NCBI RefSeq assembly: GCF_000235505.1
Contig: NZ_JH379027.1
Coordinates: forward strand, 917,408 to 981,407
Source: Hungatella hathewayi WAL-18680
Lineage (GTDB): Bacteria; Bacillota; Clostridia; Lachnospirales; Lachnospiraceae
Length of the DNA stretch: 64,000 nt
Direction: 5' to 3'
Position numbers and translations under genes: made by a program. This document shows, in pieces, positions 1 through 64,000 of this stretch (its first letter is position 1; the number at the start of each line of letters is the position of its first letter). The notes under the pieces were generated by a model that ran no database searches, was not told where the DNA came from, and saw only the letters and a program-made list of their open reading frames with translations.

Positions 1-1
1 G

Positions 2-835
2 CTGGCCAGGGGGATGTTTCGCCGGAAGGCCGGGATTATTGCCATGCTGGTGCCAAGCATCAAGCATCCTTTTTTTGCATCCCTTGCCGACTGTATTGAG
101 CGGAAACTGTACGAGCAGGGATACAAGCTCATGCTGTGCAGTACCTCCGACGATGTGGAGCGGGAGCGGGAATATCTGAAATTCTTAAAATCCAATATTG
201 TGGACGGGGTCATTATGGCGGTGAGCAATCTGGATAAGGAGGATTATGAAGTCTTCCAGAAACCCATGATTATGCTGGATTACGATGCTGCCGAGAAGAT
301 TCCTGTGGTGGTCTCGGACCATCGCATGGGAGGCCGCCTGGCTGCTGAAGAGTTTATAAAAAATCACTGTAAGTACGTGATTCATCTGTGCAATGATGAG
401 CCGGCCAGCCGTGTCATCTCCTATGAGGCGCATCTGGAGCTGGAAGCTGTTTTGAAAGAGCAGGGAATTGACAGCCGAAAAGTGGAGATCAGGTGGAACA
501 GCTTTGATTTCGACGGTTATTTTGAACTTGCCAGACTGATCTTGGAGAATTATCCGGAGATTGACGGAGTGATGGCCGCTGATATGCCTGCCATGGCATT
601 TTTAAATGCGGCGCAGGCCCTGGGGAGGAAGATACCGGAGGAGTTTCGGGTCGTGGCCTATGACGGTACCTATGTGGTCAATATGAATCCGCAGAAAATG
701 ACGACGATTGTCCAGCCCATCGAGACGATCTCAGAGAAGGTAGTGGAGGTTATGATGAAGCTGGTGGATAAGGAGCCCATTGAGGTGCGGGATGTGAGAA
801 TCCCGGTAAGCATCCGGCAGGGAAAGACAACTTAA
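2..835 (+). CDS. LacI-family transcriptional regulator, 5' end outside window
   Basis: Sugar-responsive repressor of the LacI/GalR family. The window holds only the periplasmic-binding-protein-like effector domain; the N-terminal helix-turn-helix is upstream of base 1. The reading frame is open from base 2, so the ATG at 14 is internal. Family signatures are the GIIAMLVPSIKHPFFA opening strand, DGVIMAV, the VVSDHRMGG segment and the C-terminal VVAYDGTYV and TTIVQP motifs. It directly precedes an operator-flanked promoter and a sugar ABC importer with an alpha-glucosidase, so it probably represses that operon (inference). The 47899-48888 regulator has the same fold and similar wording (KMMLCNA, VVTSDHYQGG). 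Confidence 0.9.
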   Translation: MARGMFRRKAGIIAMLVPSIKHPFFASLADCIERKLYEQGYKLMLCSTSDDVEREREYLKFLKSNIVDGVIMAVSNLDKEDYEVFQKPMIMLDYDAAEKIPVVVSDHRMGGRLAAEEFIKNHCKYVIHLCNDEPASRVISYEAHLELEAVLKEQGIDSRKVEIRWNSFDFDGYFELARLILENYPEIDGVMAADMPAMAFLNAAQALGRKIPEEFRVVAYDGTYVVNMNPQKMTTIVQPIETISEKVVEVMMKLVDKEPIEVRDVRIPVSIRQGKTT

Positions 836-923
836 AAAAGATGCCGGATGGCCAGGGACAGGGACTTCCTATATGATGAGACATTATTCACATGAAAATC
901 AGAGAAAAAAACAGGAAAACATA

Positions 924-952
924 TTGACTTTGTAAAACCTAGAGCGTATAAT
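924..952 (+). promoter_or_regulatory. Sigma-A promoter of the alpha-glucoside importer operon
   Basis: TTGACT at 924-929 and a perfect TATAAT at 947-952 are separated by 17 bp. Transcription would start near 959, just before the palindrome at 967, so a repressor bound there would block initiation or early elongation. Confidence 0.85.
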
Positions 953-966
953 GCAAATATAAGACA

Positions 967-980
967 TGAAACATGTTTCA
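967..980 (+). promoter_or_regulatory. LacI-type operator O1
   Basis: Perfect 14-bp palindrome TGAAACATGTTTCA lying just after the predicted transcription start. Its shape (central pair with GAAAC/GTTTC half sites) is typical of LacI/GalR operators. The likely binder is the LacI regulator ending at 835. Confidence 0.75.
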
Positions 981-1020
981 AACAACAGACCCCATACCGG
1001 GGTCAAAAAAATAACTGAAA

Positions 1021-1034
1021 TGAAACACGTTTCA
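1021..1034 (+). promoter_or_regulatory. LacI-type operator O2
   Basis: TGAAACACGTTTCA repeats the upstream palindrome with one change in the centre. The two sites are 54 bp apart, compatible with cooperative binding. It lies in the untranslated leader of the binding-protein gene. Confidence 0.65.
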
Positions 1035-1083
1035 TTTGCGACAGGGAACTAAGGGGAGCAAACAGGAAGGAGTAAGAACCGGG

Positions 1084-2556
1084 ATGAGGGTAAAACAGGC
1101 AGTACTGATGTTAGCGGCTGGCATCATGACGGTGGGGCTTGCAGGGTGTGGACAGAAAACAAAGGACTATGACGTCTATTTCTTTAACAGCAAATCCGAG
1201 ATTGCAGAGAGTTTGGATGAGCTGGCAATGGAGTACGAGGCGGAGACCGGTAAACGGGTGAAGACCTTTACCGTGGGAACGACGGAGAGCGCGGAGACGA
1301 TGCGCTCGGAATTAAAATCCAGGGATTATCCGACCGTCTTTACCTCCAATGCGGTGGCATTTGAGGAGTGGAAGTCGGCGGGATTCGCGGTAGGTGTGGA
1401 TGGAATCATGAACCCGGAATTAAAGGCACTTTACGAGGAGTTGCCGGATACCATCAAGCTGCAGTTTGATGGGGAAGGCAACTATGGAATTCCGTACAAT
1501 ATTGAGGGCTATGGCCTGATCGCTGACAGGCGGATGATTATGGACATTCTGGGGCTGGATGATATCCAGACATTCCAGGAGGATTATGCCGAAGCCGGAT
1601 ATGAGGAGTTTCAGAATATGGTCGTGGCTATGGATGCATTTATCAAGGGGAAACCGGGCCAGACCTTTACCCTGAATGGGAAGCCCTATGCCGCCGCCGG
1701 CGGGGAGAGCGGGATTGCGAAGAATTTAAACGGCGTATTCTCCATCGCGGGCGCGGAGAAATGGACATATGGCAACCATTTTGGAAATTACCCCATCAGC
1801 GCTGTCTACAAGGATATCTACGACGTGCGGGGAGCGGACGCTTCCAAGGCGGACCAGATGCTGGAGCCGTTGGTGAAGTCCTTACAGGAACTTGATTTTC
1901 TCACCCGCTATGCGGCCGGCGCTGACGGGCCGGTAGAGCGGGGACCCCGGTTTATCAACTCCACGGTCACCGGTTACGACCAGGCGGTGCAGACCTTCGC
2001 GGAGGGGAAAGCGGTCTTTATCAAGAACGGAAACTGGATATACAGCAACGTGGCCAAGATATCCGAGGACGTGGCGGAGAACTTGATGATGCTTCCCATG
2101 AAGCTGAACTTTGATGACAGCGACATCACGGTGGAGGGATTGGATATTAAGCAGATGAACCGCTCAATTCCGGAATTTGTATCACAGTACTATGTCATCA
2201 ATGCCAAGGCCACCGAGCAGGAGCGTAAGGATGCCGAGGATTTTGTGCTGTGGCTCAACACATCCGAGACCGGAACAGATTTTATTATAAACCGGTTTGC
2301 ATTTGTGCCCTTCAATGCGGACGAACACACAAAGCTGGATAACCCGTTGTCAAACGAGTTGATTAATTATAAGCTGAAAGGCAATCTGCTGGCCAACCCA
2401 TTTGACGCGGCTCCTGCCGCATGGGGGACCGAGATGTATGGAAAATATCTGATGGAGCAGTTGTTTATCAATCCGGAAGACTGGTCGGAGGAGACGTTAA
2501 GAGACATCGCCCAGGAGTGTATCGATTATTGGAAATCCGGCATGGATGAGTGGTAA
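1084..2556 (+). CDS. Extracellular solute-binding lipoprotein, CUT1 sugar importer
   Basis: Captures a sugar outside the cell and delivers it to the permeases encoded just downstream (2569-4302). The N-terminus has a lipoprotein signal: a basic start (MRVKQ), a hydrophobic stretch and a lipobox LAGC followed by GQK, so the Cys is lipid-anchored. The remaining ~465 residues look like family 1 solute-binding proteins. I chose the ATG at 1084 because AGGAAGGAG lies at the right distance; an in-frame TTG at 1036 abuts operator O2 and would add 16 polar residues before the signal peptide. The alpha-glucosidase at the operon end suggests isomaltose- or maltose-type oligosaccharides as ligand (inference). 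Confidence 0.9.
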   Translation: MRVKQAVLMLAAGIMTVGLAGCGQKTKDYDVYFFNSKSEIAESLDELAMEYEAETGKRVKTFTVGTTESAETMRSELKSRDYPTVFTSNAVAFEEWKSAGFAVGVDGIMNPELKALYEELPDTIKLQFDGEGNYGIPYNIEGYGLIADRRMIMDILGLDDIQTFQEDYAEAGYEEFQNMVVAMDAFIKGKPGQTFTLNGKPYAAAGGESGIAKNLNGVFSIAGAEKWTYGNHFGNYPISAVYKDIYDVRGADASKADQMLEPLVKSLQELDFLTRYAAGADGPVERGPRFINSTVTGYDQAVQTFAEGKAVFIKNGNWIYSNVAKISEDVAENLMMLPMKLNFDDSDITVEGLDIKQMNRSIPEFVSQYYVINAKATEQERKDAEDFVLWLNTSETGTDFIINRFAFVPFNADEHTKLDNPLSNELINYKLKGNLLANPFDAAPAAWGTEMYGKYLMEQLFINPEDWSEETLRDIAQECIDYWKSGMDEW

Positions 2557-2568
2557 AGGGGAGAGAAA

Positions 2569-3465
2569 ATGGAGAGATATTATAATAAGTGGTTTAAAAT
2601 TCTGGTAATCCCGGCGATCCTGTTGTTTACCGTGGTCATTCTGATTCCGTTTGGCATGGGGCTTGCCTATTCGTTTACGGCATGGAGAGGGTCTTATTTC
2701 AAGGGCTCCGAGCACTGGTGGGGCGCTCTTGTCGGATTTAAGAATTACATAAAAGTATTTCACTCACAGAAATTCATGACGGCCCTCATCTACACGCTGA
2801 AATTTACGGTGGTGGCGGTGATATTTAAAAATGTCACCAGCCTTTGTCTGGCGATGATGGTCAAGAAGATTGGAAAAGGGAAGGGAGTGTTCCGGACAAT
2901 CTATTTCTTCCCCAACCTTTTGGGCGGCCTGGCTATGGGCTTTGTGTGGAGTTTCATTTTCCAGAACGTGTTTTCCCTGATTCTGTTTGGCGGGGATTCA
3001 CCGCTTCAGATTCCATTTTTGAGCAATATGCTTCAGGACCCGAAAAAGGCGGTGATTGCCATGGCAATGATGGCGACATGGCAGACCGCCGGCTACATGA
3101 TGCTGATTTATCTTAATGGTTTAAACAATATACCTGAAGACTTATATGAGGCGGCTTCCATCGACGGGGCTTCCGCCTGGCAGAAATTCAAGAGCATTAC
3201 GGTTCCCATGCTGATGCCGGCGTTTACGGTGGTGTTCTTCCTCACACTGTCCGGCAGCTTTAAGATGCTGGATGAGAACCTGGCCCTGACGGAAGGCAAC
3301 TTTGGCACCAGGATGCTGTCCTTGCAGATTCTTCTCTCTACCAGGGAGAATACACCGCCTAACTACGGTATGGCCCAGGCGCAGGCAGTCATCTTCTTCC
3401 TGCTGATTGCGGTTATTTCGATTGTGCAGGTTATCATCACCAAACGAAAGGAGATTGAGGCATAG
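2569..3465 (+). CDS. Sugar ABC transporter permease, MalF type
   Basis: Inner-membrane permease subunit with about six transmembrane helices. The EAA loop that docks the ATPase is present as YEAASIDGASAWQKF around residue 200. It sits 12 bp after the binding-protein stop and abuts the next permease, indicating one operon. No ATPase gene is encoded here; CUT1 systems of Clostridia commonly share a single MsmK/UgpC-type ATPase encoded elsewhere (known of the family). Confidence 0.92.
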   Translation: MERYYNKWFKILVIPAILLFTVVILIPFGMGLAYSFTAWRGSYFKGSEHWWGALVGFKNYIKVFHSQKFMTALIYTLKFTVVAVIFKNVTSLCLAMMVKKIGKGKGVFRTIYFFPNLLGGLAMGFVWSFIFQNVFSLILFGGDSPLQIPFLSNMLQDPKKAVIAMAMMATWQTAGYMMLIYLNGLNNIPEDLYEAASIDGASAWQKFKSITVPMLMPAFTVVFFLTLSGSFKMLDENLALTEGNFGTRMLSLQILLSTRENTPPNYGMAQAQAVIFFLLIAVISIVQVIITKRKEIEA

Positions 3466-4302
3466 ATGAACGGCAAGAAAAATGCAGTAAAATTCGGTTT
3501 ATACGCGGTGCTGACTCTGATAGCCGTATACACGCTGTTTCCCATATATTTTCTGTTTGTGAATTCCTTTAAGAGCCAGAAGGAAATTGTGGCGGCGCCT
3601 ATGTCGTTGCCGGCAGCCTGGAATTTTGATTATCTGAAAAATGCGGCGGCCCAGATTCATCTGCTGGAGTCGGCGGCAAATACCATCTTCATCACGGTTG
3701 TGGCCGTCACGCTGATTGTCCTGGTGGCCTCGGTCACCGCCTGGATGATGGTGAGAAGCAAGAGCAAGGCCAGCAATGTGCTGTTTCTGGTATTTACGGC
3801 GGCCATGCTGATTCCCTTCCAGTCCGTGATGTATCCGCTGGTCAGTCTGATGGAACGTCTGGGACTCAAGAATACCTTTGGCCTGATTTTGATGTACGGC
3901 GGATTTGGACTGAGCATGACGGTCTTTATGTACCACGGATTTTTTAAGAGCGTTCCGCTGTCACTGGAGGAAGCGGCCGTGATTGACGGGGCCAATATCT
4001 TTCAGCTGTTTTTCCACATCGTCTTCCCGTTAGTGAAGCCGATTACGGCCACGGTCATCATCACCAACGCCATGTGGATATGGAATGATTATCTGCTTCC
4101 ATTTTTAATTATTGGAAACAACAAGAGCAAGACGCTGACACTCAGCCTGTATTACGCAAAGAGTCTTTCGGGCCAGTATGGCAATCCGTGGGAGTTGATA
4201 TTTCCGGCAGTGCTGATTTGTGTGATTCCAATCCTGGTGATATTTATCTTTTTGCAGAAAAACATTATAGAGGGAATTGCGGCCGGAGCAGTCAAAGGAT
4301 AG
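3466..4302 (+). CDS. Sugar ABC transporter permease, MalG type
   Basis: Second permease subunit of the importer, with about six membrane helices. The EAA loop reads EEAAVIDGANIFQLF around residue 180, and the C-terminus ends in GIAAGAVKG, the usual ending of MalG-type CUT1 permeases. Its ATG directly follows the TAG of the preceding permease, so the two are translationally coupled and should form a heterodimer. Confidence 0.92.
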   Translation: MNGKKNAVKFGLYAVLTLIAVYTLFPIYFLFVNSFKSQKEIVAAPMSLPAAWNFDYLKNAAAQIHLLESAANTIFITVVAVTLIVLVASVTAWMMVRSKSKASNVLFLVFTAAMLIPFQSVMYPLVSLMERLGLKNTFGLILMYGGFGLSMTVFMYHGFFKSVPLSLEEAAVIDGANIFQLFFHIVFPLVKPITATVIITNAMWIWNDYLLPFLIIGNNKSKTLTLSLYYAKSLSGQYGNPWELIFPAVLICVIPILVIFIFLQKNIIEGIAAGAVKG

Positions 4303-4314
4303 GAGGTAGCAGTG

Positions 4315-5985
4315 ATGAAACAGGAATGGTGGAAAGAAGTTGTTGTGTATCAGATTTACCCTAAAAGTTTTCAGGATACGGATGGGGATGGGGTAGGAGA
4401 TATCCCGGGAATTATCAGCCGTCTGGATTATCTTCAGTGGCTGGGAGTGGATGTGCTGTGGATATCACCGGTGTACTGCTCTCCGATGGCGGATAACGGT
4501 TATGACATTTCCGATTATTATCATATTGACCCCACATTCGGGACGGATGAGGATATGGGCCGGCTGATTGAGGAGGCAGGGAAGCGTGGCATGAAGATTC
4601 TGATGGATTTGGTGGTGAACCATACCTCAGATGAGCATCCATGGTTCCGGGCCGCAATCGCGGACATGGACAGTGAGTACGCGTCCTATTATGTCTTTAA
4701 GGATGGAAAAGAGGGCTGTCCGCCTGACAATCTTAGGTCCTATTTTGGCGGTTCCGCCTGGGAGCGGGTGGGAGATACGGACCGGTATTATTTCCATGCG
4801 TTTGGAAAGAAGCAGCCGGATTTAAACTGGGATAATCCAAAGCTGAGGGATGAAATCTATCAGATGATGAACTACTGGCTGGACAAAGGCGTGTGCGGGT
4901 TCCGGGTGGATGCCATCGGGAATATCAAGAAGAATCTGGTTTTAGACCGTTACCCGGCGGATGGACCTGACGGCCTGTGTTACGCGGGAACCTGGATTCA
5001 GAATCAGCCCGGTATTGAGGACTTTCTGACGGAGATGAAGGAGCGGACCTTAAAGCCCCACAACAGCATGACGGTGGCGGAAGTCGGGGTGCCGGAGGAA
5101 CGGCTGGAGGAGTTTGTGGGGAAGGACGGATTTTTCTCCATGGTCTTTGATTTCAGCTATACGGACATTGACGTGCCGGATTCGGCGGAATGGTTTGTTC
5201 CCACCGGCTGGACGGTGAAGGATATCCGGGATAATTTATTCCATTCCCAGACAGCCACTCAGGCGATTGGGTGGGGGGCCGTATATCTGGAAAACCATGA
5301 CCAGCCCCGCTCTATCAATAAATATATTCCGGAAGCCGATATCAACCGGTACAGTAAAACAATGCTGGGAACTCTTTTTATGATGCTTCGCGGGACGCCG
5401 TTTATCTACCAGGGACAGGAGATTGGAATGACCAATATTCATATGGACACCCTGGACGACTATGATGATCTGGCCACCCACGACCAGTACCACAGGGCGA
5501 TGGAAGCCGGTGTGGGAGAGAAGGCGGCGTGGGAAGCCATTTACCGGAGAAGCCGGGACAACAGCAGGACGCCCATGCAGTGGGAGGATGACAGCCAGGC
5601 TGGTTTTTCCGCCGCAGAGCAGACGTGGCTGAAGGTCAATCCCAATTATAAAGAGATTAATGTGGAGAAAGAGAGAGCGGATGAGAAATCGGTTCTCCAC
5701 TATTACCGGAAGCTGATTGAGCTGAGAAAGCGGGAAGAATACCGGGATGTGGTAATCTTCGGAACCTTTGAACCATACGACACGGATGCAGAGCAGGTGA
5801 TTGCCTATGAGAGAATATGGGATGAAAAGCGGCTGCTGGTCCTGAACAATTTTGGAAAGCAGGAGCAGGAGGTGCGGCTGCCGGAGGGAATCGGAGAAAC
5901 GGTACTCTGTAATTATGACGGGGAACAGGACCTGGTGGATGGAGTTTACAGGCTCAGACCTTATGAGAGCGTGATTTTAAGTTAA
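4315..5985 (+). CDS. GH13 alpha-glucosidase (oligo-1,6-glucosidase type)
   Basis: Cytoplasmic glycoside hydrolase of family 13 that would release glucose from imported alpha-glucosides. The four family motifs are visible: DLVVNH (region I), GFRVDA with nucleophile Asp199, TVAEVG with acid/base Glu256, and ENHDQPR with transition-state Asp329. The opening VYQIYPKSFQDTDGDG and the 556-residue length fit oligo-1,6-glucosidase or trehalose-6-phosphate hydrolase; the ABC importer rather than a PTS favours the former (inference). There is no signal peptide. AGGAGG at 4301 supports either GTG 4312 or ATG 4315; I use the ATG. Confidence 0.92.
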   Translation: MKQEWWKEVVVYQIYPKSFQDTDGDGVGDIPGIISRLDYLQWLGVDVLWISPVYCSPMADNGYDISDYYHIDPTFGTDEDMGRLIEEAGKRGMKILMDLVVNHTSDEHPWFRAAIADMDSEYASYYVFKDGKEGCPPDNLRSYFGGSAWERVGDTDRYYFHAFGKKQPDLNWDNPKLRDEIYQMMNYWLDKGVCGFRVDAIGNIKKNLVLDRYPADGPDGLCYAGTWIQNQPGIEDFLTEMKERTLKPHNSMTVAEVGVPEERLEEFVGKDGFFSMVFDFSYTDIDVPDSAEWFVPTGWTVKDIRDNLFHSQTATQAIGWGAVYLENHDQPRSINKYIPEADINRYSKTMLGTLFMMLRGTPFIYQGQEIGMTNIHMDTLDDYDDLATHDQYHRAMEAGVGEKAAWEAIYRRSRDNSRTPMQWEDDSQAGFSAAEQTWLKVNPNYKEINVEKERADEKSVLHYYRKLIELRKREEYRDVVIFGTFEPYDTDAEQVIAYERIWDEKRLLVLNNFGKQEQEVRLPEGIGETVLCNYDGEQDLVDGVYRLRPYESVILS

Positions 5986-6018
5986 AACCGAAAACCGGCT
6001 GTGATGGCGGGAAAAAAC

Positions 6019-6049
6019 ATGCCCTGCGTGCGTTATGCATGCGGGGCAT
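6019..6049 (+). terminator. Possible hairpin terminator after the alpha-glucosidase
   Basis: ATGCCCTGCGTGC at 6019-6031 pairs imperfectly with GCATGCGGGGCAT at 6037-6049. No clear T-run follows, so it may be a processing or stabilising hairpin rather than an intrinsic terminator. Confidence 0.4.
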
Positions 6050-6106
6050 TTGGATGATGCCCAAAAGAGGGAAGGAACTGGAATCGGGCCGGCCCGGATG
6101 TCTTTA

Positions 6107-6135
6107 TTGACAATTAGCGGGAATTCATGTACAAT
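6107..6135 (+). promoter_or_regulatory. Sigma-A promoter of the CBS-domain membrane protein
   Basis: TTGACA at 6107-6112 and TACAAT at 6130-6135 with 17 bp between, about 50 bp before the TTG start at 6184. Confidence 0.8.
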
Positions 6136-6183
6136 CACTACTAAAATCAATAGAAAACCAAGTAGAAAGAAGGAGTGATATAG

Positions 6184-7467
6184 TTGGACTCAAGTGACGC
6201 CATACAGTTGCTTACATTAGTTATTTTAATTTTTTTATCTGCATTTTTTTCTTCATCGGAGACAGCTCTTACAACGGTGAACCGGATTCGTATCAGAAAC
6301 CTGGCGGAAGCGGGGGATGCGAGGGCCATTATTTTGACAAAGGTGATTGAGGACCAGGGTAAGATGCTGAGCGCAATTCTAATCGGAAACAACGTCGTGA
6401 ATCTGTACGCATCTTCACTAGCCACAACGCTGGCGATCAGTGTGTGGGGGAGCAAGATGATAGGCGTGGCAACCGGTATTCTGACTCTTGTGATTCTGGT
6501 GTTTGGTGAGATTACACCGAAGACACTGGCTACGCTTTCTGCGGAAACACTGTCCCTTCGCTGTGCCAAGATTATTTACGGTATGATGGTGGTGCTGACA
6601 CCGGTTATTTTTGTGGTGAACCAGTTATCCATGGGCGTGCTGTTCCTGCTTCGGATTGACCCCAACAAAAAGAGGGAGGCCATCACCGAGGATGAGCTCC
6701 GTACCATCGTGGAGGTCAGCCATGAGGAGGGCGTCATCGAGTCGGAAGAGAGAAAAATGATTAACAATGTATTCGACTTTGGTGAATCGCTGGCGAAAGA
6801 TATCATGGTGCCGAGAATTGACATGACTTTTGTCAATGTGGACGCCTCCTATCAGGAGCTGATTGATATCTTCCGGGAGGAGAAATATACCCGGATTCCG
6901 GTCTACGAGGATACCACGGATAATGTCATCGGCATTATCAATATGAAGGACTTGCTGCTGCTGGACGACCGTGAAAATTTTAACATAAGAAATTTCCTGC
7001 GCCAGCCGCTGTATACTTATGAGTTTAAGAAGACGTCGGAGCTGATGATTGAGATGCGGCAGACGTTTAACAATATTGTGATTGTTCTGGATGAGTACGG
7101 CTCCACGGCGGGACTTATCACGTTGGAGGATATGCTGGAGGAAATCGTCGGGGAAATCCGCGACGAGTACGACGAGGAAGAGGAGGAAAGCCTGGTGGAG
7201 GTAAACCCCGGAGAATATCTGGTGGAGGGCTCGATCAAGCTGGACGACTTAAACGACTGGCTGGGACTGTCCCTGGAGTCTGAAGATTATGATTCCATCG
7301 GTGGCCTGGTGATTGGTCTTTTGGACCACCTGCCGGACGAGGGCGAGGAAGTGACCTGCGAGGGCATCCGCCTGGTGGTGGAGAAGGTGGACAAAAACAG
7401 GATTGAGAGTATCCGGATGTTCCTGCCGCAGAGTGAGGCGGAAGAGGCGGAGACGGAAGAAGCATAG
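6184..7467 (+). CDS. CNNM/CorC-type membrane protein with CBS domains
   Basis: Member of the HlyC/CorC (DUF21-CBS) family, whose studied members act in Mg2+/Co2+ efflux or are annotated as hemolysins. Domains in order: an N-terminal membrane region with about four helices (residues ~5-150, including FFSSSETAL), a paired CBS domain region (~200-330, with MVPRIDM and EYGSTAGLITLEDMLEEIVGEI) and a C-terminal CorC_HlyC domain (~345-420). The TTG start is supported by AGAAGGAG seven bases upstream; no ATG fits. Monocistronic, with its own promoter and a hairpin after the stop. Confidence 0.9.
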   Translation: MDSSDAIQLLTLVILIFLSAFFSSSETALTTVNRIRIRNLAEAGDARAIILTKVIEDQGKMLSAILIGNNVVNLYASSLATTLAISVWGSKMIGVATGILTLVILVFGEITPKTLATLSAETLSLRCAKIIYGMMVVLTPVIFVVNQLSMGVLFLLRIDPNKKREAITEDELRTIVEVSHEEGVIESEERKMINNVFDFGESLAKDIMVPRIDMTFVNVDASYQELIDIFREEKYTRIPVYEDTTDNVIGIINMKDLLLLDDRENFNIRNFLRQPLYTYEFKKTSELMIEMRQTFNNIVIVLDEYGSTAGLITLEDMLEEIVGEIRDEYDEEEEESLVEVNPGEYLVEGSIKLDDLNDWLGLSLESEDYDSIGGLVIGLLDHLPDEGEEVTCEGIRLVVEKVDKNRIESIRMFLPQSEAEEAETEEA

Positions 7468-7511
7468 AAGAAATAAACGAATCACAGAAGGGCCGGAACC
7501 GGCCGTTTGAA

Positions 7512-7564
7512 GACATGGCCCCCGGAGAAGTGGAAAAGAAGTTCCCTTCCCCGGGGGTCTTGTC
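7512..7564. terminator. Bidirectional hairpin between convergent genes
   Basis: Arms 7512-7525 and 7551-7564 pair at 13 of 14 positions around a GC-rich core (GGCCCCCGG / CCGGGGGTC). It sits between the plus-strand CBS gene and the minus-strand membrane gene, and could terminate both. A small perfect palindrome GGCCGGAACCGGCC lies just before it at 7491-7504. Confidence 0.6.
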
Positions 7565-7594
7565 TGTGATATGGGAGTGACGCGTCCCCCGCTG

Positions 7595-7954
7595 TCAGCT
7601 CAGGACACCTCCCACAACGCCGCTGGCTACGCACATGCCCATGACGGTAAACAGCTGTGTCGGCGTGGCGGCGATTCCCCGCTTTAAGCACAGCGAGACT
7701 AAAAACAGCACGGCGAAATACAGGATTCCGGCCAGGAACCCGCAGAAAAACCGTTTCTGGCGGAAGCCTTTTCCCATGAGGAACCCGCCCGCCAGGCAGG
7801 AAAAAATGTAGACCGCATTGACGGCCATCTGTACCTGGCTTTCTTTCCAGCGCAGTTTATAGAGGGCAAAGGATATGACCACCAGTAAAATACCGGAAAG
7901 AATGTAGGAAAAGAGAAGCGAGCGCACAATGACTTTCAGTTTGGATGATTCCAT
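7595..7954 (-). CDS. TIGR04086-like four-helix membrane protein
   Basis: Small hydrophobic protein of 119 residues with about four predicted membrane helices (SLLFSYILSGILLVVISFAL, VYIFSCLAGGFLMG, FFCGFLAGILYFAVLFLV, VMGMCVASGVVGGVL). It resembles the TIGR04086 family, which in Clostridia is typically found beside the SCIFF system; function unknown. I chose the ATG at 7954 (MESSKLKV) because AAGAGG precedes it; the frame stays open 27 residues further upstream without a better start. It diverges from scfA. Confidence 0.75.
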   Translation of the reverse strand: MESSKLKVIVRSLLFSYILSGILLVVISFALYKLRWKESQVQMAVNAVYIFSCLAGGFLMGKGFRQKRFFCGFLAGILYFAVLFLVSLCLKRGIAATPTQLFTVMGMCVASGVVGGVLS

Positions 7955-8027
7955 AAAACCTCTTAAATGGTTGTTTTGCTTTAATATATTCAGAAGGCAG
8001 GCAGGATATGTCCATGTTCTAAAAAAC

Positions 8028-8056
8028 TTGCACATGAAGGCAGACTATGATATAAT
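8028..8056 (+). promoter_or_regulatory. Promoter of scfA
   Basis: TTGCAC at 8028-8033 and a perfect TATAAT at 8051-8056, 17 bp apart, about 65 bp before the scfA ATG. Confidence 0.75.
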
Positions 8057-8123
8057 CCTTAGGAAAACTGACATAATGGGCGGAAAAAGCACGTATGTTA
8101 CATATAATCAGGAGGGTGATATC

Positions 8124-8270
8124 ATGAAGAAAGTAAAAACACTGAATACCAACACATTAAAGGATTCCATGAAGAAGGGCGGCTGCGGCGAGTGCCAGAC
8201 ATCCTGCCAGTCAGCCTGCAAGACATCCTGCACGGTTGGCAACCAGACTTGTGAAAACAGCAACCGATAA
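8124..8270 (+). CDS. scfA: SCIFF ranthipeptide precursor (six Cys in forty-five)
   Basis: A 48-residue precursor peptide that is the substrate of the radical SAM maturase encoded next (8383-9774). All six family cysteines are present, at residues 21, 24, 28, 32, 36 and 43, following a basic leader (MKKVKTLNTNTLKDSMKKGG). The maturase installs thioether crosslinks from Cys sulfur to other residues (known of the family). The start is set by GGAGGGTGAT just upstream of ATG 8124. The family is nearly universal in Clostridia and has been linked to signalling or redox physiology rather than antibiosis. Confidence 0.95.
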   Translation: MKKVKTLNTNTLKDSMKKGGCGECQTSCQSACKTSCTVGNQTCENSNR

Positions 8271-8289
8271 TCAGTTCCTAAAGATTGCG

Positions 8290-8350
8290 AGGCAGGCAGT
8301 AAATACCCCTACGGTCCCCCGGGTTGTAGGGGTACTTATATTGTCTGCCT
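8290..8350 (+). terminator. Long hairpin between scfA and scfB
   Basis: A 23-nt left arm (8290-8312) pairs with 8326-8350, with a perfect TACCCCTAC/GTAGGGGTA top and a GGCAG/CTGCC base, around a C/G-rich loop. Only short T stretches follow. It probably limits read-through so that the precursor peptide is made in excess of the enzyme. Confidence 0.6.
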
Positions 8351-8382
8351 TATGTGTGTAAAAAGATAAGGAGAAACAACAG

Positions 8383-9774
8383 GTGATTCATCAGTATAAG
8401 AATAATGGCTACAACATCGTTATGGATGTGAACAGCGGCTCGGTCCATGTGGTGGAGGACGTGGTGTATGACGCCATTGAGCTGCTGGACGCAGAACTTC
8501 CCGAGATGGAGGAGCCGGCGAAACTGCCGGAGGATTTAGCCGGTCAGGTGAAAGAACGTCTGACGGCCACATACGGCGGGACGGATGTGCAGGAGGCGCT
8601 GGAGGATATCCAGGAGCTGATTGACGCGGGACAGCTGTTTACGAAAGACGTTTATCAGAATTATATCACGGACTTTAAGAACCGGGAGACGGTGGTGAAG
8701 GCGCTGTGCCTCCACATCGCTCACGACTGCAACTTGGCCTGCCAGTACTGCTTTGCGGAAGAGGGAGAGTACCACGGACGCCGGGCCCTTATGAGTTTTG
8801 AGGTTGGAAAGAAGGCCTTAGATTTCCTGGTGGCCAATTCCGGGAACCGCCGGAATCTGGAAGTGGATTTCTTTGGCGGGGAGCCGCTCATGAACTGGGA
8901 AGTGGTGAAGCAGCTGGTGGAATATGGCCGCTCGCTGGAGGAGCCGAACAACAAGAAGTTCCGGTTTACACTGACCACCAACGGCATTTTGCTGAATGAC
9001 GAGGTGGAGGAGTTCTGTAACCGGGAGATGAGCAACGTGGTGCTGAGTCTGGACGGACGCCGGGAGGTGAACGACAAGATGCGGCCATCCCGCAACGGGA
9101 AGAGCAGCTACGACGTGATTGTACCCAAGTTCCAGAAGCTGGCCGAGAGCCGGAACCAGATGAACTACTACGTGAGAGGAACATTTACCAGAAACAATCT
9201 GGATTTCTCGGAGGACGCCCTGCATTTTGCGGATTTGGGATTCAAGCAGATGTCCATCGAGCCGGTGGTGTCGCTTCCGGAGGAGCCGTATTCCATCCGG
9301 GAGGAAGACTTGCCGAAGATTATGGAAGAGTACGACAAGCTGGCGGTGGAGTATATCAAGCGCAAGAAAGAGGGAAGAGGATTTAACTTTTTCCACTTTA
9401 TGATAGATTTGCAGCAGGGGCCGTGTGTGGCCAAGCGCCTGTCGGGCTGTGGTTCGGGGACGGAATATCTGGCTGTGACCCCATGGGGAGACTTATATCC
9501 CTGCCATCAGTTTGTTGGCGAGGAAGAGTTCCTGCTGGGAAATGTTGACACGGGGGTAACCAACACCGAGATCCGCGATGAGTTCAAGCTCTGCAACGTA
9601 TATGCCAAGGATAAATGCCGGGACTGCTTTGCAAGATTCTATTGCAGCGGCGGCTGTGCCGCCAATTCCCACAAGTTCCATGGCTCCATCACCGATGCCT
9701 ATGACATCGGCTGTGAGATGCAGAAGAAGCGGATTGAGTGTGCGATTATGATAAAAGCGGCTTTGGCCGAGTAA
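8383..9774 (+). CDS. scfB: SCIFF radical SAM maturase with SPASM domain
   Basis: Radical S-adenosylmethionine enzyme that forms thioether bonds in the SCIFF peptide. The N-terminal ~100 residues form the peptide-recognition region. The radical SAM cluster motif CxxxCxxC is at Cys116, Cys120 and Cys123 (HDCNLACQYCF). The GGEP motif follows (FFGGEPLMNW). A Cys-rich SPASM domain occupies the C-terminal third (LYPCHQF, CRDCFARFYCSGGCAAN) and would carry auxiliary [4Fe-4S] clusters. The length of 463 residues is normal. The GTG start at 8383 is supported by AAGGAG at 8368. Confidence 0.95.
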   Translation: MIHQYKNNGYNIVMDVNSGSVHVVEDVVYDAIELLDAELPEMEEPAKLPEDLAGQVKERLTATYGGTDVQEALEDIQELIDAGQLFTKDVYQNYITDFKNRETVVKALCLHIAHDCNLACQYCFAEEGEYHGRRALMSFEVGKKALDFLVANSGNRRNLEVDFFGGEPLMNWEVVKQLVEYGRSLEEPNNKKFRFTLTTNGILLNDEVEEFCNREMSNVVLSLDGRREVNDKMRPSRNGKSSYDVIVPKFQKLAESRNQMNYYVRGTFTRNNLDFSEDALHFADLGFKQMSIEPVVSLPEEPYSIREEDLPKIMEEYDKLAVEYIKRKKEGRGFNFFHFMIDLQQGPCVAKRLSGCGSGTEYLAVTPWGDLYPCHQFVGEEEFLLGNVDTGVTNTEIRDEFKLCNVYAKDKCRDCFARFYCSGGCAANSHKFHGSITDAYDIGCEMQKKRIECAIMIKAALAE

Positions 9775-9791
9775 AAAGGAGATTACAAATC

Positions 9792-11936
9792 ATGAAGAGT
9801 AGTAAAGGAAAAGGGCTTTTAGGCCTGCTTGCCATTCTCCTGTGTGTAGGGGTGTTTGGCTATTTGGGCTACGATACCGTGGATGACATCAAGCTGGGTC
9901 TTGACTTAGCCGGCGGTGTCAGCATCACGTATCAGGCAGTGGATGAGAACCCGACGGACGAGCAGATGTCAGATACAATCTACAAGCTGCAGCAGAGAGT
10001 CCAGAATTACAGCACCGAGGCAGAGGTGTACCGCGAGGGCGGCAACCGGATTAACATTGATATTCCAGGTGTATCCGATGCCAATGCCATTCTGGAAGAA
10101 CTGGGGAAACCAGGCTCCCTGATTTTCATGGACGAAGAGGGCAACACGATTCTGACCGGCGACCAGGTGTCTTCCGCCAAGGCCGGTATCATCGAGGGCA
10201 AGACAGGCGCCAAAGAGTACATTGTCTCCCTGACGTTTACGGATGAGGGCTCCAAGGCATTTGCGGATGCGACGGCGGCCAATATCGGCAAGAGAATTGC
10301 CATCATCTATGACAATATGATTTATTCCAACCCGACGGTGCAGCAGGCGATTACCGGCGGCCAGGCGCAGATTACCGGCATGGAGTCCTACGAGACGGCG
10401 GAGCAGCTGGCTTCTACCATCCGTATCGGTTCCCTGTCTTTAGAGCTTCAGGAACTGCGTTCCAACGTGGTTGGCGCGAAGCTGGGCCAGGAAGCGATTT
10501 CCACCAGCCTGAAAGCGGCGGCTATTGGATTTGCCATCGTTGCGGTATTTATGATTGCGGTTTACTTAATTCCGGGTCTTGCATCCGTGATTGCGCTGTG
10601 CCTGTATGTGGGTCTGGTATTGATACTGTTAAAGGCATTTGAGGTGACGCTGACTCTGCCTGGTATCGCAGGTATCATCCTGTCCATTGGTATGGCGGTG
10701 GATGCCAATGTCATTATCTTTACCCGTATCAAAGAGGAGATTGGTCTTGGCAAGACGGTGAAATCCGCTATCAAGACCGGTTTTGCGAAAGCGTTGTCCG
10801 CCATCATCGACGGTAACGTGACCACCCTGATTGCGGCAGTGGTACTGTTCTGGAGAGGTTCCGGTACGGTGAAGGGATTTGCCTCCACACTGGCGATCGG
10901 TATCGTGCTTTCCATGTTTACCGCATTATTTGTGACAAAAGGCGCATTATATGCATTGTATGCCCTGGGACTCCAGGATGCGAAGCTGTACGGCACCAAG
11001 AAGGACAAGGCTCCTATCAATTTCCTGGGGAAAAAGAATATCTGCTTTATCATCTCCTGCGTGGTTATCGTAGCCGGCTGGGCGATGATGGGTGTCAATT
11101 CTTCTTCTACCGGAAGCATTTTGAATTACAGTATGGAATTTAAGGGTGGTACTTCCACCAATGTGACCTTTAACGAGGATATGAGTCTGGAGGATATCTC
11201 CAGCAAGGTAGTTCCGGTGGTTGCGGAAGTGACCGGCGACCCGGAGGTTCAGACACAGAAGGTGTCCGGAAGCAATGAGGTTATCATCAAGACCAAGACG
11301 CTGTCCGTAGAGCAGAGAAAAGCTCTTGATGACGCTATGGTTGAGAAGTTTGGCGTGGAAGCCGAGAAGATTACGGCGGAGAGTATCTCCGGTGCGGTCA
11401 GCAAGGAAATGAAGCAGGATGCCATGGTAGCCGTTGTGATTGCGACAATCTGTATGCTGATTTACATCTGGTTCCGGTTTAAAGATATTAAGTTCGCGGC
11501 AAGTGCGGTTATCGCCCTGCTTCACGACGTGCTGGTGGTACTGACCTTCTACGCGGTGGCGAAGTGGTCTGTTGGCTCCACCTTTATCGCATGTATGCTG
11601 ACGATTGTAGGTTACTCCATCAATGCGACCATCGTTATCTTTGACCGTATCCGTGAGAACCTGAAGTTAAAGACCGGCAAGCAGTCTCTGGAAGAGGTTG
11701 TGAACTTAAGTATTACACAGACATTTACCAGAAGTATCAACACCTCCCTGACGACCTTCGTCATGGTATTCGTGCTGTTCCTGCTGGGTGTATCCTCCAT
11801 CCGTGAGTTTGCACTTCCGCTGATGGTTGGTATCGTGTGTGGTACCTATTCTTCCGTATGTATCACCGGCGCGCTGTGGTATGTGCTGACGACCTGGAAG
11901 AATAAGAAGAAAGCAGCTGAAAAGGCAGCGAAGTAA
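9792..11936 (+). CDS. secDF: SecD-SecF fusion protein translocase subunit
   Basis: Membrane component that uses the proton gradient to help complete protein export through SecYEG. The 714 residues are a natural SecD-SecF fusion. The SecD half has the DLAGGVSITYQ segment near residue 40, a large periplasmic-type loop and the helix region with AVDANVIIFTRIKEE. The SecF half begins near residue 420, with EFKGGTSTNV and the matching SINATIVIFDRIREN motif. About twelve membrane helices are expected. ATG 9792 follows AAAAGGAG; an upstream in-frame ATG at 9738 lies inside scfB and is not preferred. Close spacing to scfB suggests co-transcription. Confidence 0.94.
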   Translation: MKSSKGKGLLGLLAILLCVGVFGYLGYDTVDDIKLGLDLAGGVSITYQAVDENPTDEQMSDTIYKLQQRVQNYSTEAEVYREGGNRINIDIPGVSDANAILEELGKPGSLIFMDEEGNTILTGDQVSSAKAGIIEGKTGAKEYIVSLTFTDEGSKAFADATAANIGKRIAIIYDNMIYSNPTVQQAITGGQAQITGMESYETAEQLASTIRIGSLSLELQELRSNVVGAKLGQEAISTSLKAAAIGFAIVAVFMIAVYLIPGLASVIALCLYVGLVLILLKAFEVTLTLPGIAGIILSIGMAVDANVIIFTRIKEEIGLGKTVKSAIKTGFAKALSAIIDGNVTTLIAAVVLFWRGSGTVKGFASTLAIGIVLSMFTALFVTKGALYALYALGLQDAKLYGTKKDKAPINFLGKKNICFIISCVVIVAGWAMMGVNSSSTGSILNYSMEFKGGTSTNVTFNEDMSLEDISSKVVPVVAEVTGDPEVQTQKVSGSNEVIIKTKTLSVEQRKALDDAMVEKFGVEAEKITAESISGAVSKEMKQDAMVAVVIATICMLIYIWFRFKDIKFAASAVIALLHDVLVVLTFYAVAKWSVGSTFIACMLTIVGYSINATIVIFDRIRENLKLKTGKQSLEEVVNLSITQTFTRSINTSLTTFVMVFVLFLLGVSSIREFALPLMVGIVCGTYSSVCITGALWYVLTTWKNKKKAAEKAAK

Positions 11937-11952
11937 TGATAAAGGATATGGC

Positions 11953-13098
11953 ATGAAATATACGTTGATAACAAAGGACGGCCGTGCAAAGAGAGCTGAA
12001 GTTCAGACGGTGCACGGCACGGTCCAGACGCCGCTGTTCATGAATGTGGGAACGGTGGCGGCAATTAAAGGGGCGGTTTCCACCGATGATTTAAAAGAAA
12101 TCAGAACCCAGGTGGAGTTGTCCAACACCTACCATCTTCATGTGAGGACCGGGGACAAGCTGATTAAGGAGTTTGGCGGCCTGCACAAGTTCATGAACTG
12201 GGACAGACCGATCCTGACGGACTCCGGCGGCTTTCAGGTGTTTTCCCTGACGGGACTTCGAAAGATTAAGGAGGAGGGAGTGTACTTTAACTCCCACATT
12301 GACGGCAGAAAGATATTCATGGGGCCGGAGGAGAGCATGCAGATTCAGTCGAATCTGGCTTCCACCATTGCCATGGCCTTTGACGAGTGCCCGCCTCATC
12401 CTGCCACGAGAGAGTATATGCAGGCTTCCGTGGACAGAACCACCAGATGGCTGGAGCGGTGCCGGGCGGAGATGGCAAGACTCAACTCCCTGCCGGACAC
12501 CATCAACAAGAACCAGCTGCTGTTTGGCATCAACCAGGGCGGTACGTTCGAGGATATCCGGATTGCCCACGCGAAGACCATCTCGGCCATGGATTTGGAC
12601 GGGTATGCCCTTGGCGGTCTGGCGGTTGGCGAGAGCCACGAGGAGATGTACCGGATTCTGGATGAGACGGTGCCGTATCTGCCGGAAAACAAGCCTACGT
12701 ACCTGATGGGCGTGGGAACGCCGGCCAATATTCTGGAGGCGGTGGACAGAGGCGTGGACTTCTTTGACTGCGTGTATCCGTCCAGAAACGGCCGTCACGG
12801 CCACGTGTACACCAACCAGGGGAAACGCAACCTGTTCAATGCAAAATATGAGCTGGATGCGAGACCTATCGAGGAAGGATGCCAGTGTCCGGCCTGCCGT
12901 TCGTACAGCAGAGCCTACATCCGCCATCTGCTGAAGGCGAAAGAGATGCTGGGGATGCGATTATGTGTCTTGCATAATTTGTATTTTTATAATACAATGA
13001 TGGAAGAGATTCGCGACGCAATCGAGGAGCACCGTTATGCGGAGTACAAAGCGCAGAAGCTGGCAGGCATGACGGAGACAAAAAATGGTAATGATTAG
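11953..13098 (+). CDS. tgt: tRNA-guanine transglycosylase
   Basis: Exchanges guanine-34 for the queuosine precursor preQ1 in tRNAs with GUN anticodons. The 381-residue length is typical. Visible motifs are LTDSGGFQVFSL with substrate-binding Asp90, the FDCVYPSRNGRHG motif with the catalytic Asp, and the zinc site CxCxxC plus His (CQCPACRSYSRAYIRHL and VLHN). It lies 16 bp after secDF and before yajC, the common tgt-yajC-secDF association with the order changed. Confidence 0.95.
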   Translation: MKYTLITKDGRAKRAEVQTVHGTVQTPLFMNVGTVAAIKGAVSTDDLKEIRTQVELSNTYHLHVRTGDKLIKEFGGLHKFMNWDRPILTDSGGFQVFSLTGLRKIKEEGVYFNSHIDGRKIFMGPEESMQIQSNLASTIAMAFDECPPHPATREYMQASVDRTTRWLERCRAEMARLNSLPDTINKNQLLFGINQGGTFEDIRIAHAKTISAMDLDGYALGGLAVGESHEEMYRILDETVPYLPENKPTYLMGVGTPANILEAVDRGVDFFDCVYPSRNGRHGHVYTNQGKRNLFNAKYELDARPIEEGCQCPACRSYSRAYIRHLLKAKEMLGMRLCVLHNLYFYNTMMEEIRDAIEEHRYAEYKAQKLAGMTETKNGND

Positions 13099-13182
13099 AG
13101 AACGTGCGGCGAGGCGGCAGTTCTGAATGACGGAAAGTCCCCCTTACAGATGTTCAGGGGAAAATGAAGGAGGAAGTTTTAA

Positions 13183-13476
13183 ATGGTTACAGCGAGTATT
13201 ATGAACGGCCCGGGATTCTGGATTATGTATGCGGTACTGTTGGTTGGATTGATGTATTTTATGGCAATCCGTCCGCAGAGCAAAGAGAAGAAGAGAATGG
13301 CGGAATTGATGTCCAGTATTGCGGTGGGAGACAGCATTCTGACTTCCAGCGGATTCTATGGCGTAGTGATTGATATGACAGATGATACGGTTATCGTGGA
13401 GTTTGGAAGCAACAAGAACTGCCGGATTCCGATGCAGAAGACAGCGATTGTCCAGGTTGAGAAACCGGAAGTATAA
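13183..13476 (+). CDS. yajC: Preprotein translocase subunit YajC
   Basis: Small single-pass membrane protein of 97 residues that associates with SecDF. One N-terminal helix (GFWIMYAVLLVGLMYFM) is followed by the family motif IRPQSKEKKRM and a cytoplasmic domain (GDSILTSSGFYGVV). The start is set by AAGGAGGAAG before ATG 13183. Last gene of the secDF-tgt-yajC group, followed by a strong terminator. Confidence 0.94.
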   Translation: MVTASIMNGPGFWIMYAVLLVGLMYFMAIRPQSKEKKRMAELMSSIAVGDSILTSSGFYGVVIDMTDDTVIVEFGSNKNCRIPMQKTAIVQVEKPEV

Positions 13477-13502
13477 AATATCTGAATAGAATCAAAAGTT
13501 GC

Positions 13503-13546
13503 GAGGGCCATCCTGGCGCCGTTGAGGCGCTGGGGTGGTCCTTTTT
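13503..13546 (+). terminator. Intrinsic terminator after yajC
   Basis: GAGGGCCATCCTGGCGCC pairs with GGCGCTGGGGTGGTCCTT around GTTGA, followed by TTTTT at 13542-13546. Confidence 0.85.
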
Positions 13547-13675
13547 GTGTTACCTGTTTCTATTGTTTTCACAAACCGGAATGTTCAAAAATGATACAAA
13601 ATGATCTTTAGTGTTTAATAAACTTCTTTTTAATCCTAGAAAAGAAAATAAAAGCAAATTAAAAAGAAAAAAATA

Positions 13676-13704
13676 TTGACAAAAAAGCAAATAAAGAATA
13701 TACT
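13676..13704 (+). promoter_or_regulatory. Promoter of the creatininase-PTS cluster
   Basis: TTGACA at 13676-13681 and TATACT at 13699-13704 with 17 bp between, in an AT-rich tract, about 57 bp before the ATG at 13761. Confidence 0.8.
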
Positions 13705-13760
13705 CAAAGTACAAGATAACAGTATTTCCAACGGGAAGAGTGAGAAAGGAGGGGAAAAAG

Positions 13761-14492
13761 ATGGAATATGTTAATTTGAAAGAAATGACCTGGAAAGAAG
13801 CGGATGTGAGAATGAAGGAGGCACGGGCGGTTATCCTTCCGCTGGGGTCTACGGAGCAGCACGGATACCATATGACGATTGACACCGACAACATTGTGGC
13901 GGGTCATGTGGCCGGACTGCTGGCAAAGGCGACGGACTGTGTGGTGCTGCCGGTATTGAATTACGGACAGGTCTGGTCCGCCAAGGATTTTCCGGCCACA
14001 ATATCCCTAAGCGAGAGAACCTACATATCAGTCATCAAGGATATTGTGGTGAGTCTGGAGAAGAAGTGTAAGAATATCATCCTGTTCTCCGGCCACTGGG
14101 GGAACGTGGCCCCGTGTAAGCTGGCGGTGAGAGAACTTCTGGATGAATATGGCTTCCGGAATGTGTATTACTTAAGTTACATGGATTTGAAGAAGAACGG
14201 GGAAAGAATCATGGAGACGGAGCTTTGGAACGGAAGCGGGTTCCATGCCGCGGAGATTGAGACCTCCATTCTGCTTCATATCTGTCCGGACAGCGTGAAG
14301 ATGGAGAAGGCAGTCTGCGAGTATCCCGAGATACCGCCGGATGTGGACATACGGCCGATTCCATGGGCGGAGTTTGCGGAGAGTGGAATATTTGGGGATG
14401 CGTCGAAGGCGACAGCGGAAAAGGGGAAACAATTTCTCGACAACTGGATGAGGCAGATGTGCAGATTAGTTACAGATAATATCCACTCGTAA
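13761..14492 (+). CDS. Creatininase-family amidohydrolase
   Basis: Metal-dependent hydrolase of the creatininase / creatinine amidohydrolase family, 243 residues. Metal-ligand motifs are visible: GSTEQHG (Glu32, His34), DTDN at residue 41, FSGHWGN, and FHAAEIET. Family members cleave C-N bonds in substrates as different as creatinine, formamidopyrimidine intermediates and mycofactocin precursor, so the reaction is not predictable from sequence alone. It is the first gene after the promoter, 86 bp before a PTS permease, and therefore probably acts on the transported compound or its derivative (inference). AGGAGGGG precedes the start. Confidence 0.85.
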   Translation: MEYVNLKEMTWKEADVRMKEARAVILPLGSTEQHGYHMTIDTDNIVAGHVAGLLAKATDCVVLPVLNYGQVWSAKDFPATISLSERTYISVIKDIVVSLEKKCKNIILFSGHWGNVAPCKLAVRELLDEYGFRNVYYLSYMDLKKNGERIMETELWNGSGFHAAEIETSILLHICPDSVKMEKAVCEYPEIPPDVDIRPIPWAEFAESGIFGDASKATAEKGKQFLDNWMRQMCRLVTDNIHS

Positions 14493-14577
14493 GTGATGTT
14501 ACTACTGACTGTGTTACAACGGGAAAGGAGAGTATGAAAAGTCCTGGGGGGAAACAGGAACATCATACAGGAATAAG

Positions 14578-15981
14578 ATGGGGATTATATCGAGTGTAGC
14601 GAATGTATTAAAATTGATATTTGGCCAGATTGAGCTGGTCATGGCAATTGTTGTTTTGATTGGGTTACTGCTTCAGCGCAAGAAACCCATGGACGTGGTG
14701 ATGGGGGTAGTCAAGGCGTTCGTGGGAGTGTTAATCCTGAAACAGGGCTCCACCCTTTTGCAGGCGCCCTACAAGCCGGTGATGGAGATGCTTAGGTCAG
14801 CGTTTGGAATCAGCGGCATTATCACGGAGAATTACTCCGGTATGGCGGCCATCAACACGGCGATTCCGATGCTGGTGACCATGGTGCCGACGGTGATGCT
14901 GTTCGGATTCCTGATCAATATTCTTCTGGCCAAGTTCGGGCCTTTGAAGGTGGTATTCTTGACGGCCCACACCATGCTGGCCTTCGCCACGCTGACGGTG
15001 TGGCTGGTGAACTGGTTCTTTGGCTGTGAGGGAGCCGTGCTGTTGATCGCCTGCTCCGTATTCTGCGGGGTCTTCTGGACGGTGATGCCGGCCTGGGCCT
15101 ACAAGTATTCCAAACCCTTTGCGGGAAATGGATTTACCCTGGGCCATATCTCCTGTATGGCGGCGGTTATCAGTTCCAGAATCGGAATGCTTTTGGGAAA
15201 ATACGACAAGAATCATCCGGTGCTTTTTGAGGAGGATGAGGAGGACGAGGAGAAGACAGGAAGATTTTCTTCCCTCACGAGACTGTTTAATGATTCTACA
15301 GTGGTGACCTGTCTTCTGATGACGGTGGTTCTGGCGGCGGGATGTCTGCTGGCAGGCAAAGACGCCATCGTGGAAGCGGCCGGCGGCACCAACTGGATAG
15401 TCTGGATGATAGAGCTGGGCGGCAACTTTACCGTGGGCATCGTGGTTCTGTTAACCGGTGTCCGTATGATGATTGCAGAGCTGGTTCCGGCATTTAAGGG
15501 AATTTCCGACAAGCTGGTTCCGGGAGCTGTTCCGTCTGTGGATATGCCCGTATTCTTCCCGCTGGCTCCGTTTTCCGCGATTCTCGGATTCCTGGGCGCG
15601 TTTTTGGGAGAGTTTCTGGGATTCTTTATCCTGCTGGCTTTTGGCTCCGCGACGCTGATGATTCCGGGCATTATAGCGACCTTCTTCGACGGAGGAATCG
15701 CCGGGGTATTCGGATTTAAGTATGGCGGCAAGAAGGCGGCCTTCGTATCCGGCCTGGCGGTTGGTCTGGTGCAGATACTGGGCGGCGTGATCTTCACGGT
15801 GGTGTCAGGGCTTGGAACCCTGGGCGCTACCTATGGCAACACGGACTTTGGCTCGTCCATGGCGCTGCTGGCGGTGACCATGAATATCATCGGAAGCGTC
15901 TGGTTCTTCCTGATATTGCTGGTGCTGATTTATGTGGCGGCCTGCGCGCTGTTGAAAAAGCAGTTTGCGACGGAGTCTTAG
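14578..15981 (+). CDS. PTS IIC permease, galactitol/ascorbate (SgaT/GatC) type
   Basis: Membrane channel of a phosphotransferase system, 467 residues with roughly ten or more helices. It resembles the EIIC-GAT superfamily: early AIVVLIGLLLQRKKPMDV, FVGVLILKQGSTLL and the conserved GFTLGH stretch. An acidic cytoplasmic loop (FEEDEEDEEKTG) sits around residue 220. Separate IIA and IIB genes lie at 16872-17615, so the system is complete, with IIC encoded upstream of the regulator. The substrate is unknown; the E. coli SgcC and UlaA transporters are the closest named relatives I can suggest. Confidence 0.87.
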   Translation: MGIISSVANVLKLIFGQIELVMAIVVLIGLLLQRKKPMDVVMGVVKAFVGVLILKQGSTLLQAPYKPVMEMLRSAFGISGIITENYSGMAAINTAIPMLVTMVPTVMLFGFLINILLAKFGPLKVVFLTAHTMLAFATLTVWLVNWFFGCEGAVLLIACSVFCGVFWTVMPAWAYKYSKPFAGNGFTLGHISCMAAVISSRIGMLLGKYDKNHPVLFEEDEEDEEKTGRFSSLTRLFNDSTVVTCLLMTVVLAAGCLLAGKDAIVEAAGGTNWIVWMIELGGNFTVGIVVLLTGVRMMIAELVPAFKGISDKLVPGAVPSVDMPVFFPLAPFSAILGFLGAFLGEFLGFFILLAFGSATLMIPGIIATFFDGGIAGVFGFKYGGKKAAFVSGLAVGLVQILGGVIFTVVSGLGTLGATYGNTDFGSSMALLAVTMNIIGSVWFFLILLVLIYVAACALLKKQFATES

Positions 15982-16015
15982 GTGAAATGACAGACGGCAG
16001 CCGGGTTAAGTTCTT

Positions 16016-16045
16016 ATGACAAACTGATTCTACATATGATATAAT
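16016..16045 (+). promoter_or_regulatory. Possible internal promoter before the DeoR regulator
   Basis: ATGACA at 16016-16021 (one mismatch to TTGACA) and a perfect TATAAT at 16040-16045 with 18 bp between. It would allow the regulator and downstream genes to be made independently of the first promoter. Confidence 0.6.
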
Positions 16046-16093
16046 TTTGAATAGTATGGGAGATATTTCCAATAAATTTCGGGAGATAGAAAA

Positions 16094-16894
16094 ATGATAG
16101 CAGAAGAGAGAAGAAAAATTATATTAGAGAGAATTCAGGACAATAAATCCGTATCCGTGCAGGAGTTGTCTAAGGAGTTTGGCATTACGGGCGTGACCAT
16201 CCGCAGAGACCTTGATTTGCTGGACCAGCAGGGGCTGGTGAAGAGGTCTCACGGAGGCGCCGTCATCCTTGACCAGAATGTGGGGGTGGAATCCGGCTTT
16301 GAAGCCAGGAGAGGCCGCAAGATGGAGATCAAGGAACTGATTGGAAAGAAGGCCGCCGGCATGGTGTCCCCGGGGGACTGCATCGGGATTGACATCGGAA
16401 CCACGGTGTACGAGATGTCAAAGTATATCAAGACGATTGAGGACGTGACGGTGGTGACGGCGTCGATTCCGGTGGTGACGGAGCTGATGAACGCGAAGAA
16501 TGTCAATGTCATCTGTACCGGGGGAGAGGTGTCAAGGAAGGACCAGTCCCTGATTGGGCACAATGCCATCCGGACCATCAATGAGTATATTTTGGACAAG
16601 GTGTTTGTCGGGGTGGCCGGTATCTCGTTTGACTGTGGGCTGACGCTGTTCAACATGAATGACACGCTGGTGAAGCGGGAACTGATTAAGCGGGCCAGGG
16701 AAGTTATCGTGCTGGCGGATTCTTCCAAGATTGGTTTGACGAAGCATGCATTTTTCTGTGAGCTGGAGGCGGTGGACAAGCTGATTATCGATAAGGGAAT
16801 CAGTGAGAAGGACCGGATGCAGCTGGAGGGATGCGGGATTGAGGTTATCATTGCAGATGGAGAGAACAGCGATGGAGTCGAAGATATTTCGTGA
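16094..16894 (+). CDS. DeoR-family transcriptional regulator
   Basis: Sugar-phosphate-responsive repressor, 266 residues. An N-terminal winged helix-turn-helix (residues 1-57, with SVQELSKEFGITGVTIRRDL and the HGGAV motif) is followed by a DeoR effector domain (IGIDIGTTVYEM, VVTASIPVVTEL, TGGEVS, DSSKIG). It sits inside the PTS cluster, between IIC and IIA, and most likely controls it. Its 3' end overlaps the IIA gene by 23 bp, implying coupled translation. Confidence 0.92.
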   Translation: MIAEERRKIILERIQDNKSVSVQELSKEFGITGVTIRRDLDLLDQQGLVKRSHGGAVILDQNVGVESGFEARRGRKMEIKELIGKKAAGMVSPGDCIGIDIGTTVYEMSKYIKTIEDVTVVTASIPVVTELMNAKNVNVICTGGEVSRKDQSLIGHNAIRTINEYILDKVFVGVAGISFDCGLTLFNMNDTLVKRELIKRAREVIVLADSSKIGLTKHAFFCELEAVDKLIIDKGISEKDRMQLEGCGIEVIIADGENSDGVEDIS

Positions 16895-17318
16895 TATACG
16901 TGTCTGCGGGGAGCATTTCCCGGACTGGAAAGCGGTTGTGGACTACGTGGGAGAGACATTTGTTGCAAAGGGGTATGCAAAGAGAGAGTATTTTGAATAC
17001 ATCAAGAAGGACATGGTGGAGAATGAGGCGTACATGGTGATTGTTCCGCATTTTGCGCTGCTGCACAGTGCGCCGGAGCATGGGGCTCTGGAAAATGTCT
17101 TTCATTTCATGAAGCTGGAACACCCGGTGGAGTTTGGCCACGAGAGCAATGACCCGGTGGCGTATGTGATTACGTTTACTTCGGTGGATGCGGACTCCCA
17201 CATTGCGGGGATTTCGCTGCTGGCCGGGATGCTAATGAAGGAAGGGTTTGTGGAGGAGCTTTCGCGGGCGGGCAGCGATGAGAGCCTGGCGGCATGTATT
17301 CGGAAGTACGAAGAATAG
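16872..17318 (+). CDS. PTS IIA component, mannitol/fructose-fold
   Basis: Cytoplasmic phosphocarrier of the phosphotransferase system, 148 residues. It takes phosphate from HPr on a His in the VPHFALLHS motif (His60, with His65 nearby) and passes it to IIB. The later FGHESNDPVAYVITF segment matches the PTS_EIIA_2 fold. I chose ATG 16872 because GGAGAG precedes it; earlier in-frame ATGs at 16803 and 16857 lie deeper inside the DeoR gene. Confidence 0.87.
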   Translation: MESKIFRDIRVCGEHFPDWKAVVDYVGETFVAKGYAKREYFEYIKKDMVENEAYMVIVPHFALLHSAPEHGALENVFHFMKLEHPVEFGHESNDPVAYVITFTSVDADSHIAGISLLAGMLMKEGFVEELSRAGSDESLAACIRKYEE

Positions 17319-17327
17319 GAGAAGAAT

Positions 17328-17615
17328 ATGTTAAAGGTTAATACGGTTTGTATTAATGGCATGGGGTCCAGCCTGATTCTGAAGATGACGGTGGAGAAGG
17401 CATTTAAAGAGCTGGGAATTGACGCCCAGGTGACCCACATGGATGCGGGACAGTTTAAGGGCCGTCATCTCCCTGATGTGTGTATCACAACCCCATCCCT
17501 GGCGAGAACCATAGGGGAGCAGGAGGGGATGATTCTGATTACGACAAAGAATTTTACGGACGTGAAGGCAATCAAGGAGAAGATTCGGGAGGCGTTAAAC
17601 ATCGAGGAGCAGTAA
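17328..17615 (+). CDS. PTS IIB component, SgaB/GatB type
   Basis: Small 95-residue phosphocarrier. The active-site Cys8 lies in VCINGMGSSL, the P-loop-like motif of the IIB family. It receives phosphate from IIA and phosphorylates the sugar during transport through the IIC encoded at 14578. It starts 9 bp after the IIA stop. Confidence 0.9.
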   Translation: MLKVNTVCINGMGSSLILKMTVEKAFKELGIDAQVTHMDAGQFKGRHLPDVCITTPSLARTIGEQEGMILITTKNFTDVKAIKEKIREALNIEEQ

Positions 17616-17638
17616 AATAAATTTTGGAGAGGGATGTT

Positions 17639-18454
17639 ATGTGGATAGACGAGGTTTTTGGAGACAGGAAACCGGTGATTGGGATGGTACATATCCAGGC
17701 ATTACCCGGCACAGCCTGTTATCGCGGGGATCATGATTTGAGCCGCATCGTGGCGCAGGTGAGTGAGGATTACAACAATCTTGTGAACGGCGGCATCGAC
17801 TCGGTTATCTTCTGCAATGAATTTGACAAGCCGTACTCCAGACATGTGGAGCCGCATATCGTGGCGGTGATGACGACGATTATCGACAGGGTTTTAGAGC
17901 ACGGCAGGAGGGTTCCCTTCGGGGTGGACATCCAATGGGATGCGAAGGCGGCTCTGGCTATTGCGATGGCCACCGGGGCCGATTTTATCCGGGGGATTGT
18001 CTGTGGAACCTTCTGCGGGGATTTGGGATTGTTTACACCGGATGCGGAGGAGATCATCAATTACAAACATAAAATTGGCGCAAATCATATTAAAGTTCTG
18101 ACAAATCTGTCACCGGAATTTTCTGCAACGCTTGACAACAGACCATTGACGTTAAGAGCGCAGACAGTGATCAAAAGCTGTCTGGTGGATGGTTTATGCG
18201 TTTCGGGGGCCATGGCAGGGGGAATTGCGCCCTATGAGGAGCTGAATCAGGTGAAACAGGCGGTGGGGGATTTTGCGGTGATCGCCAACACCGGAGTGAA
18301 TTTTGACAATGTGGGAGAGATTTTAAAGATTGCCGACGCGTGCTGCGTGGCCACCTGTCTGAAGGTGGACGGACAGTCGGGAAATCCCATTGACAGGGAA
18401 CATGTGAAGCGGTTTATGGATTGTGTAAACGCGGGAAGGAGAGAAGGACTGTGA
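17639..18454 (+). CDS. BtpA/SgcQ-family TIM-barrel protein, copy A
   Basis: Member of the BtpA family (271 residues), named for a photosystem I biogenesis factor, but in heterotrophs such as E. coli SgcQ linked to PTS clusters. Conserved segments include IGMVHIQALPGT, DSVIFCNEFDKPY, VPFGVDIQWD and VIANTGVNFDNV. Its enzymatic role is not established. ATG 17639 follows GGAGAGGG; a TTG at 17624 is possible. The TGA overlaps the GTG start of the next gene. A second copy lies at 19436-20245, on the other side of a phosphotriesterase-like gene. Confidence 0.85.
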   Translation: MWIDEVFGDRKPVIGMVHIQALPGTACYRGDHDLSRIVAQVSEDYNNLVNGGIDSVIFCNEFDKPYSRHVEPHIVAVMTTIIDRVLEHGRRVPFGVDIQWDAKAALAIAMATGADFIRGIVCGTFCGDLGLFTPDAEEIINYKHKIGANHIKVLTNLSPEFSATLDNRPLTLRAQTVIKSCLVDGLCVSGAMAGGIAPYEELNQVKQAVGDFAVIANTGVNFDNVGEILKIADACCVATCLKVDGQSGNPIDREHVKRFMDCVNAGRREGL

Positions 18455-19407
18455 GATATATTGAGACTGTGCTGGGACAGATAAAACCGGAGGAACTGGG
18501 TATTACGGATTACCATGACCATCTGATCACCATCGGAGGCGGTGAGGAGAAGGTGGACAGGGATTTGCGCCTGGACAGGGTGGATTATGCCATCTCGGCC
18601 ATGAAATCATGGAAGGCCCTGGGGGGCGATATGCTGGTGGATATGAATCCCATTGACTGCGGGCGGCAGGTGGAGATGCTGAAGGAGATTTCGGCGGAAT
18701 CAGGTGTCAGAATTATCGCCTGCACGGGATTTCAGCGATCCATCTATTATGACGCGGAGCACTGGGTGAACAAGTACCCGGTGGAGGAAGTGGCTAGGCT
18801 GATTGCGGAGGAAGTGGAGCTTGGCGTGGAGATCAACAATTACAACGGGCCGATTGTGATGCGGAGTACGGCGAAGGCGGGTGTGATTAAGTTTGCCACC
18901 CATTACAACATGATAAAGCCTATGGAGCTCAAGGTGATTGAGGCGGGATGCATGGCTTCGCTGAGAACGGGGGCGCCTATCAGCACCCACACGGAGCGGG
19001 GAACCATGGGGCTGGAAGTGATTGAGCTGGTGAAGAAGTTTGGCGTGGACCCGAGACGGGTGACCCTGGGACATGTGGACAGAAATCCGGATTTGGAGTA
19101 TCACAAGAAGATGGCGGCCCAGGGTGTGACACTGGGATATGACGGGCCATCCAGGGCGAAATACTGGCCTGACTGCGTGCTGATTGAGCTGATTAAGGGG
19201 ATGTGCGAGGCAGGTTACGCGGGAAATATCATGCTGGGCGGAGATAACGGCAGAGCCAGCATGTGGAAGGAGTACGGTGGAGCTTACGGGCACAACTATA
19301 TTCTGGAGAACTTCGTGCCGCGGATGAGGGAATCCGGGATTTCGGAGGAAGATATTCACAAAATGCTGGTGGAGAATCCGGCGAGACAGTTTGCGATTGA
19401 GAAATAG
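18451..19407 (+). CDS. Phosphotriesterase-family protein, probable lactonase
   Basis: Binuclear-metal amidohydrolase of the phosphotriesterase family (COG1735), 318 residues. Expected ligands are visible: the HxH pair in DYHDHL, a Lys in AGVIKFAT that would be carboxylated, His residues in STHTERG and LGHVDRN, and the late Asp in GGDNGR. Studied relatives encoded beside PTS genes in Bacillus and Listeria hydrolyse phosphorylated furanose lactones, so a sugar-phosphate lactonase is the best guess. The GTG start at 18451 has AGGAGAGAAGG upstream and overlaps the previous stop by 4 bp. Confidence 0.83.
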   Translation: MRYIETVLGQIKPEELGITDYHDHLITIGGGEEKVDRDLRLDRVDYAISAMKSWKALGGDMLVDMNPIDCGRQVEMLKEISAESGVRIIACTGFQRSIYYDAEHWVNKYPVEEVARLIAEEVELGVEINNYNGPIVMRSTAKAGVIKFATHYNMIKPMELKVIEAGCMASLRTGAPISTHTERGTMGLEVIELVKKFGVDPRRVTLGHVDRNPDLEYHKKMAAQGVTLGYDGPSRAKYWPDCVLIELIKGMCEAGYAGNIMLGGDNGRASMWKEYGGAYGHNYILENFVPRMRESGISEEDIHKMLVENPARQFAIEK

Positions 19408-19435
19408 GAGAATTTTGGGAGAAGGAGTCAGAATT

Positions 19436-20245
19436 ATGAGCTGGTTAAAAGATGTGATTGGGACGGAGAAAGCGATTATTGCCATGTGCCACTTGCAGGC
19501 CATGCCGGGGGACCCCTATTATGATGCGGAAAAGGGGATGGACTGGGTAGTGGAGAAGGCAAAGGAGGACTTGTGCGCCCTGCAGGATGGCGGTGTGGAT
19601 GCGGTGATGTTCAGCAATGAATTCAGCCTGCCGTATCTGACCAGGGTGAAGACGGAAACGGTGGCGGCCATGGCCCGGGTGATTGGGGAACTGAAGCCTT
19701 TCATCAAGGTGCCTTTTGGGGTTAATGTGCTGTGGGACCCCATTGCGTCTCTGGATTTGGCCATTGCTACGGGAGCACTGTTTGTGCGGGAGATTATGAG
19801 CGGAGTTTACGCCAGTGATTTTGGACTGTGGAACACGAATACGGGGGAGACGGCCAGACATCAGGACCGGCTGGACGCCAAAAATGTGAAGCTGCTCTAC
19901 AATATTGTGCCGGAGGCGGCAAAATATCTGGCGGACCGGGATATCAAAATGGTGGCGAAGACCACAGTGTTTAACTGCCGCCCGGATGCCATCTGTGTGT
20001 CCGGCGCCACGGCGGGAAGCGCCACGGATGTCCATGTGCTGTCGGATGTGAAGAGCGTGCTGCCGGACACGGTGGTGATTGCCAACACCGGGTGCAGGAA
20101 GGATACGATTGAGGGGATTTTGAAGATTGCGGATGCGGCGGTTGTGGGGACGACTTTCAAGTATGACGGAAAGTTCGAGAACCAGGTGGACGTGGAGCGG
20201 GTGAAGGAGTTTATGGAAGTGGTGAGAATGGCCAGGGCGTCGTAG
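19436..20245 (+). CDS. BtpA/SgcQ-family TIM-barrel protein, copy B
   Basis: Second BtpA-family protein of the cluster, 269 residues, clearly related to copy A (IIAMCHLQAMPGD, DAVMFSNEFSLPY, VPFGVNVLWDP, VIANTGCRKDTI) but divergent enough to suggest a different substrate or a heteromeric partner. GAGAAGGAG precedes ATG 19436. Last gene before a strong terminator. Confidence 0.84.
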   Translation: MSWLKDVIGTEKAIIAMCHLQAMPGDPYYDAEKGMDWVVEKAKEDLCALQDGGVDAVMFSNEFSLPYLTRVKTETVAAMARVIGELKPFIKVPFGVNVLWDPIASLDLAIATGALFVREIMSGVYASDFGLWNTNTGETARHQDRLDAKNVKLLYNIVPEAAKYLADRDIKMVAKTTVFNCRPDAICVSGATAGSATDVHVLSDVKSVLPDTVVIANTGCRKDTIEGILKIADAAVVGTTFKYDGKFENQVDVERVKEFMEVVRMARAS

Positions 20246-20260
20246 GGTGCCGGAATATGG

Positions 20261-20300
20261 GAGAGGGGACAGAGTGAATGGCACTGTGCCCTCTCTTTTT
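20261..20300 (+). terminator. Intrinsic terminator of the PTS/BtpA cluster
   Basis: GAGAGGGGACAGAGTG pairs with CACTGTGCCCTCTC around a short loop (one bulge), followed by TTTTT. Confidence 0.85.
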
Positions 20301-20372
20301 GTGTCTGCTGAGGGGACAAATAGTAAGTTTTATGGTATACTTTAAGGCAGATTGCGGAAAGGGGAATGTTTG

Positions 20373-20984
20373 ATGATAAAAAATATTGTGTTTGATATGG
20401 GAAAGGTTCTGGTGGATTACGATTCCAGTAAAGTCTGCCGGCATTTTATAGAAGATGTGGAAGAGCAGAAGAAGGTGGAGACGGCGGTCTTCGTGTCGCC
20501 GGAGTGGATTCTGATGGATATGGGAGTGCTGCCGGAGAAGGATGCGCTGGAGAAGATTTGCAGAAGGCTGGATACGGAACACGAGAAGGAGATGGCCAAA
20601 ATCTGTCTGGCCCACTGGCATGAGTACTGTATGTGGGAAAAAGAGGGGATGGCAGAGCTTGTAAGGGATTTGAAGGAGGCAGGCTTTGGCATCTATCTCT
20701 GCTCCAATGCGTCTTTGCGCCTGCTTGACTGCTACAAGGACGTGATTCCGGGGATTGAGTATTTTGACGGTGTGTTGTTCTCGGCGGAGGTGAAATGTAT
20801 GAAGCCCCAGAGGGAGATGTATGGGCATCTCTTTGAGCGGTTTGGGCTGAAGCCGGAGGAGTGCTTTTTCGTCGATGATTTGCAGCTGAATATTGATGGG
20901 GCGAAAGAATGTGGTATGGACGGGTATTGTTTTGCCGACGGGGATGTGCAGAAATTGAGAAGTGTGCTGTTTGGTCTGGGATAA
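20373..20984 (+). CDS. HAD-superfamily hydrolase, YihX-like
   Basis: Cytoplasmic phosphatase of the haloacid dehalogenase superfamily, 203 residues. Motif I is FDMGKVLVDYD (nucleophile Asp in FDMG), motif II is in LCSNAS, the Lys region is MKPQREMY and motif IV is FVDDLQLNI. The FDMG form with an alpha-helical cap resembles YihX-type sugar-phosphate phosphatases; the substrate is unknown. GGAAAGGGG precedes ATG 20373. The next gene starts 6 bp after the stop. Confidence 0.85.
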   Translation: MIKNIVFDMGKVLVDYDSSKVCRHFIEDVEEQKKVETAVFVSPEWILMDMGVLPEKDALEKICRRLDTEHEKEMAKICLAHWHEYCMWEKEGMAELVRDLKEAGFGIYLCSNASLRLLDCYKDVIPGIEYFDGVLFSAEVKCMKPQREMYGHLFERFGLKPEECFFVDDLQLNIDGAKECGMDGYCFADGDVQKLRSVLFGLG

Positions 20985-20990
20985 GGGGAA

Positions 20991-22655
20991 ATGAGTGTGA
21001 TGTTTGAGAATACGGATGACTGGGTGAAGGAGAAAATCAGGGGGATATCGCACCGGAGCCGGGTGACGTTTACGGCCGCGGCAGCGGCCGGTATTCTTGC
21101 TCATATGTATACGCTGACCAACAAGCTGCCAAACTACGATGAGCTGACGTTTGGGGCCGGAGGAGTCGGTGTGACGGTGTCGTCCGGCCGCTGGGGACTG
21201 GAGGCGCTGCATCAGCTGAGCATCTTATTGGTGGGGGAGAGTTATTCCCTGCCGTGGTTCAGCGGGATGATAGCGATTGTTTTTATGGCGCTGGCGGCAT
21301 GTTATGTGGTGAAGTTTCTGGATATCCGCCAAGATATTCTGTGTGTGCTGACGGGGAGTGTGCTGGTGGTATATCCGGCATTTACCTGTGCCATGTTTTT
21401 TATGTTTACGGCGCGGTATTATGCGTTTGCTGTTTTTCTGATGGCTTGGGGATTGTATCAGTTTGACCGGCAGCTGTCTGTGGCGTCACAGAGAAAGCGG
21501 GAGGGGGTGTCTGGGTACCGGCGGTCCCTATTTTTTGCCTGGCTGGCCGGGATTGGATGTGTGATGCTGGCGACGTCTGTTTTCCAGGCGTATTATCCGC
21601 TGGCGGCGGGACTGTGCGTGGTGAAGCTGATTCAGATGTGCCTTGGAGGTGAGGCTGGGGAGTACGGGAAGGTGTTTCGGAAGGCGTGGATCTATCTGGC
21701 CATGCTGGTGGCCGCTGTGGCCCTTTATATCCTGTCGGCGAAGGCGGTGGCCGCGCTGGCGGGGGACCCGCTCAGTGGATACCGGGGAATGAACCGGCTG
21801 GGAACCATCCGTGCAGCACAGATTCCCTGGATGGTGAAAGAGATTTATAAGAGTGTGATTCTGCTATTCACATCGGATTTTTACCAGGTAAATCCCACGG
21901 CTTTTTTGAGAGTGGCGCTGGCGGTCTGCTGTCTCTTTACGGCGGTGTTGTCGGCGGTGTGTATGTGGCCGAAATGCAGGGAAAAGGGCGGTGTTTTGCT
22001 GACAGCGGAGCTTGTTGTCTTTGTGCTGATACTGCCGTTCTGCCTGAATGGAATTATTATCATGCAGCCGGATTCCTGGTTTTATACGTTGATGGAATAT
22101 GGGACTGTGACGATATTTTTGTGTCCGCTGGCGGTGTTGGATACGGTTCTTAGCGGAGGCCGATTAAACGACGCCTGTCCGGCAAAACTTCGAAAGGCCG
22201 CTGACATTGTCATCACTTTCAGCATTTTATGCTGCGTGGGAATCTACATCTGGTTCGACAACGGCAATTATGTGACCATGGATTACGCCTACCGCAGCGC
22301 GGAGAGCTATTTCACCTCCATGCTGACCCAGGTGCGGATGACGGAAGGGTACACGGATGAGATGCCGGTCTACGTGCTGGGCTGGGACAGTGAGATCGCA
22401 GATAAGAGCTTTGCGTCCAACGGCAGTTTAGAGGTGTTTAACATGGCCGGGAAGAACGACTCACTGGTTCACGCCTGGAACTGGTACGCATTTTTGGAAA
22501 ATTACTTAAATTACCGTCAGTTTGACTGGGATGAGGAGAAGATTGACGAGCTTTGGAGCAGCCCGGAAGCCGGGGCCATGCCCTGCTATCCGGACCAGGG
22601 TTCCATCACCAGGATGGGCGACGGGATTGTGATAAAGATTGCGGAGAAAGAATAA
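20991..22655 (+). CDS. GtrII-like multi-pass membrane glucosyltransferase-domain protein
   Basis: Integral membrane protein of 554 residues with roughly ten helices. The arrangement (early LPNYDELTFG loop after the first helix, then a long run of hydrophobic segments and a soluble C-terminal part from ~430) resembles the GtrII glucosyltransferase-domain family (PF14264), which decorates cell-surface polymers with sugar from a lipid carrier. The assignment is by architecture only. It is co-transcribed with the HAD phosphatase and followed by a good terminator. Confidence 0.65.
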   Translation: MSVMFENTDDWVKEKIRGISHRSRVTFTAAAAAGILAHMYTLTNKLPNYDELTFGAGGVGVTVSSGRWGLEALHQLSILLVGESYSLPWFSGMIAIVFMALAACYVVKFLDIRQDILCVLTGSVLVVYPAFTCAMFFMFTARYYAFAVFLMAWGLYQFDRQLSVASQRKREGVSGYRRSLFFAWLAGIGCVMLATSVFQAYYPLAAGLCVVKLIQMCLGGEAGEYGKVFRKAWIYLAMLVAAVALYILSAKAVAALAGDPLSGYRGMNRLGTIRAAQIPWMVKEIYKSVILLFTSDFYQVNPTAFLRVALAVCCLFTAVLSAVCMWPKCREKGGVLLTAELVVFVLILPFCLNGIIIMQPDSWFYTLMEYGTVTIFLCPLAVLDTVLSGGRLNDACPAKLRKAADIVITFSILCCVGIYIWFDNGNYVTMDYAYRSAESYFTSMLTQVRMTEGYTDEMPVYVLGWDSEIADKSFASNGSLEVFNMAGKNDSLVHAWNWYAFLENYLNYRQFDWDEEKIDELWSSPEAGAMPCYPDQGSITRMGDGIVIKIAEKE

Positions 22656-22673
22656 CAAAGAGACTATATAAAT

Positions 22674-22720
22674 AGAAAGATGGTGAAACGAAGTAAATTC
22701 TGTTACACCGTCTTTCTTTT
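22674..22720 (+). terminator. Intrinsic terminator after the GtrII-like gene
   Basis: AGAAAGATGGTG (22674-22685) pairs with CACCGTCTTTCT (22706-22717), one wobble pair, followed by a short T-run. Confidence 0.75.
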
Positions 22721-22810
22721 ATTCATAGTATCTCCACGACTCATAACCTACGATTATGGATTCAATTCCTATCTCGTATAGATGGAAGCGGGAAAAAACT
22801 ATAGCCGTGG

Positions 22811-22839
22811 TTGAAATCTCGGTGTAAATGGGTTACTAT
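22811..22839 (+). promoter_or_regulatory. Promoter of leuB
   Basis: TTGAAA at 22811-22816 and TACTAT at 22834-22839 with 17 bp between, about 45 bp before the leuB ATG. No T-box or leader peptide was recognised in the short leader. Confidence 0.6.
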
Positions 22840-22883
22840 TAAGAGAAATATAAAAATATACTGTCAAAGGGGAGTGAATCCAG

Positions 22884-23966
22884 ATGAATTATCAAGTTGC
22901 TGTGATTCCGGGCGACGGGATCGGTCCGGAGATTGTGCGTGAGGCCAGGAAGGTGCTGGACCGCGTGGGAGAAGTTTATGGGCATACGTTTACATATACC
23001 GAGGTGTTGATGGGTGGAGCTTCCATTGATGTGCATGGAGTGCCGCTGACGGACGAGGCGCTTAAGACGGCCGGGGAGAGCGACGCCGTGCTGCTGGGAG
23101 CGGTAGGCGGTGATGTGGGGAATTCCAGATGGTATGACGTGGCGCCGAATCTTCGGCCTGAGGCCGGGCTTCTGGCGATCCGGAAGGGATTGAACCTGTT
23201 TGCCAATATCCGCCCGGCTTATCTTTACAAAGAGCTTGCGGACGCCTGCCCTCTGAAAAAAGAAATCATCGGCGACGGATTTGATATGGTGATTATGAGG
23301 GAGCTGACCGGCGGACTTTACTTCGGGGAGCGCCACACGGAGGAAGTGAACGGCGTTATGACGGCGGTCGACACATTGACCTACAACGAGAATGAAATCA
23401 GGCGGATTGCCATCAAGGCCTTCGATATCGCCATGAAGCGCAGGAAACAGGTCATCAGCGTGGACAAGGCAAATGTCCTCGATTCCTCCAGACTTTGGAG
23501 AAAGGTGGTTGAGGAAGTGGCGAAGGACTATCCGGAGGTGAAGCTGACCCACATGCTGGTGGACAACTGCGCCATGCAGCTGGTCATGAATCCGGGACAG
23601 TTCGACGTGGTGCTGACGGAAAATATGTTTGGCGATATCTTATCGGATGAGGCCAGCATGATAACCGGCTCCATCGGAATGCTTTCTTCCGCCAGCTTAA
23701 ACGAGAGCAAATTCGGCATGTATGAGCCAAGCCATGGCTCCGCGCCTGACATTGCGGGCCAGGATATCGCCAACCCGATTGCCACAATTTTGTCGGCGGC
23801 CATGATGCTGCGCTATTCCTTTGACCTGGATCAGGAAGCGGATGCGGTGGAGAAGGCCGTGCAGAAGGTTCTGACCGATGGTTACCGCACTTCGGATATC
23901 TGGTCGGAGGGCTGTGAGAAGGTGGGAACCACGAAGATGGGAGATTTAGTTGCGGCAGCCATTTGA
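22884..23966 (+). CDS. leuB: 3-isopropylmalate dehydrogenase
   Basis: Oxidises and decarboxylates 3-isopropylmalate in leucine synthesis with NAD. 360 residues. Family motifs: GDGIGPEI at the N-terminus, GAVGG, the substrate-binding region with RPAYLYKEL, the Tyr/Lys catalytic parts around ELTGGLYFG and VDKANVL, and the metal site DILSDEASM. The [10 protein letters not shown] motif closes the cofactor site. leuA, leuC and leuD are not in this window; ilvD follows after a 191-bp gap with its own probable promoter. Confidence 0.95.
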
Positions 23967-24034
23967 AATGAGCGTGGGAAGGCCATGATTTGACAAAAAT
24001 CTCACAAAAACCTGTCAAAAACCGTGAAAAGCGA

Positions 24035-24062
24035 TTGACAGAAAGGGCTTTAGCGAGATAAA
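24035..24062 (+). promoter_or_regulatory. Probable promoter of ilvD
   Basis: TTGACA at 24035-24040 and a weak -10 (GATAAA, 24057-24062) 16 bp later. Two TGACA/TGTCA words also occur upstream, so an operator may be present. Confidence 0.5.
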
Positions 24063-24090
24063 GTAGTAAATAACAGAAAAAAGCAGAAAA

Positions 24091-24131
24091 AGTTCCCTTT
24101 GCGAGAGTCGTTTTGACTGGCAGAGGGAACT
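24091..24131 (+). promoter_or_regulatory. Stem-loop in the ilvD leader
   Basis: AGTTCCCTTTGC (24091-24102) pairs with GCAGAGGGAACT (24120-24131) with one mismatch, and an inner AGTC/GACT stem extends it. It is not followed by a T-run, so it is a leader structure rather than a terminator; it would lie at the 5' end of an mRNA from the 24035 promoter. Confidence 0.55.
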
Positions 24132-24157
24132 GCAATAAATTTGGGAGGGATTCGCAC

Positions 24158-25822
24158 ATGAAGAGTGATGCAGTGAGAAAAGGAATGCAGCAGGCGCCGC
24201 ACCGTTCTCTGTTTAATGCCCTGGGCATGACGGAGGAGGAGATGAGAAAGCCGATGGTAGGAATCGTCAGTTCCTACAATGAGATTGTTCCGGGCCACAT
24301 GAATCTGGATAAGATTGTGGAAGCCGTGAAGCTGGGCGTAGCCATGGCAGGCGGGACACCGGTGGTATTTCCGGCCATTGCGGTCTGCGACGGGATTGCC
24401 ATGGGACATATCGGCATGAAATATTCGCTGGTGACCAGGGATTTGATTGCGGATTCCACCGAGTGTATGGCGCTGGCCCATCAGTTTGATGCGCTGGTGA
24501 TGGTACCCAACTGTGACAAGAACGTGCCAGGGCTTCTGATGGCGGCGGCACGGATTAATATACCTACGGTGTTCGTCAGTGGCGGACCTATGCTGGCGGG
24601 ACGTGTACAGGGCCACAAGACCAGTCTGTCCAGCATGTTTGAGGCGGTGGGCTCCTACGAGGCAGGCATCATGAGTGAGGAGGAGGTCTACGAGTACGAG
24701 TGCAAGGCATGCCCGACCTGCGGTTCCTGCTCCGGCATGTATACGGCCAACAGCATGAACTGTCTGACCGAGGTCCTTGGTATGGGACTCCGTGGAAATG
24801 GAACGATTCCGGCCGTCTATTCCGAGAGAATCAAGCTGGCGAAGCACGCCGGTATGGCAGTGATGGATATGTATGAGAAGAATATCCGCCCGAGAGACAT
24901 TATGACAAAAGAGGCGTTTATGAACGCACTGACCATGGATATGGTGCTGGGATGCAGTACCAACAGTATGCTTCACCTTCCGGCCATCGCCCATGAGGCG
25001 GGCGTGGAGCTGAACGTGGATATTGCCAATGAAATCAGCTCCAGAACACCGAACCTGTGCCACCTGGCGCCGGCAGGTCCTACTTATATAGAAGATTTGA
25101 ATGAAGCCGGCGGTATTTACGCCGTGATGAATGAGGTCAGCAAGCTGGGCGTGCTGAATCTGGACTGTATGACGGTCACCGGCAAGACGGTGGGCGAGAA
25201 TATCAAGGGCTGTGTCAACAAGAATCCGGAGGTTATCCGTCCGGTGGAGAACCCATACAGCAAAACCGGCGGAATCGCTGTGCTGAAGGGCAACCTGGCG
25301 CCTGATTCCTGCGTGGTGAAACGCTCGGCAGTGGCGCCGGAGATGCTGGTTCACGAGGGACCGGCCAGAGTCTTCGACTGTGAGGAGGACGCCATTGACG
25401 CCATCAAGGGCGGAAAGATTGTGGCAGGTGACGTGGTGGTCATCCGCTACGAAGGCCCCAAGGGCGGTCCTGGTATGAGAGAAATGTTGAATCCCACATC
25501 GGCGATTGCTGGCATGGGACTGGGCTCCAGTGTGGCGCTGATTACGGACGGACGTTTCAGCGGCGCTTCCAGAGGCGCTTCCATCGGCCATGTGACGCCG
25601 GAAGCGGCAGTGGGAGGACCTATCGCCCTGGTGAAAGAGGGAGATATGATTGCAATTGACATCAATGCCAACACCATTACATTGAAGGTATCCGACGAGG
25701 AGCTGGCCGCCAGAAAGACAGAGTGGAAGCCGAGAACACCTCAGGTGACTACCGGCTATCTGGCCCGTTACGCATCACTGGTGACTTCGGCCGACCGGGG
25801 AGCGGTACTGGAAGTGAAATAG
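24158..25822 (+). CDS. ilvD: Dihydroxy-acid dehydratase
   Basis: Iron-sulfur dehydratase of isoleucine and valine synthesis, converting dihydroxy acids to 2-keto acids. 554 residues. Visible family features are [14 protein letters not shown], the cluster cysteines in PNCDKNVPG and [19 protein letters not shown], and the C-terminal [24 protein letters not shown] segment with the active-site Ser. ATG 24158 follows GGGAGGG; an upstream in-frame start at 24113 lies within the leader hairpin. Confidence 0.95.
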
Positions 25823-25859
25823 GCATTAACGGAATAGAAGATAAGAAGGAGAATGGTAG

Positions 25860-27539
25860 ATGAAGACAATCACAGGAGCAGAAATTGTGATAGAGTGCTT
25901 AAAAGAGCAGGGAGTTGACACCGTATTTGGCTATCCGGGTGGAACAATCCTGAATATCTATGACGCACTGTATAAACATCAGGATGAGATTACCCACATC
26001 CTGACCTCCCATGAGCAGGGGGCGGCTCATGCGGCGGACGGTTATGCCAGAGCCACGGGAAAAGTGGGCGTATGTATGGCAACCTCAGGCCCCGGGGCCA
26101 CTAACCTGGTGACCGGCATTGCCACGGCCTATATGGATTCCGTGCCTATGGTAGCCATCACCTGCAACGTGGCGGTGAGTCTGCTTGGCAAGGACAGTTT
26201 CCAGGAGGTTGATATCACCGGCGTGACCATGCCGATTACCAAATATAATTTTATTGTAAAGGATATCAGCCGTCTGGCTTATGTGCTTAGAAGAGCGTTC
26301 ACCATCGCAAAGTCAGGGCGGCCGGGACCGGTTCTCGTGGATATCACGAAGGACGTGACGGCCAATACATACGAGTACGAATACATGGCGCCGGAGGAGG
26401 TGGAGCGTCAGACCGACACCATCACGGAGGAGGACATGGAAAATGCGCTGGCGCTGATTCGCAAGTCCAAGAAGCCATTTATCTTCGTGGGCGGCGGCGC
26501 GGTGATTGCCGACGCGGCTGACGAGGTGAGAGCATTTGCCCACAAGATTCAGGCGCCGGTGGCGGATAGTCTGATGGGCAAGGGAGCCTTTGACGGCACG
26601 GATGAACTGTACACCGGCATGGTGGGCATGCACGGGACGAAGACCTCCAACTTTGGATTTACGGAGTGCGACCTGCTGATTGTGGTGGGCGCCCGGTTCA
26701 GCGACCGTGTGACGGGAAATGCGTCCAAATTTGCAAAGAATGCCAAGATTCTCCAGTTGGATGTGGACCCGGCGGAGATTAACAAGAATATCAAGACCAC
26801 GGCCAGCGTGGTGGGGGATGTGAAGGTGATTCTGCGGAAGTTGAACGCCAGACTGGACCCGATTAACCATGACGAGTGGATTGCCCATATTGAGCGGATG
26901 AAGGATATGTATCCGCTGCGGTATGACAAGAATACTTTGACGGGACCTGGGATTATTGAGACGATTTACGAGCTGACACAGGGGGATGCCATCATTACCA
27001 CGGAAGTGGGACAGCACCAGATGTGGGCGGCCCAGTTCTATAAGTATAAGGCGCCGAGGACCTTTTTGACCTCCGGCGGTCTGGGAACTATGGGTTATGG
27101 CCTGGGGGCATCCATCGGGGCGAAGATGGGCTGCAAGGACAAGACTGTGTTCAATATCGCCGGTGACGGCTGTTTCCGGATGAACATGAATGAGATTGCC
27201 ACGGCAACCCGCTACAATATTCCCATCATCCAGGTGGTGGTGAACAACCATGTGCTGGGGATGGTGCGGCAGTGGCAGACCTTGTTCTACGGGAAACGTT
27301 ACTCTCATACAGTGTTAAATGACCAGGTGGATTTTGTGAAGCTGGCGGAGGCCATGGGAGCCAAGGCCTATCTTGTCACCAGGAAAGAGGATTTAAAGCC
27401 GGTGCTTGAGGAAGCCATGGGACTGAATATCCCGGTGGTGATTGAGTGCCAGATTCAGTGTGACGACAAGGTATTCCCGATGGTATCGCCGGGAGCGCCG
27501 ATTCAGGATGTATTTGATGATACGGATTTAAAGATATAA
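25860..27539 (+). CDS. ilvB: Acetolactate synthase, large catalytic subunit
   Basis: Thiamine-diphosphate enzyme making acetolactate or acetohydroxybutyrate for branched-chain amino acids. 559 residues. The N-terminal FGYPGGTILNIYDAL and HEQGAAHAADGYAR segments carry the catalytic Glu. SGPGATNLVTGIA follows, and the TPP motif GDGCFRMNMNEIATATRYN is near residue 435. The small regulatory subunit ilvN and the reductoisomerase ilvC are absent here. It sits 37 bp after ilvD with its own AGAAGGAG site. Confidence 0.93.
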   Translation: MKTITGAEIVIECLKEQGVDTVFGYPGGTILNIYDALYKHQDEITHILTSHEQGAAHAADGYARATGKVGVCMATSGPGATNLVTGIATAYMDSVPMVAITCNVAVSLLGKDSFQEVDITGVTMPITKYNFIVKDISRLAYVLRRAFTIAKSGRPGPVLVDITKDVTANTYEYEYMAPEEVERQTDTITEEDMENALALIRKSKKPFIFVGGGAVIADAADEVRAFAHKIQAPVADSLMGKGAFDGTDELYTGMVGMHGTKTSNFGFTECDLLIVVGARFSDRVTGNASKFAKNAKILQLDVDPAEINKNIKTTASVVGDVKVILRKLNARLDPINHDEWIAHIERMKDMYPLRYDKNTLTGPGIIETIYELTQGDAIITTEVGQHQMWAAQFYKYKAPRTFLTSGGLGTMGYGLGASIGAKMGCKDKTVFNIAGDGCFRMNMNEIATATRYNIPIIQVVVNNHVLGMVRQWQTLFYGKRYSHTVLNDQVDFVKLAEAMGAKAYLVTRKEDLKPVLEEAMGLNIPVVIECQIQCDDKVFPMVSPGAPIQDVFDDTDLKI

Positions 27540-27586
27540 TTCGTTCTTCACCAGATAAATTAAGATTAGGAAAGAGAGGAAAGGTT

Positions 27587-28672
27587 ATGAGTAGAGTGTA
27601 TAATTTCTCAGCAGGTCCGGCTGTTCTGCCGGAAGAGGTGCTGAAAGAAGCTGCGGATGAGATGCTGGATTACAGAGGCACCGGAATGTCGGTGATGGAG
27701 ATGTCACATCGCTCAAAAGCGTATGAAACCATTATTAACGAAGCAGAAGCGGACTTAAGAGACCTGATGGGAATTCCTGATAACTACAAGGTGCTTTTCC
27801 TTCAGGGCGGCGCGTCACAGCAGTTCGCCATGATTCCTATGAATCTGATGAAGAACAAGGTGGCCGACTACATTATCACCGGACAGTGGGCGAAGAAGGC
27901 CTACCAGGAAGCACAGCTTTACGGCAAGGCCAACGCCATTGCATCCAGCGCGGATAAGACCTTCAGCTACATACCGGACTGCTCTGACCTGCCCATATCC
28001 GAGGATGCGGACTATGTTTATATCTGTGAGAACAATACCATTTACGGCACCAAGTTCAAAGAGCTTCCCAACACCAAGGGGAAAACCCTGGTGGCGGACG
28101 TGTCCTCCTGCTTCCTGTCCGAGCCGGTGGATGTGACGAAATACGGCATTATCTATGGCGGTGTGCAGAAGAATATCGGACCGGCCGGCGTGGTGATTGT
28201 GATTATCCGTGAGGATTTGATTACGGAGGATGTGCTTCCGGGTACGCCTACCATGCTGCGCTACAAGACGCATGCGGACAACAAGTCGCTTTATAATACT
28301 CCGCCTGCCTACGGCATTTACATCTGCGGAAAGGTGTTCAAATGGCTGAAGAACCGGGGCGGTCTGGCGGCGATGAAGGAGTACAATGAGAAGAAGGCGG
28401 CGATTCTCTATGATTTCCTGGATTCCAGCGAGATGTTCAAGGGCACCGTGGAGAAGAAGGACCGCTCTCTCATGAATGTTCCGTTTGTGACAGGTGACGA
28501 GGAGTTGGACGCCCTGTTTGTGAAAGAGGCGAAGGCGGCCGGATTTGAGAATCTGAAGGGACACAGAACCGTTGGCGGAATGCGGGCCAGCATTTACAAC
28601 GCCATGCCAATCGAGGGCGTGGAGAAGCTGGTGGCATTTATGAAAGAGTTTGAGGAGGCGCACAAGGCATGA
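27587..28672 (+). CDS. serC: Phosphoserine aminotransferase
   Basis: PLP-dependent transaminase of serine synthesis (361 residues), making phosphoserine from 3-phosphohydroxypyruvate and glutamate. Typical opening YNFSAGPAVLPEEVL, FLQGGASQQFAMIPMNL, and the PLP Lys region YGGVQKNIGPAG. The C-terminal GHRTVGGMRASIYNAM is diagnostic. Its stop overlaps the serA start (ATGA), so translation is coupled. Confidence 0.96.
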   Translation: MSRVYNFSAGPAVLPEEVLKEAADEMLDYRGTGMSVMEMSHRSKAYETIINEAEADLRDLMGIPDNYKVLFLQGGASQQFAMIPMNLMKNKVADYIITGQWAKKAYQEAQLYGKANAIASSADKTFSYIPDCSDLPISEDADYVYICENNTIYGTKFKELPNTKGKTLVADVSSCFLSEPVDVTKYGIIYGGVQKNIGPAGVVIVIIREDLITEDVLPGTPTMLRYKTHADNKSLYNTPPAYGIYICGKVFKWLKNRGGLAAMKEYNEKKAAILYDFLDSSEMFKGTVEKKDRSLMNVPFVTGDEELDALFVKEAKAAGFENLKGHRTVGGMRASIYNAMPIEGVEKLVAFMKEFEEAHKA

Positions 28673-29832
28673 AAAAAATCTTTTGTTTAAACGCGATTTC
28701 GAAGTTTGGTACCGATATGCTGACGGAGGATTATCAGCTGGTTGACGAGATGAAGGATGCGGACGGCGTGCTGGTGAGAAGCGCCGCCATGCATGAGATG
28801 GAATTTCCGGAGAGCTTGAAGGCGATTGCCCGTGCCGGCGCCGGCGTGAACAATATACCGCTGGATGAGTGCGCCAAGAAGGGCATTGTGGTATTCAATA
28901 CGCCGGGCGCCAATGCCAACGGCGTGAAGGAGCTGGTGATTGCCGGCATGCTGCTGGCTTCCCGTGATGTGGTTGGAGGCATTGAGTGGTGCCAGAGCAT
29001 CAAGGAGGACCCGAACATTGCTAAGGCGGTGGAGAAGGGCAAGAAGGCCTTTGCAGGATGTGAGATTAAGGGAAAGAAGCTGGGCGTGATTGGTCTTGGC
29101 GCTATCGGCGCGGAGGTGGCCAACGCGGCGGCGTCTCTGGGGATGGAAGTTTACGGATATGACCCGTTTATCTCCGTCAACGGAGCCTGGGGACTTTCCA
29201 GAAATGTGAAGCATATCACTTCTGTGGATACCATTTATCAGGAGTGCGACTATATTACGGTTCATGTGCCGTTGCTTGACACGACCAGAGGCATGATTAA
29301 CAAGACCACGATTGACCAGATGAAGAAGGGCGTTGTGGTGCTGAATTTTGCCAGAGACCTTCTGGTAAATGATGACGATATGGCTGTGGCTCTCAATGAG
29401 GGCAAGGTACATAAATATGTAACGGATTTCCCAAATCCCAAGTCTGCCAATATGGCGGGGGCGATTGTGATTCCCCACCTGGGGGCATCTACGGAGGAGT
29501 CCGAGGATAACTGTGCCATGATGGCGGTACAGGAGATGATGGATTATCTGGAGAACGGCAATATCAAGAATTCCGTGAACTATCCAAACTGCAGTATGGG
29601 CGTGTGTCATGCGGCCAGCCGTGTGGCAGTGCTTCATATGAACGTGCCGAACATGATTGGACAGATTACGGGGACGGTGGCCTCCGGAAATGTAAACATT
29701 TCCGACATGACCAACAAGAGCCGTGACCAGTATGCCTACACCATGCTTGATTTGGAGAAGCCGGCCGGGGATGAGATTATCGGGAAGCTGAAAGCGATTG
29801 ACGGAGTGCTGGGAGTCCGGGTGATTCAGTAG
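28669..29832 (+). CDS. serA: D-3-phosphoglycerate dehydrogenase
   Basis: First enzyme of serine synthesis, 387 residues. The NAD-binding motif is GVIGLGAIGAEVANAA, and the catalytic Arg/Glu/His set falls in NFARDLLVN and PHLGASTEESEDN. A C-terminal ACT domain (from ~320, VLHMNVPNMIGQITG) probably binds serine as feedback inhibitor. There is no extra ASB domain, so this is the shorter form. Overlaps serC by 4 bp. Confidence 0.93.
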   Translation: MKKIFCLNAISKFGTDMLTEDYQLVDEMKDADGVLVRSAAMHEMEFPESLKAIARAGAGVNNIPLDECAKKGIVVFNTPGANANGVKELVIAGMLLASRDVVGGIEWCQSIKEDPNIAKAVEKGKKAFAGCEIKGKKLGVIGLGAIGAEVANAAASLGMEVYGYDPFISVNGAWGLSRNVKHITSVDTIYQECDYITVHVPLLDTTRGMINKTTIDQMKKGVVVLNFARDLLVNDDDMAVALNEGKVHKYVTDFPNPKSANMAGAIVIPHLGASTEESEDNCAMMAVQEMMDYLENGNIKNSVNYPNCSMGVCHAASRVAVLHMNVPNMIGQITGTVASGNVNISDMTNKSRDQYAYTMLDLEKPAGDEIIGKLKAIDGVLGVRVIQ

Positions 29833-29871
29833 TGAGAACTGGATATTGAGAGCGTAATAAGTGCAAGGGGG

Positions 29872-29902
29872 TGCCTAAGGCGTGATTATTCTGCCTTAGG
29901 CA
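29872..29902 (+). terminator. Hairpin between serA and the DUF1015 gene
   Basis: A perfect 10-bp inverted repeat TGCCTAAGGC / GCCTTAGGCA with an 11-nt loop, followed only by TTTCTG. It may be a partial terminator or mRNA-stability element. Confidence 0.55.
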
Positions 29903-29929
29903 TTTCTGAGTGGAAAGAGGAGAAATATT

Positions 29930-31168
29930 ATGGCAGTTGTGAGACCATTTCGCTGTGTGAGGCCGGACGTGAGTACGGCGTCGCTGGTGGCGGCTCTTCC
30001 CTATGATGTGTATAACAGGAAGGAAGCCTGCGAGGCGGTGGCGGGGAAGCCACTGTCGTTTTTAAATATTGACCGGGCGGAGACCCAGTTTCCGGAGGAT
30101 GTGGACACCTACGATGATAAGGTGTATGAGAAGGCGGCGGAGCTGCTGGAACTGCGGATTGCGGACGGGACGTTTGTGTCGGACGCCAAGGAGTGCTATT
30201 ATATCTATCAGCTGACGATGGACGGGAGAAGCCAGACCGGGATTGTGGCGTGCAGTTCCATTGACGACTATCAGAACGGAATTGTAAAGAAGCATGAGAA
30301 CACGAGAGAGGACAAGGAACTGGACCGGATTCGCCATGTGGATACCACCAACGCCCATACGGGCCCCATCTTCCTGGCTTACCGGGGAAATGAGGCGCTG
30401 GCCCGGCTGGTGGAGTATGTGACGGCGGGGACGCCTCTCTATGATTTTGTGGCGGATGATGGCGTGGGACACCGGGTATGGAGAGTCGGCGACGACGAGA
30501 CGATCAGGCAGATGGAAGCGGCGTTTTTGGAGATTCCGGCTACCTATATCGCGGACGGCCATCACCGGGCGGCTTCTGCGGTGAAGGTGGGCTTGAGACG
30601 GAGAGCGGAGAATCCGGATTATACGGGGGATGAGGAGTTTAATTATTTCCTGTCCGTGCTGTTCCCGGATGACCAGCTGATGATTATGCCCTACAACCGG
30701 GTGGTGACGGATTTGAACGGGCTGGGGGAAGAGGAATTCCTGGCGGCCGTGGAAGAAATCTTTGAGGTGGAATTTGTGGGAGACCGGGCGGTGGCCCCGG
30801 ACAGGAAGGGGACCTTCGGAATGTATCTGGGCGGCGGCTGGTACCGGCTGACCGCAAAACCGGAGAGGATGAGCGATGACCCGGTGGACGGGCTGGATGT
30901 GTCGGTCCTCCAGAATGATCTGCTGTCCCCAGTGCTGGGGATTGGAGACCCGAGGACGGATAAGAGGATTGATTTTATCGGAGGAATCCGGGGACTGAAA
31001 GAGCTGGAGCGGAGAGTGGCCGCCGATATGATGGTGGCGTTTTCCATGTACCCGACCTCCATTGAGGAATTGTTCCGGGTGGCGGACGCGGGAAGGCTGA
31101 TGCCCCCGAAGTCTACTTGGTTTGAGCCGAAATTAAGAAGTGGACTTTTTATACACAAATTAAGTTAA
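29930..31168 (+). CDS. DUF1015-family protein
   Basis: Conserved protein of unknown function, 412 residues. Recognisable segments are VRPFRCVRPD at the start, VAALPYDVYN, HENTREDKELDR, YIADGHHRAASA near residue 205 and FSMYPTSIEELFRVAD near the end. The HHR core looks catalytic or metal-binding, but no activity is known to me. In many Clostridia and other phyla this family is encoded beside serA/serC, as here, hinting at a role in serine or phosphoserine metabolism (inference). GAAAGAGGAG precedes the ATG. Confidence 0.85.
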   Translation: MAVVRPFRCVRPDVSTASLVAALPYDVYNRKEACEAVAGKPLSFLNIDRAETQFPEDVDTYDDKVYEKAAELLELRIADGTFVSDAKECYYIYQLTMDGRSQTGIVACSSIDDYQNGIVKKHENTREDKELDRIRHVDTTNAHTGPIFLAYRGNEALARLVEYVTAGTPLYDFVADDGVGHRVWRVGDDETIRQMEAAFLEIPATYIADGHHRAASAVKVGLRRRAENPDYTGDEEFNYFLSVLFPDDQLMIMPYNRVVTDLNGLGEEEFLAAVEEIFEVEFVGDRAVAPDRKGTFGMYLGGGWYRLTAKPERMSDDPVDGLDVSVLQNDLLSPVLGIGDPRTDKRIDFIGGIRGLKELERRVAADMMVAFSMYPTSIEELFRVADAGRLMPPKSTWFEPKLRSGLFIHKLS

Positions 31169-31175
31169 AACAAGA

Positions 31176-31229
31176 AAAAGTGCGGAATTCCCGCTGCCGG
31201 ATGGCGGCATGGAGTTCCGCACTTTTTTC
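31176..31229 (+). terminator. Strong intrinsic terminator after DUF1015
   Basis: AAAAGTGCGGAA pairs with TTCCGCACTTTT, continued by inner CCGCTGCC/GGCGGC pairing around GGAT, with a TTTTTT tract. The A-rich 5' side would let it work in both directions. Confidence 0.9.
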
Positions 31230-31303
31230 TGCCTAAATTGTGCGCAACAAAGGTTGATCCTGCCCAATTTTACCTGAAAGCTGCCTGATTAATCTGACAA
31301 ATA

Positions 31304-31332
31304 TTGACAATTTGCCCGATTTGTACAATAAT
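31304..31332 (+). promoter_or_regulatory. Promoter of the GntR/LacI regulator operon
   Basis: TTGACA at 31304-31309 and AATAAT at 31327-31332 with 17 bp between. A small palindrome TTGTACAA (31321-31328) overlaps the -10 region and could be an autoregulatory operator. Confidence 0.65.
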
Positions 31333-31383
31333 GACCCTATCAATCCACGAAAGCTGACCGGTCGGCTGGAGAGAGGAGGAAGT

Positions 31384-32514
31384 ATTATCAGATATCTGGA
31401 AATCAAGCAAATGCTGAAAGAGAAGATAGAAACCCTGCCGCCTGACGCGAAGCTGGACGGCCGTCCGAATCTGTGCAGGGAACTGGATACCACCAGAACC
31501 ACCCTGGATAAGGCCATGGCGGAGCTGGTCTATGAGGGGCTTTTGTACTCCGTCAAGGGCAGCGGAACCTACGTGGCCGGCGTCAGAAACGGCGTGGAGG
31601 TGGCGGTGAAGGAGAAGCTGGAAAACTGGGGCATCATCGTCCCCAACGTGATGGACAGAATCTATTACAGTCTGGTCCGCGGCGTTGAAAACGAGGCCCA
31701 GAAGGACGATGTGAATATCATCCTCTGCAATTCCGACGGCAAGGCTGGGAAGCAGGAGCAGTACATTAAGCGTCTGATTGCATCCGGGGTGACCGGTTTC
31801 ATCATCGTGCCGGTGATTGCCAGGGGAATTCAGGAGAATTATGAGCTGTACAGCCAGCTGCTGGAAGCGAAGATTCCGTTTGTGTTCTGCAACCGGAGCG
31901 TGGAGGGAATCTCCGCACCGGTGGTCACATCCAACGACTACTATGGCGCCTACATTGCCACCAGGCATCTGATTGCCAGGGGCTACCGCCACATCGCCTT
32001 TGTGGCCAGGGAAAAATATAAGACAAGCATTGACCGCTGCCAGGGCTATCTATCGGCCCTTATCGAGAACGGGCTGGAGGTGGAGCGGAAACTGATCTCC
32101 ATCGAGGAGAAGGAAAAAGGGGAGCTTTACGGATACAACACGATGAAGCGCCTGCTGGTGGAACAGCCACAGCTGGATGCCGTCTTCTGTTTTAACGACA
32201 GGATTGCCCAGGGCGTGTGCCAGGCCATAAAGGAGGCGGGCAGGCAGGTCTCCGACGACATCGGCATTATCGGCTATGACGACACGGAGCTCTGCATGGA
32301 AATGGAGCCGAAGCTGTCAACCGTCTCCTACAAGAGCATTGAGATTGGGGAGAAGGCGGCCCGGATTCTCAGGAAAATGATCAATCAGGAGCCGTTGTCC
32401 GACTTTGAGTTTTATCTGTTCCAGCCCAATATTGTGGAGAGGGACAGCTGTCTGGGAAAGAAGAGGGAGTCAACGGAAATAAGCAGGAAAGATGAGATAG
32501 GGAATGAAGAATAA
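31384..32514 (+). CDS. GntR-type HTH regulator with LacI-type sensor domain
   Basis: Hybrid repressor like AraR: an N-terminal GntR winged helix (YLEIKQMLKEKIE to KGSGTYVAG, ~70 residues) joined to a LacI-type ligand domain (WGIIVPNVMDRIYYSLVRGVE, FCNRSVEG, IIGYDDTEL). The start is odd: a perfect AGGAGG at 31374-31379 is followed by ATT 31384 and ATC 31387, with no ATG, GTG or TTG at a suitable distance. The next in-frame ATG (31411) would cut the first helix, and the upstream TTGs (31312, 31321) lie inside the promoter. I place the start at ATT 31384 with low certainty. It probably controls the operon that follows, whose first gene overlaps its 3' end by 11 bp. Confidence 0.78.
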   Translation: MIRYLEIKQMLKEKIETLPPDAKLDGRPNLCRELDTTRTTLDKAMAELVYEGLLYSVKGSGTYVAGVRNGVEVAVKEKLENWGIIVPNVMDRIYYSLVRGVENEAQKDDVNIILCNSDGKAGKQEQYIKRLIASGVTGFIIVPVIARGIQENYELYSQLLEAKIPFVFCNRSVEGISAPVVTSNDYYGAYIATRHLIARGYRHIAFVAREKYKTSIDRCQGYLSALIENGLEVERKLISIEEKEKGELYGYNTMKRLLVEQPQLDAVFCFNDRIAQGVCQAIKEAGRQVSDDIGIIGYDDTELCMEMEPKLSTVSYKSIEIGEKAARILRKMINQEPLSDFEFYLFQPNIVERDSCLGKKRESTEISRKDEIGNEE

Positions 32515-33403
32515 AGAGAGATACAGAGGAATTATTCCTCCCATCGTCACACCCTTAAAGGAGGACGAAACTCTTGATGAGCAGGCTCTTCGACGGTTAA
32601 TCCGCCACTGCATCGACGGGGGAGTGACTGGCGTCTTCGTCAATGGAACTTCGGGCGAGGCCATGAGGGTGACGGAGGACGTATGGGAAGCGGCGGCCAG
32701 GGTGGCGCTGGAGGAAGGAAAGGGGAAAATCGACGTGTTCTGCGGAGCCATTGATTCCTCCACCGCAAGGGCCATCGAGAAGGTGAAAAAGATTGAGGCC
32801 ATGGGGGGAACCCTGGCGGTCTGTACGCCGGCATTTTACATCAAGAACTTTGGGCAGGAGGAGATTGTAGAGCACTATGAGAGAATCTGCAATGCCAGTG
32901 GGATTGATATCGCGGTGTACAACATTCCGGATACCACCCATGTCAACATTCTGCCGGCCACCATCGCACGGCTGGCAGAGCTGGATAAAATTGTGATGTA
33001 CAAGGACAGCTGCGCGGACTGGCAGCAGCTTCAGGAAACGCTGATGCTGCTGGAGGAGAGAGATATCAGTGTGTTGAACGGGGCGGAGGAGCTGTGCTTT
33101 GTCAGCATGCTGTGCGGGGCCCAGGGTTGTATCCCGGGGCTGGCCAATTTCTTCCCGGAGCTGTTTGTGGAGCTTGGACGGCTGTGCCAGGAGCAGAAGG
33201 TGCGTCAGGGGATGGAGCTTCAGAAGAGGATTAACGGAGTTCGAAAATGCCTGGCCCAGGGCCCGTCCTGGATGGCGGTGATGAAATATCTGCTGGAGGT
33301 CTGCGGGATTGGGGAGGCCTATGTGTCGGCCCCTCTGGCTGGAATGACGAAGGAGCAGAAGGAGACGGTGATGGCCACGCTGAAAGGTCAGGGCGTGGTG
33401 TGA
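32504..33403 (+). CDS. DapA/NanA-family aldolase or lyase
   Basis: Class I aldolase of the dihydrodipicolinate synthase / N-acetylneuraminate lyase superfamily, 299 residues. The pyruvate-binding motif is NGTSGE, the catalytic Tyr is in VYNIP and the Schiff-base Lys in MYKDS. The residues after VYNIP (DTTHVNI) differ from both standard DapA and NanA patterns, so the substrate is uncertain. The neighbouring sialidase-like protein and importer point to a sialic-acid-like or other keto-acid sugar (inference). No nanE or nanK homologue is seen nearby. Confidence 0.83.
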   Translation: MKNKERYRGIIPPIVTPLKEDETLDEQALRRLIRHCIDGGVTGVFVNGTSGEAMRVTEDVWEAAARVALEEGKGKIDVFCGAIDSSTARAIEKVKKIEAMGGTLAVCTPAFYIKNFGQEEIVEHYERICNASGIDIAVYNIPDTTHVNILPATIARLAELDKIVMYKDSCADWQQLQETLMLLEERDISVLNGAEELCFVSMLCGAQGCIPGLANFFPELFVELGRLCQEQKVRQGMELQKRINGVRKCLAQGPSWMAVMKYLLEVCGIGEAYVSAPLAGMTKEQKETVMATLKGQGVV

Positions 33404-33480
33404 GATAAAACCGGAAAAGCGTCATGGAAGTGTATCTGAGATGGCTTTGACGGAGAGGACAGACAGGAGGGCATTGCATC

Positions 33481-34575
33481 GTGGAACTGATTCACGTGGA
33501 GACAACCCCGGAGGCCGCATTTACCGTGGAGAGTTTTGGTATCGGGCCTTATATGGAATACCGGATACCGGGCATTATCGTGACGGAAAAGGGGACGATT
33601 ATCTGCTGTTACGAGGGGCGGATGGATACCCACAATGACTGGGCGCAGATAGATATCGTGGTGTGTCGGAGCAGTGATGGCGGGGAGCATTTTGCGAGGC
33701 AGGTGATCGCTTCTACCGACGAAGCGGCGGACGATTCCGGAAAACGGGAGCCGGTGACATGGAACAATCCGGTGCTTATCCGGGACGGGGAGCTGGTTCA
33801 CCTGGTGTTTCACCGGAATTATGAGACGGTTTACCACTGTGTCAGCCGTGACGACGGAATGACATTTTCGGAGCCGGTGGAGATCACGGCGGCGTTTCGG
33901 GAATTTCCATGGGAGTGGAATGTGTGCGCATCTGGCCCTGGCCATGGACTGGTGATGAAGCGGGGGCGGCTGGTGATTCCCATCTGGCTGGCCTGTGGGA
34001 AAGCACTGGATGAAATGGGCAGGAAGAAGGCCCACCAGCCGTCGACAGCCGGAGTTATTTACAGCGATGACAGGGGAGAGACCTGGCATGCCGGGTCGCT
34101 GGTGGACGGAATCGTCAGCGCCAATGAGACGGCGGCGGTGGAGAGAAGCGACGGGACTGTCCTGTTTAATTTCCGCAATAAGGAACCGGACGGGTGCCGG
34201 GCATTTGGAATCTCCCGGGACGGCGTCGGAGAATTTGAGAGGATTTGGAGGGAGCCGGGACTTCCCGACCCGGAGTGTTTTGGCAGCATGGCGCGGCTGG
34301 ATGAGGGGAGAATCGGGTTTGTCAACTGTGCCAACAGGGAGAGGAACCATCCGCTTGGAGAGCGGCTCTTCCTGACCGTTTCCGTCAGCGGGGACGACGG
34401 GGAGAGTTGGAAGCCGTCCGTGCTGGTGGATACTTACGGCGGCTACGCGGATATGGCGGTGGATGGAGACCGGCTGTATGTGTTTTATGAGCAGTCGACG
34501 TGGAATGAGAAACTTAAGAGAGTCAACCACCTGATGTTAAAACGGTTCAGGCTGGAAAGGCGGGAGGATTTATGA
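33481..34575 (+). CDS. Sialidase-like BNR/Asp-box protein, cytoplasmic
   Basis: Six-bladed propeller protein of the sialidase superfamily, 364 residues. The YRIPG motif supplies the FRIP-type Arg, EGRMDTHNDWAQIDI matches the acid/base loop, and four Asp-boxes are visible (SSDGGEHF, SRDDGMTF, SDDRGETW, SGDDGESW). There is no signal peptide or membrane segment, unusual for a sialidase, so it would act on imported glycoconjugates. It could be an exo-alpha-sialidase or a related family with another substrate. The GTG start at 33481 has GGAGGG nine bases upstream. Confidence 0.75.
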   Translation: MELIHVETTPEAAFTVESFGIGPYMEYRIPGIIVTEKGTIICCYEGRMDTHNDWAQIDIVVCRSSDGGEHFARQVIASTDEAADDSGKREPVTWNNPVLIRDGELVHLVFHRNYETVYHCVSRDDGMTFSEPVEITAAFREFPWEWNVCASGPGHGLVMKRGRLVIPIWLACGKALDEMGRKKAHQPSTAGVIYSDDRGETWHAGSLVDGIVSANETAAVERSDGTVLFNFRNKEPDGCRAFGISRDGVGEFERIWREPGLPDPECFGSMARLDEGRIGFVNCANRERNHPLGERLFLTVSVSGDDGESWKPSVLVDTYGGYADMAVDGDRLYVFYEQSTWNEKLKRVNHLMLKRFRLERREDL

Positions 34576-35189
34576 ATAGCAAGGTCAACGGACTGTTTAA
34601 TCCGGAGAACCGGTTCTGGATGTTTATGGAGAAACTGATGAACCTCTGTGTCATCATTCTCCTCTGGCTGGTGTGCTCGCTCCCGGTTATCACCGTGGGG
34701 GCGGCGACGACGGCATTGTTCAGTTATACGCTAAAGCTGACCCACGATGAGGAAGGGTATGTGGTGCGGACGTTTCTGCGGGGATTTCGGAGAAACTTTG
34801 TCAGGTCCACGGTTCTGTGGCTGGGAGCGCTGGCGGTGGGCGGGATTCTTGTCCTGGATTTGTATTACTGCCAGTTTTTAACGGTTCCGGTTATGGTGCG
34901 GATGGGACTTCGAATCGCGATTGGCAGTCTGATGATTTTAGAGCTGCTGACAGTGATTTACCTGTTTCCGTTGACGGCGTATTTTAAAATCGGTTTGAGG
35001 CAGACCGTTGTCCATTCGTTTATTATGGCGGTGGGGAATCTGGGGGTATCGGTGATGATTCTCCTGATCTGCGCCGTGGGGGCGGCGCTTGGCTGGTTTT
35101 ACTCCTCGTTTTTCCTGGTATGGATTTCGCTGGCAGTCTATCTGGTGTCATTCTGCCTGCGGTTTGTATTGGAACGGTATTTACAATGA
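34572..35189 (+). CDS. DUF624 (YesL-like) membrane protein
   Basis: Membrane protein of 205 residues with about five helices; the opening FNPENRFWMFMEKLMNL and LVCSLPVITVGAATTALF are typical of the DUF624/YesL family. Such genes accompany CUT1 sugar transporters in Firmicutes; the role is unknown, possibly transporter assembly. Overlaps the sialidase-like gene by 4 bp (ATGA). Confidence 0.85.
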   Translation: MNSKVNGLFNPENRFWMFMEKLMNLCVIILLWLVCSLPVITVGAATTALFSYTLKLTHDEEGYVVRTFLRGFRRNFVRSTVLWLGALAVGGILVLDLYYCQFLTVPVMVRMGLRIAIGSLMILELLTVIYLFPLTAYFKIGLRQTVVHSFIMAVGNLGVSVMILLICAVGAALGWFYSSFFLVWISLAVYLVSFCLRFVLERYLQ

Positions 35190-35223
35190 TAAACATTTAA
35201 CGAATAGAAGGGAGAAGTTATTG

Positions 35224-36615
35224 ATGAAAAAAACAATCGTGTTAGTATTGGCGGCGGCCCTTGTGGCGCAGACAGTGACGGGATGCAGCGGCGGAGGTTC
35301 CACCGGAAAGGCGGGAGGCGCCGGGACATCGGCAGCGGAGACCACCACGGCGGCTGCGGCTGCGTCGACAGCGGCCGGTGAGACGACAAAGGCGGAGGAT
35401 ATGGCCTCCAAATATGAGGTGACGGAGCCGATTACCATCGAGTGGTGGCACACGCTGGAGGAGCAGTATTCGGATACGGTGAATGAGATTGTGGATGGGT
35501 TTAACAAATCCCAGGATATGATAACCGTGGTGCCGCAGTATGCGGGAAACGCGACCAAGATTAACGAGGATTTGGTGGCGGCTAACGCGGCAGGAACCGG
35601 ACTTCCGGCCATCACCGTAGCCAACACGTCCTATGTGACGGATTACGGCGCGGGCGGACTGATGGAGGATTTGACTCCTTATATCGAGGCCACGGGATAT
35701 GACACGACGGACTTTGGAGATGGTATGATTGAGGCTTCCAAGTATGACGGAAAGCTGGTTTCCCTGCCATTTTTAATCTCCACACAGATTATGTTCTACA
35801 ACAAGGATATGGCGAAGGAGATGAACATCACCATTCCGGAGAAATGGGAGGACATGGACGCATTTTTAGAGAAGGCCACGAAGAAAAATGCGGACGGCAC
35901 GACTGACGTATACGGAACCGTGATTGCAGGCTGGGACCAGTGGTATTTTGAGACATTCTACCTGAATCAGGGCGTGAAGATCATCAACGATGACCAGCTC
36001 ACCACGGACCTCGGAGACGAGAAAGCGGTGGCTATCGCGGAGAAGATTAAGGAGTGGACGGACAACCAGTATATCGGCTGGGCGGCAGGCACGGACGCGG
36101 CCTCCAATATGAGACAGCAGTTTATCGGCGGGAAAACATTTTCCATCGTCCATACAAGCTCTGTGTATAATACTTATGTAAACCAGTGCGACTTTGAGGT
36201 GGGCATGGCATGGCTGCCGGGCGGCGAGACGAAGAACCAGGAAATCGGTGGCGTTGTGGTGATGATTCCCTCGAAGAATGACCAGGCGACCAAGAACGCG
36301 GCATGGCAGTTTATGCAGTACCTGTGCAGCAAGGACGTGAACATGCAGTGGGCGACGGGAACCGGCTATATGCCTACCAGAAAATCAGTGCTGAACACGG
36401 ATGAGGGCAAGGCGTTCCTGGAAATGAAGCCGGCATTCCAGGCAATCTTTGACAACCTGGATTTGATTAAGCCGAGAATTGTACATAAGAACTGGAACCA
36501 GCTGGCCACTATCTGGAAAAACTCCATGGCGGAAGTCATCGGGGAAGGCGGAGATGTGAAGAAGGCCATGGAACAGATGGCGGAAGAAATCAATGAAGTG
36601 TTGGGCGATTCGTAA
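35224..36615 (+). CDS. Extracellular solute-binding lipoprotein, second CUT1 importer
   Basis: Sugar-capturing lipoprotein, 463 residues. Signal peptide MKKTIVLVLAAALVAQ with lipobox TGC (VTGCSGG), then a Gly/Ala/Thr-rich flexible linker to about residue 60 and a family 1 solute-binding domain (ITIEWWHTLEEQY, TSSVYNTYVNQ, GGVVVMIPSKN). ATG 35224 follows AGGGAGAAG. It is downstream of the aldolase and sialidase-like genes and upstream of two permeases. Confidence 0.9.
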   Translation: MKKTIVLVLAAALVAQTVTGCSGGGSTGKAGGAGTSAAETTTAAAAASTAAGETTKAEDMASKYEVTEPITIEWWHTLEEQYSDTVNEIVDGFNKSQDMITVVPQYAGNATKINEDLVAANAAGTGLPAITVANTSYVTDYGAGGLMEDLTPYIEATGYDTTDFGDGMIEASKYDGKLVSLPFLISTQIMFYNKDMAKEMNITIPEKWEDMDAFLEKATKKNADGTTDVYGTVIAGWDQWYFETFYLNQGVKIINDDQLTTDLGDEKAVAIAEKIKEWTDNQYIGWAAGTDAASNMRQQFIGGKTFSIVHTSSVYNTYVNQCDFEVGMAWLPGGETKNQEIGGVVVMIPSKNDQATKNAAWQFMQYLCSKDVNMQWATGTGYMPTRKSVLNTDEGKAFLEMKPAFQAIFDNLDLIKPRIVHKNWNQLATIWKNSMAEVIGEGGDVKKAMEQMAEEINEVLGDS

Positions 36616-36618
36616 AAC

Positions 36619-36643
36619 ACGGGCTTCTCTCGGAGAAGCCTGT
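36619..36643 (+). terminator. Intra-operon hairpin after the binding-protein gene
   Basis: ACGGGCTTCTC (36619-36629) pairs with GAGAAGCCTGT (36633-36643) as an 11-bp stem with a 3-nt loop and no T-run. Such hairpins commonly protect the upstream message, giving more binding protein than permease. Confidence 0.65.
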
Positions 36644-36660
36644 GAGGCAGGGGGTATTCT

Positions 36661-37569
36661 ATGAAGGGAAAGAATGGTCTGAATCCAAGGAAGGTGTCAG
36701 CGTTTAAGGATTTTTGCTGTGTGCTGCCGGTTTTGATTTTTCTTGCGGTGTTTACGTATTATCCCATCGTGGAGCTGTTCCGTATCAGTTTCACGGACTG
36801 GAACCTGTTGAATGACAGGTGGCAGTATGTGGGAATCAAGAACTGGAAATGGCTGTTTGGGGGCTCGGGGACAAAATATCTCTGGAACTCGCTGCGGGTG
36901 ACATTTTTATATTCTCTGGGGGAGCTTTCCATCACTCTGGTGGGCGGGATGATATTTGCCCTGATTTTTAACCGCATGACGAAGGGATTTTCCATCATGA
37001 GAGCGATTGTGTTCATGCCCAAGTATGTGGCCATGTCCTCGGCGGCAGTTGTATTTTTGTGGATTCTGAATACGGACCACGGAATTTTGAATTACTTTCT
37101 GTCTGTGTTTGGGTTTGGGAGAGTGGATTGGCTGAACAACCGCAGCACGGCGCTGTTTTCGGTGCTGCTGCTGACGGGGTGGCGGTGTATCGGTTACGGA
37201 ATGATGGTGTATTTGTCGGCCATGATGGGGATTCCGACGGACTACTATGAGGCGGCGTCCCTGGACGGAGCCAGCGCGGTGCAGCGGTTCTTTCAGATTA
37301 CGCTGCCCATGCTGTCGCCTACCACGCTGTTTCTGTTTGTGACTACCTTCCTGGCGTCTATGAAGGTATTTCAGTCGATTGATATTTTGACGCAGGGAGG
37401 ACCTTACCGCTCGACGGAAGTGTTTGTCTACAACATTTACCGGTATGCCATGGTGGATTTCAGGATGGACAGAGCTTCCACGGTAGCCATTTTCTTCTTT
37501 ATCATCCTGTTGGTGATAACGGTGGCTACGATGAAGATATCAAACGGGAAGGTTAATTACGACTCATAA
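36661..37569 (+). CDS. Sugar ABC transporter permease, MalF/UgpA type
   Basis: Permease subunit of 302 residues with about six helices. The EAA loop YEAASLDGASAVQRF (about residue 195) docks the shared ATPase. It follows a binding-protein gene and precedes the second permease in the same operon. Confidence 0.92.
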   Translation: MKGKNGLNPRKVSAFKDFCCVLPVLIFLAVFTYYPIVELFRISFTDWNLLNDRWQYVGIKNWKWLFGGSGTKYLWNSLRVTFLYSLGELSITLVGGMIFALIFNRMTKGFSIMRAIVFMPKYVAMSSAAVVFLWILNTDHGILNYFLSVFGFGRVDWLNNRSTALFSVLLLTGWRCIGYGMMVYLSAMMGIPTDYYEAASLDGASAVQRFFQITLPMLSPTTLFLFVTTFLASMKVFQSIDILTQGGPYRSTEVFVYNIYRYAMVDFRMDRASTVAIFFFIILLVITVATMKISNGKVNYDS

Positions 37570-37581
37570 GGGGGGACTGAC

Positions 37582-38463
37582 ATGGGCAGGCATACGTTTT
37601 CTGAGAAAAACGCGAGAAATGAATCGGCAAAACGGAAGAGAAGGATTGTGGCGGCGTGGCAGTGGGGGCTGGCGGTTGTGGTCCTGATTATCATTGTGTT
37701 TCCGATTTACTGGATGTTAATTTCTTCCGTGAAATCGCAGGAGGAAATTCTTTTGACGGTGCCGACGCTGTGGCCGAAGGAATTTCATTTTGAAAATTAT
37801 TTAAACGTCTTGCGCCGGGGGAATTTTACCAGGTATTATTTTAATACGGCGGTGATGACGGCGGGGATTTTGTTCTGTCAGGTGGTGACCGGAGTGTTTG
37901 CCGGATATGGATTTTCCAAGGGGAAATTTAAGGGGCAGGGGCTTTGCTTTATCATCGTGCTGGGGGCGCTGATGATTCCGCTTCAGGTGACCTTTATCCC
38001 GATTTATATTATGATGGCCAATTGGGGGATGTCGGATTCTTTTGCGGGACTGATTCTGCCGGAGGCGGTGTCGCCCTACTATATTTTTATGCTGCGGCAG
38101 ACGTTTATGTCCATTGACGACAGCTATATCGAGGCGGCCAGAATGGACGGGCTGGGGAGAATCGGGATTATCACGAGAGTGCTGGCGCCGATGTGCAAGT
38201 CCACGCTGTTTACGGTGACGCTGGTGACATTTACCAACGGGTGGAATGCGTACTTCTGGCCGAAGATTATTGCCAAGGGGGAAAAGCGGCGGGTGCTGAC
38301 CGTGGGCCTGGCTTATCTTAAAAATACCTTTGGCGGGCAGGAGACGATGAATAACCATGAGATTATGGCCGGGGCCGTGATGGCGGTGATTCCGGTGATT
38401 ATCCTGTTCTTTATCTTCCAGAAATATATGCTGACCGGGTATTCTAAGGCGGCGATGAAGTAG
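37582..38463 (+). CDS. Sugar ABC transporter permease, MalG/UgpE type
   Basis: Second permease, 293 residues, about six helices after a basic cytoplasmic N-terminus (residues 1-25). The EAA loop reads IEAARMDGLGRIGII. It should pair with the 36661 permease. UgpE resemblance and the downstream glycerophosphodiesterase leave open a glycerophosphodiester substrate, though the aldolase and sialidase-like genes suggest a sugar. Confidence 0.92.
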   Translation: MGRHTFSEKNARNESAKRKRRIVAAWQWGLAVVVLIIIVFPIYWMLISSVKSQEEILLTVPTLWPKEFHFENYLNVLRRGNFTRYYFNTAVMTAGILFCQVVTGVFAGYGFSKGKFKGQGLCFIIVLGALMIPLQVTFIPIYIMMANWGMSDSFAGLILPEAVSPYYIFMLRQTFMSIDDSYIEAARMDGLGRIGIITRVLAPMCKSTLFTVTLVTFTNGWNAYFWPKIIAKGEKRRVLTVGLAYLKNTFGGQETMNNHEIMAGAVMAVIPVIILFFIFQKYMLTGYSKAAMK

Positions 38464-38515
38464 AGGCGGGGAATGGACCGTCGAGTGGCGGATATTTTAT
38501 AGGGAGAATGATGGG

Positions 38516-39238
38516 ATGAAGATTTATGGACACAGAGGGTACAGTGGGAAATATCCGGAGAATACCATGCTGGCGTTTCGGAAGGCTGCGGAGGCGGGAT
38601 GCGACGGGATTGAGCTGGATGTGCAGCTGACGAAGGATGGGAAACTGGTGGTGATTCACGACGAGACTGTCGAGCGGACTACGGATGGGGCCGGGTTTGT
38701 GCGGGATTATACCTACGAGGAACTGGCCCGGTTTGACGCCGGGGTGATCAAGGACGGGGCCTTCGGGTTCCAGCGGATTCCGCTGTTTGAGGAGTACTGC
38801 GCCTGGGCGGCAGGGGAAGCGCTGGTCACCAATATTGAGATTAAGTCCAATGTGTTTTATTATGAGGGAGTTGAGGAGAAAACCGTTGATATGGTCCGGG
38901 AGTTCGGGCTTGCGAAACGGGTGGTGATATCCTCGTTTAACCATATGTCGCTGGTTCGTGTGAAGCAGCTGGATGCGGAGATAAAAACTGGCGCCCTGGT
39001 AAGCCAGACGGTGATTGGGAATATTGGGTATTACTGCCAGCAGTTCGGGATACCGTACTATCATCCGAATGTGAAGATTTTGACGAAGGAGATAGCGGAG
39101 GAATGCCGGATGAGAGGGATTGGGATAAATGCCTGGACGGTGAATGATGTGGAGACCCTGGAGCGGATGCGGGAGTGGGGTTGCGATGGGGTGATTACGA
39201 ATGAGGTGGAGATGTGTAGGGGTGAGATAGAAAGTTAG
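38516..39238 (+). CDS. Glycerophosphodiester phosphodiesterase
   Basis: Cytoplasmic TIM-barrel enzyme of 240 residues that splits glycerophosphodiesters to sn-glycerol-3-phosphate and an alcohol. Motifs: HRGYSGKYPENT with catalytic His, GIELDVQLTKDG with metal-binding Glu/Asp, VIHDETVERTTDG with the second His, and INAWTVND near the end. No signal peptide. 52 bp after the last permease; followed by a terminator. Confidence 0.92.
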   Translation: MKIYGHRGYSGKYPENTMLAFRKAAEAGCDGIELDVQLTKDGKLVVIHDETVERTTDGAGFVRDYTYEELARFDAGVIKDGAFGFQRIPLFEEYCAWAAGEALVTNIEIKSNVFYYEGVEEKTVDMVREFGLAKRVVISSFNHMSLVRVKQLDAEIKTGALVSQTVIGNIGYYCQQFGIPYYHPNVKILTKEIAEECRMRGIGINAWTVNDVETLERMREWGCDGVITNEVEMCRGEIES

Positions 39239-39257
39239 ATGGGAATGAAAGAGGAAG

Positions 39258-39303
39258 GCCCGTTGAATCATCTGAGGTTGTGGGGTGATTTGGCGGGCTT
39301 TTT
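39258..39303 (+). terminator. Intrinsic terminator after the phosphodiesterase gene
   Basis: GCCCGTTGAATC pairs along its full length (three G-U wobbles) with GATTTGGCGGGC, followed by TTTTT. The 300 bases from here to the toxin gene at 39602 hold no gene: an AT-rich tract with two TATCATAG words near 39420-39460 and a tandem repeat listed separately. Confidence 0.75.
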
Positions 39304-39536
39304 GGGAAGCGTGAGCAGAGGATGGAGATAAAATTTTGCTGGCATTATGAAACAAAATATGCTATCCTAAAAATGCAGGCGATGGTGGAACTCCATTGAA
39401 AGGCGATTTATCAATTCAGATATCATAGAATTATTCTTTTTATCAGGTATCATAGTATTTCAATAATTACCCAAATGTTTTTTAGTAAAGATGAAGATTA
39501 TAAAAAGAGTTCCTTCTATCCGTATCTGCAAAACGA

Positions 39537-39580
39537 ATGATAACTTTAAAGTATTGACATCGATGATAACTTTGAAGTAT
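39537..39580 (+). repeat. Tandem 18-bp repeat upstream of the HigB-like gene
   Basis: ATGATAACTTTAAAGTAT (39537-39554) recurs as ATGATAACTTTGAAGTAT (39563-39580), 26 bp apart, with TTGACA at 39554-39559 between them. Position and phasing suggest binding sites for the downstream HigA-like antitoxin. Confidence 0.5.
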
Positions 39581-39601
39581 CATATGAATGGAGGAAAAGA
39601 T

Positions 39602-39970
39602 TTGCACGAGATTATTTTTTATCGCGACAGCAAAGGCAGGGAACCAGTTTTGAATTATTTGAGGGAATTAAGTGGACGTCATGATAAAGACAGCCGAATC
39701 AAATTAAACAAGATTAGTGATTACATACAGGCATTAAGTATGTATGGTTGTCAATTGAATGAAAACTATGTGAAGCATTTAGAGGGCGAAATATGGGAAT
39801 TGCGTCCGATGAAAAACCGGATTTTATTCGCCGGAATTGTTGGTGGACGGTATGTTCTGCTTCATCAGTTTCAAAAACGGACACGAAAGACGCCTGCTAG
39901 AGAGATAGAAAAGGCAAAACGGGAACTGGCAGATTTTAAGAAAAGGAGCGGTTTTTATGAAGGAATTTAG
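39602..39970 (+). CDS. HigB/RelE-type toxin (Gp49-like)
   Basis: Probable mRNA-cleaving toxin of the phage Gp49/HigB family, 122 residues. Signatures: EIIFYRDSKGREPVLNYL, the central IWELRPMKNRILFAGIVGGRYVLL strand-loop region and HQFQKRTRKTP with basic catalytic residues. The TTG start at 39602 is favoured by GGAGG seven bases upstream; an in-frame ATG at 39584 is the alternative. It overlaps the antitoxin gene by 14 bp. Confidence 0.8.
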   Translation: MHEIIFYRDSKGREPVLNYLRELSGRHDKDSRIKLNKISDYIQALSMYGCQLNENYVKHLEGEIWELRPMKNRILFAGIVGGRYVLLHQFQKRTRKTPAREIEKAKRELADFKKRSGFYEGI

Positions 39971-40295
39971 TTCGGTTGGTACCTCATGGGAAGAGGCACG
40001 GAAAGAACTGCTTACCCCTGAGGAGATTGCGGAAAGCGATTTAAGGGTAGCGCTGATTGGTGAAATTATGAAGATAAGACAGGAGCAGGGAATATCACAA
40101 AGACAATTGGAGAAGAAAAGTGGGGTGAAGCAGCCAGTGATTGCAAGAATGGAACATGGCACGACTATTCCTAGTTTAAGTACGGTGCTCAAGGTGCTGG
40201 TGGCTCTGGGGAAAACACTTTACATTGGAGATTTGGATACTAAAAATGCAGCCGGAAAGACGGTTCTTGGAGAAAAACCATATAAAAATAAGTGA
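39957..40295 (+). CDS. HigA-type XRE antitoxin
   Basis: DNA-binding antitoxin of 112 residues that should neutralise the upstream HigB-like toxin. The Cro/C1 helix-turn-helix lies at about residues 43-95 (RQEQGISQRQLEKKSGVKQP, IARMEHGTTIPSLSTVLKVL). It likely represses its own operon through the tandem repeats at 39537-39580. Confidence 0.82.
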   Translation: MKEFSSVGTSWEEARKELLTPEEIAESDLRVALIGEIMKIRQEQGISQRQLEKKSGVKQPVIARMEHGTTIPSLSTVLKVLVALGKTLYIGDLDTKNAAGKTVLGEKPYKNK

Positions 40296-40297
40296 TG

Positions 40298-40324
40298 GTT
40301 TATCTTGTAATTTCTTCCGTTTGC
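40298..40324 (+). repeat. Displaced copy of the recombinase-leader sequence
   Basis: These 27 bases match the leader of the first tyrosine recombinase (49053-49079) at 25 positions and that of the second (62383-62409) at 24. Here no recombinase follows; the sequence runs into two other gene fragments. Part of a mosaic scar. Confidence 0.65.
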
Positions 40325-40327
40325 TAC

Positions 40328-40355
40328 TGGGAGATGAGCAATCATTAGAAAAATA
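40328..40355 (+). pseudogene. Fragment of the 41444-41923 orphan gene
   Basis: 28 bases identical at 26 positions to 41841-41868, the part of the orphan gene encoding VGDEVSLEK. It is too short to be functional and is followed directly by the HTH-gene tail. Confidence 0.6.
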
Positions 40356-40356
40356 G

Positions 40357-40401
40357 CGCACGAAAGAGCGCATTGCGGAAACCCTTGGAATTAAGGGATA
40401 A
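40357..40401 (+). pseudogene. 3' tail of a small HTH gene
   Basis: Encodes RTKERIAETLGIKG and a stop, matching the last 14 residues of the HTH protein at 61330-61524 except for the final residue. 38 of 45 bases match, and most differences are at third codon positions, so it descends from a once-functional relative rather than a recent copy. Confidence 0.7.
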
Positions 40402-40411
40402 TAAAAAGAAT

Positions 40412-40456
40412 AAAAGGGACCTGAAAGCTGTATTTGGGCGGAAGGGTTCCTTTTTG
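40412..40456 (+). terminator. Terminator, copy 1 of a repeated element
   Basis: AAAAGGGACC pairs with GGTTCCTTTT with one wobble, followed by T. Nearly the same sequence, including the loop words CTGAAAGCTGT and GCGGAAG/GCAGAAG, recurs at 41930-41971. Confidence 0.75.
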
Positions 40457-40529
40457 TTTGTACTCATATAATACGTATTGAAAAAGCACGTGTTATATGT
40501 TACTCTAACAAAAGGGAGAATTCTATAAA

Positions 40530-40718
40530 ATGCCAATGAAGCCGAAAGAGTTGGAGAGAATGATTCTTGCAGATGGCTGGAAATATAAATCACAGGAGGG
40601 TTCTCACAGGTATTACATACATCCCGTTAAACCTGGGAAGGTTACAATCCCGTTTCATGGAAAGACATTGCCAATAGGAACGGAATATGCAATCTTGAAG
40701 CAGGCAGGTTTAAGATAA
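40530..40718 (+). CDS. hicA: HicA-family mRNA interferase toxin
   Basis: Small toxin of 62 residues with the double-stranded-RNA-binding-like HicA fold. The catalytic His lies in GSHRYYIHP, followed by VTIPFHGK and the closing GTEYAILKQAGL. AAAGGGAG precedes the start region. The HicB antitoxin follows 48 bp later, the usual toxin-first order. Confidence 0.85.
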   Translation: MPMKPKELERMILADGWKYKSQEGSHRYYIHPVKPGKVTIPFHGKTLPIGTEYAILKQAGLR

Positions 40719-40766
40719 TATTGTTGATTGGGGATGAAGTAAATGAAATTAGAGGAGGAGATTGAG

Positions 40767-41219
40767 ATGTTGTCTGCATATCCTGCGTGTTTTTTGAAAG
40801 AGGAGAATGGTTACTCGGTTATTTTCCCGGATTTGAATTATCTGGCGACCTGTGGGGAAACGTTGGAAGAGGCACTGGCCATGGCGGTCGACTGCCTGGC
40901 CGGGTATCTGTATATGAGCGAAATGGATAGGGATGTGGTACCGCCACCTTCTGAGATGGGGGCTATCAGTTTGTCTGGAATTTGCAAGGAATTGGGTGTT
41001 GAGGATGGGGAAGGATTTGTAAATTTGGTTACGGTAAATGTGTCGGAGTATGCAAAGAATCATTTTGAGAAATCAGTGAAAAAGACATTGACGATACCTG
41101 CATGGCTGAATACGGCGGCGTTGAAGAAGAATATTAATTTTTCGCAGGTATTACAGGAAGCATTGAAAGAAAAGCTGGCTACTGGAAAGGCGGATGGGCG
41201 TTATGGGAAGAGACTTTGA
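40767..41219 (+). CDS. hicB: HicB-family antitoxin
   Basis: Antitoxin of 150 residues for the preceding HicA. The partially degraded RNase H-like domain is at the N-terminus (YPACFLKEENGYSVIFPDL, ATCGETLEEALAMAVDCL). A C-terminal DNA-binding part (LTIPAWLNTAALKKNINFSQ) resembles a ribbon-helix-helix. I prefer ATG 40767, since AGGAGG lies eight bases upstream and the protein then starts at the usual place; ATG 40743 would add eight residues. Confidence 0.82.
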   Translation: MLSAYPACFLKEENGYSVIFPDLNYLATCGETLEEALAMAVDCLAGYLYMSEMDRDVVPPPSEMGAISLSGICKELGVEDGEGFVNLVTVNVSEYAKNHFEKSVKKTLTIPAWLNTAALKKNINFSQVLQEALKEKLATGKADGRYGKRL

Positions 41220-41376
41220 AGAGTTTGAACTTTATAAGCGTTTTTTCTCTCAATTTAATATTGTTGTATGAATACGGTGTAACCATTTTAAAAATTGTTG
41301 GAATTTTTTTGCATCTGTGCCATACTATTTTCGATACACAACTTAAAATAATTGTGTTCTGAAAGTTGGTGGCCAA

Positions 41377-41451
41377 GTGGACAAAAAGAAAATAGTGAAA
41401 AAGATAATAAATGATGTGGGCGGAATAGCCAAGACTTCTGAATTTGTTTAA
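41377..41451 (+). pseudogene. N-terminal relic of an AbiEi-type antitoxin
   Basis: Frame from GTG 41377 encodes 24 residues (ending GGIAKTSEFV) and stops. It resembles the start of AbiEi antitoxins of type IV toxin-antitoxin systems, where a GGIA(T/K)T(S/K) helix-turn-helix follows a Lys-rich helix. The rest of the gene and the AbiEii toxin are missing, so it is a remnant. The 157 bases before it are AT-rich without a recognisable gene. Confidence 0.45.
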
Positions 41452-41923
41452 TTTTCAGAATTTGACGGGAGTGCATTCATTGCTTAGTCCACAATGTTTT
41501 TTTGATAAATATTATAACGGAACCTTGGAAGAGGTCGATTTTAATTTTGTTAAGAAGGGACAGGATGAAAAATCGGTAAAAGGTACTGTACGACGAAAAA
41601 TCAAAATATTGCCGGATATGATGGAACTTTTCAAAAGCGGTTTGCAGGCAGAAGAAAATTTCGAAAAGAATAAGGTGTTTTGTTCATTTGCAGCAGATGG
41701 CAGTTGTACATTGGGATTTTCTGAATCGGAAAAAGTAAGACTAAAATCGTTAATAAAAGGAAATGAATTGAATAACCCAAAAGCAGTAGAGTTGGTTTTG
41801 AGAAAAGAAGCAGGAGCAGCATATTTTGATGTGATTATAGTGGGAGATGAGGTATCATTAGAAAAATACAGAAATCGAATTGAAAGTATGCTGGCGGATA
41901 AAATGTCATATAAAAATTCATAA
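41444..41923 (+). CDS. Orphan protein of unknown function
   Basis: An open frame of 159 residues, AT-richer than its neighbours, with no domain I recognise. It is mixed alpha/beta by appearance, hydrophilic, without signal peptide or membrane helix. The start is uncertain: TTG 41444 overlaps the AbiEi relic's stop and no good ribosome site is visible; GTG 41471 is another option. The gene may be 5'-truncated. A fragment of a related gene lies at 40328-40355, and the gene ends in a terminator that matches the one after that fragment. Confidence 0.5.
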   Translation: MFNFQNLTGVHSLLSPQCFFDKYYNGTLEEVDFNFVKKGQDEKSVKGTVRRKIKILPDMMELFKSGLQAEENFEKNKVFCSFAADGSCTLGFSESEKVRLKSLIKGNELNNPKAVELVLRKEAGAAYFDVIIVGDEVSLEKYRNRIESMLADKMSYKNS

Positions 41924-41929
41924 GAGTAG

Positions 41930-41971
41930 AAGGAACCTGAAAGCTGTGTTTTAGCAGAAGGGTTCCTTTTT
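41930..41971 (+). terminator. Terminator, copy 2 of the repeated element
   Basis: AAGGAACC (41930-41937) pairs perfectly with GGTTCCTT (41961-41968), followed by TTT. Closely matches 40412-40456. Confidence 0.75.
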
Positions 41972-42010
41972 GCATGTTCGGGTTTTGCGGTAGACTTTTT
42001 AATTAAATTA

Positions 42011-42067
42011 TCAAACGTTTGACAATTATAGACCCATGTGATACAATTAAAATTATCAAACGTTTGA
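42011..42067 (+). promoter_or_regulatory. Promoter flanked by two identical LacI operators
   Basis: The palindrome TCAAACGTTTGA occurs at 42011-42022 and again at 42056-42067, each within the longer word ATTATCAAACGTTTGACAATT, 45 bp centre to centre. Between them TTGACA (42019-42024, overlapping the first operator) and TACAAT (42042-42047) form a promoter with a 17-bp spacer. Repressor on either site would block it. The LacI regulator at 47899, at the operon end, is the likely ligand-responsive repressor. Confidence 0.85.
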
Positions 42068-42116
42068 CAATTTGAAAAATCCGGAAACTATTGGTAAAAG
42101 CGAAAGGGGTAGGGCA

Positions 42117-43448
42117 ATGAAGAAAAATGGGAAGATGACAGCAGTAATCCTGGCGGCAGTATTGGTGGCAGCAACAGCCGGCTGTTCTAGGAACCAATCG
42201 GGGGAAGGCGGAAACGTCGGCACGGAGGCTTTGAAAACTTCCGGTGAAAGACAACTGAATGTACTGGTGGAGGCTGGGTCTCCGGCTTTTGATGTGGCAG
42301 AACAGACAGCAGTGGAATTTGAAGAACAGACAGGAATCAAAGTGAATATCGATGCGGTACCTTATTCAGGAATGTATGATAAACTTGCGGCGGAGGTGAC
42401 TAGTCAGGCAGGTTTGTATGATGTGGCCTGTGTAGATACCGTATGGATGGCAGGTCTTAAGAATGGTCTGCTGCCACTCGATGATATTGTCACGGACGAG
42501 ATGAAACTCGATTTTCCGGAGACGCTGGTGACTGACGGCACTCTTGACGGAACCTTGTACGGACTTCCGGCATGGGCCAATGGCAAGGTATTGCTTTACC
42601 GGACCGATTTGTTTGAGGACAATACAGAGAAAGAGAATTTTAAGGCAAAATACGGATATGAGCTGAAGGTGCCGGGTACCTGGCAGGAATATCTGGATGT
42701 AGCAGAGTTTTTTACCAGAGATAACGACAAGGATGGAACAATAGACATGTATGGAACCAGTCTGTCGGCCAAAACCGGAGGTGATACGGTTATATCTTTC
42801 CTGGAAATGGCGGTTCAGGCTGGCGGAACGCCGTTGGTACTGGACAGCGAACAACAGGTCATGGTGAATCAGCAGGCCTATGTGGATGCATTGAATCACA
42901 TGAAAGCTCTGTATGATGCCCAATGTGTTCCGGCGGGAATTTTTGAAATGGCGGCAGCCGACCACGTGAAAATGTTTAGTGAAGGAAAATTGGCTATGGC
43001 GCCTGTATGGTGTGCCATGTATACCAATGCCGTCGATAAAGACAGTTCCCAAGTCGCCGCCCAGACTGGCGTAGCGGTTATGCCGGCGGGACCGGAGGGA
43101 GTTGGAATCGTTCCGGCGCCATTCTATCATGTGATTATGAAAGGTTCTGGCCAACAGGATGTAGCTGCGGAATATTTGAAATTTATTAACGACAAAAACT
43201 CATTGTATATCAACCGCGGCATGGCAGGAAGGACCAGTGTGCTGGAACATGAGAAAGATGCACATCCCCAGTTAAAAGTACTTCTGGATTCCATGCAGTC
43301 ACCGCTTTCAGAGGGAAGGCCGAAAGTGGTACAGTGGAATGAGATAGAGAGCGCAATCAATGTGGTGATACAGAATGTATTAAAAGGACAGCAGACTCCT
43401 GAGGATGCCTTAGATGCATTAAAGTCGGAAATTGAAGAGATGTTTTAA
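42117..43448 (+). CDS. Extracellular solute-binding lipoprotein, fructo-oligosaccharide-type importer
   Basis: Sugar-capturing lipoprotein, 443 residues. Signal peptide MKKNGKMTAVILAAVLVAAT with lipobox TAGC, a short linker, then a family 1 solute-binding domain (VAEQTAVEFEEQTGIKVNID, DKDGTIDMYGTSLS). ATG 42117 follows AAAGGGGTAGGG. GH172 and GH32 enzymes at the operon end suggest a fructose-containing ligand (inference). Confidence 0.9.
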   Translation: MKKNGKMTAVILAAVLVAATAGCSRNQSGEGGNVGTEALKTSGERQLNVLVEAGSPAFDVAEQTAVEFEEQTGIKVNIDAVPYSGMYDKLAAEVTSQAGLYDVACVDTVWMAGLKNGLLPLDDIVTDEMKLDFPETLVTDGTLDGTLYGLPAWANGKVLLYRTDLFEDNTEKENFKAKYGYELKVPGTWQEYLDVAEFFTRDNDKDGTIDMYGTSLSAKTGGDTVISFLEMAVQAGGTPLVLDSEQQVMVNQQAYVDALNHMKALYDAQCVPAGIFEMAAADHVKMFSEGKLAMAPVWCAMYTNAVDKDSSQVAAQTGVAVMPAGPEGVGIVPAPFYHVIMKGSGQQDVAAEYLKFINDKNSLYINRGMAGRTSVLEHEKDAHPQLKVLLDSMQSPLSEGRPKVVQWNEIESAINVVIQNVLKGQQTPEDALDALKSEIEEMF

Positions 43449-43481
43449 ACCTGGTCTGTTTAAACCGGATAGGAGGCTGCC

Positions 43482-44375
43482 ATGTTTCACTTAAGAAAAG
43501 AACAAAAGAAAATGCTGCTGATACTGCCGGCATTTATCATATTTCTGCTGTTTTATTTTTACCCGCTGGGAAAACTTCTGGTCGATAGTTTTTATAGTTT
43601 TGATATTTCCAGCCTGACAAGAGAGCGTTTTGTCGGGCTGGGGAATTATACAAAGGTTCTGTCTTCAGGCAAATTTTACAGTGCAGTCTGGAACACAATC
43701 AGATACATTCTGTGTACTATCTCTGTGGAATTTGTGCTTGGTTTTCTGGTGGCGCTTATATTAAACCGGGGATTTAAAGGAAGCGGCATTATCAGAACGC
43801 TGTTTCTGGTTCCGTTAATGCTGGCGCCAATTGTTTCAGGACTTATCTGGAAATTTATGCTCAGTTCCCAGTTTGGTATTTTCAATCAGATTTTATGTGA
43901 TTTGGGGCTGATTGTATCTCCCGAACAGATTTTATGGCTTTCAGATGGCCGGTTTGCCTTTTTAGCCTGTTGTTTTGCTCACATCTGGCTGGTGACTCCA
44001 TTTTTTATCATTACACTTTTAGCCGGATTGAAGGGTATTGACCAGTCTCTTTATGAGGCGGCGACGATTGATGGTGCCAGCCGCAGACAGAGTTTCCGTT
44101 ACATAACTATTCCGGAACTGAAACCTGTGATTTCTGTTGCCTTGCTGCTGAAAATACTGGATGCAGCCAGAAGTTTTGACGCAATCTGGGTATTGACGGA
44201 AGGCGGTCCCGCTTCTGCTACGGAGACGCTCAGCATTTATCTCTACAAGACTCACATGCGGTTTCACAAAATTGGAGATGCAAGCGCCATGGCATTTTTG
44301 TTTATCATCATCCTGCTGGGGATTGCATTCTGTTTTACAAAACAGCTGATGCCGGATGACCAACATGAAAGGTAG
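43482..44375 (+). CDS. Sugar ABC transporter permease, MalF type (third importer)
   Basis: Permease of 297 residues with about six helices; EAA loop YEAATIDGASRRQSF near residue 188. It starts 33 bp after the binding-protein stop with an AGGAGG site. Its stop is within a few bases of the next permease start. Confidence 0.92.
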   Translation: MFHLRKEQKKMLLILPAFIIFLLFYFYPLGKLLVDSFYSFDISSLTRERFVGLGNYTKVLSSGKFYSAVWNTIRYILCTISVEFVLGFLVALILNRGFKGSGIIRTLFLVPLMLAPIVSGLIWKFMLSSQFGIFNQILCDLGLIVSPEQILWLSDGRFAFLACCFAHIWLVTPFFIITLLAGLKGIDQSLYEAATIDGASRRQSFRYITIPELKPVISVALLLKILDAARSFDAIWVLTEGGPASATETLSIYLYKTHMRFHKIGDASAMAFLFIIILLGIAFCFTKQLMPDDQHER

Positions 44376-44382
44376 ATTGTTT

Positions 44383-45222
44383 ATGAGTGCAAAGAAGAAG
44401 GACAGGCTGTTGACTGCGGCAGGGGCAATTGTCTGTTTGATTATCCTTATGTTTTTCCTGTTTCCTTATGTGTACCTGGTTTTATCTTCATTTAAACCGC
44501 CTCATGAGGTGGTCACAACTTCCCCGTCCATGCTGCCGAGCAGATGGACGGTTGAGAATTACCAAATAGCGTTTTCGCAAATGCCTGTGGGTAGATATTT
44601 TGGGAATAGTGTGATTGCCAGCGTAGCAAGTACGGCATTGGCCGTATTTATCGGCTCGCTGGCGGCGTATGGCTGTTCCAGGCTTAACAGCACGAAACTG
44701 GCAACAGGATGTCTGCTGATTACCCTGGCTATGCGGCTGATACCCATGATTAGTGTGGCGATACCCATGTTTGGCATTTCCATTCAATGGGGAGTGTATG
44801 ATACACTGCCATTTTTAATCATGTTTTATACGGCATTTCAGCTGCCCTTCATTATCTGGATGATGAGCAGTTATTTTAAAGGTGTGCCGGAGGAACTGGA
44901 GGAGGCGGCCCAGATTGACGGTTGTGGTCTGGTTCGTTCGTTTGTGTCAATCATATTGCCAGTTTCCAAACCGGGAATAGCAACGACTACGATTTTATCG
45001 TTTCTACTTCCTTGGAATGATTTTATGTTTGCGCTGTTTACGACCAGCAGAAATGCCAAAACATTACCGGTAGGGCTTTCTGAATTTGTGACGTCCTACG
45101 ATATTAATCTAGCGCCTATGACAGCCATTGCCACATTTTTCAGTATACCGATTATTATTATGACATTTTATTTGCAGAAGTATATTGTCAGCGGTATGAC
45201 TTTAGGAGCGGTAAAGGGGTAG
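44383..45222 (+). CDS. Sugar ABC transporter permease, MalG type (third importer)
   Basis: Permease of 279 residues, about six helices; EAA loop EEAAQIDGCGLVRSF and the GMTLGAVKG ending typical of MalG-type subunits. Three in-frame ATGs (44356, 44365, 44383) are possible; I use 44383, which follows AAAGGT and gives the normal short cytoplasmic start. Earlier ones would overlap the previous gene. Confidence 0.9.
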   Translation: MSAKKKDRLLTAAGAIVCLIILMFFLFPYVYLVLSSFKPPHEVVTTSPSMLPSRWTVENYQIAFSQMPVGRYFGNSVIASVASTALAVFIGSLAAYGCSRLNSTKLATGCLLITLAMRLIPMISVAIPMFGISIQWGVYDTLPFLIMFYTAFQLPFIIWMMSSYFKGVPEELEEAAQIDGCGLVRSFVSIILPVSKPGIATTTILSFLLPWNDFMFALFTTSRNAKTLPVGLSEFVTSYDINLAPMTAIATFFSIPIIIMTFYLQKYIVSGMTLGAVKG

Positions 45223-45260
45223 GGGCAGCCTGATGAAACTAGAGTGAGAAAGGAGAAGTT

Positions 45261-46376
45261 ATGAATCGATTATGGATGCCAAGCAGTCCACTGGGCGGTC
45301 TGCCGATTTTAAAGGATGCGGTCTCTAAGAGAGAGTCCAGTTATGATAAAACTGGGGGGAACAGAGATTATTGGGTTCTGGAGAAGGGAGAAACCGCCAC
45401 AGTCATGGATGTGGAGGGCTGTGGCTGTATTAAGCATATCTGGCTGACGGCTATGTGTGGTGACAAATATTTTTTAAGAAAGATACTGCTTGAAATGTAT
45501 TGGGACGGGGAGAAAACGCCGAGTGTCTGTGTGCCTTTGGGGGACTTCTTTGGAGTGGGGCATGGCTATTGTAAACATTATACGTCCTTGCCTATGAACA
45601 TGGTATTCGCGAAAGACCGCCGTGGGCCGAAGGGAACCGTGTGTGCGGCGATGAACTGCTATTTTCCGATGCCGTTTGGGAAAAAGGCGGTTATTAAGAT
45701 AAAAAATGAATCGGATGCCTGTGTGGAAAATCTGTTTTTTATGATTGACTATGAAATGTATCAGGAAGAACTGCCGGATTATTATGGCCGTTTTCACGCT
45801 CAGTTCCGACACGAAAATCCATGCAGAAAGATAGAGTATCCAAAGTCCGTGGAAAAACCGTCGGCAGGAGACCTTCCCGGGTTTAATCTGGATGGAAAAG
45901 AAAATTATGTGATTCTGGATGCAAAGGGAAAGGGCCATTATGTAGGCTGTGTCTTAAGCATCGATAATATCGATGCGACAAATCAGGAATATACCTGGCC
46001 GGGAGAGGGGGATGACATGATTTTCATAGATGGGGAAATTTGGCCTCCGTCACTGCATGGTACTGGGACAGAAGATTATTTTGGGGCGGCATGGGGATAT
46101 CCCAGCGATGAATATGCAGGACCATATCACGGAATCACACTGCTCAATGACAGATATGAATATTATGGCAAGAGTACGGCTTACAGATGGCATATTGAGG
46201 ACCCGGTACATTTTCAAAAGTCAATTCTTGTGACAATTGAGCACGGCCATGCGAATGGCCAGGGCAACGAATATTCCAGTGTCGGATATTGGTATCAACA
46301 GGAACCACACGCCCAATTTCCACCCATGGAATCTGCTAAAGAGCGATGCGCGCGGAGTATTCCGCTGAATATATAG
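45261..46376 (+). CDS. GH172 (DUF2961) glycoside hydrolase
   Basis: Cytoplasmic enzyme of the DUF2961 family, now glycoside hydrolase family 172, 371 residues. Recognisable parts are the N-terminal SSPLGGLPILKDAVSKRESSYD and YWVLEKGETATVMDVEGCG, the PLGDFFGVGHG region and the HGTGTEDYFGAAWGYPS segment. Characterised members act on alpha-D-fructofuranosides, including difructose dianhydride I, or on D-arabinofuranosides. The adjacent GH32 beta-fructosidase favours the fructose activity here (inference). No signal peptide. AAAGGAGAAG precedes the ATG. Confidence 0.85.
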   Translation: MNRLWMPSSPLGGLPILKDAVSKRESSYDKTGGNRDYWVLEKGETATVMDVEGCGCIKHIWLTAMCGDKYFLRKILLEMYWDGEKTPSVCVPLGDFFGVGHGYCKHYTSLPMNMVFAKDRRGPKGTVCAAMNCYFPMPFGKKAVIKIKNESDACVENLFFMIDYEMYQEELPDYYGRFHAQFRHENPCRKIEYPKSVEKPSAGDLPGFNLDGKENYVILDAKGKGHYVGCVLSIDNIDATNQEYTWPGEGDDMIFIDGEIWPPSLHGTGTEDYFGAAWGYPSDEYAGPYHGITLLNDRYEYYGKSTAYRWHIEDPVHFQKSILVTIEHGHANGQGNEYSSVGYWYQQEPHAQFPPMESAKERCARSIPLNI

Positions 46377-46392
46377 GAAGGAATTAGAGCAG

Positions 46393-47871
46393 ATGGGAAG
46401 ATTGGTAAATAGCAGGGACTGTACGGGCGCGGAAGCCAGAGAATGCTTGAGAAGGAACTGGGAGACGGCAAAAGCGGACCGGGCCAGACCCAGATTCCAT
46501 TTTTGTCCGATGTCCGGATGGATGAATGATCCAAATGGAGGAATCTTTGTGGATGGAGAGTACCATTTTTTCTATCTTCAGGACCCTTTTGACGCATGTG
46601 GAATCTCGGCTGCTGAACTGCCGGACGGAACGGTTGTGGAGGGGGCGGAAAAGCCAAACCGGTTTTGGGCACATGCCAGAACCGGAGACTTTATCCACTG
46701 GGATTATCTGCCGGAAACTCTGGTACCGGACCGTGACAGGGGGGAGATAAAGCCCATATCCGGAAGTGTACTGGAACGAAAGGATGGAAGTTATTTGATG
46801 GCATTTACTTCTGTCAGGGAGGATGGAAGCTATTGTCAGTGGGGGGCGGAAGCCGATAAGGGATTAGAGCGGTGGACGAGGCTTGATAAACCGCTGGCGG
46901 ACCCGCCGGATGCGTTTGAAATCTCTGGAGATTGGAGAGACCCATATCTTTTTCTATGGGATGAAACTGGTTATATGGTTGTGGGGGCGGTCTCCGGGGG
47001 AGAGGCGCTTTTACTTCTCTATGAAGCGGAAGATGAGAGTCTTCTTCATTGGCAGTACAAGGGGATTTTTCTGTCAAGACCTGTTGAGCAGGTCGCATTT
47101 TTTGAGTGCCCGAAGGTCCTGAAGATGGGGGATAAAATGGTACTGTTGTTTTCACCGTATAAACAGATGGAATACTATGCAGGTGAGTTTGAGCCTCTGG
47201 AAGGAAGATTCCTGGTTCAACAGACAGGGAAGATTGATTATGGAGTGGTTGCGTATGCGTCTGTGGATGTTGAAGATGAATGGGAGAATACATATCTGCT
47301 GTCTTGGGCTCCTGGATGGTTTAATAGAAAGGGAATCTCTTTTTCTGCCTGGAATGGCTGTGTGGCAACACCCAGAAAGGTTTGGCTGGATTCGAAAGGC
47401 TGTCTGCGTCAGGTGCCTTGCGAATCCATGGAACTGTTGCGGGGTAAAACACTTTTTCAATGGGAGGAACAACAGTCAGTGGCGCTTGGAAGCATAGAGG
47501 TCAGTGGCCTTCCACTTCAGTTTGAATTCTCCATTAAGATAAAAGAAAAACCGAAAGAAGGATGGCATCTAAGTTTTTCTGATTCTTCAACGGGAGAGGT
47601 TCTTCAGATATTGAGCTGTCAGGGGGAGAGTGTTCTTATTGACGGGGAAGATATCTTTATGCAGGATGGGGTGATGGAGCTTCATGGTTTCGTGGATGGA
47701 TTTTTGTGGGAATATTTTATTGGCTCCGGGGAAGCGGTTATGACGTCGGGAATCAGCCGGGTTCCTGAGACAGTGGACATGAAGCTGGAAGGGGGCCAGG
47801 AATTATACAGAATCATGAATGTCACCATATGGAAAATTATGGATGCAAAATTTTGTGATTGCATGTTATAA
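46393..47871 (+). CDS. GH32 beta-fructofuranosidase
   Basis: Hydrolyses beta-fructosidic bonds in sucrose, inulobiose or short fructans. 492 residues: a five-bladed propeller and a C-terminal beta-sandwich from about 350. Catalytic residues are visible as Asp46 in WMNDPNG, Asp184 in WRDP and Glu239 in the FEC motif. The N-terminus (residues 1-35) resembles intracellular sucrose-6-phosphate hydrolases but no PTS is nearby. No signal peptide, so the substrate is imported intact. 16 bp after the GH172 gene. Confidence 0.93.
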   Translation: MGRLVNSRDCTGAEARECLRRNWETAKADRARPRFHFCPMSGWMNDPNGGIFVDGEYHFFYLQDPFDACGISAAELPDGTVVEGAEKPNRFWAHARTGDFIHWDYLPETLVPDRDRGEIKPISGSVLERKDGSYLMAFTSVREDGSYCQWGAEADKGLERWTRLDKPLADPPDAFEISGDWRDPYLFLWDETGYMVVGAVSGGEALLLLYEAEDESLLHWQYKGIFLSRPVEQVAFFECPKVLKMGDKMVLLFSPYKQMEYYAGEFEPLEGRFLVQQTGKIDYGVVAYASVDVEDEWENTYLLSWAPGWFNRKGISFSAWNGCVATPRKVWLDSKGCLRQVPCESMELLRGKTLFQWEEQQSVALGSIEVSGLPLQFEFSIKIKEKPKEGWHLSFSDSSTGEVLQILSCQGESVLIDGEDIFMQDGVMELHGFVDGFLWEYFIGSGEAVMTSGISRVPETVDMKLEGGQELYRIMNVTIWKIMDAKFCDCML

Positions 47872-47898
47872 TTCTATAAAACAGTGGGGAAAGGTGTC

Positions 47899-48888
47899 GT
47901 GAACAATATGGCAGCCAGAATAGAGGATGTTGCGGAAAAAGCCGGTGTTGCGGTGGCAACTGTTTCAAGAGTCATGAATAACCGGGGGGCAATATCAGAA
48001 AAAACAAGGAACAAAGTCTGGAGTGCAATTCAGGAGCTGGACTATCATCCCAGTCAGATTGCCAGAAATCTGCAGAGTCAAAAGACAGGGATTGTAGGTG
48101 TTATTGTACCTGACGTCAGCCACAATTTTTTTGCCAGGGAGGTCAGGTATCTGGAGGGAGCATTATGCGAGCGTGGGTATAAAATGATGCTTTGCAACGC
48201 CATGCATCAGAAGAATCTGGAGAGGGACTATATCCATATGCTGCAGTGCAACAAAGTAGATGGAATTATCCTGGCAAGTCATACACTGAAAAATGAGGTT
48301 TACGAAAAACTGAATCTGCCGCTGGTATCTCTGGACCGTTATCTTGGAGAAAACATTCCGGTGGTAACTTCCGACCATTATCAAGGTGGGATATTGGCGG
48401 GAAATGTTTTGGCAGAAAACAGATGTAAGTGTGTGGTTCAAATCTGTGGTGATGTCCGAATTGCAAAACCTTCTGACGACAGGCACGCGGCAGTTGAAGC
48501 TGTTTTAAAAAAGGCGGGAATTCGGTGTGAGCGTATGGGAATCCCTATGAATGTATTTGAGTATGGCGATTATAAAAAGCTGGTTTCCGATTTGTTTGAC
48601 CAATATCCGGAGGCAGACGGCATTTTCTGTGTTGATAACATTGCCTGTGCTGTTTTACAGGAGGCAGCTAAGCGTGGGATTCCTGTGCCTGAGAAATTGA
48701 AGGTGATGGGATATGATGGAAATGATGTATCCAGAATGACAATTCCGGTGTTGACTACGGTGGAACAGCAGATGGAACCGCTGGCCAGACAGGCGGTAGA
48801 TATTCTGATGGAGCAGATAGAGGGAAATAAAGTGATTGGAGTTTATAAAATTCCTGTGTTACTGGTGAAGGGAGAATCGGCAATATAA
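47899..48888 (+). CDS. LacI-family regulator of the fructan locus
   Basis: Repressor of 329 residues. N-terminal helix-turn-helix IEDVAEKAGVAVATVSRVMN, hinge around YHPSQIARNLQSQKTG, then the LacI effector domain (VGVIVPDVSHNFFAREV, VVTSDHYQGG, VMGYDGND, TTVEQQ). It follows the GH32 gene by 27 bp and most likely binds the two palindromes at 42011-42067. GTG 47899 is used because GGGGAAAGG lies upstream; ATG 47908 is also possible. Confidence 0.88.
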   Translation: MNNMAARIEDVAEKAGVAVATVSRVMNNRGAISEKTRNKVWSAIQELDYHPSQIARNLQSQKTGIVGVIVPDVSHNFFAREVRYLEGALCERGYKMMLCNAMHQKNLERDYIHMLQCNKVDGIILASHTLKNEVYEKLNLPLVSLDRYLGENIPVVTSDHYQGGILAGNVLAENRCKCVVQICGDVRIAKPSDDRHAAVEAVLKKAGIRCERMGIPMNVFEYGDYKKLVSDLFDQYPEADGIFCVDNIACAVLQEAAKRGIPVPEKLKVMGYDGNDVSRMTIPVLTTVEQQMEPLARQAVDILMEQIEGNKVIGVYKIPVLLVKGESAI

Positions 48889-49022
48889 AATGTTTGTTAA
48901 TTGCAGTGAGGGAGCAAAAGATGCGTATCACAATATAAATGATTACTGTGTGGTACATAACCTGCTTGAAAAATATACAGACAAAAATTCATAGATAGTA
49001 TGCAATTAAATAAAGTATAATC

Positions 49023-49075
49023 ATGGAAGAAATTACCAGAAAGCATTTAGATGTTTTTCTTGTAATTTCTTCCAT
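49023..49075 (+). repeat. Perfect 14-bp inverted repeat before recombinase 1
   Basis: ATGGAAGAAATTAC (49023-49036) and GTAATTTCTTCCAT (49062-49075) are perfect complements around a 25-nt loop, about 50 bp before the recombinase ATG. A TATAAT word at 49016-49021 precedes it, so the hairpin may sit in the recombinase mRNA leader. The rest of 48889-49126 shows no gene. Confidence 0.6.
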
Positions 49076-49126
49076 TTGCGTTTATTGTAACAAGTAAGGA
49101 ATCATACAAATGAAGGAGGGACTGTT

Positions 49127-49984
49127 ATGAATAAATACAAAAATTTGACCGTCTCCAAAGATATGCTGCCGGCCTACCGGGAGTATCTGCGGGATGAGGA
49201 ACGGAGCAGGGCTACTGTGGAGAAATATCTTCGGGATGTGAAGGTGTTCCTGGAATATGTGGGGGAGAACCAGGTGTTGGGGAAAGAGAGAATCCGGGAG
49301 TATAAGGAGGAACTGCGGGAGCGGTATAAGATATCCAGTGCCAATTCCATGCTGGCGGCGGTGAACAGCTTTTTGGTGTTTCTGGGGAGAGAGGAATTGA
49401 AGGTGAAGCTGTTTAAGGTGCAGAAGGTGTTGTATAGCAGACCGGAGCGGGAGATGACGGAGAAGGATTATGAAAAGCTGGTCCGGGCGGCTAGGCGGTG
49501 CGGGGATTTGAGTATGAGCATGCTGCTCCAGACCATTGGGAGCACCGGGATTCGCATCAGTGAGCTGCGGTTTATCACTGTGGAATCACTGGAAGCGGGG
49601 CGGGCGGAGATCTACAATAAAGGGAAATCGCGGGTGGTGCTGCTACCGGTGGAGTTGAGCAGGATGCTGAAGAAATATTGCAGGGAGGCCGGGATATTGT
49701 CTGGGAGCATTTTTGTCACGAAGCATGGGAATCCGGTGGACAGAAGCAATGTGAGCAAGAAAATGAAGCAGCTGGCCAGGGAAGCCGGCGTGGATGAAAA
49801 CAGAGTGTTTCCGCATAATTTCCGGCATCTGTTTGCCAGGATATTTTATAGTGTGGAGAAGGATGTGGTGAGACTTATGGATTTGCTGGGGCATGCCAGC
49901 ATCAGCACGACCAGAATTTACACCATGACAACGGAGGACCAGCCGAGGCGGCAGATGTCGCGGATGAAGCTGGTGCTAGGGTAG
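49127..49984 (+). CDS. Tyrosine recombinase 1, probable DNA invertase
   Basis: XerC/D-type site-specific recombinase, 285 residues. An N-terminal SAM-like core-binding domain (residues ~10-90) is followed by the catalytic domain with the full set Arg143 (TGIRISELRF), Lys167, His230 and Arg233 (HNFRHLFA), His256 (LLGHAS) and nucleophile Tyr265. It lies 40 bp before the first inverted repeat of a 358-bp promoter-containing segment, so it most likely inverts that segment, as RecV does in Clostridioides difficile (analogy). Only 8 residues differ from recombinase 2 at 62457. GAAGGAGGG precedes the ATG. Confidence 0.92.
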   Translation: MNKYKNLTVSKDMLPAYREYLRDEERSRATVEKYLRDVKVFLEYVGENQVLGKERIREYKEELRERYKISSANSMLAAVNSFLVFLGREELKVKLFKVQKVLYSRPEREMTEKDYEKLVRAARRCGDLSMSMLLQTIGSTGIRISELRFITVESLEAGRAEIYNKGKSRVVLLPVELSRMLKKYCREAGILSGSIFVTKHGNPVDRSNVSKKMKQLAREAGVDENRVFPHNFRHLFARIFYSVEKDVVRLMDLLGHASISTTRIYTMTTEDQPRRQMSRMKLVLG

Positions 49985-50057
49985 CTGGAAACAGCCATCC
50001 GGCGAAAAAATAAAAACACCCCATAATATGTATTATGAGGTATCAATATCAAATAGA

Positions 50058-50075
50058 TAAGGGATTCTTCCCTTA
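50058..50075 (-). promoter_or_regulatory. Leader hairpin in inverton 1
   Basis: TAAGGG / CCCTTA stem with a 6-nt loop, a few bases downstream of the start of transcription from the minus-strand promoter. The equivalent in inverton 2 is GAAGGG / CCCTTC, a compensatory pair change that indicates selection on structure. Confidence 0.55.
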
Positions 50076-50086
50076 CGATATAGTCT

Positions 50087-50114
50087 ATTATACCCACTTT
50101 CGTAAAAATTGCAA
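50087..50114 (-). promoter_or_regulatory. Promoter inside inverton 1, currently facing the recombinase
   Basis: On the minus strand TTGCAA (50114-50109) and a perfect TATAAT (50092-50087) are 16 bp apart. The same promoter occurs unchanged in inverton 2. In the present orientation its transcript would cross the left repeat and run antisense into the recombinase gene. Confidence 0.8.
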
Positions 50115-50413
50115 GGTTTGAAATGGAAATTGTTGCAAAATCCGACGAAAGATTCGCAGAATTGTGGAACGCTGGGGAGAGAAAATGGTGATTGGACGTG
50201 AAAGGTCAAAATCGCCTGTTTGTTGTGTCCAAATGTTTATAAGCAGAGTTCCTGCATTCTAAAGTATTTCCGATATATCTATAAATTCAATCGAAAAGTT
50301 ATTCCAGATAGATACCAATTGGTCTTTTCCTTGAGCCGTATGAGAAAACTCTGGTTATGCCTTACTTCATAATACATATTACCGGGTCAACCCTGAAAGG
50401 AAGGTGCCAGACC

Positions 50414-51277
50414 GTGGAGACGGCGGGATACAGAGGCAGGTCCCGCAGGCAGGAGCCGAAGGGGAAAACAAAAAAAGAGAGAAAAACCTCCCATTTTCGG
50501 ACGGTCCGATTCGGGGGATTCGATGAGAACCAGATGATCTGTTACCTGTGGGATATTGTGAAATCCGTGGAGGCGGCTCAGGATGCCGGAAATGGTTGCG
50601 GGGCCGGAAATCGCCGCGGAATCGGAAACAGCCGTGAGACCGGAAACGGCCGCGGAGATGGAGCGGGCCGGGATGCGGACCCCCTCACCAGGCTGGGGAA
50701 ACAGATGCGCAGCCAGATTCGGGTGGAAATCCGACGCTATTTTGTGAGACGAAGGCGCAGAAATGTGAGGATGGCGCTTAGTATGGCGGCGGTGATTGTC
50801 TGCATTGCGGTTGTATTCGGCTGTTTGATTGGCGTGGACCGGGTGTCAGGAAATTCCATGTATCCGTATTTGAATCACGGAGACTGGATTGTATATAGCC
50901 GGATAGGCGAAAAGTATCAGAGGAATGAAGTTATCGTCTTTGAGAAAAATGGAGAGAGCATGGTAAAGAGGATAGCGGGCCTGCCTGGAGACCGGGTGGA
51001 AGTCAACTCGTCGGGAAGCCATGTGGTGGTTAACGGGCAGGAAATTCAGGAAGACTATGTGACACTGTCGGATGCAGATGTCGGAAACAAAAAAGCGAAT
51101 ACAGAGAAAGCAGAGGAACAGCCCGGAATGACCCAGACAGTGATGAACGGGCAATATCTGGTGCTGGGGGACAACCGCAGCGTGTCAATCGACAGCCGTG
51201 ACAGCAGCATCGGAACGGTGCCGTCCGGAGAAATACAGGGAAGAGTGATTTTGATTATCAGGGGGAATGGAGGATAA
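50414..51277 (+). CDS. Signal peptidase I with long N-terminal extension
   Basis: Membrane serine peptidase that removes signal peptides from exported proteins, 287 residues. The catalytic Ser148 is in SGNSMYP, the Lys185 in MVKRIAGLPGD, and the closing motif is LGDNRSVSIDSRD, so it is the bacterial Ser/Lys type. One helix spans about 119-141. The ~118-residue N-terminal part is unusual: it includes a SHFRTVRFGGFDENQ-like motif conserved in the second copy (63733) and a Gly/Asn/Arg-rich stretch at 58-86. GTG 50414 is chosen because GAAAGGAAGG precedes it and the second copy starts the same way. It is the first gene of the surface operon and probably processes its products. Confidence 0.88.
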   Translation: METAGYRGRSRRQEPKGKTKKERKTSHFRTVRFGGFDENQMICYLWDIVKSVEAAQDAGNGCGAGNRRGIGNSRETGNGRGDGAGRDADPLTRLGKQMRSQIRVEIRRYFVRRRRRNVRMALSMAAVIVCIAVVFGCLIGVDRVSGNSMYPYLNHGDWIVYSRIGEKYQRNEVIVFEKNGESMVKRIAGLPGDRVEVNSSGSHVVVNGQEIQEDYVTLSDADVGNKKANTEKAEEQPGMTQTVMNGQYLVLGDNRSVSIDSRDSSIGTVPSGEIQGRVILIIRGNGG

Positions 51278-51278
51278 C

Positions 51279-53552
51279 ATGAGCCGTTTTATATTACATA
51301 CGAAAACAGGAAAGAGGGAATATCGGAAGTATCTGGCCACAGGGACCGCCTGTCTCATCCTGGCCTTTGTGGCAGGGTATATGATTCACAGTATCGGGAC
51401 GGCCAGAGCCAAGAGCCGGGAACTGGTGCTGCTTTACACAGAGGAAGAATTCGCCCAGTACCTGCTGGATACGGAAAGTGAGGAATATAACCTGAATGGC
51501 AGATATCAGCTGGAGGAAGATTTGGATTTAAGCTGGCTGGAATATTCTATCGGGACGAATATAGAGCCGTTTACCGGAAGTCTTGACGGGAACGGGCATA
51601 TGATAAGCGGCCTTGGGAGACCGCTGTTTGGAGTGGTGGAGGACGCGGAGATAGAGAACCTGTTTTTAAGCGAGGCGGAGATACTGAGTCCATTTACCTA
51701 TTCCGATGGGGAGCATTACGTGGACGGGTATGGAGCATTGGCAGCCTATGCCATAGACTCCCGGATAGCAGACTGTGGAATGAATGGAGAGATATACACG
51801 GCGAGTCCTTCGGAGGCGGAATATCTGCTGGAAAAAGGGAATACAGAGGAGGACGAGGAACAGAAGGGACCTGGGATGGCAGAAAGTACGGCTGTTTCAG
51901 AGACATCGGAAGAAATAGGCCCTGGTCTCACGGAGGAAGAAAAAGGGAAAAACGAAGGAGACACTGGAATAGAAGCGGGCCCCGGATATGAGTCAGAGTC
52001 TGGGGAAGGTATGGAATCGGAAAGCAGTGCGACAGATGAGAGCAGTACAGATGGAGAGAAGGGCCCCGCAGGGGAAACAAGCGCCTCAGAAGAAAGCAGC
52101 AGTGAAGAAGCTGGAAATACAGGAGGAGCAGCCGGTGAAGGAACTGACAACTCCGAAGGAGCGTCCGATAGTGAAGAATCTGGAGAAACAGAAAACGGTG
52201 GTGGAAGCGGCAATACGGAAGGGACCAATAGCAGTGAGTCGACAGGCAGTACTGATGGAGAAAGTGTTGAAGAAACCAATAACGGCAATGCATCCGGCAG
52301 TACTGGAGGAGAGAGCAATTTAGAATCGGAAGGCAAAGGAGAAACACCAAGCAGCGGAGTATCTGAGGGCACCGGAGGAAATGATGGCGTCGCTGGAAAC
52401 ACGAATGAGTCAAATAACAGCGGCACAGAAGGTACAGCAGCCGGGCAGATAGAAGCAAACCAGCCATTACCAGAATCTGGCGGGACATCTGACGGTACGG
52501 TGGCGGCAAACATTTCAGAAACAGTAGGCTATCAAGCTATCAGCCGCAGACAGCTGATGTTAAAACTGCCCGTCATGGTAGATGCCAATACGGAATCTAT
52601 CCAGGACTCTATCCAGTCAGCCAGCCCATCCGACGCAACCCCGCCCGACGCCCAAGGCCCGGCGGGAAGTGATGCGCCATCCGATTCCGGCGGACAGAAT
52701 TCGCAGATTGATGAGAGTGACATGACATTTGATGAACCAGAAGAATCAATTGAATACATCGGCAACCCGGACGGCGATATTTACATCCTAGTAACAGCGG
52801 AACGGGTAACTGTTGGTGGTCTTATCGCAGAAACATCCGGGGAAACGCTGATATCCAACAGTTTTACACTGGCGACAATCAGCTCCGCATTGGGAGATAT
52901 TGAGACATATACCGGAGGTTTTGTCGGAATCACAGGACATGACACCCGGATTGAGAACAGTTATGCCTCCGGGCTGGCAGACAGCGATGACATTACAGGA
53001 GGTTTCACTGCTATCCACAACGGTTTCATTCAGAACAGCTACTCCGCCATGATAATCGGAGAATCAGGAAACATTCGTGCAGCTTTCTGCGCGACAGGGG
53101 AAGGTCAGCTGGACGGCTGTGTGTATGACATCCAGATGGCCTGCACCGATGAAATATTTTCGCTGGCGGAGGAATTACCGGACGAAGATGGGGAGCGATT
53201 AAAGGGTCTACATACCAGCCGCATGACAGGCGCAAACCCGGAGATTCTGGGAACCTGGTACACCACCGAGGGAGCCTATCCCCAGATAGAATCCTTTGCA
53301 TTGAGCGACCAGGAAACAATTACATCGGCATCGAAGGTATCCGCCATCGCCCTGTCTCTGCCGGAGGACCGCTCTCTGGCTGATGCGGTGACAGACGGAG
53401 AACTCATTCTGCCAGCCGAAATCGATGGCCAGACCATTGACTGGGAGGCCGATGGCAGTATCCGCATTGATGAAAACAACCAGATACTGGTAGAGAGTGG
53501 AAGTGTTCCGGAGACAGAAAATAACAATCAGACAAATACAGCAGCCAGATAA
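51279..53552 (+). CDS. Surface protein with GLUG-like repeats and Ser/Glu/Gly-rich stalk
   Basis: Membrane-anchored extracellular protein of 757 residues. An N-terminal helix (about 19-40) serves as anchor or signal. Residues ~80-140 form a beta-helix-like unit (FTGSLDGNGHMISGLG, AEIENLFL). About 187-410 is a low-complexity stalk of Ser, Glu, Gly, Thr and Asn. GLUG-like units return at ~510-590 (TGGFVGITGHDTRIENSYASG). No LPXTG motif or C-terminal anchor was seen. The ATG at 51279 follows GGAGG; an alternative at 51267 overlaps the signal peptidase gene. Function unknown; adhesin or assembly scaffold are guesses. Confidence 0.8.
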   Translation: MSRFILHTKTGKREYRKYLATGTACLILAFVAGYMIHSIGTARAKSRELVLLYTEEEFAQYLLDTESEEYNLNGRYQLEEDLDLSWLEYSIGTNIEPFTGSLDGNGHMISGLGRPLFGVVEDAEIENLFLSEAEILSPFTYSDGEHYVDGYGALAAYAIDSRIADCGMNGEIYTASPSEAEYLLEKGNTEEDEEQKGPGMAESTAVSETSEEIGPGLTEEEKGKNEGDTGIEAGPGYESESGEGMESESSATDESSTDGEKGPAGETSASEESSSEEAGNTGGAAGEGTDNSEGASDSEESGETENGGGSGNTEGTNSSESTGSTDGESVEETNNGNASGSTGGESNLESEGKGETPSSGVSEGTGGNDGVAGNTNESNNSGTEGTAAGQIEANQPLPESGGTSDGTVAANISETVGYQAISRRQLMLKLPVMVDANTESIQDSIQSASPSDATPPDAQGPAGSDAPSDSGGQNSQIDESDMTFDEPEESIEYIGNPDGDIYILVTAERVTVGGLIAETSGETLISNSFTLATISSALGDIETYTGGFVGITGHDTRIENSYASGLADSDDITGGFTAIHNGFIQNSYSAMIIGESGNIRAAFCATGEGQLDGCVYDIQMACTDEIFSLAEELPDEDGERLKGLHTSRMTGANPEILGTWYTTEGAYPQIESFALSDQETITSASKVSAIALSLPEDRSLADAVTDGELILPAEIDGQTIDWEADGSIRIDENNQILVESGSVPETENNNQTNTAAR

Positions 53553-53573
53553 CAAAACGTGGGAGGAAACGGA

Positions 53574-56500
53574 ATGAGAACGAAACGGAAAAAACATAAT
53601 AGGAAGCGCTGGGCGTTAAGTCTTCTGCTTGCGGTTCTCATCATGCCGGGAGTAAAACCGTTTGCCGCCGCTGCGGAAGAAAGCCAGGCCGAAGAGACCA
53701 CGTTAGAACCGGTTACAGAGACACCACAGACAGAAGCCGGCTCCGTCACTGCCACGTTAGGCGGGATATCCCGGACGGTATCGCTCAAGGTAGCACCTCG
53801 CGAAGCCGTTACATACGCTGACTATGCCGACTGGGCTGGGGTAGGGGCAGTACAGACAGAAGAAGACCTGAAAGCGACCGGGGCGCTGGAGGGAAGTGGC
53901 ACAGTTGAGGCCCCATGGAAGATAGGAAAGCCGGAAGCATTAGCCTGGTTTATGGTGAAGGTAAATGCCGGAGAATTGACGAAAGATTATCAAAATGTAC
54001 TTCTTACAGCAGATATCAGTCTTCGTGGAGACGGATTCGGAGGCAGTGCTGCCACACCGCTGGAATGGGTACCCATTGCGTCTTATTCAGGTACCTTTGA
54101 TGGAGGGAATCATGAGATTGATTATTTGTGTGGAGAAGGAACTGACAAATCCCTGGGGTTGATTAATAGAATGGCGGGAGCTGTTATCCAAAATGTTCAT
54201 ATCGGTGCCAACAGTTCATTGAATGGCAGTCAAGCCGCTAGTATTGCTGTGGTTGCGGCGAATGGAGTGAATACAATGACAAATTGCTCCAACAAGGGGG
54301 CTATGACAGGTATTGGGCATAGTGCTGGCCTGGTATGTGGTGTAAGTGACGGAGGGCGTTTAGATATAAGCAGATGCTGGAATGAAGGGAAAATTGTTGG
54401 CGAAAGTGGATTATCAGGGGGGCTTGTAGGGTGGTATTACAGTAGCAGCAGTGCTGGAAGCATGATAACCGACTGTTATAACAGTGGTGAAATTGTGTGT
54501 AATACGACGGATGCTTCAGGTGCCTCTGGCATTGCAGGCACTTATGTATATGATAGCCGTGTTCGTGCTTATATTGTGAATTGTTATAACGTAGGAATAA
54601 TGAGTGGGAAGAGTAATAAATTCAGCATTACGACTAACAATTCTTCTGGCAGATTCTCCAACTGTTTTTACTATTTAGGTGACGGTCACAGCGGTTCATC
54701 ATCATACGCCGGAGCTACTGCGCTTACTGAGACGCAACTGAAATCCTGGGCCGCCGCCTATGCATTAAATGGCCAGAATATGGACGGAGCCTGGAAATAT
54801 ACAGAGGGGCAATACCCAGTGTTTGGTGAACTAGACCCTCCTAATGATTGGTCTGTGGTGGGGCAGGGTGTTATTGACGGATTGATAACCTCTTCTGCTC
54901 TGGCGGGAGATGGAACGAAAGATTCACCGCTTCAGATAAGTACCGCCGAACAGATGGCAGTGCTGGCAGTAAGGGTGAATGCCGGAGAGACGTCCCTCTG
55001 TGCCGACCTGAACGCAGATATCAACTTGTTTGGAGAGCCGTACAGCAGAGTTTCCTATGATGCGGGAGAGCCAGATATCGTCAATAAAGCACTACGGTGG
55101 GTACCAATCGGTAGTGATGTGGATGGGAAGCGATACACAGGAACCTTCAACGGAAACGGTTATACCATTTCTGCCATGCGGGCAAAAGACAGTCGAAGCC
55201 AGGGACTCTTTGGTACATTAGGAAATAATGCCTCCATTAAGAAAACCAGTATTTCCGATATCCGGATTGAGGTTTCAGGTACTGGTGGTGGAGGAATCGC
55301 AGGATTTGTGAATGGAACTGGCGTAACGATAACCGAGTGTGGGCTAGTGGGTACTTTCAGCGGAAGCGGCATGTTTTTTGGAGGCTGTGTGGGCGCCGCA
55401 TCTAATACGGCAGAGATGACTTTGGATGGATGCTATAACTTAGGTAATATTGATATCACAGGTGGAGTTAGTGTAGGAGGCATCTTCGGCACCACAGCAG
55501 AGTACACCGTTCCGGGTCATGTGACAATTCGAAACAGCATGAACAGAGGAAGTGTGGCGGGCGATGCGCATATTGGTGGAATCGTCGCATATGCAAAAAA
55601 AGGGGCAGTAACCATAGCAGGATGTTATAATGCCGGAGTTGTATCGGCGGCCCCCACCGGCGATAAGGGTTCCATAGTTGGTTGCTATGCTGATGTGAAT
55701 GATACGGATATTAAAGATTGTCTGATTGAGAAAGAGTATGAATATGGAACCAACGTAAACTGCCTGGTAGTAGAGCGGAAGGCCCTTGGAACCTGGGGAG
55801 CCGCCTGGCGGTTGAACGGGGGCAGTCTGCAGCAGACTACGGGGCTCTCATGGACTTACGATAAGGACAGCGAATATCCGGTCTTAGGTGCCACAGGCCT
55901 GCCATCCGCAGAAAGCTGGGAGCAGGTAGGGGAAGCGGTGGAATACGGCCTTATCAAAGACAAGGGTAAACCATCTGGAGATGGAAATGCATCCCCCTAT
56001 CAGATAACGGCCCCGGAACAGCTGGCGTGGTTTGCCTACCAGGTCAATGTACCGAAAGACAGGGAAATCAAAGGTGTTCTTGTAAACAATATCGATATGA
56101 AAGCGGCGGAGGGAAGCTACATATCCGATGGGCGCCTGAACTGGATTCCAATCGGAAAAGACCAGCTCCATATGTACCAGGGAGCCTTTGAAAGTAAGGA
56201 TTTATCCAATCCTGATGATACCCATAAGATATACCGGATTCAGAACCTGTATGCCATCACAGAAGACGCCGCCGGATTATTCGGCTATGTGTGGAACGGA
56301 ACAATTACCAGAATCGGATTAGCCAATGTAGATATAAGCGGAGCCTCAGCCGGGGGAATTGTAGGAAATCTTCTGGGGACGGCGGAGGCTGCCCAGTGCT
56401 ACAACCGGAGTGAAAGCCCTGGAAGCGGGAGCGTGACAGCCATTGACAGTGCCGGAGGAATCGCGGGACAGGTAAGTGGCGGGGTAGTCCGGGACTGTTA

Positions 56501-57833
56501 TAACCAGGAAACTGTGATCAAGGGGACAGAAGCATCGTCCAGCGCCGGAGGAATTGCAGGGAGTGTGTTGGGAACGATACGAAACAGTTACAGCGCCTGC
56601 GGAACAGCTGGAAGTATTACGGCCGGCGGCAGCACCAGTGCCGCTGGAGCGGTAGCCGGATATCCTGACGGTGTAATGAGCCAGTGTTACAGTGATACCG
56701 GATGGAGTGGAGACAGCGTGTCGATGGCGGACAGCACGCATGTCAGCCGTTTGTATGCCACCGGGAATACGGAGCTGCAGAAGCAGACCGCTGAACTGAA
56801 CACCGTAAACGGGACCCAGCAGATGAAGGAAAACCGAATCTGGTATACCAGCCTGGAATCAGAGGCAACAAAAGGCTGGCCGACACTGGAGCCGCCAGTA
56901 AAGATGCTGTCCCTGGGAACGGTGACGCCAGTGGACAACTCATCCGGAGCAGCCGGAGAGCAGTTATCCCTGGGCTCAGGAGTCACTATATCCGATGCAA
57001 AAGTACGCGATGTCAGCCAGGAAACCACCGGAACGCAGACGGTATCCCTGGCGGAGTGGAAGATTGAATACTATACCGGCTGGGGAACCACAAGCGCCAA
57101 TGGAAAGATCGGTCTGTCCGGAGTGGGAGGCACATCCGCCATACTGAAGCCGGACCAGATGTCACTGGAGAATCCGGTGCAAGGACTTGGAACCATCAGC
57201 GGCCTGAAGGTATATACAGGAGCAGCATGCACGTATCCGACAGACAGAGACATCCTGGTGGAACTGTCTTCGGGAAGTGACCGTTATGAGATACGGTTTA
57301 CCATCAAGGGAGTTACCAGCAAGAGCCTGGTCGTGGACCTGCCGAATGGGGTGGCGATGGCAGATGAACTGATGCCGGATGGAACCGAGAAGACCGCATA
57401 CAGCGTGGATACGGCCATCCAAAACAGCCAGAATTATCCCATGGAGGGAAAGATACTCAAAGCAGTGCCCATCAGTAAAACAGACATAGCCACCTACCAG
57501 GCTCTGAAACCAATCGCGAAAACGACGAATTATGGAAGCGGCCAGATTTATGAAGCTGGAGTCAGACTGGGAATCACGAATCCGAAGACGGGAACCGGAG
57601 TTATTAGTGGAGACCTTTACTATAATCCGGATGCAACAGGAGATACCAATCCCTGGATGACATGCCAGTTAAAAGCTGCCGGAGGGACCCTGCCATACCG
57701 ATATTTCCTGAAATACAAGGCAGACCCGTACTATGACAGCGAACATCCAAACTTTGGATACACCATCAGTTACCAGTTCGGGCTTATGGCGAATGATTAC
57801 AGCGCTGCGGCCGGAGCCGTGGCATGGCAGTAG
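53574..57833 (+). CDS. Giant secreted GLUG-repeat surface protein
   Basis: Exported protein of 1419 residues. A basic start and hydrophobic segment ending PFAAAAEE form a signal peptide with a likely AAA cleavage site. The body has three large cassettes beginning near residues 87, 426 and 782. Each opens with a W..VG word, then a G.G....P.QI..PE(A/Q)(L/M)A segment and a WVPIG-type strand, and continues with GLUG-like turns such as CYNSGEI and GGIAG. This pattern predicts a long beta-solenoid, as in IgA-peptidase GLUG regions and large adhesins. The C-terminal ~350 residues lack the repeats. Likely the main exposed or structural component of the operon. GGAGG sets ATG 53574. Confidence 0.82.
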   Translation: MRTKRKKHNRKRWALSLLLAVLIMPGVKPFAAAAEESQAEETTLEPVTETPQTEAGSVTATLGGISRTVSLKVAPREAVTYADYADWAGVGAVQTEEDLKATGALEGSGTVEAPWKIGKPEALAWFMVKVNAGELTKDYQNVLLTADISLRGDGFGGSAATPLEWVPIASYSGTFDGGNHEIDYLCGEGTDKSLGLINRMAGAVIQNVHIGANSSLNGSQAASIAVVAANGVNTMTNCSNKGAMTGIGHSAGLVCGVSDGGRLDISRCWNEGKIVGESGLSGGLVGWYYSSSSAGSMITDCYNSGEIVCNTTDASGASGIAGTYVYDSRVRAYIVNCYNVGIMSGKSNKFSITTNNSSGRFSNCFYYLGDGHSGSSSYAGATALTETQLKSWAAAYALNGQNMDGAWKYTEGQYPVFGELDPPNDWSVVGQGVIDGLITSSALAGDGTKDSPLQISTAEQMAVLAVRVNAGETSLCADLNADINLFGEPYSRVSYDAGEPDIVNKALRWVPIGSDVDGKRYTGTFNGNGYTISAMRAKDSRSQGLFGTLGNNASIKKTSISDIRIEVSGTGGGGIAGFVNGTGVTITECGLVGTFSGSGMFFGGCVGAASNTAEMTLDGCYNLGNIDITGGVSVGGIFGTTAEYTVPGHVTIRNSMNRGSVAGDAHIGGIVAYAKKGAVTIAGCYNAGVVSAAPTGDKGSIVGCYADVNDTDIKDCLIEKEYEYGTNVNCLVVERKALGTWGAAWRLNGGSLQQTTGLSWTYDKDSEYPVLGATGLPSAESWEQVGEAVEYGLIKDKGKPSGDGNASPYQITAPEQLAWFAYQVNVPKDREIKGVLVNNIDMKAAEGSYISDGRLNWIPIGKDQLHMYQGAFESKDLSNPDDTHKIYRIQNLYAITEDAAGLFGYVWNGTITRIGLANVDISGASAGGIVGNLLGTAEAAQCYNRSESPGSGSVTAIDSAGGIAGQVSGGVVRDCYNQETVIKGTEASSSAGGIAGSVLGTIRNSYSACGTAGSITAGGSTSAAGAVAGYPDGVMSQCYSDTGWSGDSVSMADSTHVSRLYATGNTELQKQTAELNTVNGTQQMKENRIWYTSLESEATKGWPTLEPPVKMLSLGTVTPVDNSSGAAGEQLSLGSGVTISDAKVRDVSQETTGTQTVSLAEWKIEYYTGWGTTSANGKIGLSGVGGTSAILKPDQMSLENPVQGLGTISGLKVYTGAACTYPTDRDILVELSSGSDRYEIRFTIKGVTSKSLVVDLPNGVAMADELMPDGTEKTAYSVDTAIQNSQNYPMEGKILKAVPISKTDIATYQALKPIAKTTNYGSGQIYEAGVRLGITNPKTGTGVISGDLYYNPDATGDTNPWMTCQLKAAGGTLPYRYFLKYKADPYYDSEHPNFGYTISYQFGLMANDYSAAAGAVAWQ

Positions 57834-57849
57834 ACGGGTGGCAGAACAG

Positions 57850-58557
57850 ATGAGAGAACAGAAGAGAAATCAAGAAAGCCAGCAGGAGGACTTACAGGAA
57901 GGACGGCAGGTGGACTGGAAAGAAAGACAAAAGGAAAAACGGCAGGAGAATCAGAGAGAAAAACAGCCGGAGAACGGGCAGATTGGAGGCGCTCCGATTT
58001 CCGGCCCGGCCGGAACGAAGACCAGTCGCTCCAAACACCGTCATCGCAGAAATCGGTGGATATCCGTGACGGTTGTGCTGCTGGTTGTGATACTTGGCTC
58101 AGCCGCCGCTGTGTCCTGTTATGGGTTCCCCACACCCATCCAGGCCCAGCTGGATATCCGCCCGGAAAAACATGCCCAAAAGGGTACTCTGACATCAGGA
58201 GAATCAGGGGAAGCAAAACCGGTGGAAGCCGGGAGCTTCCGGGTAATGCTCAACCAACTGCCCACCATAGAGATAGGCAGCCAGGACTGCAACATCGAAT
58301 ATGAGAACCCGGAGGAAAACCATTACAGCTCCAGAATCAGTCTGTATCTGAAAGAAACTGGCAGATTGATAGGCGGCACCACCCGCGTGGACCCGGGATA
58401 CTACGTGGAGAGCGTCCGGCTGAAAGAGAGTCTACCGCCCGGAGAATACCCGGTTACAGTCAGAATTGAATTGTTTGAGGACAAAACACCGGCTGGTGAG
58501 ATGTCCATCGATATCACACTGCGGATGATAGAAAACCAGGAAGGAGAGACAGGATGA
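57850..58557 (+). CDS. Single-pass membrane protein, surface operon paralogue 1
   Basis: A 235-residue protein with a long, highly charged cytoplasmic N-terminus (Gln/Glu/Arg/Lys-rich, possibly coiled coil), one helix near residues 75-100 (WISVTVVLLVVILGSAAAV) and an extracellular beta domain ending in LPPGEYPVTVRIELFED. The last part resembles the two following proteins. The start is uncertain: ATG 57850 or GTG 57838, neither with a good ribosome site, so translation may depend on the upstream gene. Overlaps the next gene by ATGA. Confidence 0.7.
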   Translation: MREQKRNQESQQEDLQEGRQVDWKERQKEKRQENQREKQPENGQIGGAPISGPAGTKTSRSKHRHRRNRWISVTVVLLVVILGSAAAVSCYGFPTPIQAQLDIRPEKHAQKGTLTSGESGEAKPVEAGSFRVMLNQLPTIEIGSQDCNIEYENPEENHYSSRISLYLKETGRLIGGTTRVDPGYYVESVRLKESLPPGEYPVTVRIELFEDKTPAGEMSIDITLRMIENQEGETG

Positions 58558-59099
58558 GCCACAAAAGAACACGCGTAATCCATATGAACCTGCTGGTCAT
58601 CGGCCTGTCAGTCCTGTTCTGTCTGGCGGTGCTGGTGGCAGCCGGATACCTGGTATCCACCCGCACCCAGCCAGTCCAGGCTGCCGCGGAACCCGTTTCT
58701 CTGGTCGCCGAAGGCAACGTGAAAACAGGAACCCTGAACCAGGACCCGGAGAAACGCCAGGAGGAGTTAAACCAGGTGGTGGAGGAGGGCATGCTGGCCT
58801 TCTCCATCAATGCCACCCCATTCATGAAAAACGGGACCTCCACAGCCAACCTTCTGATAGAGAACCCGCCTGGCAATGGAAAGCGGTTCACGATCACTAT
58901 CCAGAGAAATGACACGGAAGAAGTTATCTACCAGTCCGGCTACCTGGACCCGGAGCAGTACATCGATGATGTACCTCTGGACGTGGTGCTCCCCAAAGGG
59001 GAATACCCCTGCACGGCCTACTTTGACGCTTACCGGATCGAGGACAACGTCTACATCGGAAGAGCCGGAGCGGAGATTAAACTGTATGTTTTGGAGTAA
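58554..59099 (+). CDS. Single-pass membrane protein, surface operon paralogue 2
   Basis: 181 residues: short basic start, one helix at about 11-33, then an extracellular domain with VVEEGMLAFSINATPF, an IENP turn and LPKGEYPCTAYFDAY. Those words recur almost unchanged in paralogue 3 at 59149, and the GEYP strand also in paralogue 1. No known family recognised. Its ATG overlaps the preceding stop. Confidence 0.75.
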   Translation: MSHKRTRVIHMNLLVIGLSVLFCLAVLVAAGYLVSTRTQPVQAAAEPVSLVAEGNVKTGTLNQDPEKRQEELNQVVEEGMLAFSINATPFMKNGTSTANLLIENPPGNGKRFTITIQRNDTEEVIYQSGYLDPEQYIDDVPLDVVLPKGEYPCTAYFDAYRIEDNVYIGRAGAEIKLYVLE

Positions 59100-59148
59100 G
59101 CCCGGATGCCGTCCGGGCACCGGGTAGAAAGCAGGGAGGTGAAAGGAA

Positions 59149-59745
59149 ATGGAGATGGCGGAAGAAACACAAATCAGAGAGAGCCGGGGCAGCCGCAGAG
59201 GGGCCCCCGGCGGCAGAAACGGAAAAACGAATATCAAAGTGCTGGCCTTCCTTCTTCTGGCCGTCTGCTGTATGGCAGGAGCCGCCGCAGGCGTTTATTT
59301 AAGCCGCCAGAGGGCCGCCCCGGTATCCCAGCAGGGCCTGACCTATGAGGCCAACGTGGTCTCCGGTGATATCCCCGGAAAGACAAGGGAACAGCGCCAG
59401 AAAGAACTGGACAGCGTAGTGGAGGAGGGCATGCTTGCCATGTCCATGAATGTAACGCCCTTCGGGAAAACCACCGGAGCGGACTGTTCCATCAACTGGA
59501 TGATAGAAAATCCCTCCAACCAGGGAAAACTGATCCGCGTGGAAATCACCCGTGACGACACCGGGGAGAAGATATTTGAGACAGGAGCCATCCGTCCGGG
59601 AAACTATCTGGAATCAGGCCCGTTGCTCATACCTCTTCCCGCCGGGGAGTACGACTGCACTGCCGTATTCCTGGCATACCAGGAAGAGACCGAGACCCTG
59701 ATGGGGCAGGCCGCCGTCAAAATCAAACTGGTCTTACAGGAATGA
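59149..59745 (+). CDS. Single-pass membrane protein, surface operon paralogue 3
   Basis: 198 residues: a charged start (Arg/Gly-rich), one helix at about 29-50, then an extracellular domain with VVEEGMLAMSMNVTPF, IENPSNQGK and LPAGEYDCTAVFLAYQ. Closely related to paralogue 2. GGAGGTGAAAGGA gives a strong ribosome site for ATG 59149. Likely a partner subunit of the same surface assembly (inference). Confidence 0.76.
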   Translation: MEMAEETQIRESRGSRRGAPGGRNGKTNIKVLAFLLLAVCCMAGAAAGVYLSRQRAAPVSQQGLTYEANVVSGDIPGKTREQRQKELDSVVEEGMLAMSMNVTPFGKTTGADCSINWMIENPSNQGKLIRVEITRDDTGEKIFETGAIRPGNYLESGPLLIPLPAGEYDCTAVFLAYQEETETLMGQAAVKIKLVLQE

Positions 59746-59761
59746 AAGGAGGGAAACGTTT

Positions 59762-60529
59762 ATGAATAAGAATAGGAAACAGAACCATAGAACATCCGGT
59801 ATGTCAGACATTGCCGAAATCTCTGGAAGCTCTGGAAGTTCCAGAAACTCCAGAATTGTCGGAAGCTTCAGGATATCCGGAAACTCCATAATCGCCGGAA
59901 TCCGGGCCATTCTTCTTGCGTTTGTCCTCTGTATCGTACAGGCCGGTCCAGTTTTGGCAGAGGCAGAGATGGGCGATGTCACCTTCCCCATCCAGGATTC
60001 CAGTGCGGCGCAGGACTCCGTCCTGACTGGCAACATCAACGTGGAACTGTTATCCATCGCCCTTCCGGCCGGCGGCCTGGAGTTCACCGTGGACACATTA
60101 AGGGAATTCAGCCTGGACAATCCAGGTGGCCAGTTTGAGGATATGGACCTGCCAATCATGAACCGTTCCAAAGTTCCCATCCAGGTGGAAGTTTCCCAAG
60201 TGGCGGAGGTGACAAAGGGCGACCTGCATTTCGAGGATAAATTCTCCGACCAGGAGAAACAGTCCTTCCAGCTGGTAGACCAGATATCCAAGGTAGGCCC
60301 CATGGGAACAGCCATCCTGGTGCTGGGAGTCTCCGGCCAGACATACAGCACAGCCCAGGAATTCGAACGGCAGGCATTTCTTCCAGGAAGAACCGGCAGC
60401 ATTTACATCACGGAAATCCCGGCGGAGGAGACCGTACACCTGAAACTGTACGGAAAAGTGGCCCCGGATTTCTACGGACAATACCAGTTCACCGTCCGCC
60501 CCACATTAAAAATCAGCGCAGCCAGATAA
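59762..60529 (+). CDS. Secreted subunit-like protein, minor
   Basis: 255 residues. A long, Ser/Arg-rich N-region precedes a helix and a probable cleavage site VLAEAEMG near residue 67. The mature part has LTGNINVELLSIALP, MNRSKVPIQVEVSQV and HLKLYGK, which match the order of words in the next protein. The two therefore share a fold; this longer-leader form may be a tip or anchor subunit (inference). No known domain recognised. Confidence 0.75.
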   Translation: MNKNRKQNHRTSGMSDIAEISGSSGSSRNSRIVGSFRISGNSIIAGIRAILLAFVLCIVQAGPVLAEAEMGDVTFPIQDSSAAQDSVLTGNINVELLSIALPAGGLEFTVDTLREFSLDNPGGQFEDMDLPIMNRSKVPIQVEVSQVAEVTKGDLHFEDKFSDQEKQSFQLVDQISKVGPMGTAILVLGVSGQTYSTAQEFERQAFLPGRTGSIYITEIPAEETVHLKLYGKVAPDFYGQYQFTVRPTLKISAAR

Positions 60530-60600
60530 CAGGAACTGCCGGCTGGTTGATATAAAGCAGCAAAGCATTAAAAAGAAAAAGGAGTAGGAGGATTCACACA

Positions 60601-61299
60601 ATGAAAAGAGGAAAAAGAGCAGCAGCGGTGGCATTGGCCATCGGATTGGCAGTGACAGGGAGCATGGCGTCCCTTGCGGATACGCCGGGAGTCAAAGAGG
60701 TCGGAGGCCTTGGGGCAGACGGAACAACAGACTCCACATTGACAGGCACCATCAATATTACAAACATTCAGGTAGAGGTGCCGATTAAGGCCAGCTTTGA
60801 CATTGACCCCAACGTAGCGATAACAGCGGATACTACGATTGTGACAAGCACGGATGCCACAAACACAAATCAGATAACGGGACAGGCAACCAACTACACG
60901 ATTAAGAATCTGTCTAAAGTGCCTTTGGTAGTCAGCATAACGGGGATAAAAACAAATGACGGCACAACGGATGGAATTCCGGAACTTGTCAATACGATGG
61001 ATGACCTTACCGGAAAAAATGTGATGTTTGCAGTCCGCAAAAATGGCGAAGCAATCAAATATCCAGCAGCCGCAACAGATAGCACCAAAAAATGGATGAT
61101 GGCTGATGCGATTAAACCAGACAGCCCTTACTATGTAACAGAGGGCGGAGCTTCCGCCAATGTCCTAGGCCCAGTAGGTTCCTCCACTGCAGATATAACC
61201 ATGAAACTGTATGGGGCCACAGGGGATGGATGGAGAAATGGAGAGAGTTTCGATGTGATTCCCACATTCACCATTGCATTGCAGAGTGCAAGTTCATAA
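60601..61299 (+). CDS. Secreted subunit-like protein, probable major subunit
   Basis: 232 residues. A clean signal peptide (MKRGKRAAAVALAIGLAVTG) with cleavage near SLADTP. The mature part has LTGTINITNIQVEVP, FDIDPN, IKNLSKVPLVVSITG, ITMKLYGA and a closing PTFTIALQS strand, predicted all-beta. It is related to the previous protein. A strong AGGAGGA site and compact secreted form fit an abundant structural subunit, perhaps of a pilus-like or matrix fibre; this is inference, and no TasA, sortase or pilin motif was seen. Confidence 0.78.
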   Translation: MKRGKRAAAVALAIGLAVTGSMASLADTPGVKEVGGLGADGTTDSTLTGTINITNIQVEVPIKASFDIDPNVAITADTTIVTSTDATNTNQITGQATNYTIKNLSKVPLVVSITGIKTNDGTTDGIPELVNTMDDLTGKNVMFAVRKNGEAIKYPAAATDSTKKWMMADAIKPDSPYYVTEGGASANVLGPVGSSTADITMKLYGATGDGWRNGESFDVIPTFTIALQSASS

Positions 61300-61329
61300 A
61301 ATTAATTAAAAATATAGGAGGAAACCCAT

Positions 61330-61524
61330 ATGGCAACAAGAATCCCATGCACCCCATTCGGCAAAAAGATGAAGATTGCAATGGTAGAGCAGGACATCCC
61401 CCAGCAGGAACTGGCCAGACGCCTTGGCATCGCCAACTCCACCGTCAGCGATATTATTTACGGCCGCAACCAGTGTGAGCGTACCAAGGAACGTATTGCG
61501 GAAACCCTTGGAATCAAGGCATAA
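61330..61524 (+). CDS. Small XRE-type HTH protein closing the operon
   Basis: A 64-residue DNA-binding protein that is nearly all helix-turn-helix (QQELARRLGIANSTVSDIIYGRN, followed by ERTKERIAETLGIKA). It follows the subunit gene by 30 bp with an AGGAGG site, so it is made when the operon is ON. It could feed back on the recombinase or on the operon. A tail of a related gene remains at 40357-40401. Confidence 0.85.
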   Translation: MATRIPCTPFGKKMKIAMVEQDIPQQELARRLGIANSTVSDIIYGRNQCERTKERIAETLGIKA

Positions 61525-61534
61525 GAATATAGAT

Positions 61535-61587
61535 AAAACTACCCCCTAAAGTTAGAACATAAATCTAACGGACGGGGGTAGTTTTTT
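61535..61587 (+). terminator. Strong terminator of the surface operon
   Basis: AAAACTACCCCC pairs with GGGGGTAGTTTT, with an inner GTTAGA/TCTAAC stem, followed by TTTTTT. Marks the end of module 1. The flanking A-rich side could also stop transcription from the right. Confidence 0.9.
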
Positions 61588-61661
61588 GTGAGACAGTATA
61601 AGTACAAAATACTTTTGGATTCGAGATTCTAGTGGTAGAGTTATAGTCAAATTAAGTATTA

Positions 61662-61979
61662 TTAAATCATGTTTTGGGTATCTTGCCCACCATAAAAGAT
61701 TCGAATTACTGTGACCGTATGGGACTCTTCTTCAACAGTGTAGTAGACAACATAGTTGTCCACGGGGAGTTTGTGCATCTGCATCCGTCTCCAAGGTTCC
61801 CATTCTACAAAGGAATGCCTCATTGGCATGAAATCAAGAGAGCGTATTTCCTGGCGAATACGATTTACCTGGTTCTGTGCAGTATCTGGGGCTTGAAGTT
61901 CGAATGCGATATAGGAATAGATTTTTCGAATATCGTCAAATGCAGCCGGAGAATAGATGACCTTATACCCATCACTCAT
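61662..61979 (-). CDS. ParE/RelE-family toxin
   Basis: A 105-residue toxin of the RelE/ParE fold: VIYSPAAFDDIRKIYSYIA, MPMRHSFVEWEPWRRM, NYVVYYTVEEESHTVTVIRIFYGGQD. It overlaps the upstream antitoxin gene by 4 bp on the minus strand. It lies between the two phase-variable modules, opposite to their direction. Confidence 0.85.
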   Translation of the reverse strand: MSDGYKVIYSPAAFDDIRKIYSYIAFELQAPDTAQNQVNRIRQEIRSLDFMPMRHSFVEWEPWRRMQMHKLPVDNYVVYYTVEEESHTVTVIRIFYGGQDTQNMI

Positions 61980-62281
61980 AGGCCAAATTCCTTAGCGAGT
62001 TCAGCATCTACATCATCAGCTGTATAAAATTTGCCGGACTTCAAGGATTCAATCCCTTTGGTAAGCTCGGTATCAAGCTCGGTTTGGCTCATGCCGCCAA
62101 TAGCAGTTGGCTTAACAGGAGGCAGCTGAAGATTAAGAGGGAATCCTCTTTTAAGAACTATTTGGCTGTAAAGCATTTGGATAGCACTGGATGGAGAAAT
62201 ACCAAGCTGACTCAGAATATTTTCGGCATTTTCCTTAAGTTCATTATCAATACGTGCATAAACGGCTGTTGTGTTTGCCAT
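61976..62281 (-). CDS. RelB/DinJ-family antitoxin
   Basis: A 101-residue antitoxin with an N-terminal ribbon-helix-helix (TAVYARIDNELKENAENIL, LGISPSSAIQMLYSQIV) and a C-terminal toxin-binding tail. It pairs with the ParE-like toxin and should repress their promoter. ATG 62281 is used; a GTG three codons upstream is also in frame after AAAAGGAG. Confidence 0.85.
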   Translation of the reverse strand: MANTTAVYARIDNELKENAENILSQLGISPSSAIQMLYSQIVLKRGFPLNLQLPPVKPTAIGGMSQTELDTELTKGIESLKSGKFYTADDVDAELAKEFGL

Positions 62282-62304
62282 ATATATCACACTCCTTTTC
62301 TTAT

Positions 62305-62332
62305 ATTATACCCTAAAATGTTCTAAATGCAA
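62305..62332 (-). promoter_or_regulatory. Promoter of the RelB/ParE pair
   Basis: On the minus strand TTGCAT (62332-62327) and TATAAT (62310-62305) are 16 bp apart, about 25 bp before the antitoxin start. Confidence 0.7.
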
Positions 62333-62382
62333 GCATTTGCAAGCAAAAAAATTAAAATATGAAAAACGTCAAACAGTGGACT

Positions 62383-62409
62383 GTTTATCTTGTTTTTTCT
62401 TCCATTTGC
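62383..62409 (+). repeat. Recombinase-leader repeat, copy at module 2
   Basis: Matches 49053-49079 before recombinase 1 at all but three positions and the scar copy at 40298-40324 at all but three. A perfect AACAGTGGACTGTT palindrome overlaps its left edge in this copy only. Confidence 0.6.
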
Positions 62410-62456
62410 GTTTATTGTAAACGGTAAGGAATCATACAAATGAAGGAGGGACTGTT

Positions 62457-63314
62457 ATGAATAAACGCAAAAATTTGACTATTTCCAAGGAAATGCTGCC
62501 GGCCTACCGGGAGTATCTGCGGGATGAGGAACGGAGCAGGGCTACTGTGGAGAAATATCTTCGGGATGTGAGGGTATTCCTGGAATATGTGGGGGAGAAT
62601 CAGGTGTTGGGGAAAGAGAGAATCAGGGAGTATAAGGAGGAACTGCGGGAGAGGTATAAGATATCCAGCGCCAATTCCATGCTGGCGGCGGTGAACAGCT
62701 TTTTGGTGTTTCTGGGGAGAGAGGAGCTGAAGGTGAAGCTGTTTAGGGTGCAGAAGGTGTTGTACAGCAGACCGGAGAGGGAGATGACGGAGAAGGATTA
62801 TGAAAAGCTGGTCCGGGCAGCCAGGCGGTGCGGGGATTTGAGTATGAGCATGCTGCTCCAGACCATTGGGAGCACCGGGATCCGCATCAGTGAGCTGCGG
62901 TTTATCACTGTGGAATCACTGGAAGCGGGGCGGGCGGAGATCTACAATAAAGGGAAATCGCGGGTGGTGCTGCTGCCGGTGGAGTTGAGCAGGATGCTGA
63001 AGAAGTATTGCAGGGAGGCCGGGATATTAACCGGGAGCATTTTTGTTACGAAGCATGGGAATCCGGTGGACAGAAGTAATGTGAGCAAGAAAATGAAGCA
63101 GCTGGCCAGGGAAGCCGGAGTGGATGAAAACAGAGTGTTCCCTCATAATTTCCGGCATCTGTTTGCCAGGATATTTTATAGCGTGGAGAAGGATGTGGTG
63201 AGACTGATGGATTTGCTGGGACATGCCAGTATCAGCACGACCAGAATTTACACCATGACAACGGAGGACCAGCCGAGGCGGCAGATGTCGCGGATGCGGA
63301 TGGTGCTGGGTTAG
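62457..63314 (+). CDS. Tyrosine recombinase 2, probable DNA invertase
   Basis: Second 285-residue recombinase, identical to recombinase 1 at 277 positions and with the same catalytic set (Arg143, Lys167, His230, Arg233, His256, Tyr265). The eight changes cluster near the N-terminus (4, 9, 12, 39, 97) and at 192, 281 and 282; none touches a catalytic residue. It precedes its own inverted-repeat segment (63355-63700) and a second signal peptidase gene. The leader GAAGGAGGGACTGTT is the same as in copy 1. Confidence 0.92.
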   Translation: MNKRKNLTISKEMLPAYREYLRDEERSRATVEKYLRDVRVFLEYVGENQVLGKERIREYKEELRERYKISSANSMLAAVNSFLVFLGREELKVKLFRVQKVLYSRPEREMTEKDYEKLVRAARRCGDLSMSMLLQTIGSTGIRISELRFITVESLEAGRAEIYNKGKSRVVLLPVELSRMLKKYCREAGILTGSIFVTKHGNPVDRSNVSKKMKQLAREAGVDENRVFPHNFRHLFARIFYSVEKDVVRLMDLLGHASISTTRIYTMTTEDQPRRQMSRMRMVLG

Positions 63315-63389
63315 CTTGATAAGCCTAGCAGGTGCATAAAATAAAAATACCCCATAATGAGTATTATGCGGTATCTACAACATCTAAAA

Positions 63390-63405
63390 GAAGGGATTTC
63401 CCTTC
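63390..63405 (-). promoter_or_regulatory. Leader hairpin in inverton 2
   Basis: GAAGGG / CCCTTC stem with a 4-nt loop, at the same place as the hairpin in inverton 1 but with one base pair exchanged on both sides. Confidence 0.55.
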
Positions 63406-63417
63406 ATGATATAGTCT

Positions 63418-63445
63418 ATTATACCCACTTTCGTAAAAATTGCAA
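63418..63445 (-). promoter_or_regulatory. Promoter inside inverton 2, currently facing the recombinase
   Basis: Minus-strand TTGCAA (63445-63440) and TATAAT (63423-63418) with the same 16-bp spacer sequence as inverton 1. Confidence 0.8.
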
Positions 63446-63732
63446 GATTGGAAATGGAAAAAATTGCAAAATACGAGGAAGAATTCGCAGAATTGTGGTG
63501 TAATGGGAAGAAAATCCGGTGATTTGGCTTTTGGGGCTGAAATCGCCTGTTTGTGGTGCCATAAAATCATTTACATCTGTGCTGTTCTGTTTGATATCCC
63601 AATATGAGAAGCGAAAATGTAATAAAAAATCATAGGAAATGGCAATATACTGCTGTCCATTTCAAGAAATAAGGAATATTCCACTTCATAATACTCATTA
63701 CAGAGTAAAAGCCGAAAGGAAGGTGCCAGTCC

Positions 63733-64000
63733 GTGGAGACAGTCGGAGGCAGAGGAAAGTCCCGCAGACAGGAACGGAGCGGACGGATGAGGAAAAGAAA
63801 GAGGGAATCCCATTTTCCTACGGTCCGTTATGGAGGATTTGAGGAAAGCCAGATTATCTGCTATCTGTGGGAGCTTGTGAAGTCTGTGGAATCCATCGGG
63901 GGGAAGTTAAAAGCCGGAATAAAGCCTGGTGGAGAAAACCGGACCAGGGAATGTCTGGGAGAACTGGCAGACTTAGAAAAACAGATGCGCGGACGCGTGC
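63733..64000 (+). CDS. Second signal peptidase I gene, 3' end outside window
   Basis: Only the N-terminal 89 residues are in the window, all belonging to the extension domain seen in the 50414 protein; the catalytic domain is beyond the end. Shared words are GKSRRQE, the SHFPTVRYGGFEESQ motif, CYLWELVKSVE and KQMRG. GTG 63733 follows GAAAGGAAGG exactly as in copy 1. Its position after an inverton suggests that a second surface operon continues to the right. Confidence 0.8.
   Translation, partial: METVGGRGKSRRQERSGRMRKRKRESHFPTVRYGGFEESQIICYLWELVKSVESIGGKLKAGIKPGGENRTRECLGELADLEKQMRGRV

What the first reader, a model, noticed from the sequence alone, without database searches (positions are those of the whole stretch)
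49127..51277. Recombinase-linked invertible promoter controlling a surface operon (module 1)
A tyrosine recombinase with an intact active site is followed 40 bp later by 18-of-19 inverted repeats (50024-50042, 50363-50381) enclosing ~320 bp. The segment has a strong promoter that now points away from the adjacent signal peptidase operon. Known tyrosine-recombinase invertons such as those flipped by RecV in C. difficile or Mpi in Bacteroides have this layout. Predicted result: ON/OFF phase variation of the whole 50.4-61.5 kb operon, with this sequence showing OFF.
Basis: partly seen in the sequence, partly recalled or inferred. Interest (0 to 1): 0.95.

Follow-up and report, generated by a model that had tools for sequence, protein, structure and literature searches.

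The report
Thirty-five flippable promoters, private crossover codes
This bacterial genome carries 35 related cassettes in which a short promoter segment lies next to a recombinase gene that would likely flip it, nearly all of them in front of a surface-protein operon (33 of 34 readable promoters point the OFF way); each readable cassette has the same six-letter crossover code at both ends, the codes mostly differ between cassettes, and 34 of 35 are followed by a gene for almost the same small DNA-binding protein, which is predicted to let the switches influence one another.

Summary
A 285-aa Xer-like tyrosine recombinase (49127-49984) is followed by two inverted 26-bp sites (50017-50042, 50363-50388) around a promoter that points away from the signal-peptidase operon 50414-61524: OFF in this sequence. 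It is one of 35 such modules in this genome (about 8% of it). In 34 of 34 readable modules the central 6 bp (21 versions) is identical in both sites of a module while the flanking arms differ, which maps the crossover and suggests an address code. 33 of 34 readable promoters point OFF. The recombinase-side site doubles as a predicted terminator for OFF transcripts. Related cassettes occur across the family: inverted repeats in 48 of 49 readable loci; 2 of 14 pairs of similar cassettes are flipped relative to both flanks. Unexpected: 34 of 35 modules are followed by the same 63-64-aa XRE-type regulator, 87-100% identical in protein although its genes differ at synonymous sites; in another genus a homologue lies directly behind 4 of 6 related recombinase loci. 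The switch reading is strong; cross-talk by the shared regulator is inference. No reads or second strain were available, so flipping in this species is not directly shown.

The parts
49127..49984 (+). Xer-like tyrosine recombinase, 285 aa, predicted to flip the segment
   Evidence: Pfam Phage_integrase 92.7 bits; XerC/XerD models 117.3 bits each, below their cut-offs; catalytic residues present
50003..50044 (-). predicted intrinsic terminator for OFF-direction transcripts, formed by the left recombination site plus the flanking A-tract
   Evidence: left-site hairpin (dG -6.1 or lower) and at least 7 T in 10 in all 33 OFF modules
50017..50042 (.). left dif-like recombination site; central hexamer TATGTA at 50027-50032
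50058..50075 (-). stem-loop just downstream of the promoter (would be in the 5' leader of the ON transcript)
   Evidence: covarying stem among 26 distinct paralogous sequences: 88.5% of cells paired against 78.6% in shuffles
50079..50115 (-). 37-bp near-invariant promoter block (-35 TTGCAA, 16 bp, -10 TATAAT, dyad ATAGACTAT), now pointing away from the operon (OFF)
50363..50388 (.). right recombination site; hexamer TACATA at 50373-50378 (reverse complement of TATGTA); outer half degenerate
50414..51277 (+). signal peptidase I, first gene of the operon (GTG start)
   Evidence: TIGR02227 120.7 bits; homologue in the same place in 33 of 35 modules
51267..53552 (+). 761-aa protein with one hydrophobic N-terminal segment (by eye), GLUG repeat and sub-threshold M26_N similarity
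   Evidence: similar protein in 34 of 35 modules
53559..57833 (+). 1424-aa secreted-type repetitive protein, likely adhesin-like
   Evidence: no Pfam or NCBIfam hit
57733..60529 (+). four smaller proteins (274, 181, 198, 255 aa), each with a hydrophobic stretch (by eye)
   Evidence: the first three have homologues in several other modules within the 9 kb fetched
60601..61299 (+). 232-aa secreted-type protein, possible fibre subunit
   Evidence: model pLDDT 78.7; only weak pilin-like fold hits, best E 0.011
61330..61524 (+). 64-aa XRE/HTH_3 regulator, last gene of the operon
   Evidence: HTH_3 31 bits; 37 copies in the genome
61535..61586 (+). likely operon terminator (hairpin and T-run)
   Evidence: inverted repeat I4, sequence; the scan did not list it
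62457..63314 (+). module 2 recombinase, 97% identical to that of module 1
63348..63707 (.). module 2 invertible segment; hexamer TGAGTA; promoter block 63410-63446 also in OFF orientation

Best explanation
Window 50017-50388 is a promoter-bearing segment between two inverted dif-like sites that share one central hexamer, its promoter points away from the 50.4-61.5 kb operon in this sequence (OFF), and the adjacent Xer-like recombinase would likely invert it to switch that operon on. Shown by sequence: the two sites, the shared hexamer (34 of 34 readable modules), the promoter orientation, the signal peptidase / large surface-type protein / HTH gene order behind it, and flipped copies of related cassettes in relatives. 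Inferred: the adjacent enzyme (perhaps also its close paralogues, since the arms are nearly alike) binds the arms and exchanges strands across the 6 bp; because strand exchange needs identical overlap, differing hexamers would keep many modules from recombining with one another. In OFF, the transcript would stop at the recombinase-side site, which is a strong hairpin followed by a T-run; in ON, the junction towards the operon is mostly a weak hairpin without T-run, so transcription would pass. The HTH protein at the end of the operon, shared by nearly all modules, is predicted to act in trans, most likely on the shared promoter block; the sign of its action is unknown.
For: Repeats, recombinase and promoter in the window. 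35 modules in one genome. Hexamer identical in 34 of 34 while arm columns differ; shuffles mean 2.06, maximum 11. 33 of 34 readable promoters OFF, 1 ON. Terminator asymmetry: mean dG -9.6 against -2.65 kcal/mol, 8.8 against 0.7 T per 10 nt (33 modules). Relatives: repeats in 48 of 49 readable loci; 2 of 14 similar pairs flipped between co-oriented flanks; 10 of 50 draft loci have a contig end within 400 bp downstream of the recombinase, 0 of 50 upstream, as mixed orientations would cause. HTH: follows 34 of 35 modules, 13-84 nt behind an open frame in 34 of 35 copies, purifying selection, homologues directly behind invertons in another genus.
Against: No inverted copy of this very segment was seen; no reads and no second strain of the species were available (searches). 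Scaffold-gap ends in the six gap loci I read show repeated sequence in the same orientation only. No terminator was predicted on the + strand between recombinase and operon, so OFF may be leaky. In L060 the two hairpins are equally strong and in L050 nearly so. HTH binding is untested; L054 has no HTH copy downstream, and that of L056 is 25 kb away. The resemblance of G252 promoters to this block is not specific to HTH carriers: 2 of 42 other relatives also come within 4 mismatches, and so does L079, which has no detected HTH, while HTH-linked L082 has 5. Adjacent modules avoid shared hexamers no more than chance predicts (0 of 13, expected 0.40).
Confidence: 0.88

Rival explanations
1. The segment is a fossil: sites and recombinase are relics, the promoter is locked in OFF and the operon is silent or driven by read-through from the recombinase gene.
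For: 33 of 34 readable promoters are OFF; no inverted copy of this segment seen; no predicted terminator between recombinase and operon on the + strand.
Against: Hexamer identity in 34 of 34 modules despite 21 versions, catalytic residues kept in 34 of 34 alignable modules, covarying leader stem and flipped relatives point to continued use.
Confidence: 0.08
2. One or a few recombinases act in trans on all modules, and the local gene is mostly redundant (Mpi-like master control).
For: Arms nearly identical between modules; recombinases of the other modules are mostly 66-97% identical to the query; L049 has an in-frame stop codon in its recombinase yet is the ON copy.
Against: 33 of 34 alignable modules keep a recombinase without stop codon (that of L067 is cut by a scaffold gap), and relatives with few copies still have a repeat pair beside each (48 of 49).
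Confidence: 0.3
3. The HTH protein does not act on the switches but on another target such as motility, as MrpJ does in Proteus mirabilis.
For: mrpJ is the last gene of an invertible-promoter operon, present in 10 of 17 fimbrial operons, and represses flhD (PMC9820224, passages); three flagellin-type genes lie in this genome.
Against: HTH and promoter block are the most conserved parts of the modules, and a homologue stays directly behind the inverton in G252, where CpsB/CapC-like genes follow in three of four cases. The same review says MrpJ can also activate its own operon.
Confidence: 0.3
4. Matched hexamers reflect only copying between the two repeats (for example gene conversion), not strand-exchange constraint.
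For: Both copies mostly sit within 400 bp and inverted repeats can convert.
Against: Complete identity is confined to the 6 central bp among variable columns, while arm columns 5, 6, 21 and 22 differ in most modules; conversion tracts would not stop there every time.
Confidence: 0.07

Closest known systems
Clostridia inverton group 139 with tyrosine recombinase group 35 (Jin et al. 2025, PMC11892184; abstract and outline, sections 6-8 and passages read)
   Same: 32 of its 33 invertons are from Clostridia, adjacent tyrosine recombinase, segment of similar size (26-bp repeats about 206 bp apart in the Clostridium sp. D5 example)
   Different: Its repeat motif is in supplements I could not read; the text I read mentions no matched private hexamers, no terminal HTH, no 35-copy array
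mrp fimbrial switch of Proteus mirabilis (MrpI / invertible element / MrpJ; PMC9820224, passages)
   Same: Adjacent recombinase, 252-bp invertible promoter, surface operon whose last gene is a DNA-binding regulator also present in other operons
   Different: Gram-negative chaperone-usher fimbriae; the review calls MrpJ MarR-like; here the regulator is nearly identical in 35 copies
Bacteroides capsule invertible promoters (global invertase Mpi, UpxY/UpxZ; PMC12632263, passages)
   Same: Many surface loci with invertible promoters plus regulators encoded in the operons; UpxZ acts across loci
   Different: One global invertase there; local recombinases and differing hexamers here; different kind and position of regulator
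Xer/dif resolution system
   Same: Sites resemble dif (CATAA-6 bp-TTATG; E. coli dif recalled); recombinase is nearest to XerA/XerC/XerD-type models and structures
   Different: Below the XerC/XerD model cut-offs; paired inverted sites, many copies
RecV-controlled switches of Clostridioides difficile (PMC7446863 and PMC9286219, abstract starts in search listings)
   Same: Site-specific inversion of switch sequences in Clostridia by a recombinase
   Different: One RecV serves several sites (recalled); no sequence comparison was made here

Membership tests
Tyrosine-recombinase inverton (generic kind) | Recombinase with complete catalytic set beside the segment | tested here: met
Tyrosine-recombinase inverton (generic kind) | Inverted repeats flanking a promoter | tested here: met
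Tyrosine-recombinase inverton (generic kind) | Both orientations occur | tested here: inconclusive
   Yes in relatives (2 of 14 pairs) and one ON paralogue; not shown for this segment
Clostridia inverton group 139 (Jin et al. 2025) | Its inverted-repeat motif | not testable with these tools
Mpi / Bacteroides capsule switches | One global invertase for the set of promoters, no local one | tested here: not met
   All 32 genome-wide promoter-block matches lie beside one of these recombinase genes; feature as stated in PMC12632263. Control in trans is not excluded
XerC / XerD | Score above the NCBIfam equivalog cut-off | tested here: not met
   117.3 bits against 335.15 (XerC) and 329.6 (XerD)
RecV switches of C. 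difficile | Sequence relationship to RecV | not tested
   No RecV sequence was compared
MrpI/MrpJ-type switch | DNA-binding regulator as last gene of an invertible-promoter operon | tested here: met
   resemblance of layout only
MrpI/MrpJ-type switch | Homology of the regulator to MrpJ | not tested
   Layout compared only; no MrpJ sequence fetched

The most novel reading that the evidence does not exclude
A bacterial counterpart of allelic exclusion: about 35 surface operons, each flipped at its own six-base address so that near-identical recombinases can coexist without scrambling the chromosome, and each producing the same tiny HTH protein that reports 'one operon is ON' to the shared promoter of all the others.
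Probability: 0.28. Interest if true: 0.87.

Novelty: new variant of a known kind. Interest (0 to 1): 0.73.

Why it matters
It is a very large array of predicted phase-variable surface operons with built-in features that can be tested at once: a six-base code that predicts which sites can recombine, a recombination site that also looks like the OFF terminator, and one regulator shared by nearly all modules. It offers a natural test of how many near-identical recombinase switches coexist in one chromosome and whether a cell shows one surface at a time.

Tried and rejected
The genus holds no other genome in the searchable set. Gapped site+promoter pattern over the family also missed this genome because my spacing range was wrong; it says nothing. 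Scaffold-gap repeats as evidence of mixed orientation: rejected, same orientation. Whether adjacent modules avoid shared hexamers: not significant. Shared promoter block as a mark of HTH-linked invertons in G252: weakened on re-check. Rfam: nothing at gathering score in the window. Fold of the 232-aa protein: no hit at E <= 0.001. The fold of the 181-aa protein (pTM 0.56) was not searched. One search missed minus-strand loci (not reoriented) and was superseded.

Dropped rows: L051 (right site in a scaffold gap) and L065 (no site) before the 34-module counts; L066 and L068 are other recombinases; L121 was a wrong fetch; L074 is the same place as L118. In L059 and L063 the right site was first taken from a gap duplicate and then set by hand with a string that holds the centre, so 32 of the 34 hexamer matches are blind to the four inner bases. 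The two outer hexamer positions rest on few variants (1 and 3 of 34). The 48 of 48 hexamer matches in relatives are biased, because repeats were found by identity. The 50 loci of the contig-end count are the 59 distinct ones less 9 from four genomes held as one contig; when fetching I had also passed over loci lying within 400 bp of a contig start, by my reading five with the end downstream and three with it upstream.

Full report
The observation. The recombinase ORF is 49127-49984. The longest inverted repeat listed for 48.5-64 kb lies just behind it: 50018-50042 and 50363-50387, 25 nt, 88% complementary, 320 nt apart. A promoter-like TTGCAA-16-TATAAT lies on the minus strand at 50114-50087, facing away from the operon. 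The signal peptidase gene most likely starts at GTG 50414, behind a Shine-Dalgarno-like GGAAGG and outside the segment. A second module with the same layout and the same OFF orientation begins at 62457.

Scale. The search with this recombinase gives 37 matches at E <= 1e-60 in its own genome of 5.70 Mb, the query included. Thirty-five of them belong to modules with the layout described here; L065 and L066 differ. A signal peptidase homologue follows in 33 of 35 (not in L049; in L051 a scaffold gap covers the place), and a protein similar to the 761-aa one in 34 of 35. From recombinase to HTH gene the modules span about 451 kb, about 8% of the genome. Among 396 other sampled family genomes none has a relative at E <= 1e-100 and 80 have one at E <= 1e-45 (at most six candidates per genome were scored); seven that looked richest there have 4-9 copies each.

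The sites. Aligned on their dyad, the sites read TACCCCATAA-TNNNNA-TTATGCGGTA on the recombinase side. Comparing left and right site of each module, the six central columns agree in 34 of 34 modules although 21 different hexamers occur; outside them, columns 3, 5, 6 and 19-22 disagree in 8 to 26 of 34 modules. Shuffling right centres among modules gives a mean of 2.06 matches and a maximum of 11 in 100,000 shuffles. Right sites were located from the arms without using the four inner bases in 32 of the 34. No centre is self-complementary. This delimits a crossover of about 6 bp, as in Xer systems (established knowledge of Xer/dif). Recombinase pairs at least 85% identical differ in hexamer in 12 of 13 cases, for instance the two modules of this window (97% identical; TATGTA against TGAGTA) (32 modules). 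That fits an address read by base pairing between sites rather than by the protein. The codes are not unique: 18 of 561 module pairs share one. Selection for insulation itself is not shown: adjacent modules share none of 13, expected 0.40, P = 0.67.

The OFF terminator. On the strand of the OFF transcript the recombinase-side site is a hairpin (dG -6.1 to -11.6 kcal/mol, mean -9.6) followed by a T-run (7-9 T in 10) in all 33 OFF modules. The predicted ON junction at the operon side averages -2.65 kcal/mol and 0.7 T in 10; L060 shows no difference in hairpin strength and L050 little. The modules are paralogues, so the paired test there (p below 1e-6) overstates independence. The degenerate outer half of the right site would thus let ON transcripts pass. 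Between promoter and left site lies a stem whose pairs covary among 26 distinct sequences: 88.5% of cells paired against 78.6% in shuffles and 19 cells changed on both sides against 8.2 (0 of 500 shuffles reach either), while the numbers of pairs changed on both sides (5 of 6; 27 of 500 shuffles) and of pair types (107 of 500) are less distinct.

Orientation. 33 of 34 readable promoter blocks point OFF; L051 is hidden by a gap. The ON copy, L049, has a stop codon in its recombinase, no signal peptidase, and sits 430 bp before an HTH copy. In relatives, 24 of 47 invertons hold a promoter of at least 10/12; 19 of these point to the recombinase and 5 to the downstream gene (such calls are noisy in A+T-rich DNA).

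Relatives. Of 59 distinct loci from other genera examined (39-52% identical recombinases), 49 have at least 400 bp downstream, and 48 of these have a repeat of 17-20/20 starting within about 360 bp of the recombinase, mostly with the same CATAA-TTATG core. Of 14 pairs of similar invertons (not all independent), two (L094/L095, L107/L108) are reversed relative to both flanks. Ten of 50 draft loci have a contig end within 400 bp downstream of the recombinase and none upstream, which mixed orientations would explain; repeats alone could too. The genes behind the repeats in relatives include signal peptidase-like, large secreted, glycosyltransferase-like and regulatory proteins (labels by eye except CpsB/CapC).

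The shared regulator. The last gene of the operon (61330-61524) encodes a 64-aa HTH_3 protein. The genome has 37 copies: 35 at 87-100% identity, ten of them (the query included) at 100%. 34 of 35 modules have a copy downstream before the next module, mostly 9.7-16 kb away (L056 25 kb, L049 430 bp, L054 none; three copies are unassigned). In 34 of the 35 close copies the gene starts 13-84 nt after the stop of an open frame of at least 100 codons, as in an operon; the exception is the copy behind L049. Between the 35 copies the gene is 86% identical on average while sequences beside it are 27-30% identical (45% in the last 30 nt upstream); single-base codon differences summed over all pairs are 11,377 synonymous and 929 non-synonymous. 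So the protein is held constant by selection, not by recent copying. The promoter-side 18-mer TTTCGTAAAANTTGCAAG occurs exactly 32 times in the genome, at coordinates that all fall in modules, with no further site at 1-2 mismatches. In 298 other sampled genomes the HTH was found in one, G252, four times (E <= 1e-9), each 320-380 bp behind one of its six related recombinases, with CpsB/CapC-like genes next in three of the four (one of them tested against Pfam). Those three invertons resemble this promoter block (3-4 mismatches in 18) and have a TAGCTA dyad near the expected start; but L082, the fourth, has 5 mismatches, L079 without detected HTH has 4, and 2 of 42 other relatives also reach 3-4 (median 7), so the link of block and HTH is suggestive only. 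A regulator that stays with the switch while the cargo changes most likely acts on the switch or its promoter; this is inference. MrpJ, which represses motility and can activate its own operon, is the nearest model, and flagellin-type genes exist here.

Comparison with the literature. Jin et al. 2025 (PMC11892184; abstract and outline, sections 6-8 and passages) report Clostridia inverton group 139 linked to tyrosine recombinase group 35; this family may be the same, but their motif is in supplements that I could not open. PMC5903667 (passages) reports inversions in Clostridia mostly near signalling and chemotaxis genes. My searches listed no paper, by title and abstract start, on a many-operon system with private crossover hexamers or a shared terminal regulator outside the known Bacteroides and Proteus systems; I saw only the listed part of each search, and subscription papers and preprints are not covered.

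Verdict. An invertible promoter in the OFF orientation is very likely (0.88). The kind is known; the scale, the matched hexamers, the terminator built into one site and the shared regulator make it a new variant. On re-check I lowered the novel case from 0.30 to 0.28, because the promoter resemblance in G252 is not specific to HTH carriers.

Noticed in passing
61662-62290 (-): ParE-type toxin and RelB-type antitoxin genes lie between module 1 and module 2.
   Followed up: no
42072-48888 (+): Solute-binding protein, two permeases, DUF2961, GH32 and LacI-type genes: a sugar-use locus (probably fructans or sucrose) directly upstream of module 1.
   Followed up: no
49023-49075: Near-perfect 20-nt hairpin (95%, 13 nt between the arms) just upstream of the recombinase gene; role unknown.
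   Followed up: no
L049 (G000:C1:1888713-1890173): The only ON-orientated copy: recombinase with an in-frame TAG, inverton, then an HTH gene with no surface operon between; its promoter lacks the ATAGACTAT dyad.
   Followed up: partly
L088 and L110: Inverton and flanks 99.6-100% identical in two genomes of different genera, suggesting recent horizontal transfer.
   Followed up: no
L078-L082 (G252): Related invertons in front of an HTH gene and/or CpsB/CapC-like genes: candidate phase-variable capsules.
   Followed up: partly
L107 and L108 (G307): Two paralogous invertons in opposite orientation, each in front of an Rrf2-like regulator gene (label by eye).
   Followed up: no
L103 and L105 (G029): A second recombinase-like gene (by eye) follows the inverton, which has a different site core (CATTC or CATTT).
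   Followed up: no
L066 (G000:C1:1635111-1635920): A more distant recombinase (50%) in the same genome with its own 22/22 inverted repeat, arms starting 231 bp apart.
   Followed up: no
L065 (G000:C2:456616-457449): A 58% relative of the recombinase without a recognisable site and with two catalytic positions changed in my alignment.
   Followed up: no
G000:C3:502239-506829: Three flagellin-type genes, relevant to an MrpJ-like role of the HTH protein.
   Followed up: partly
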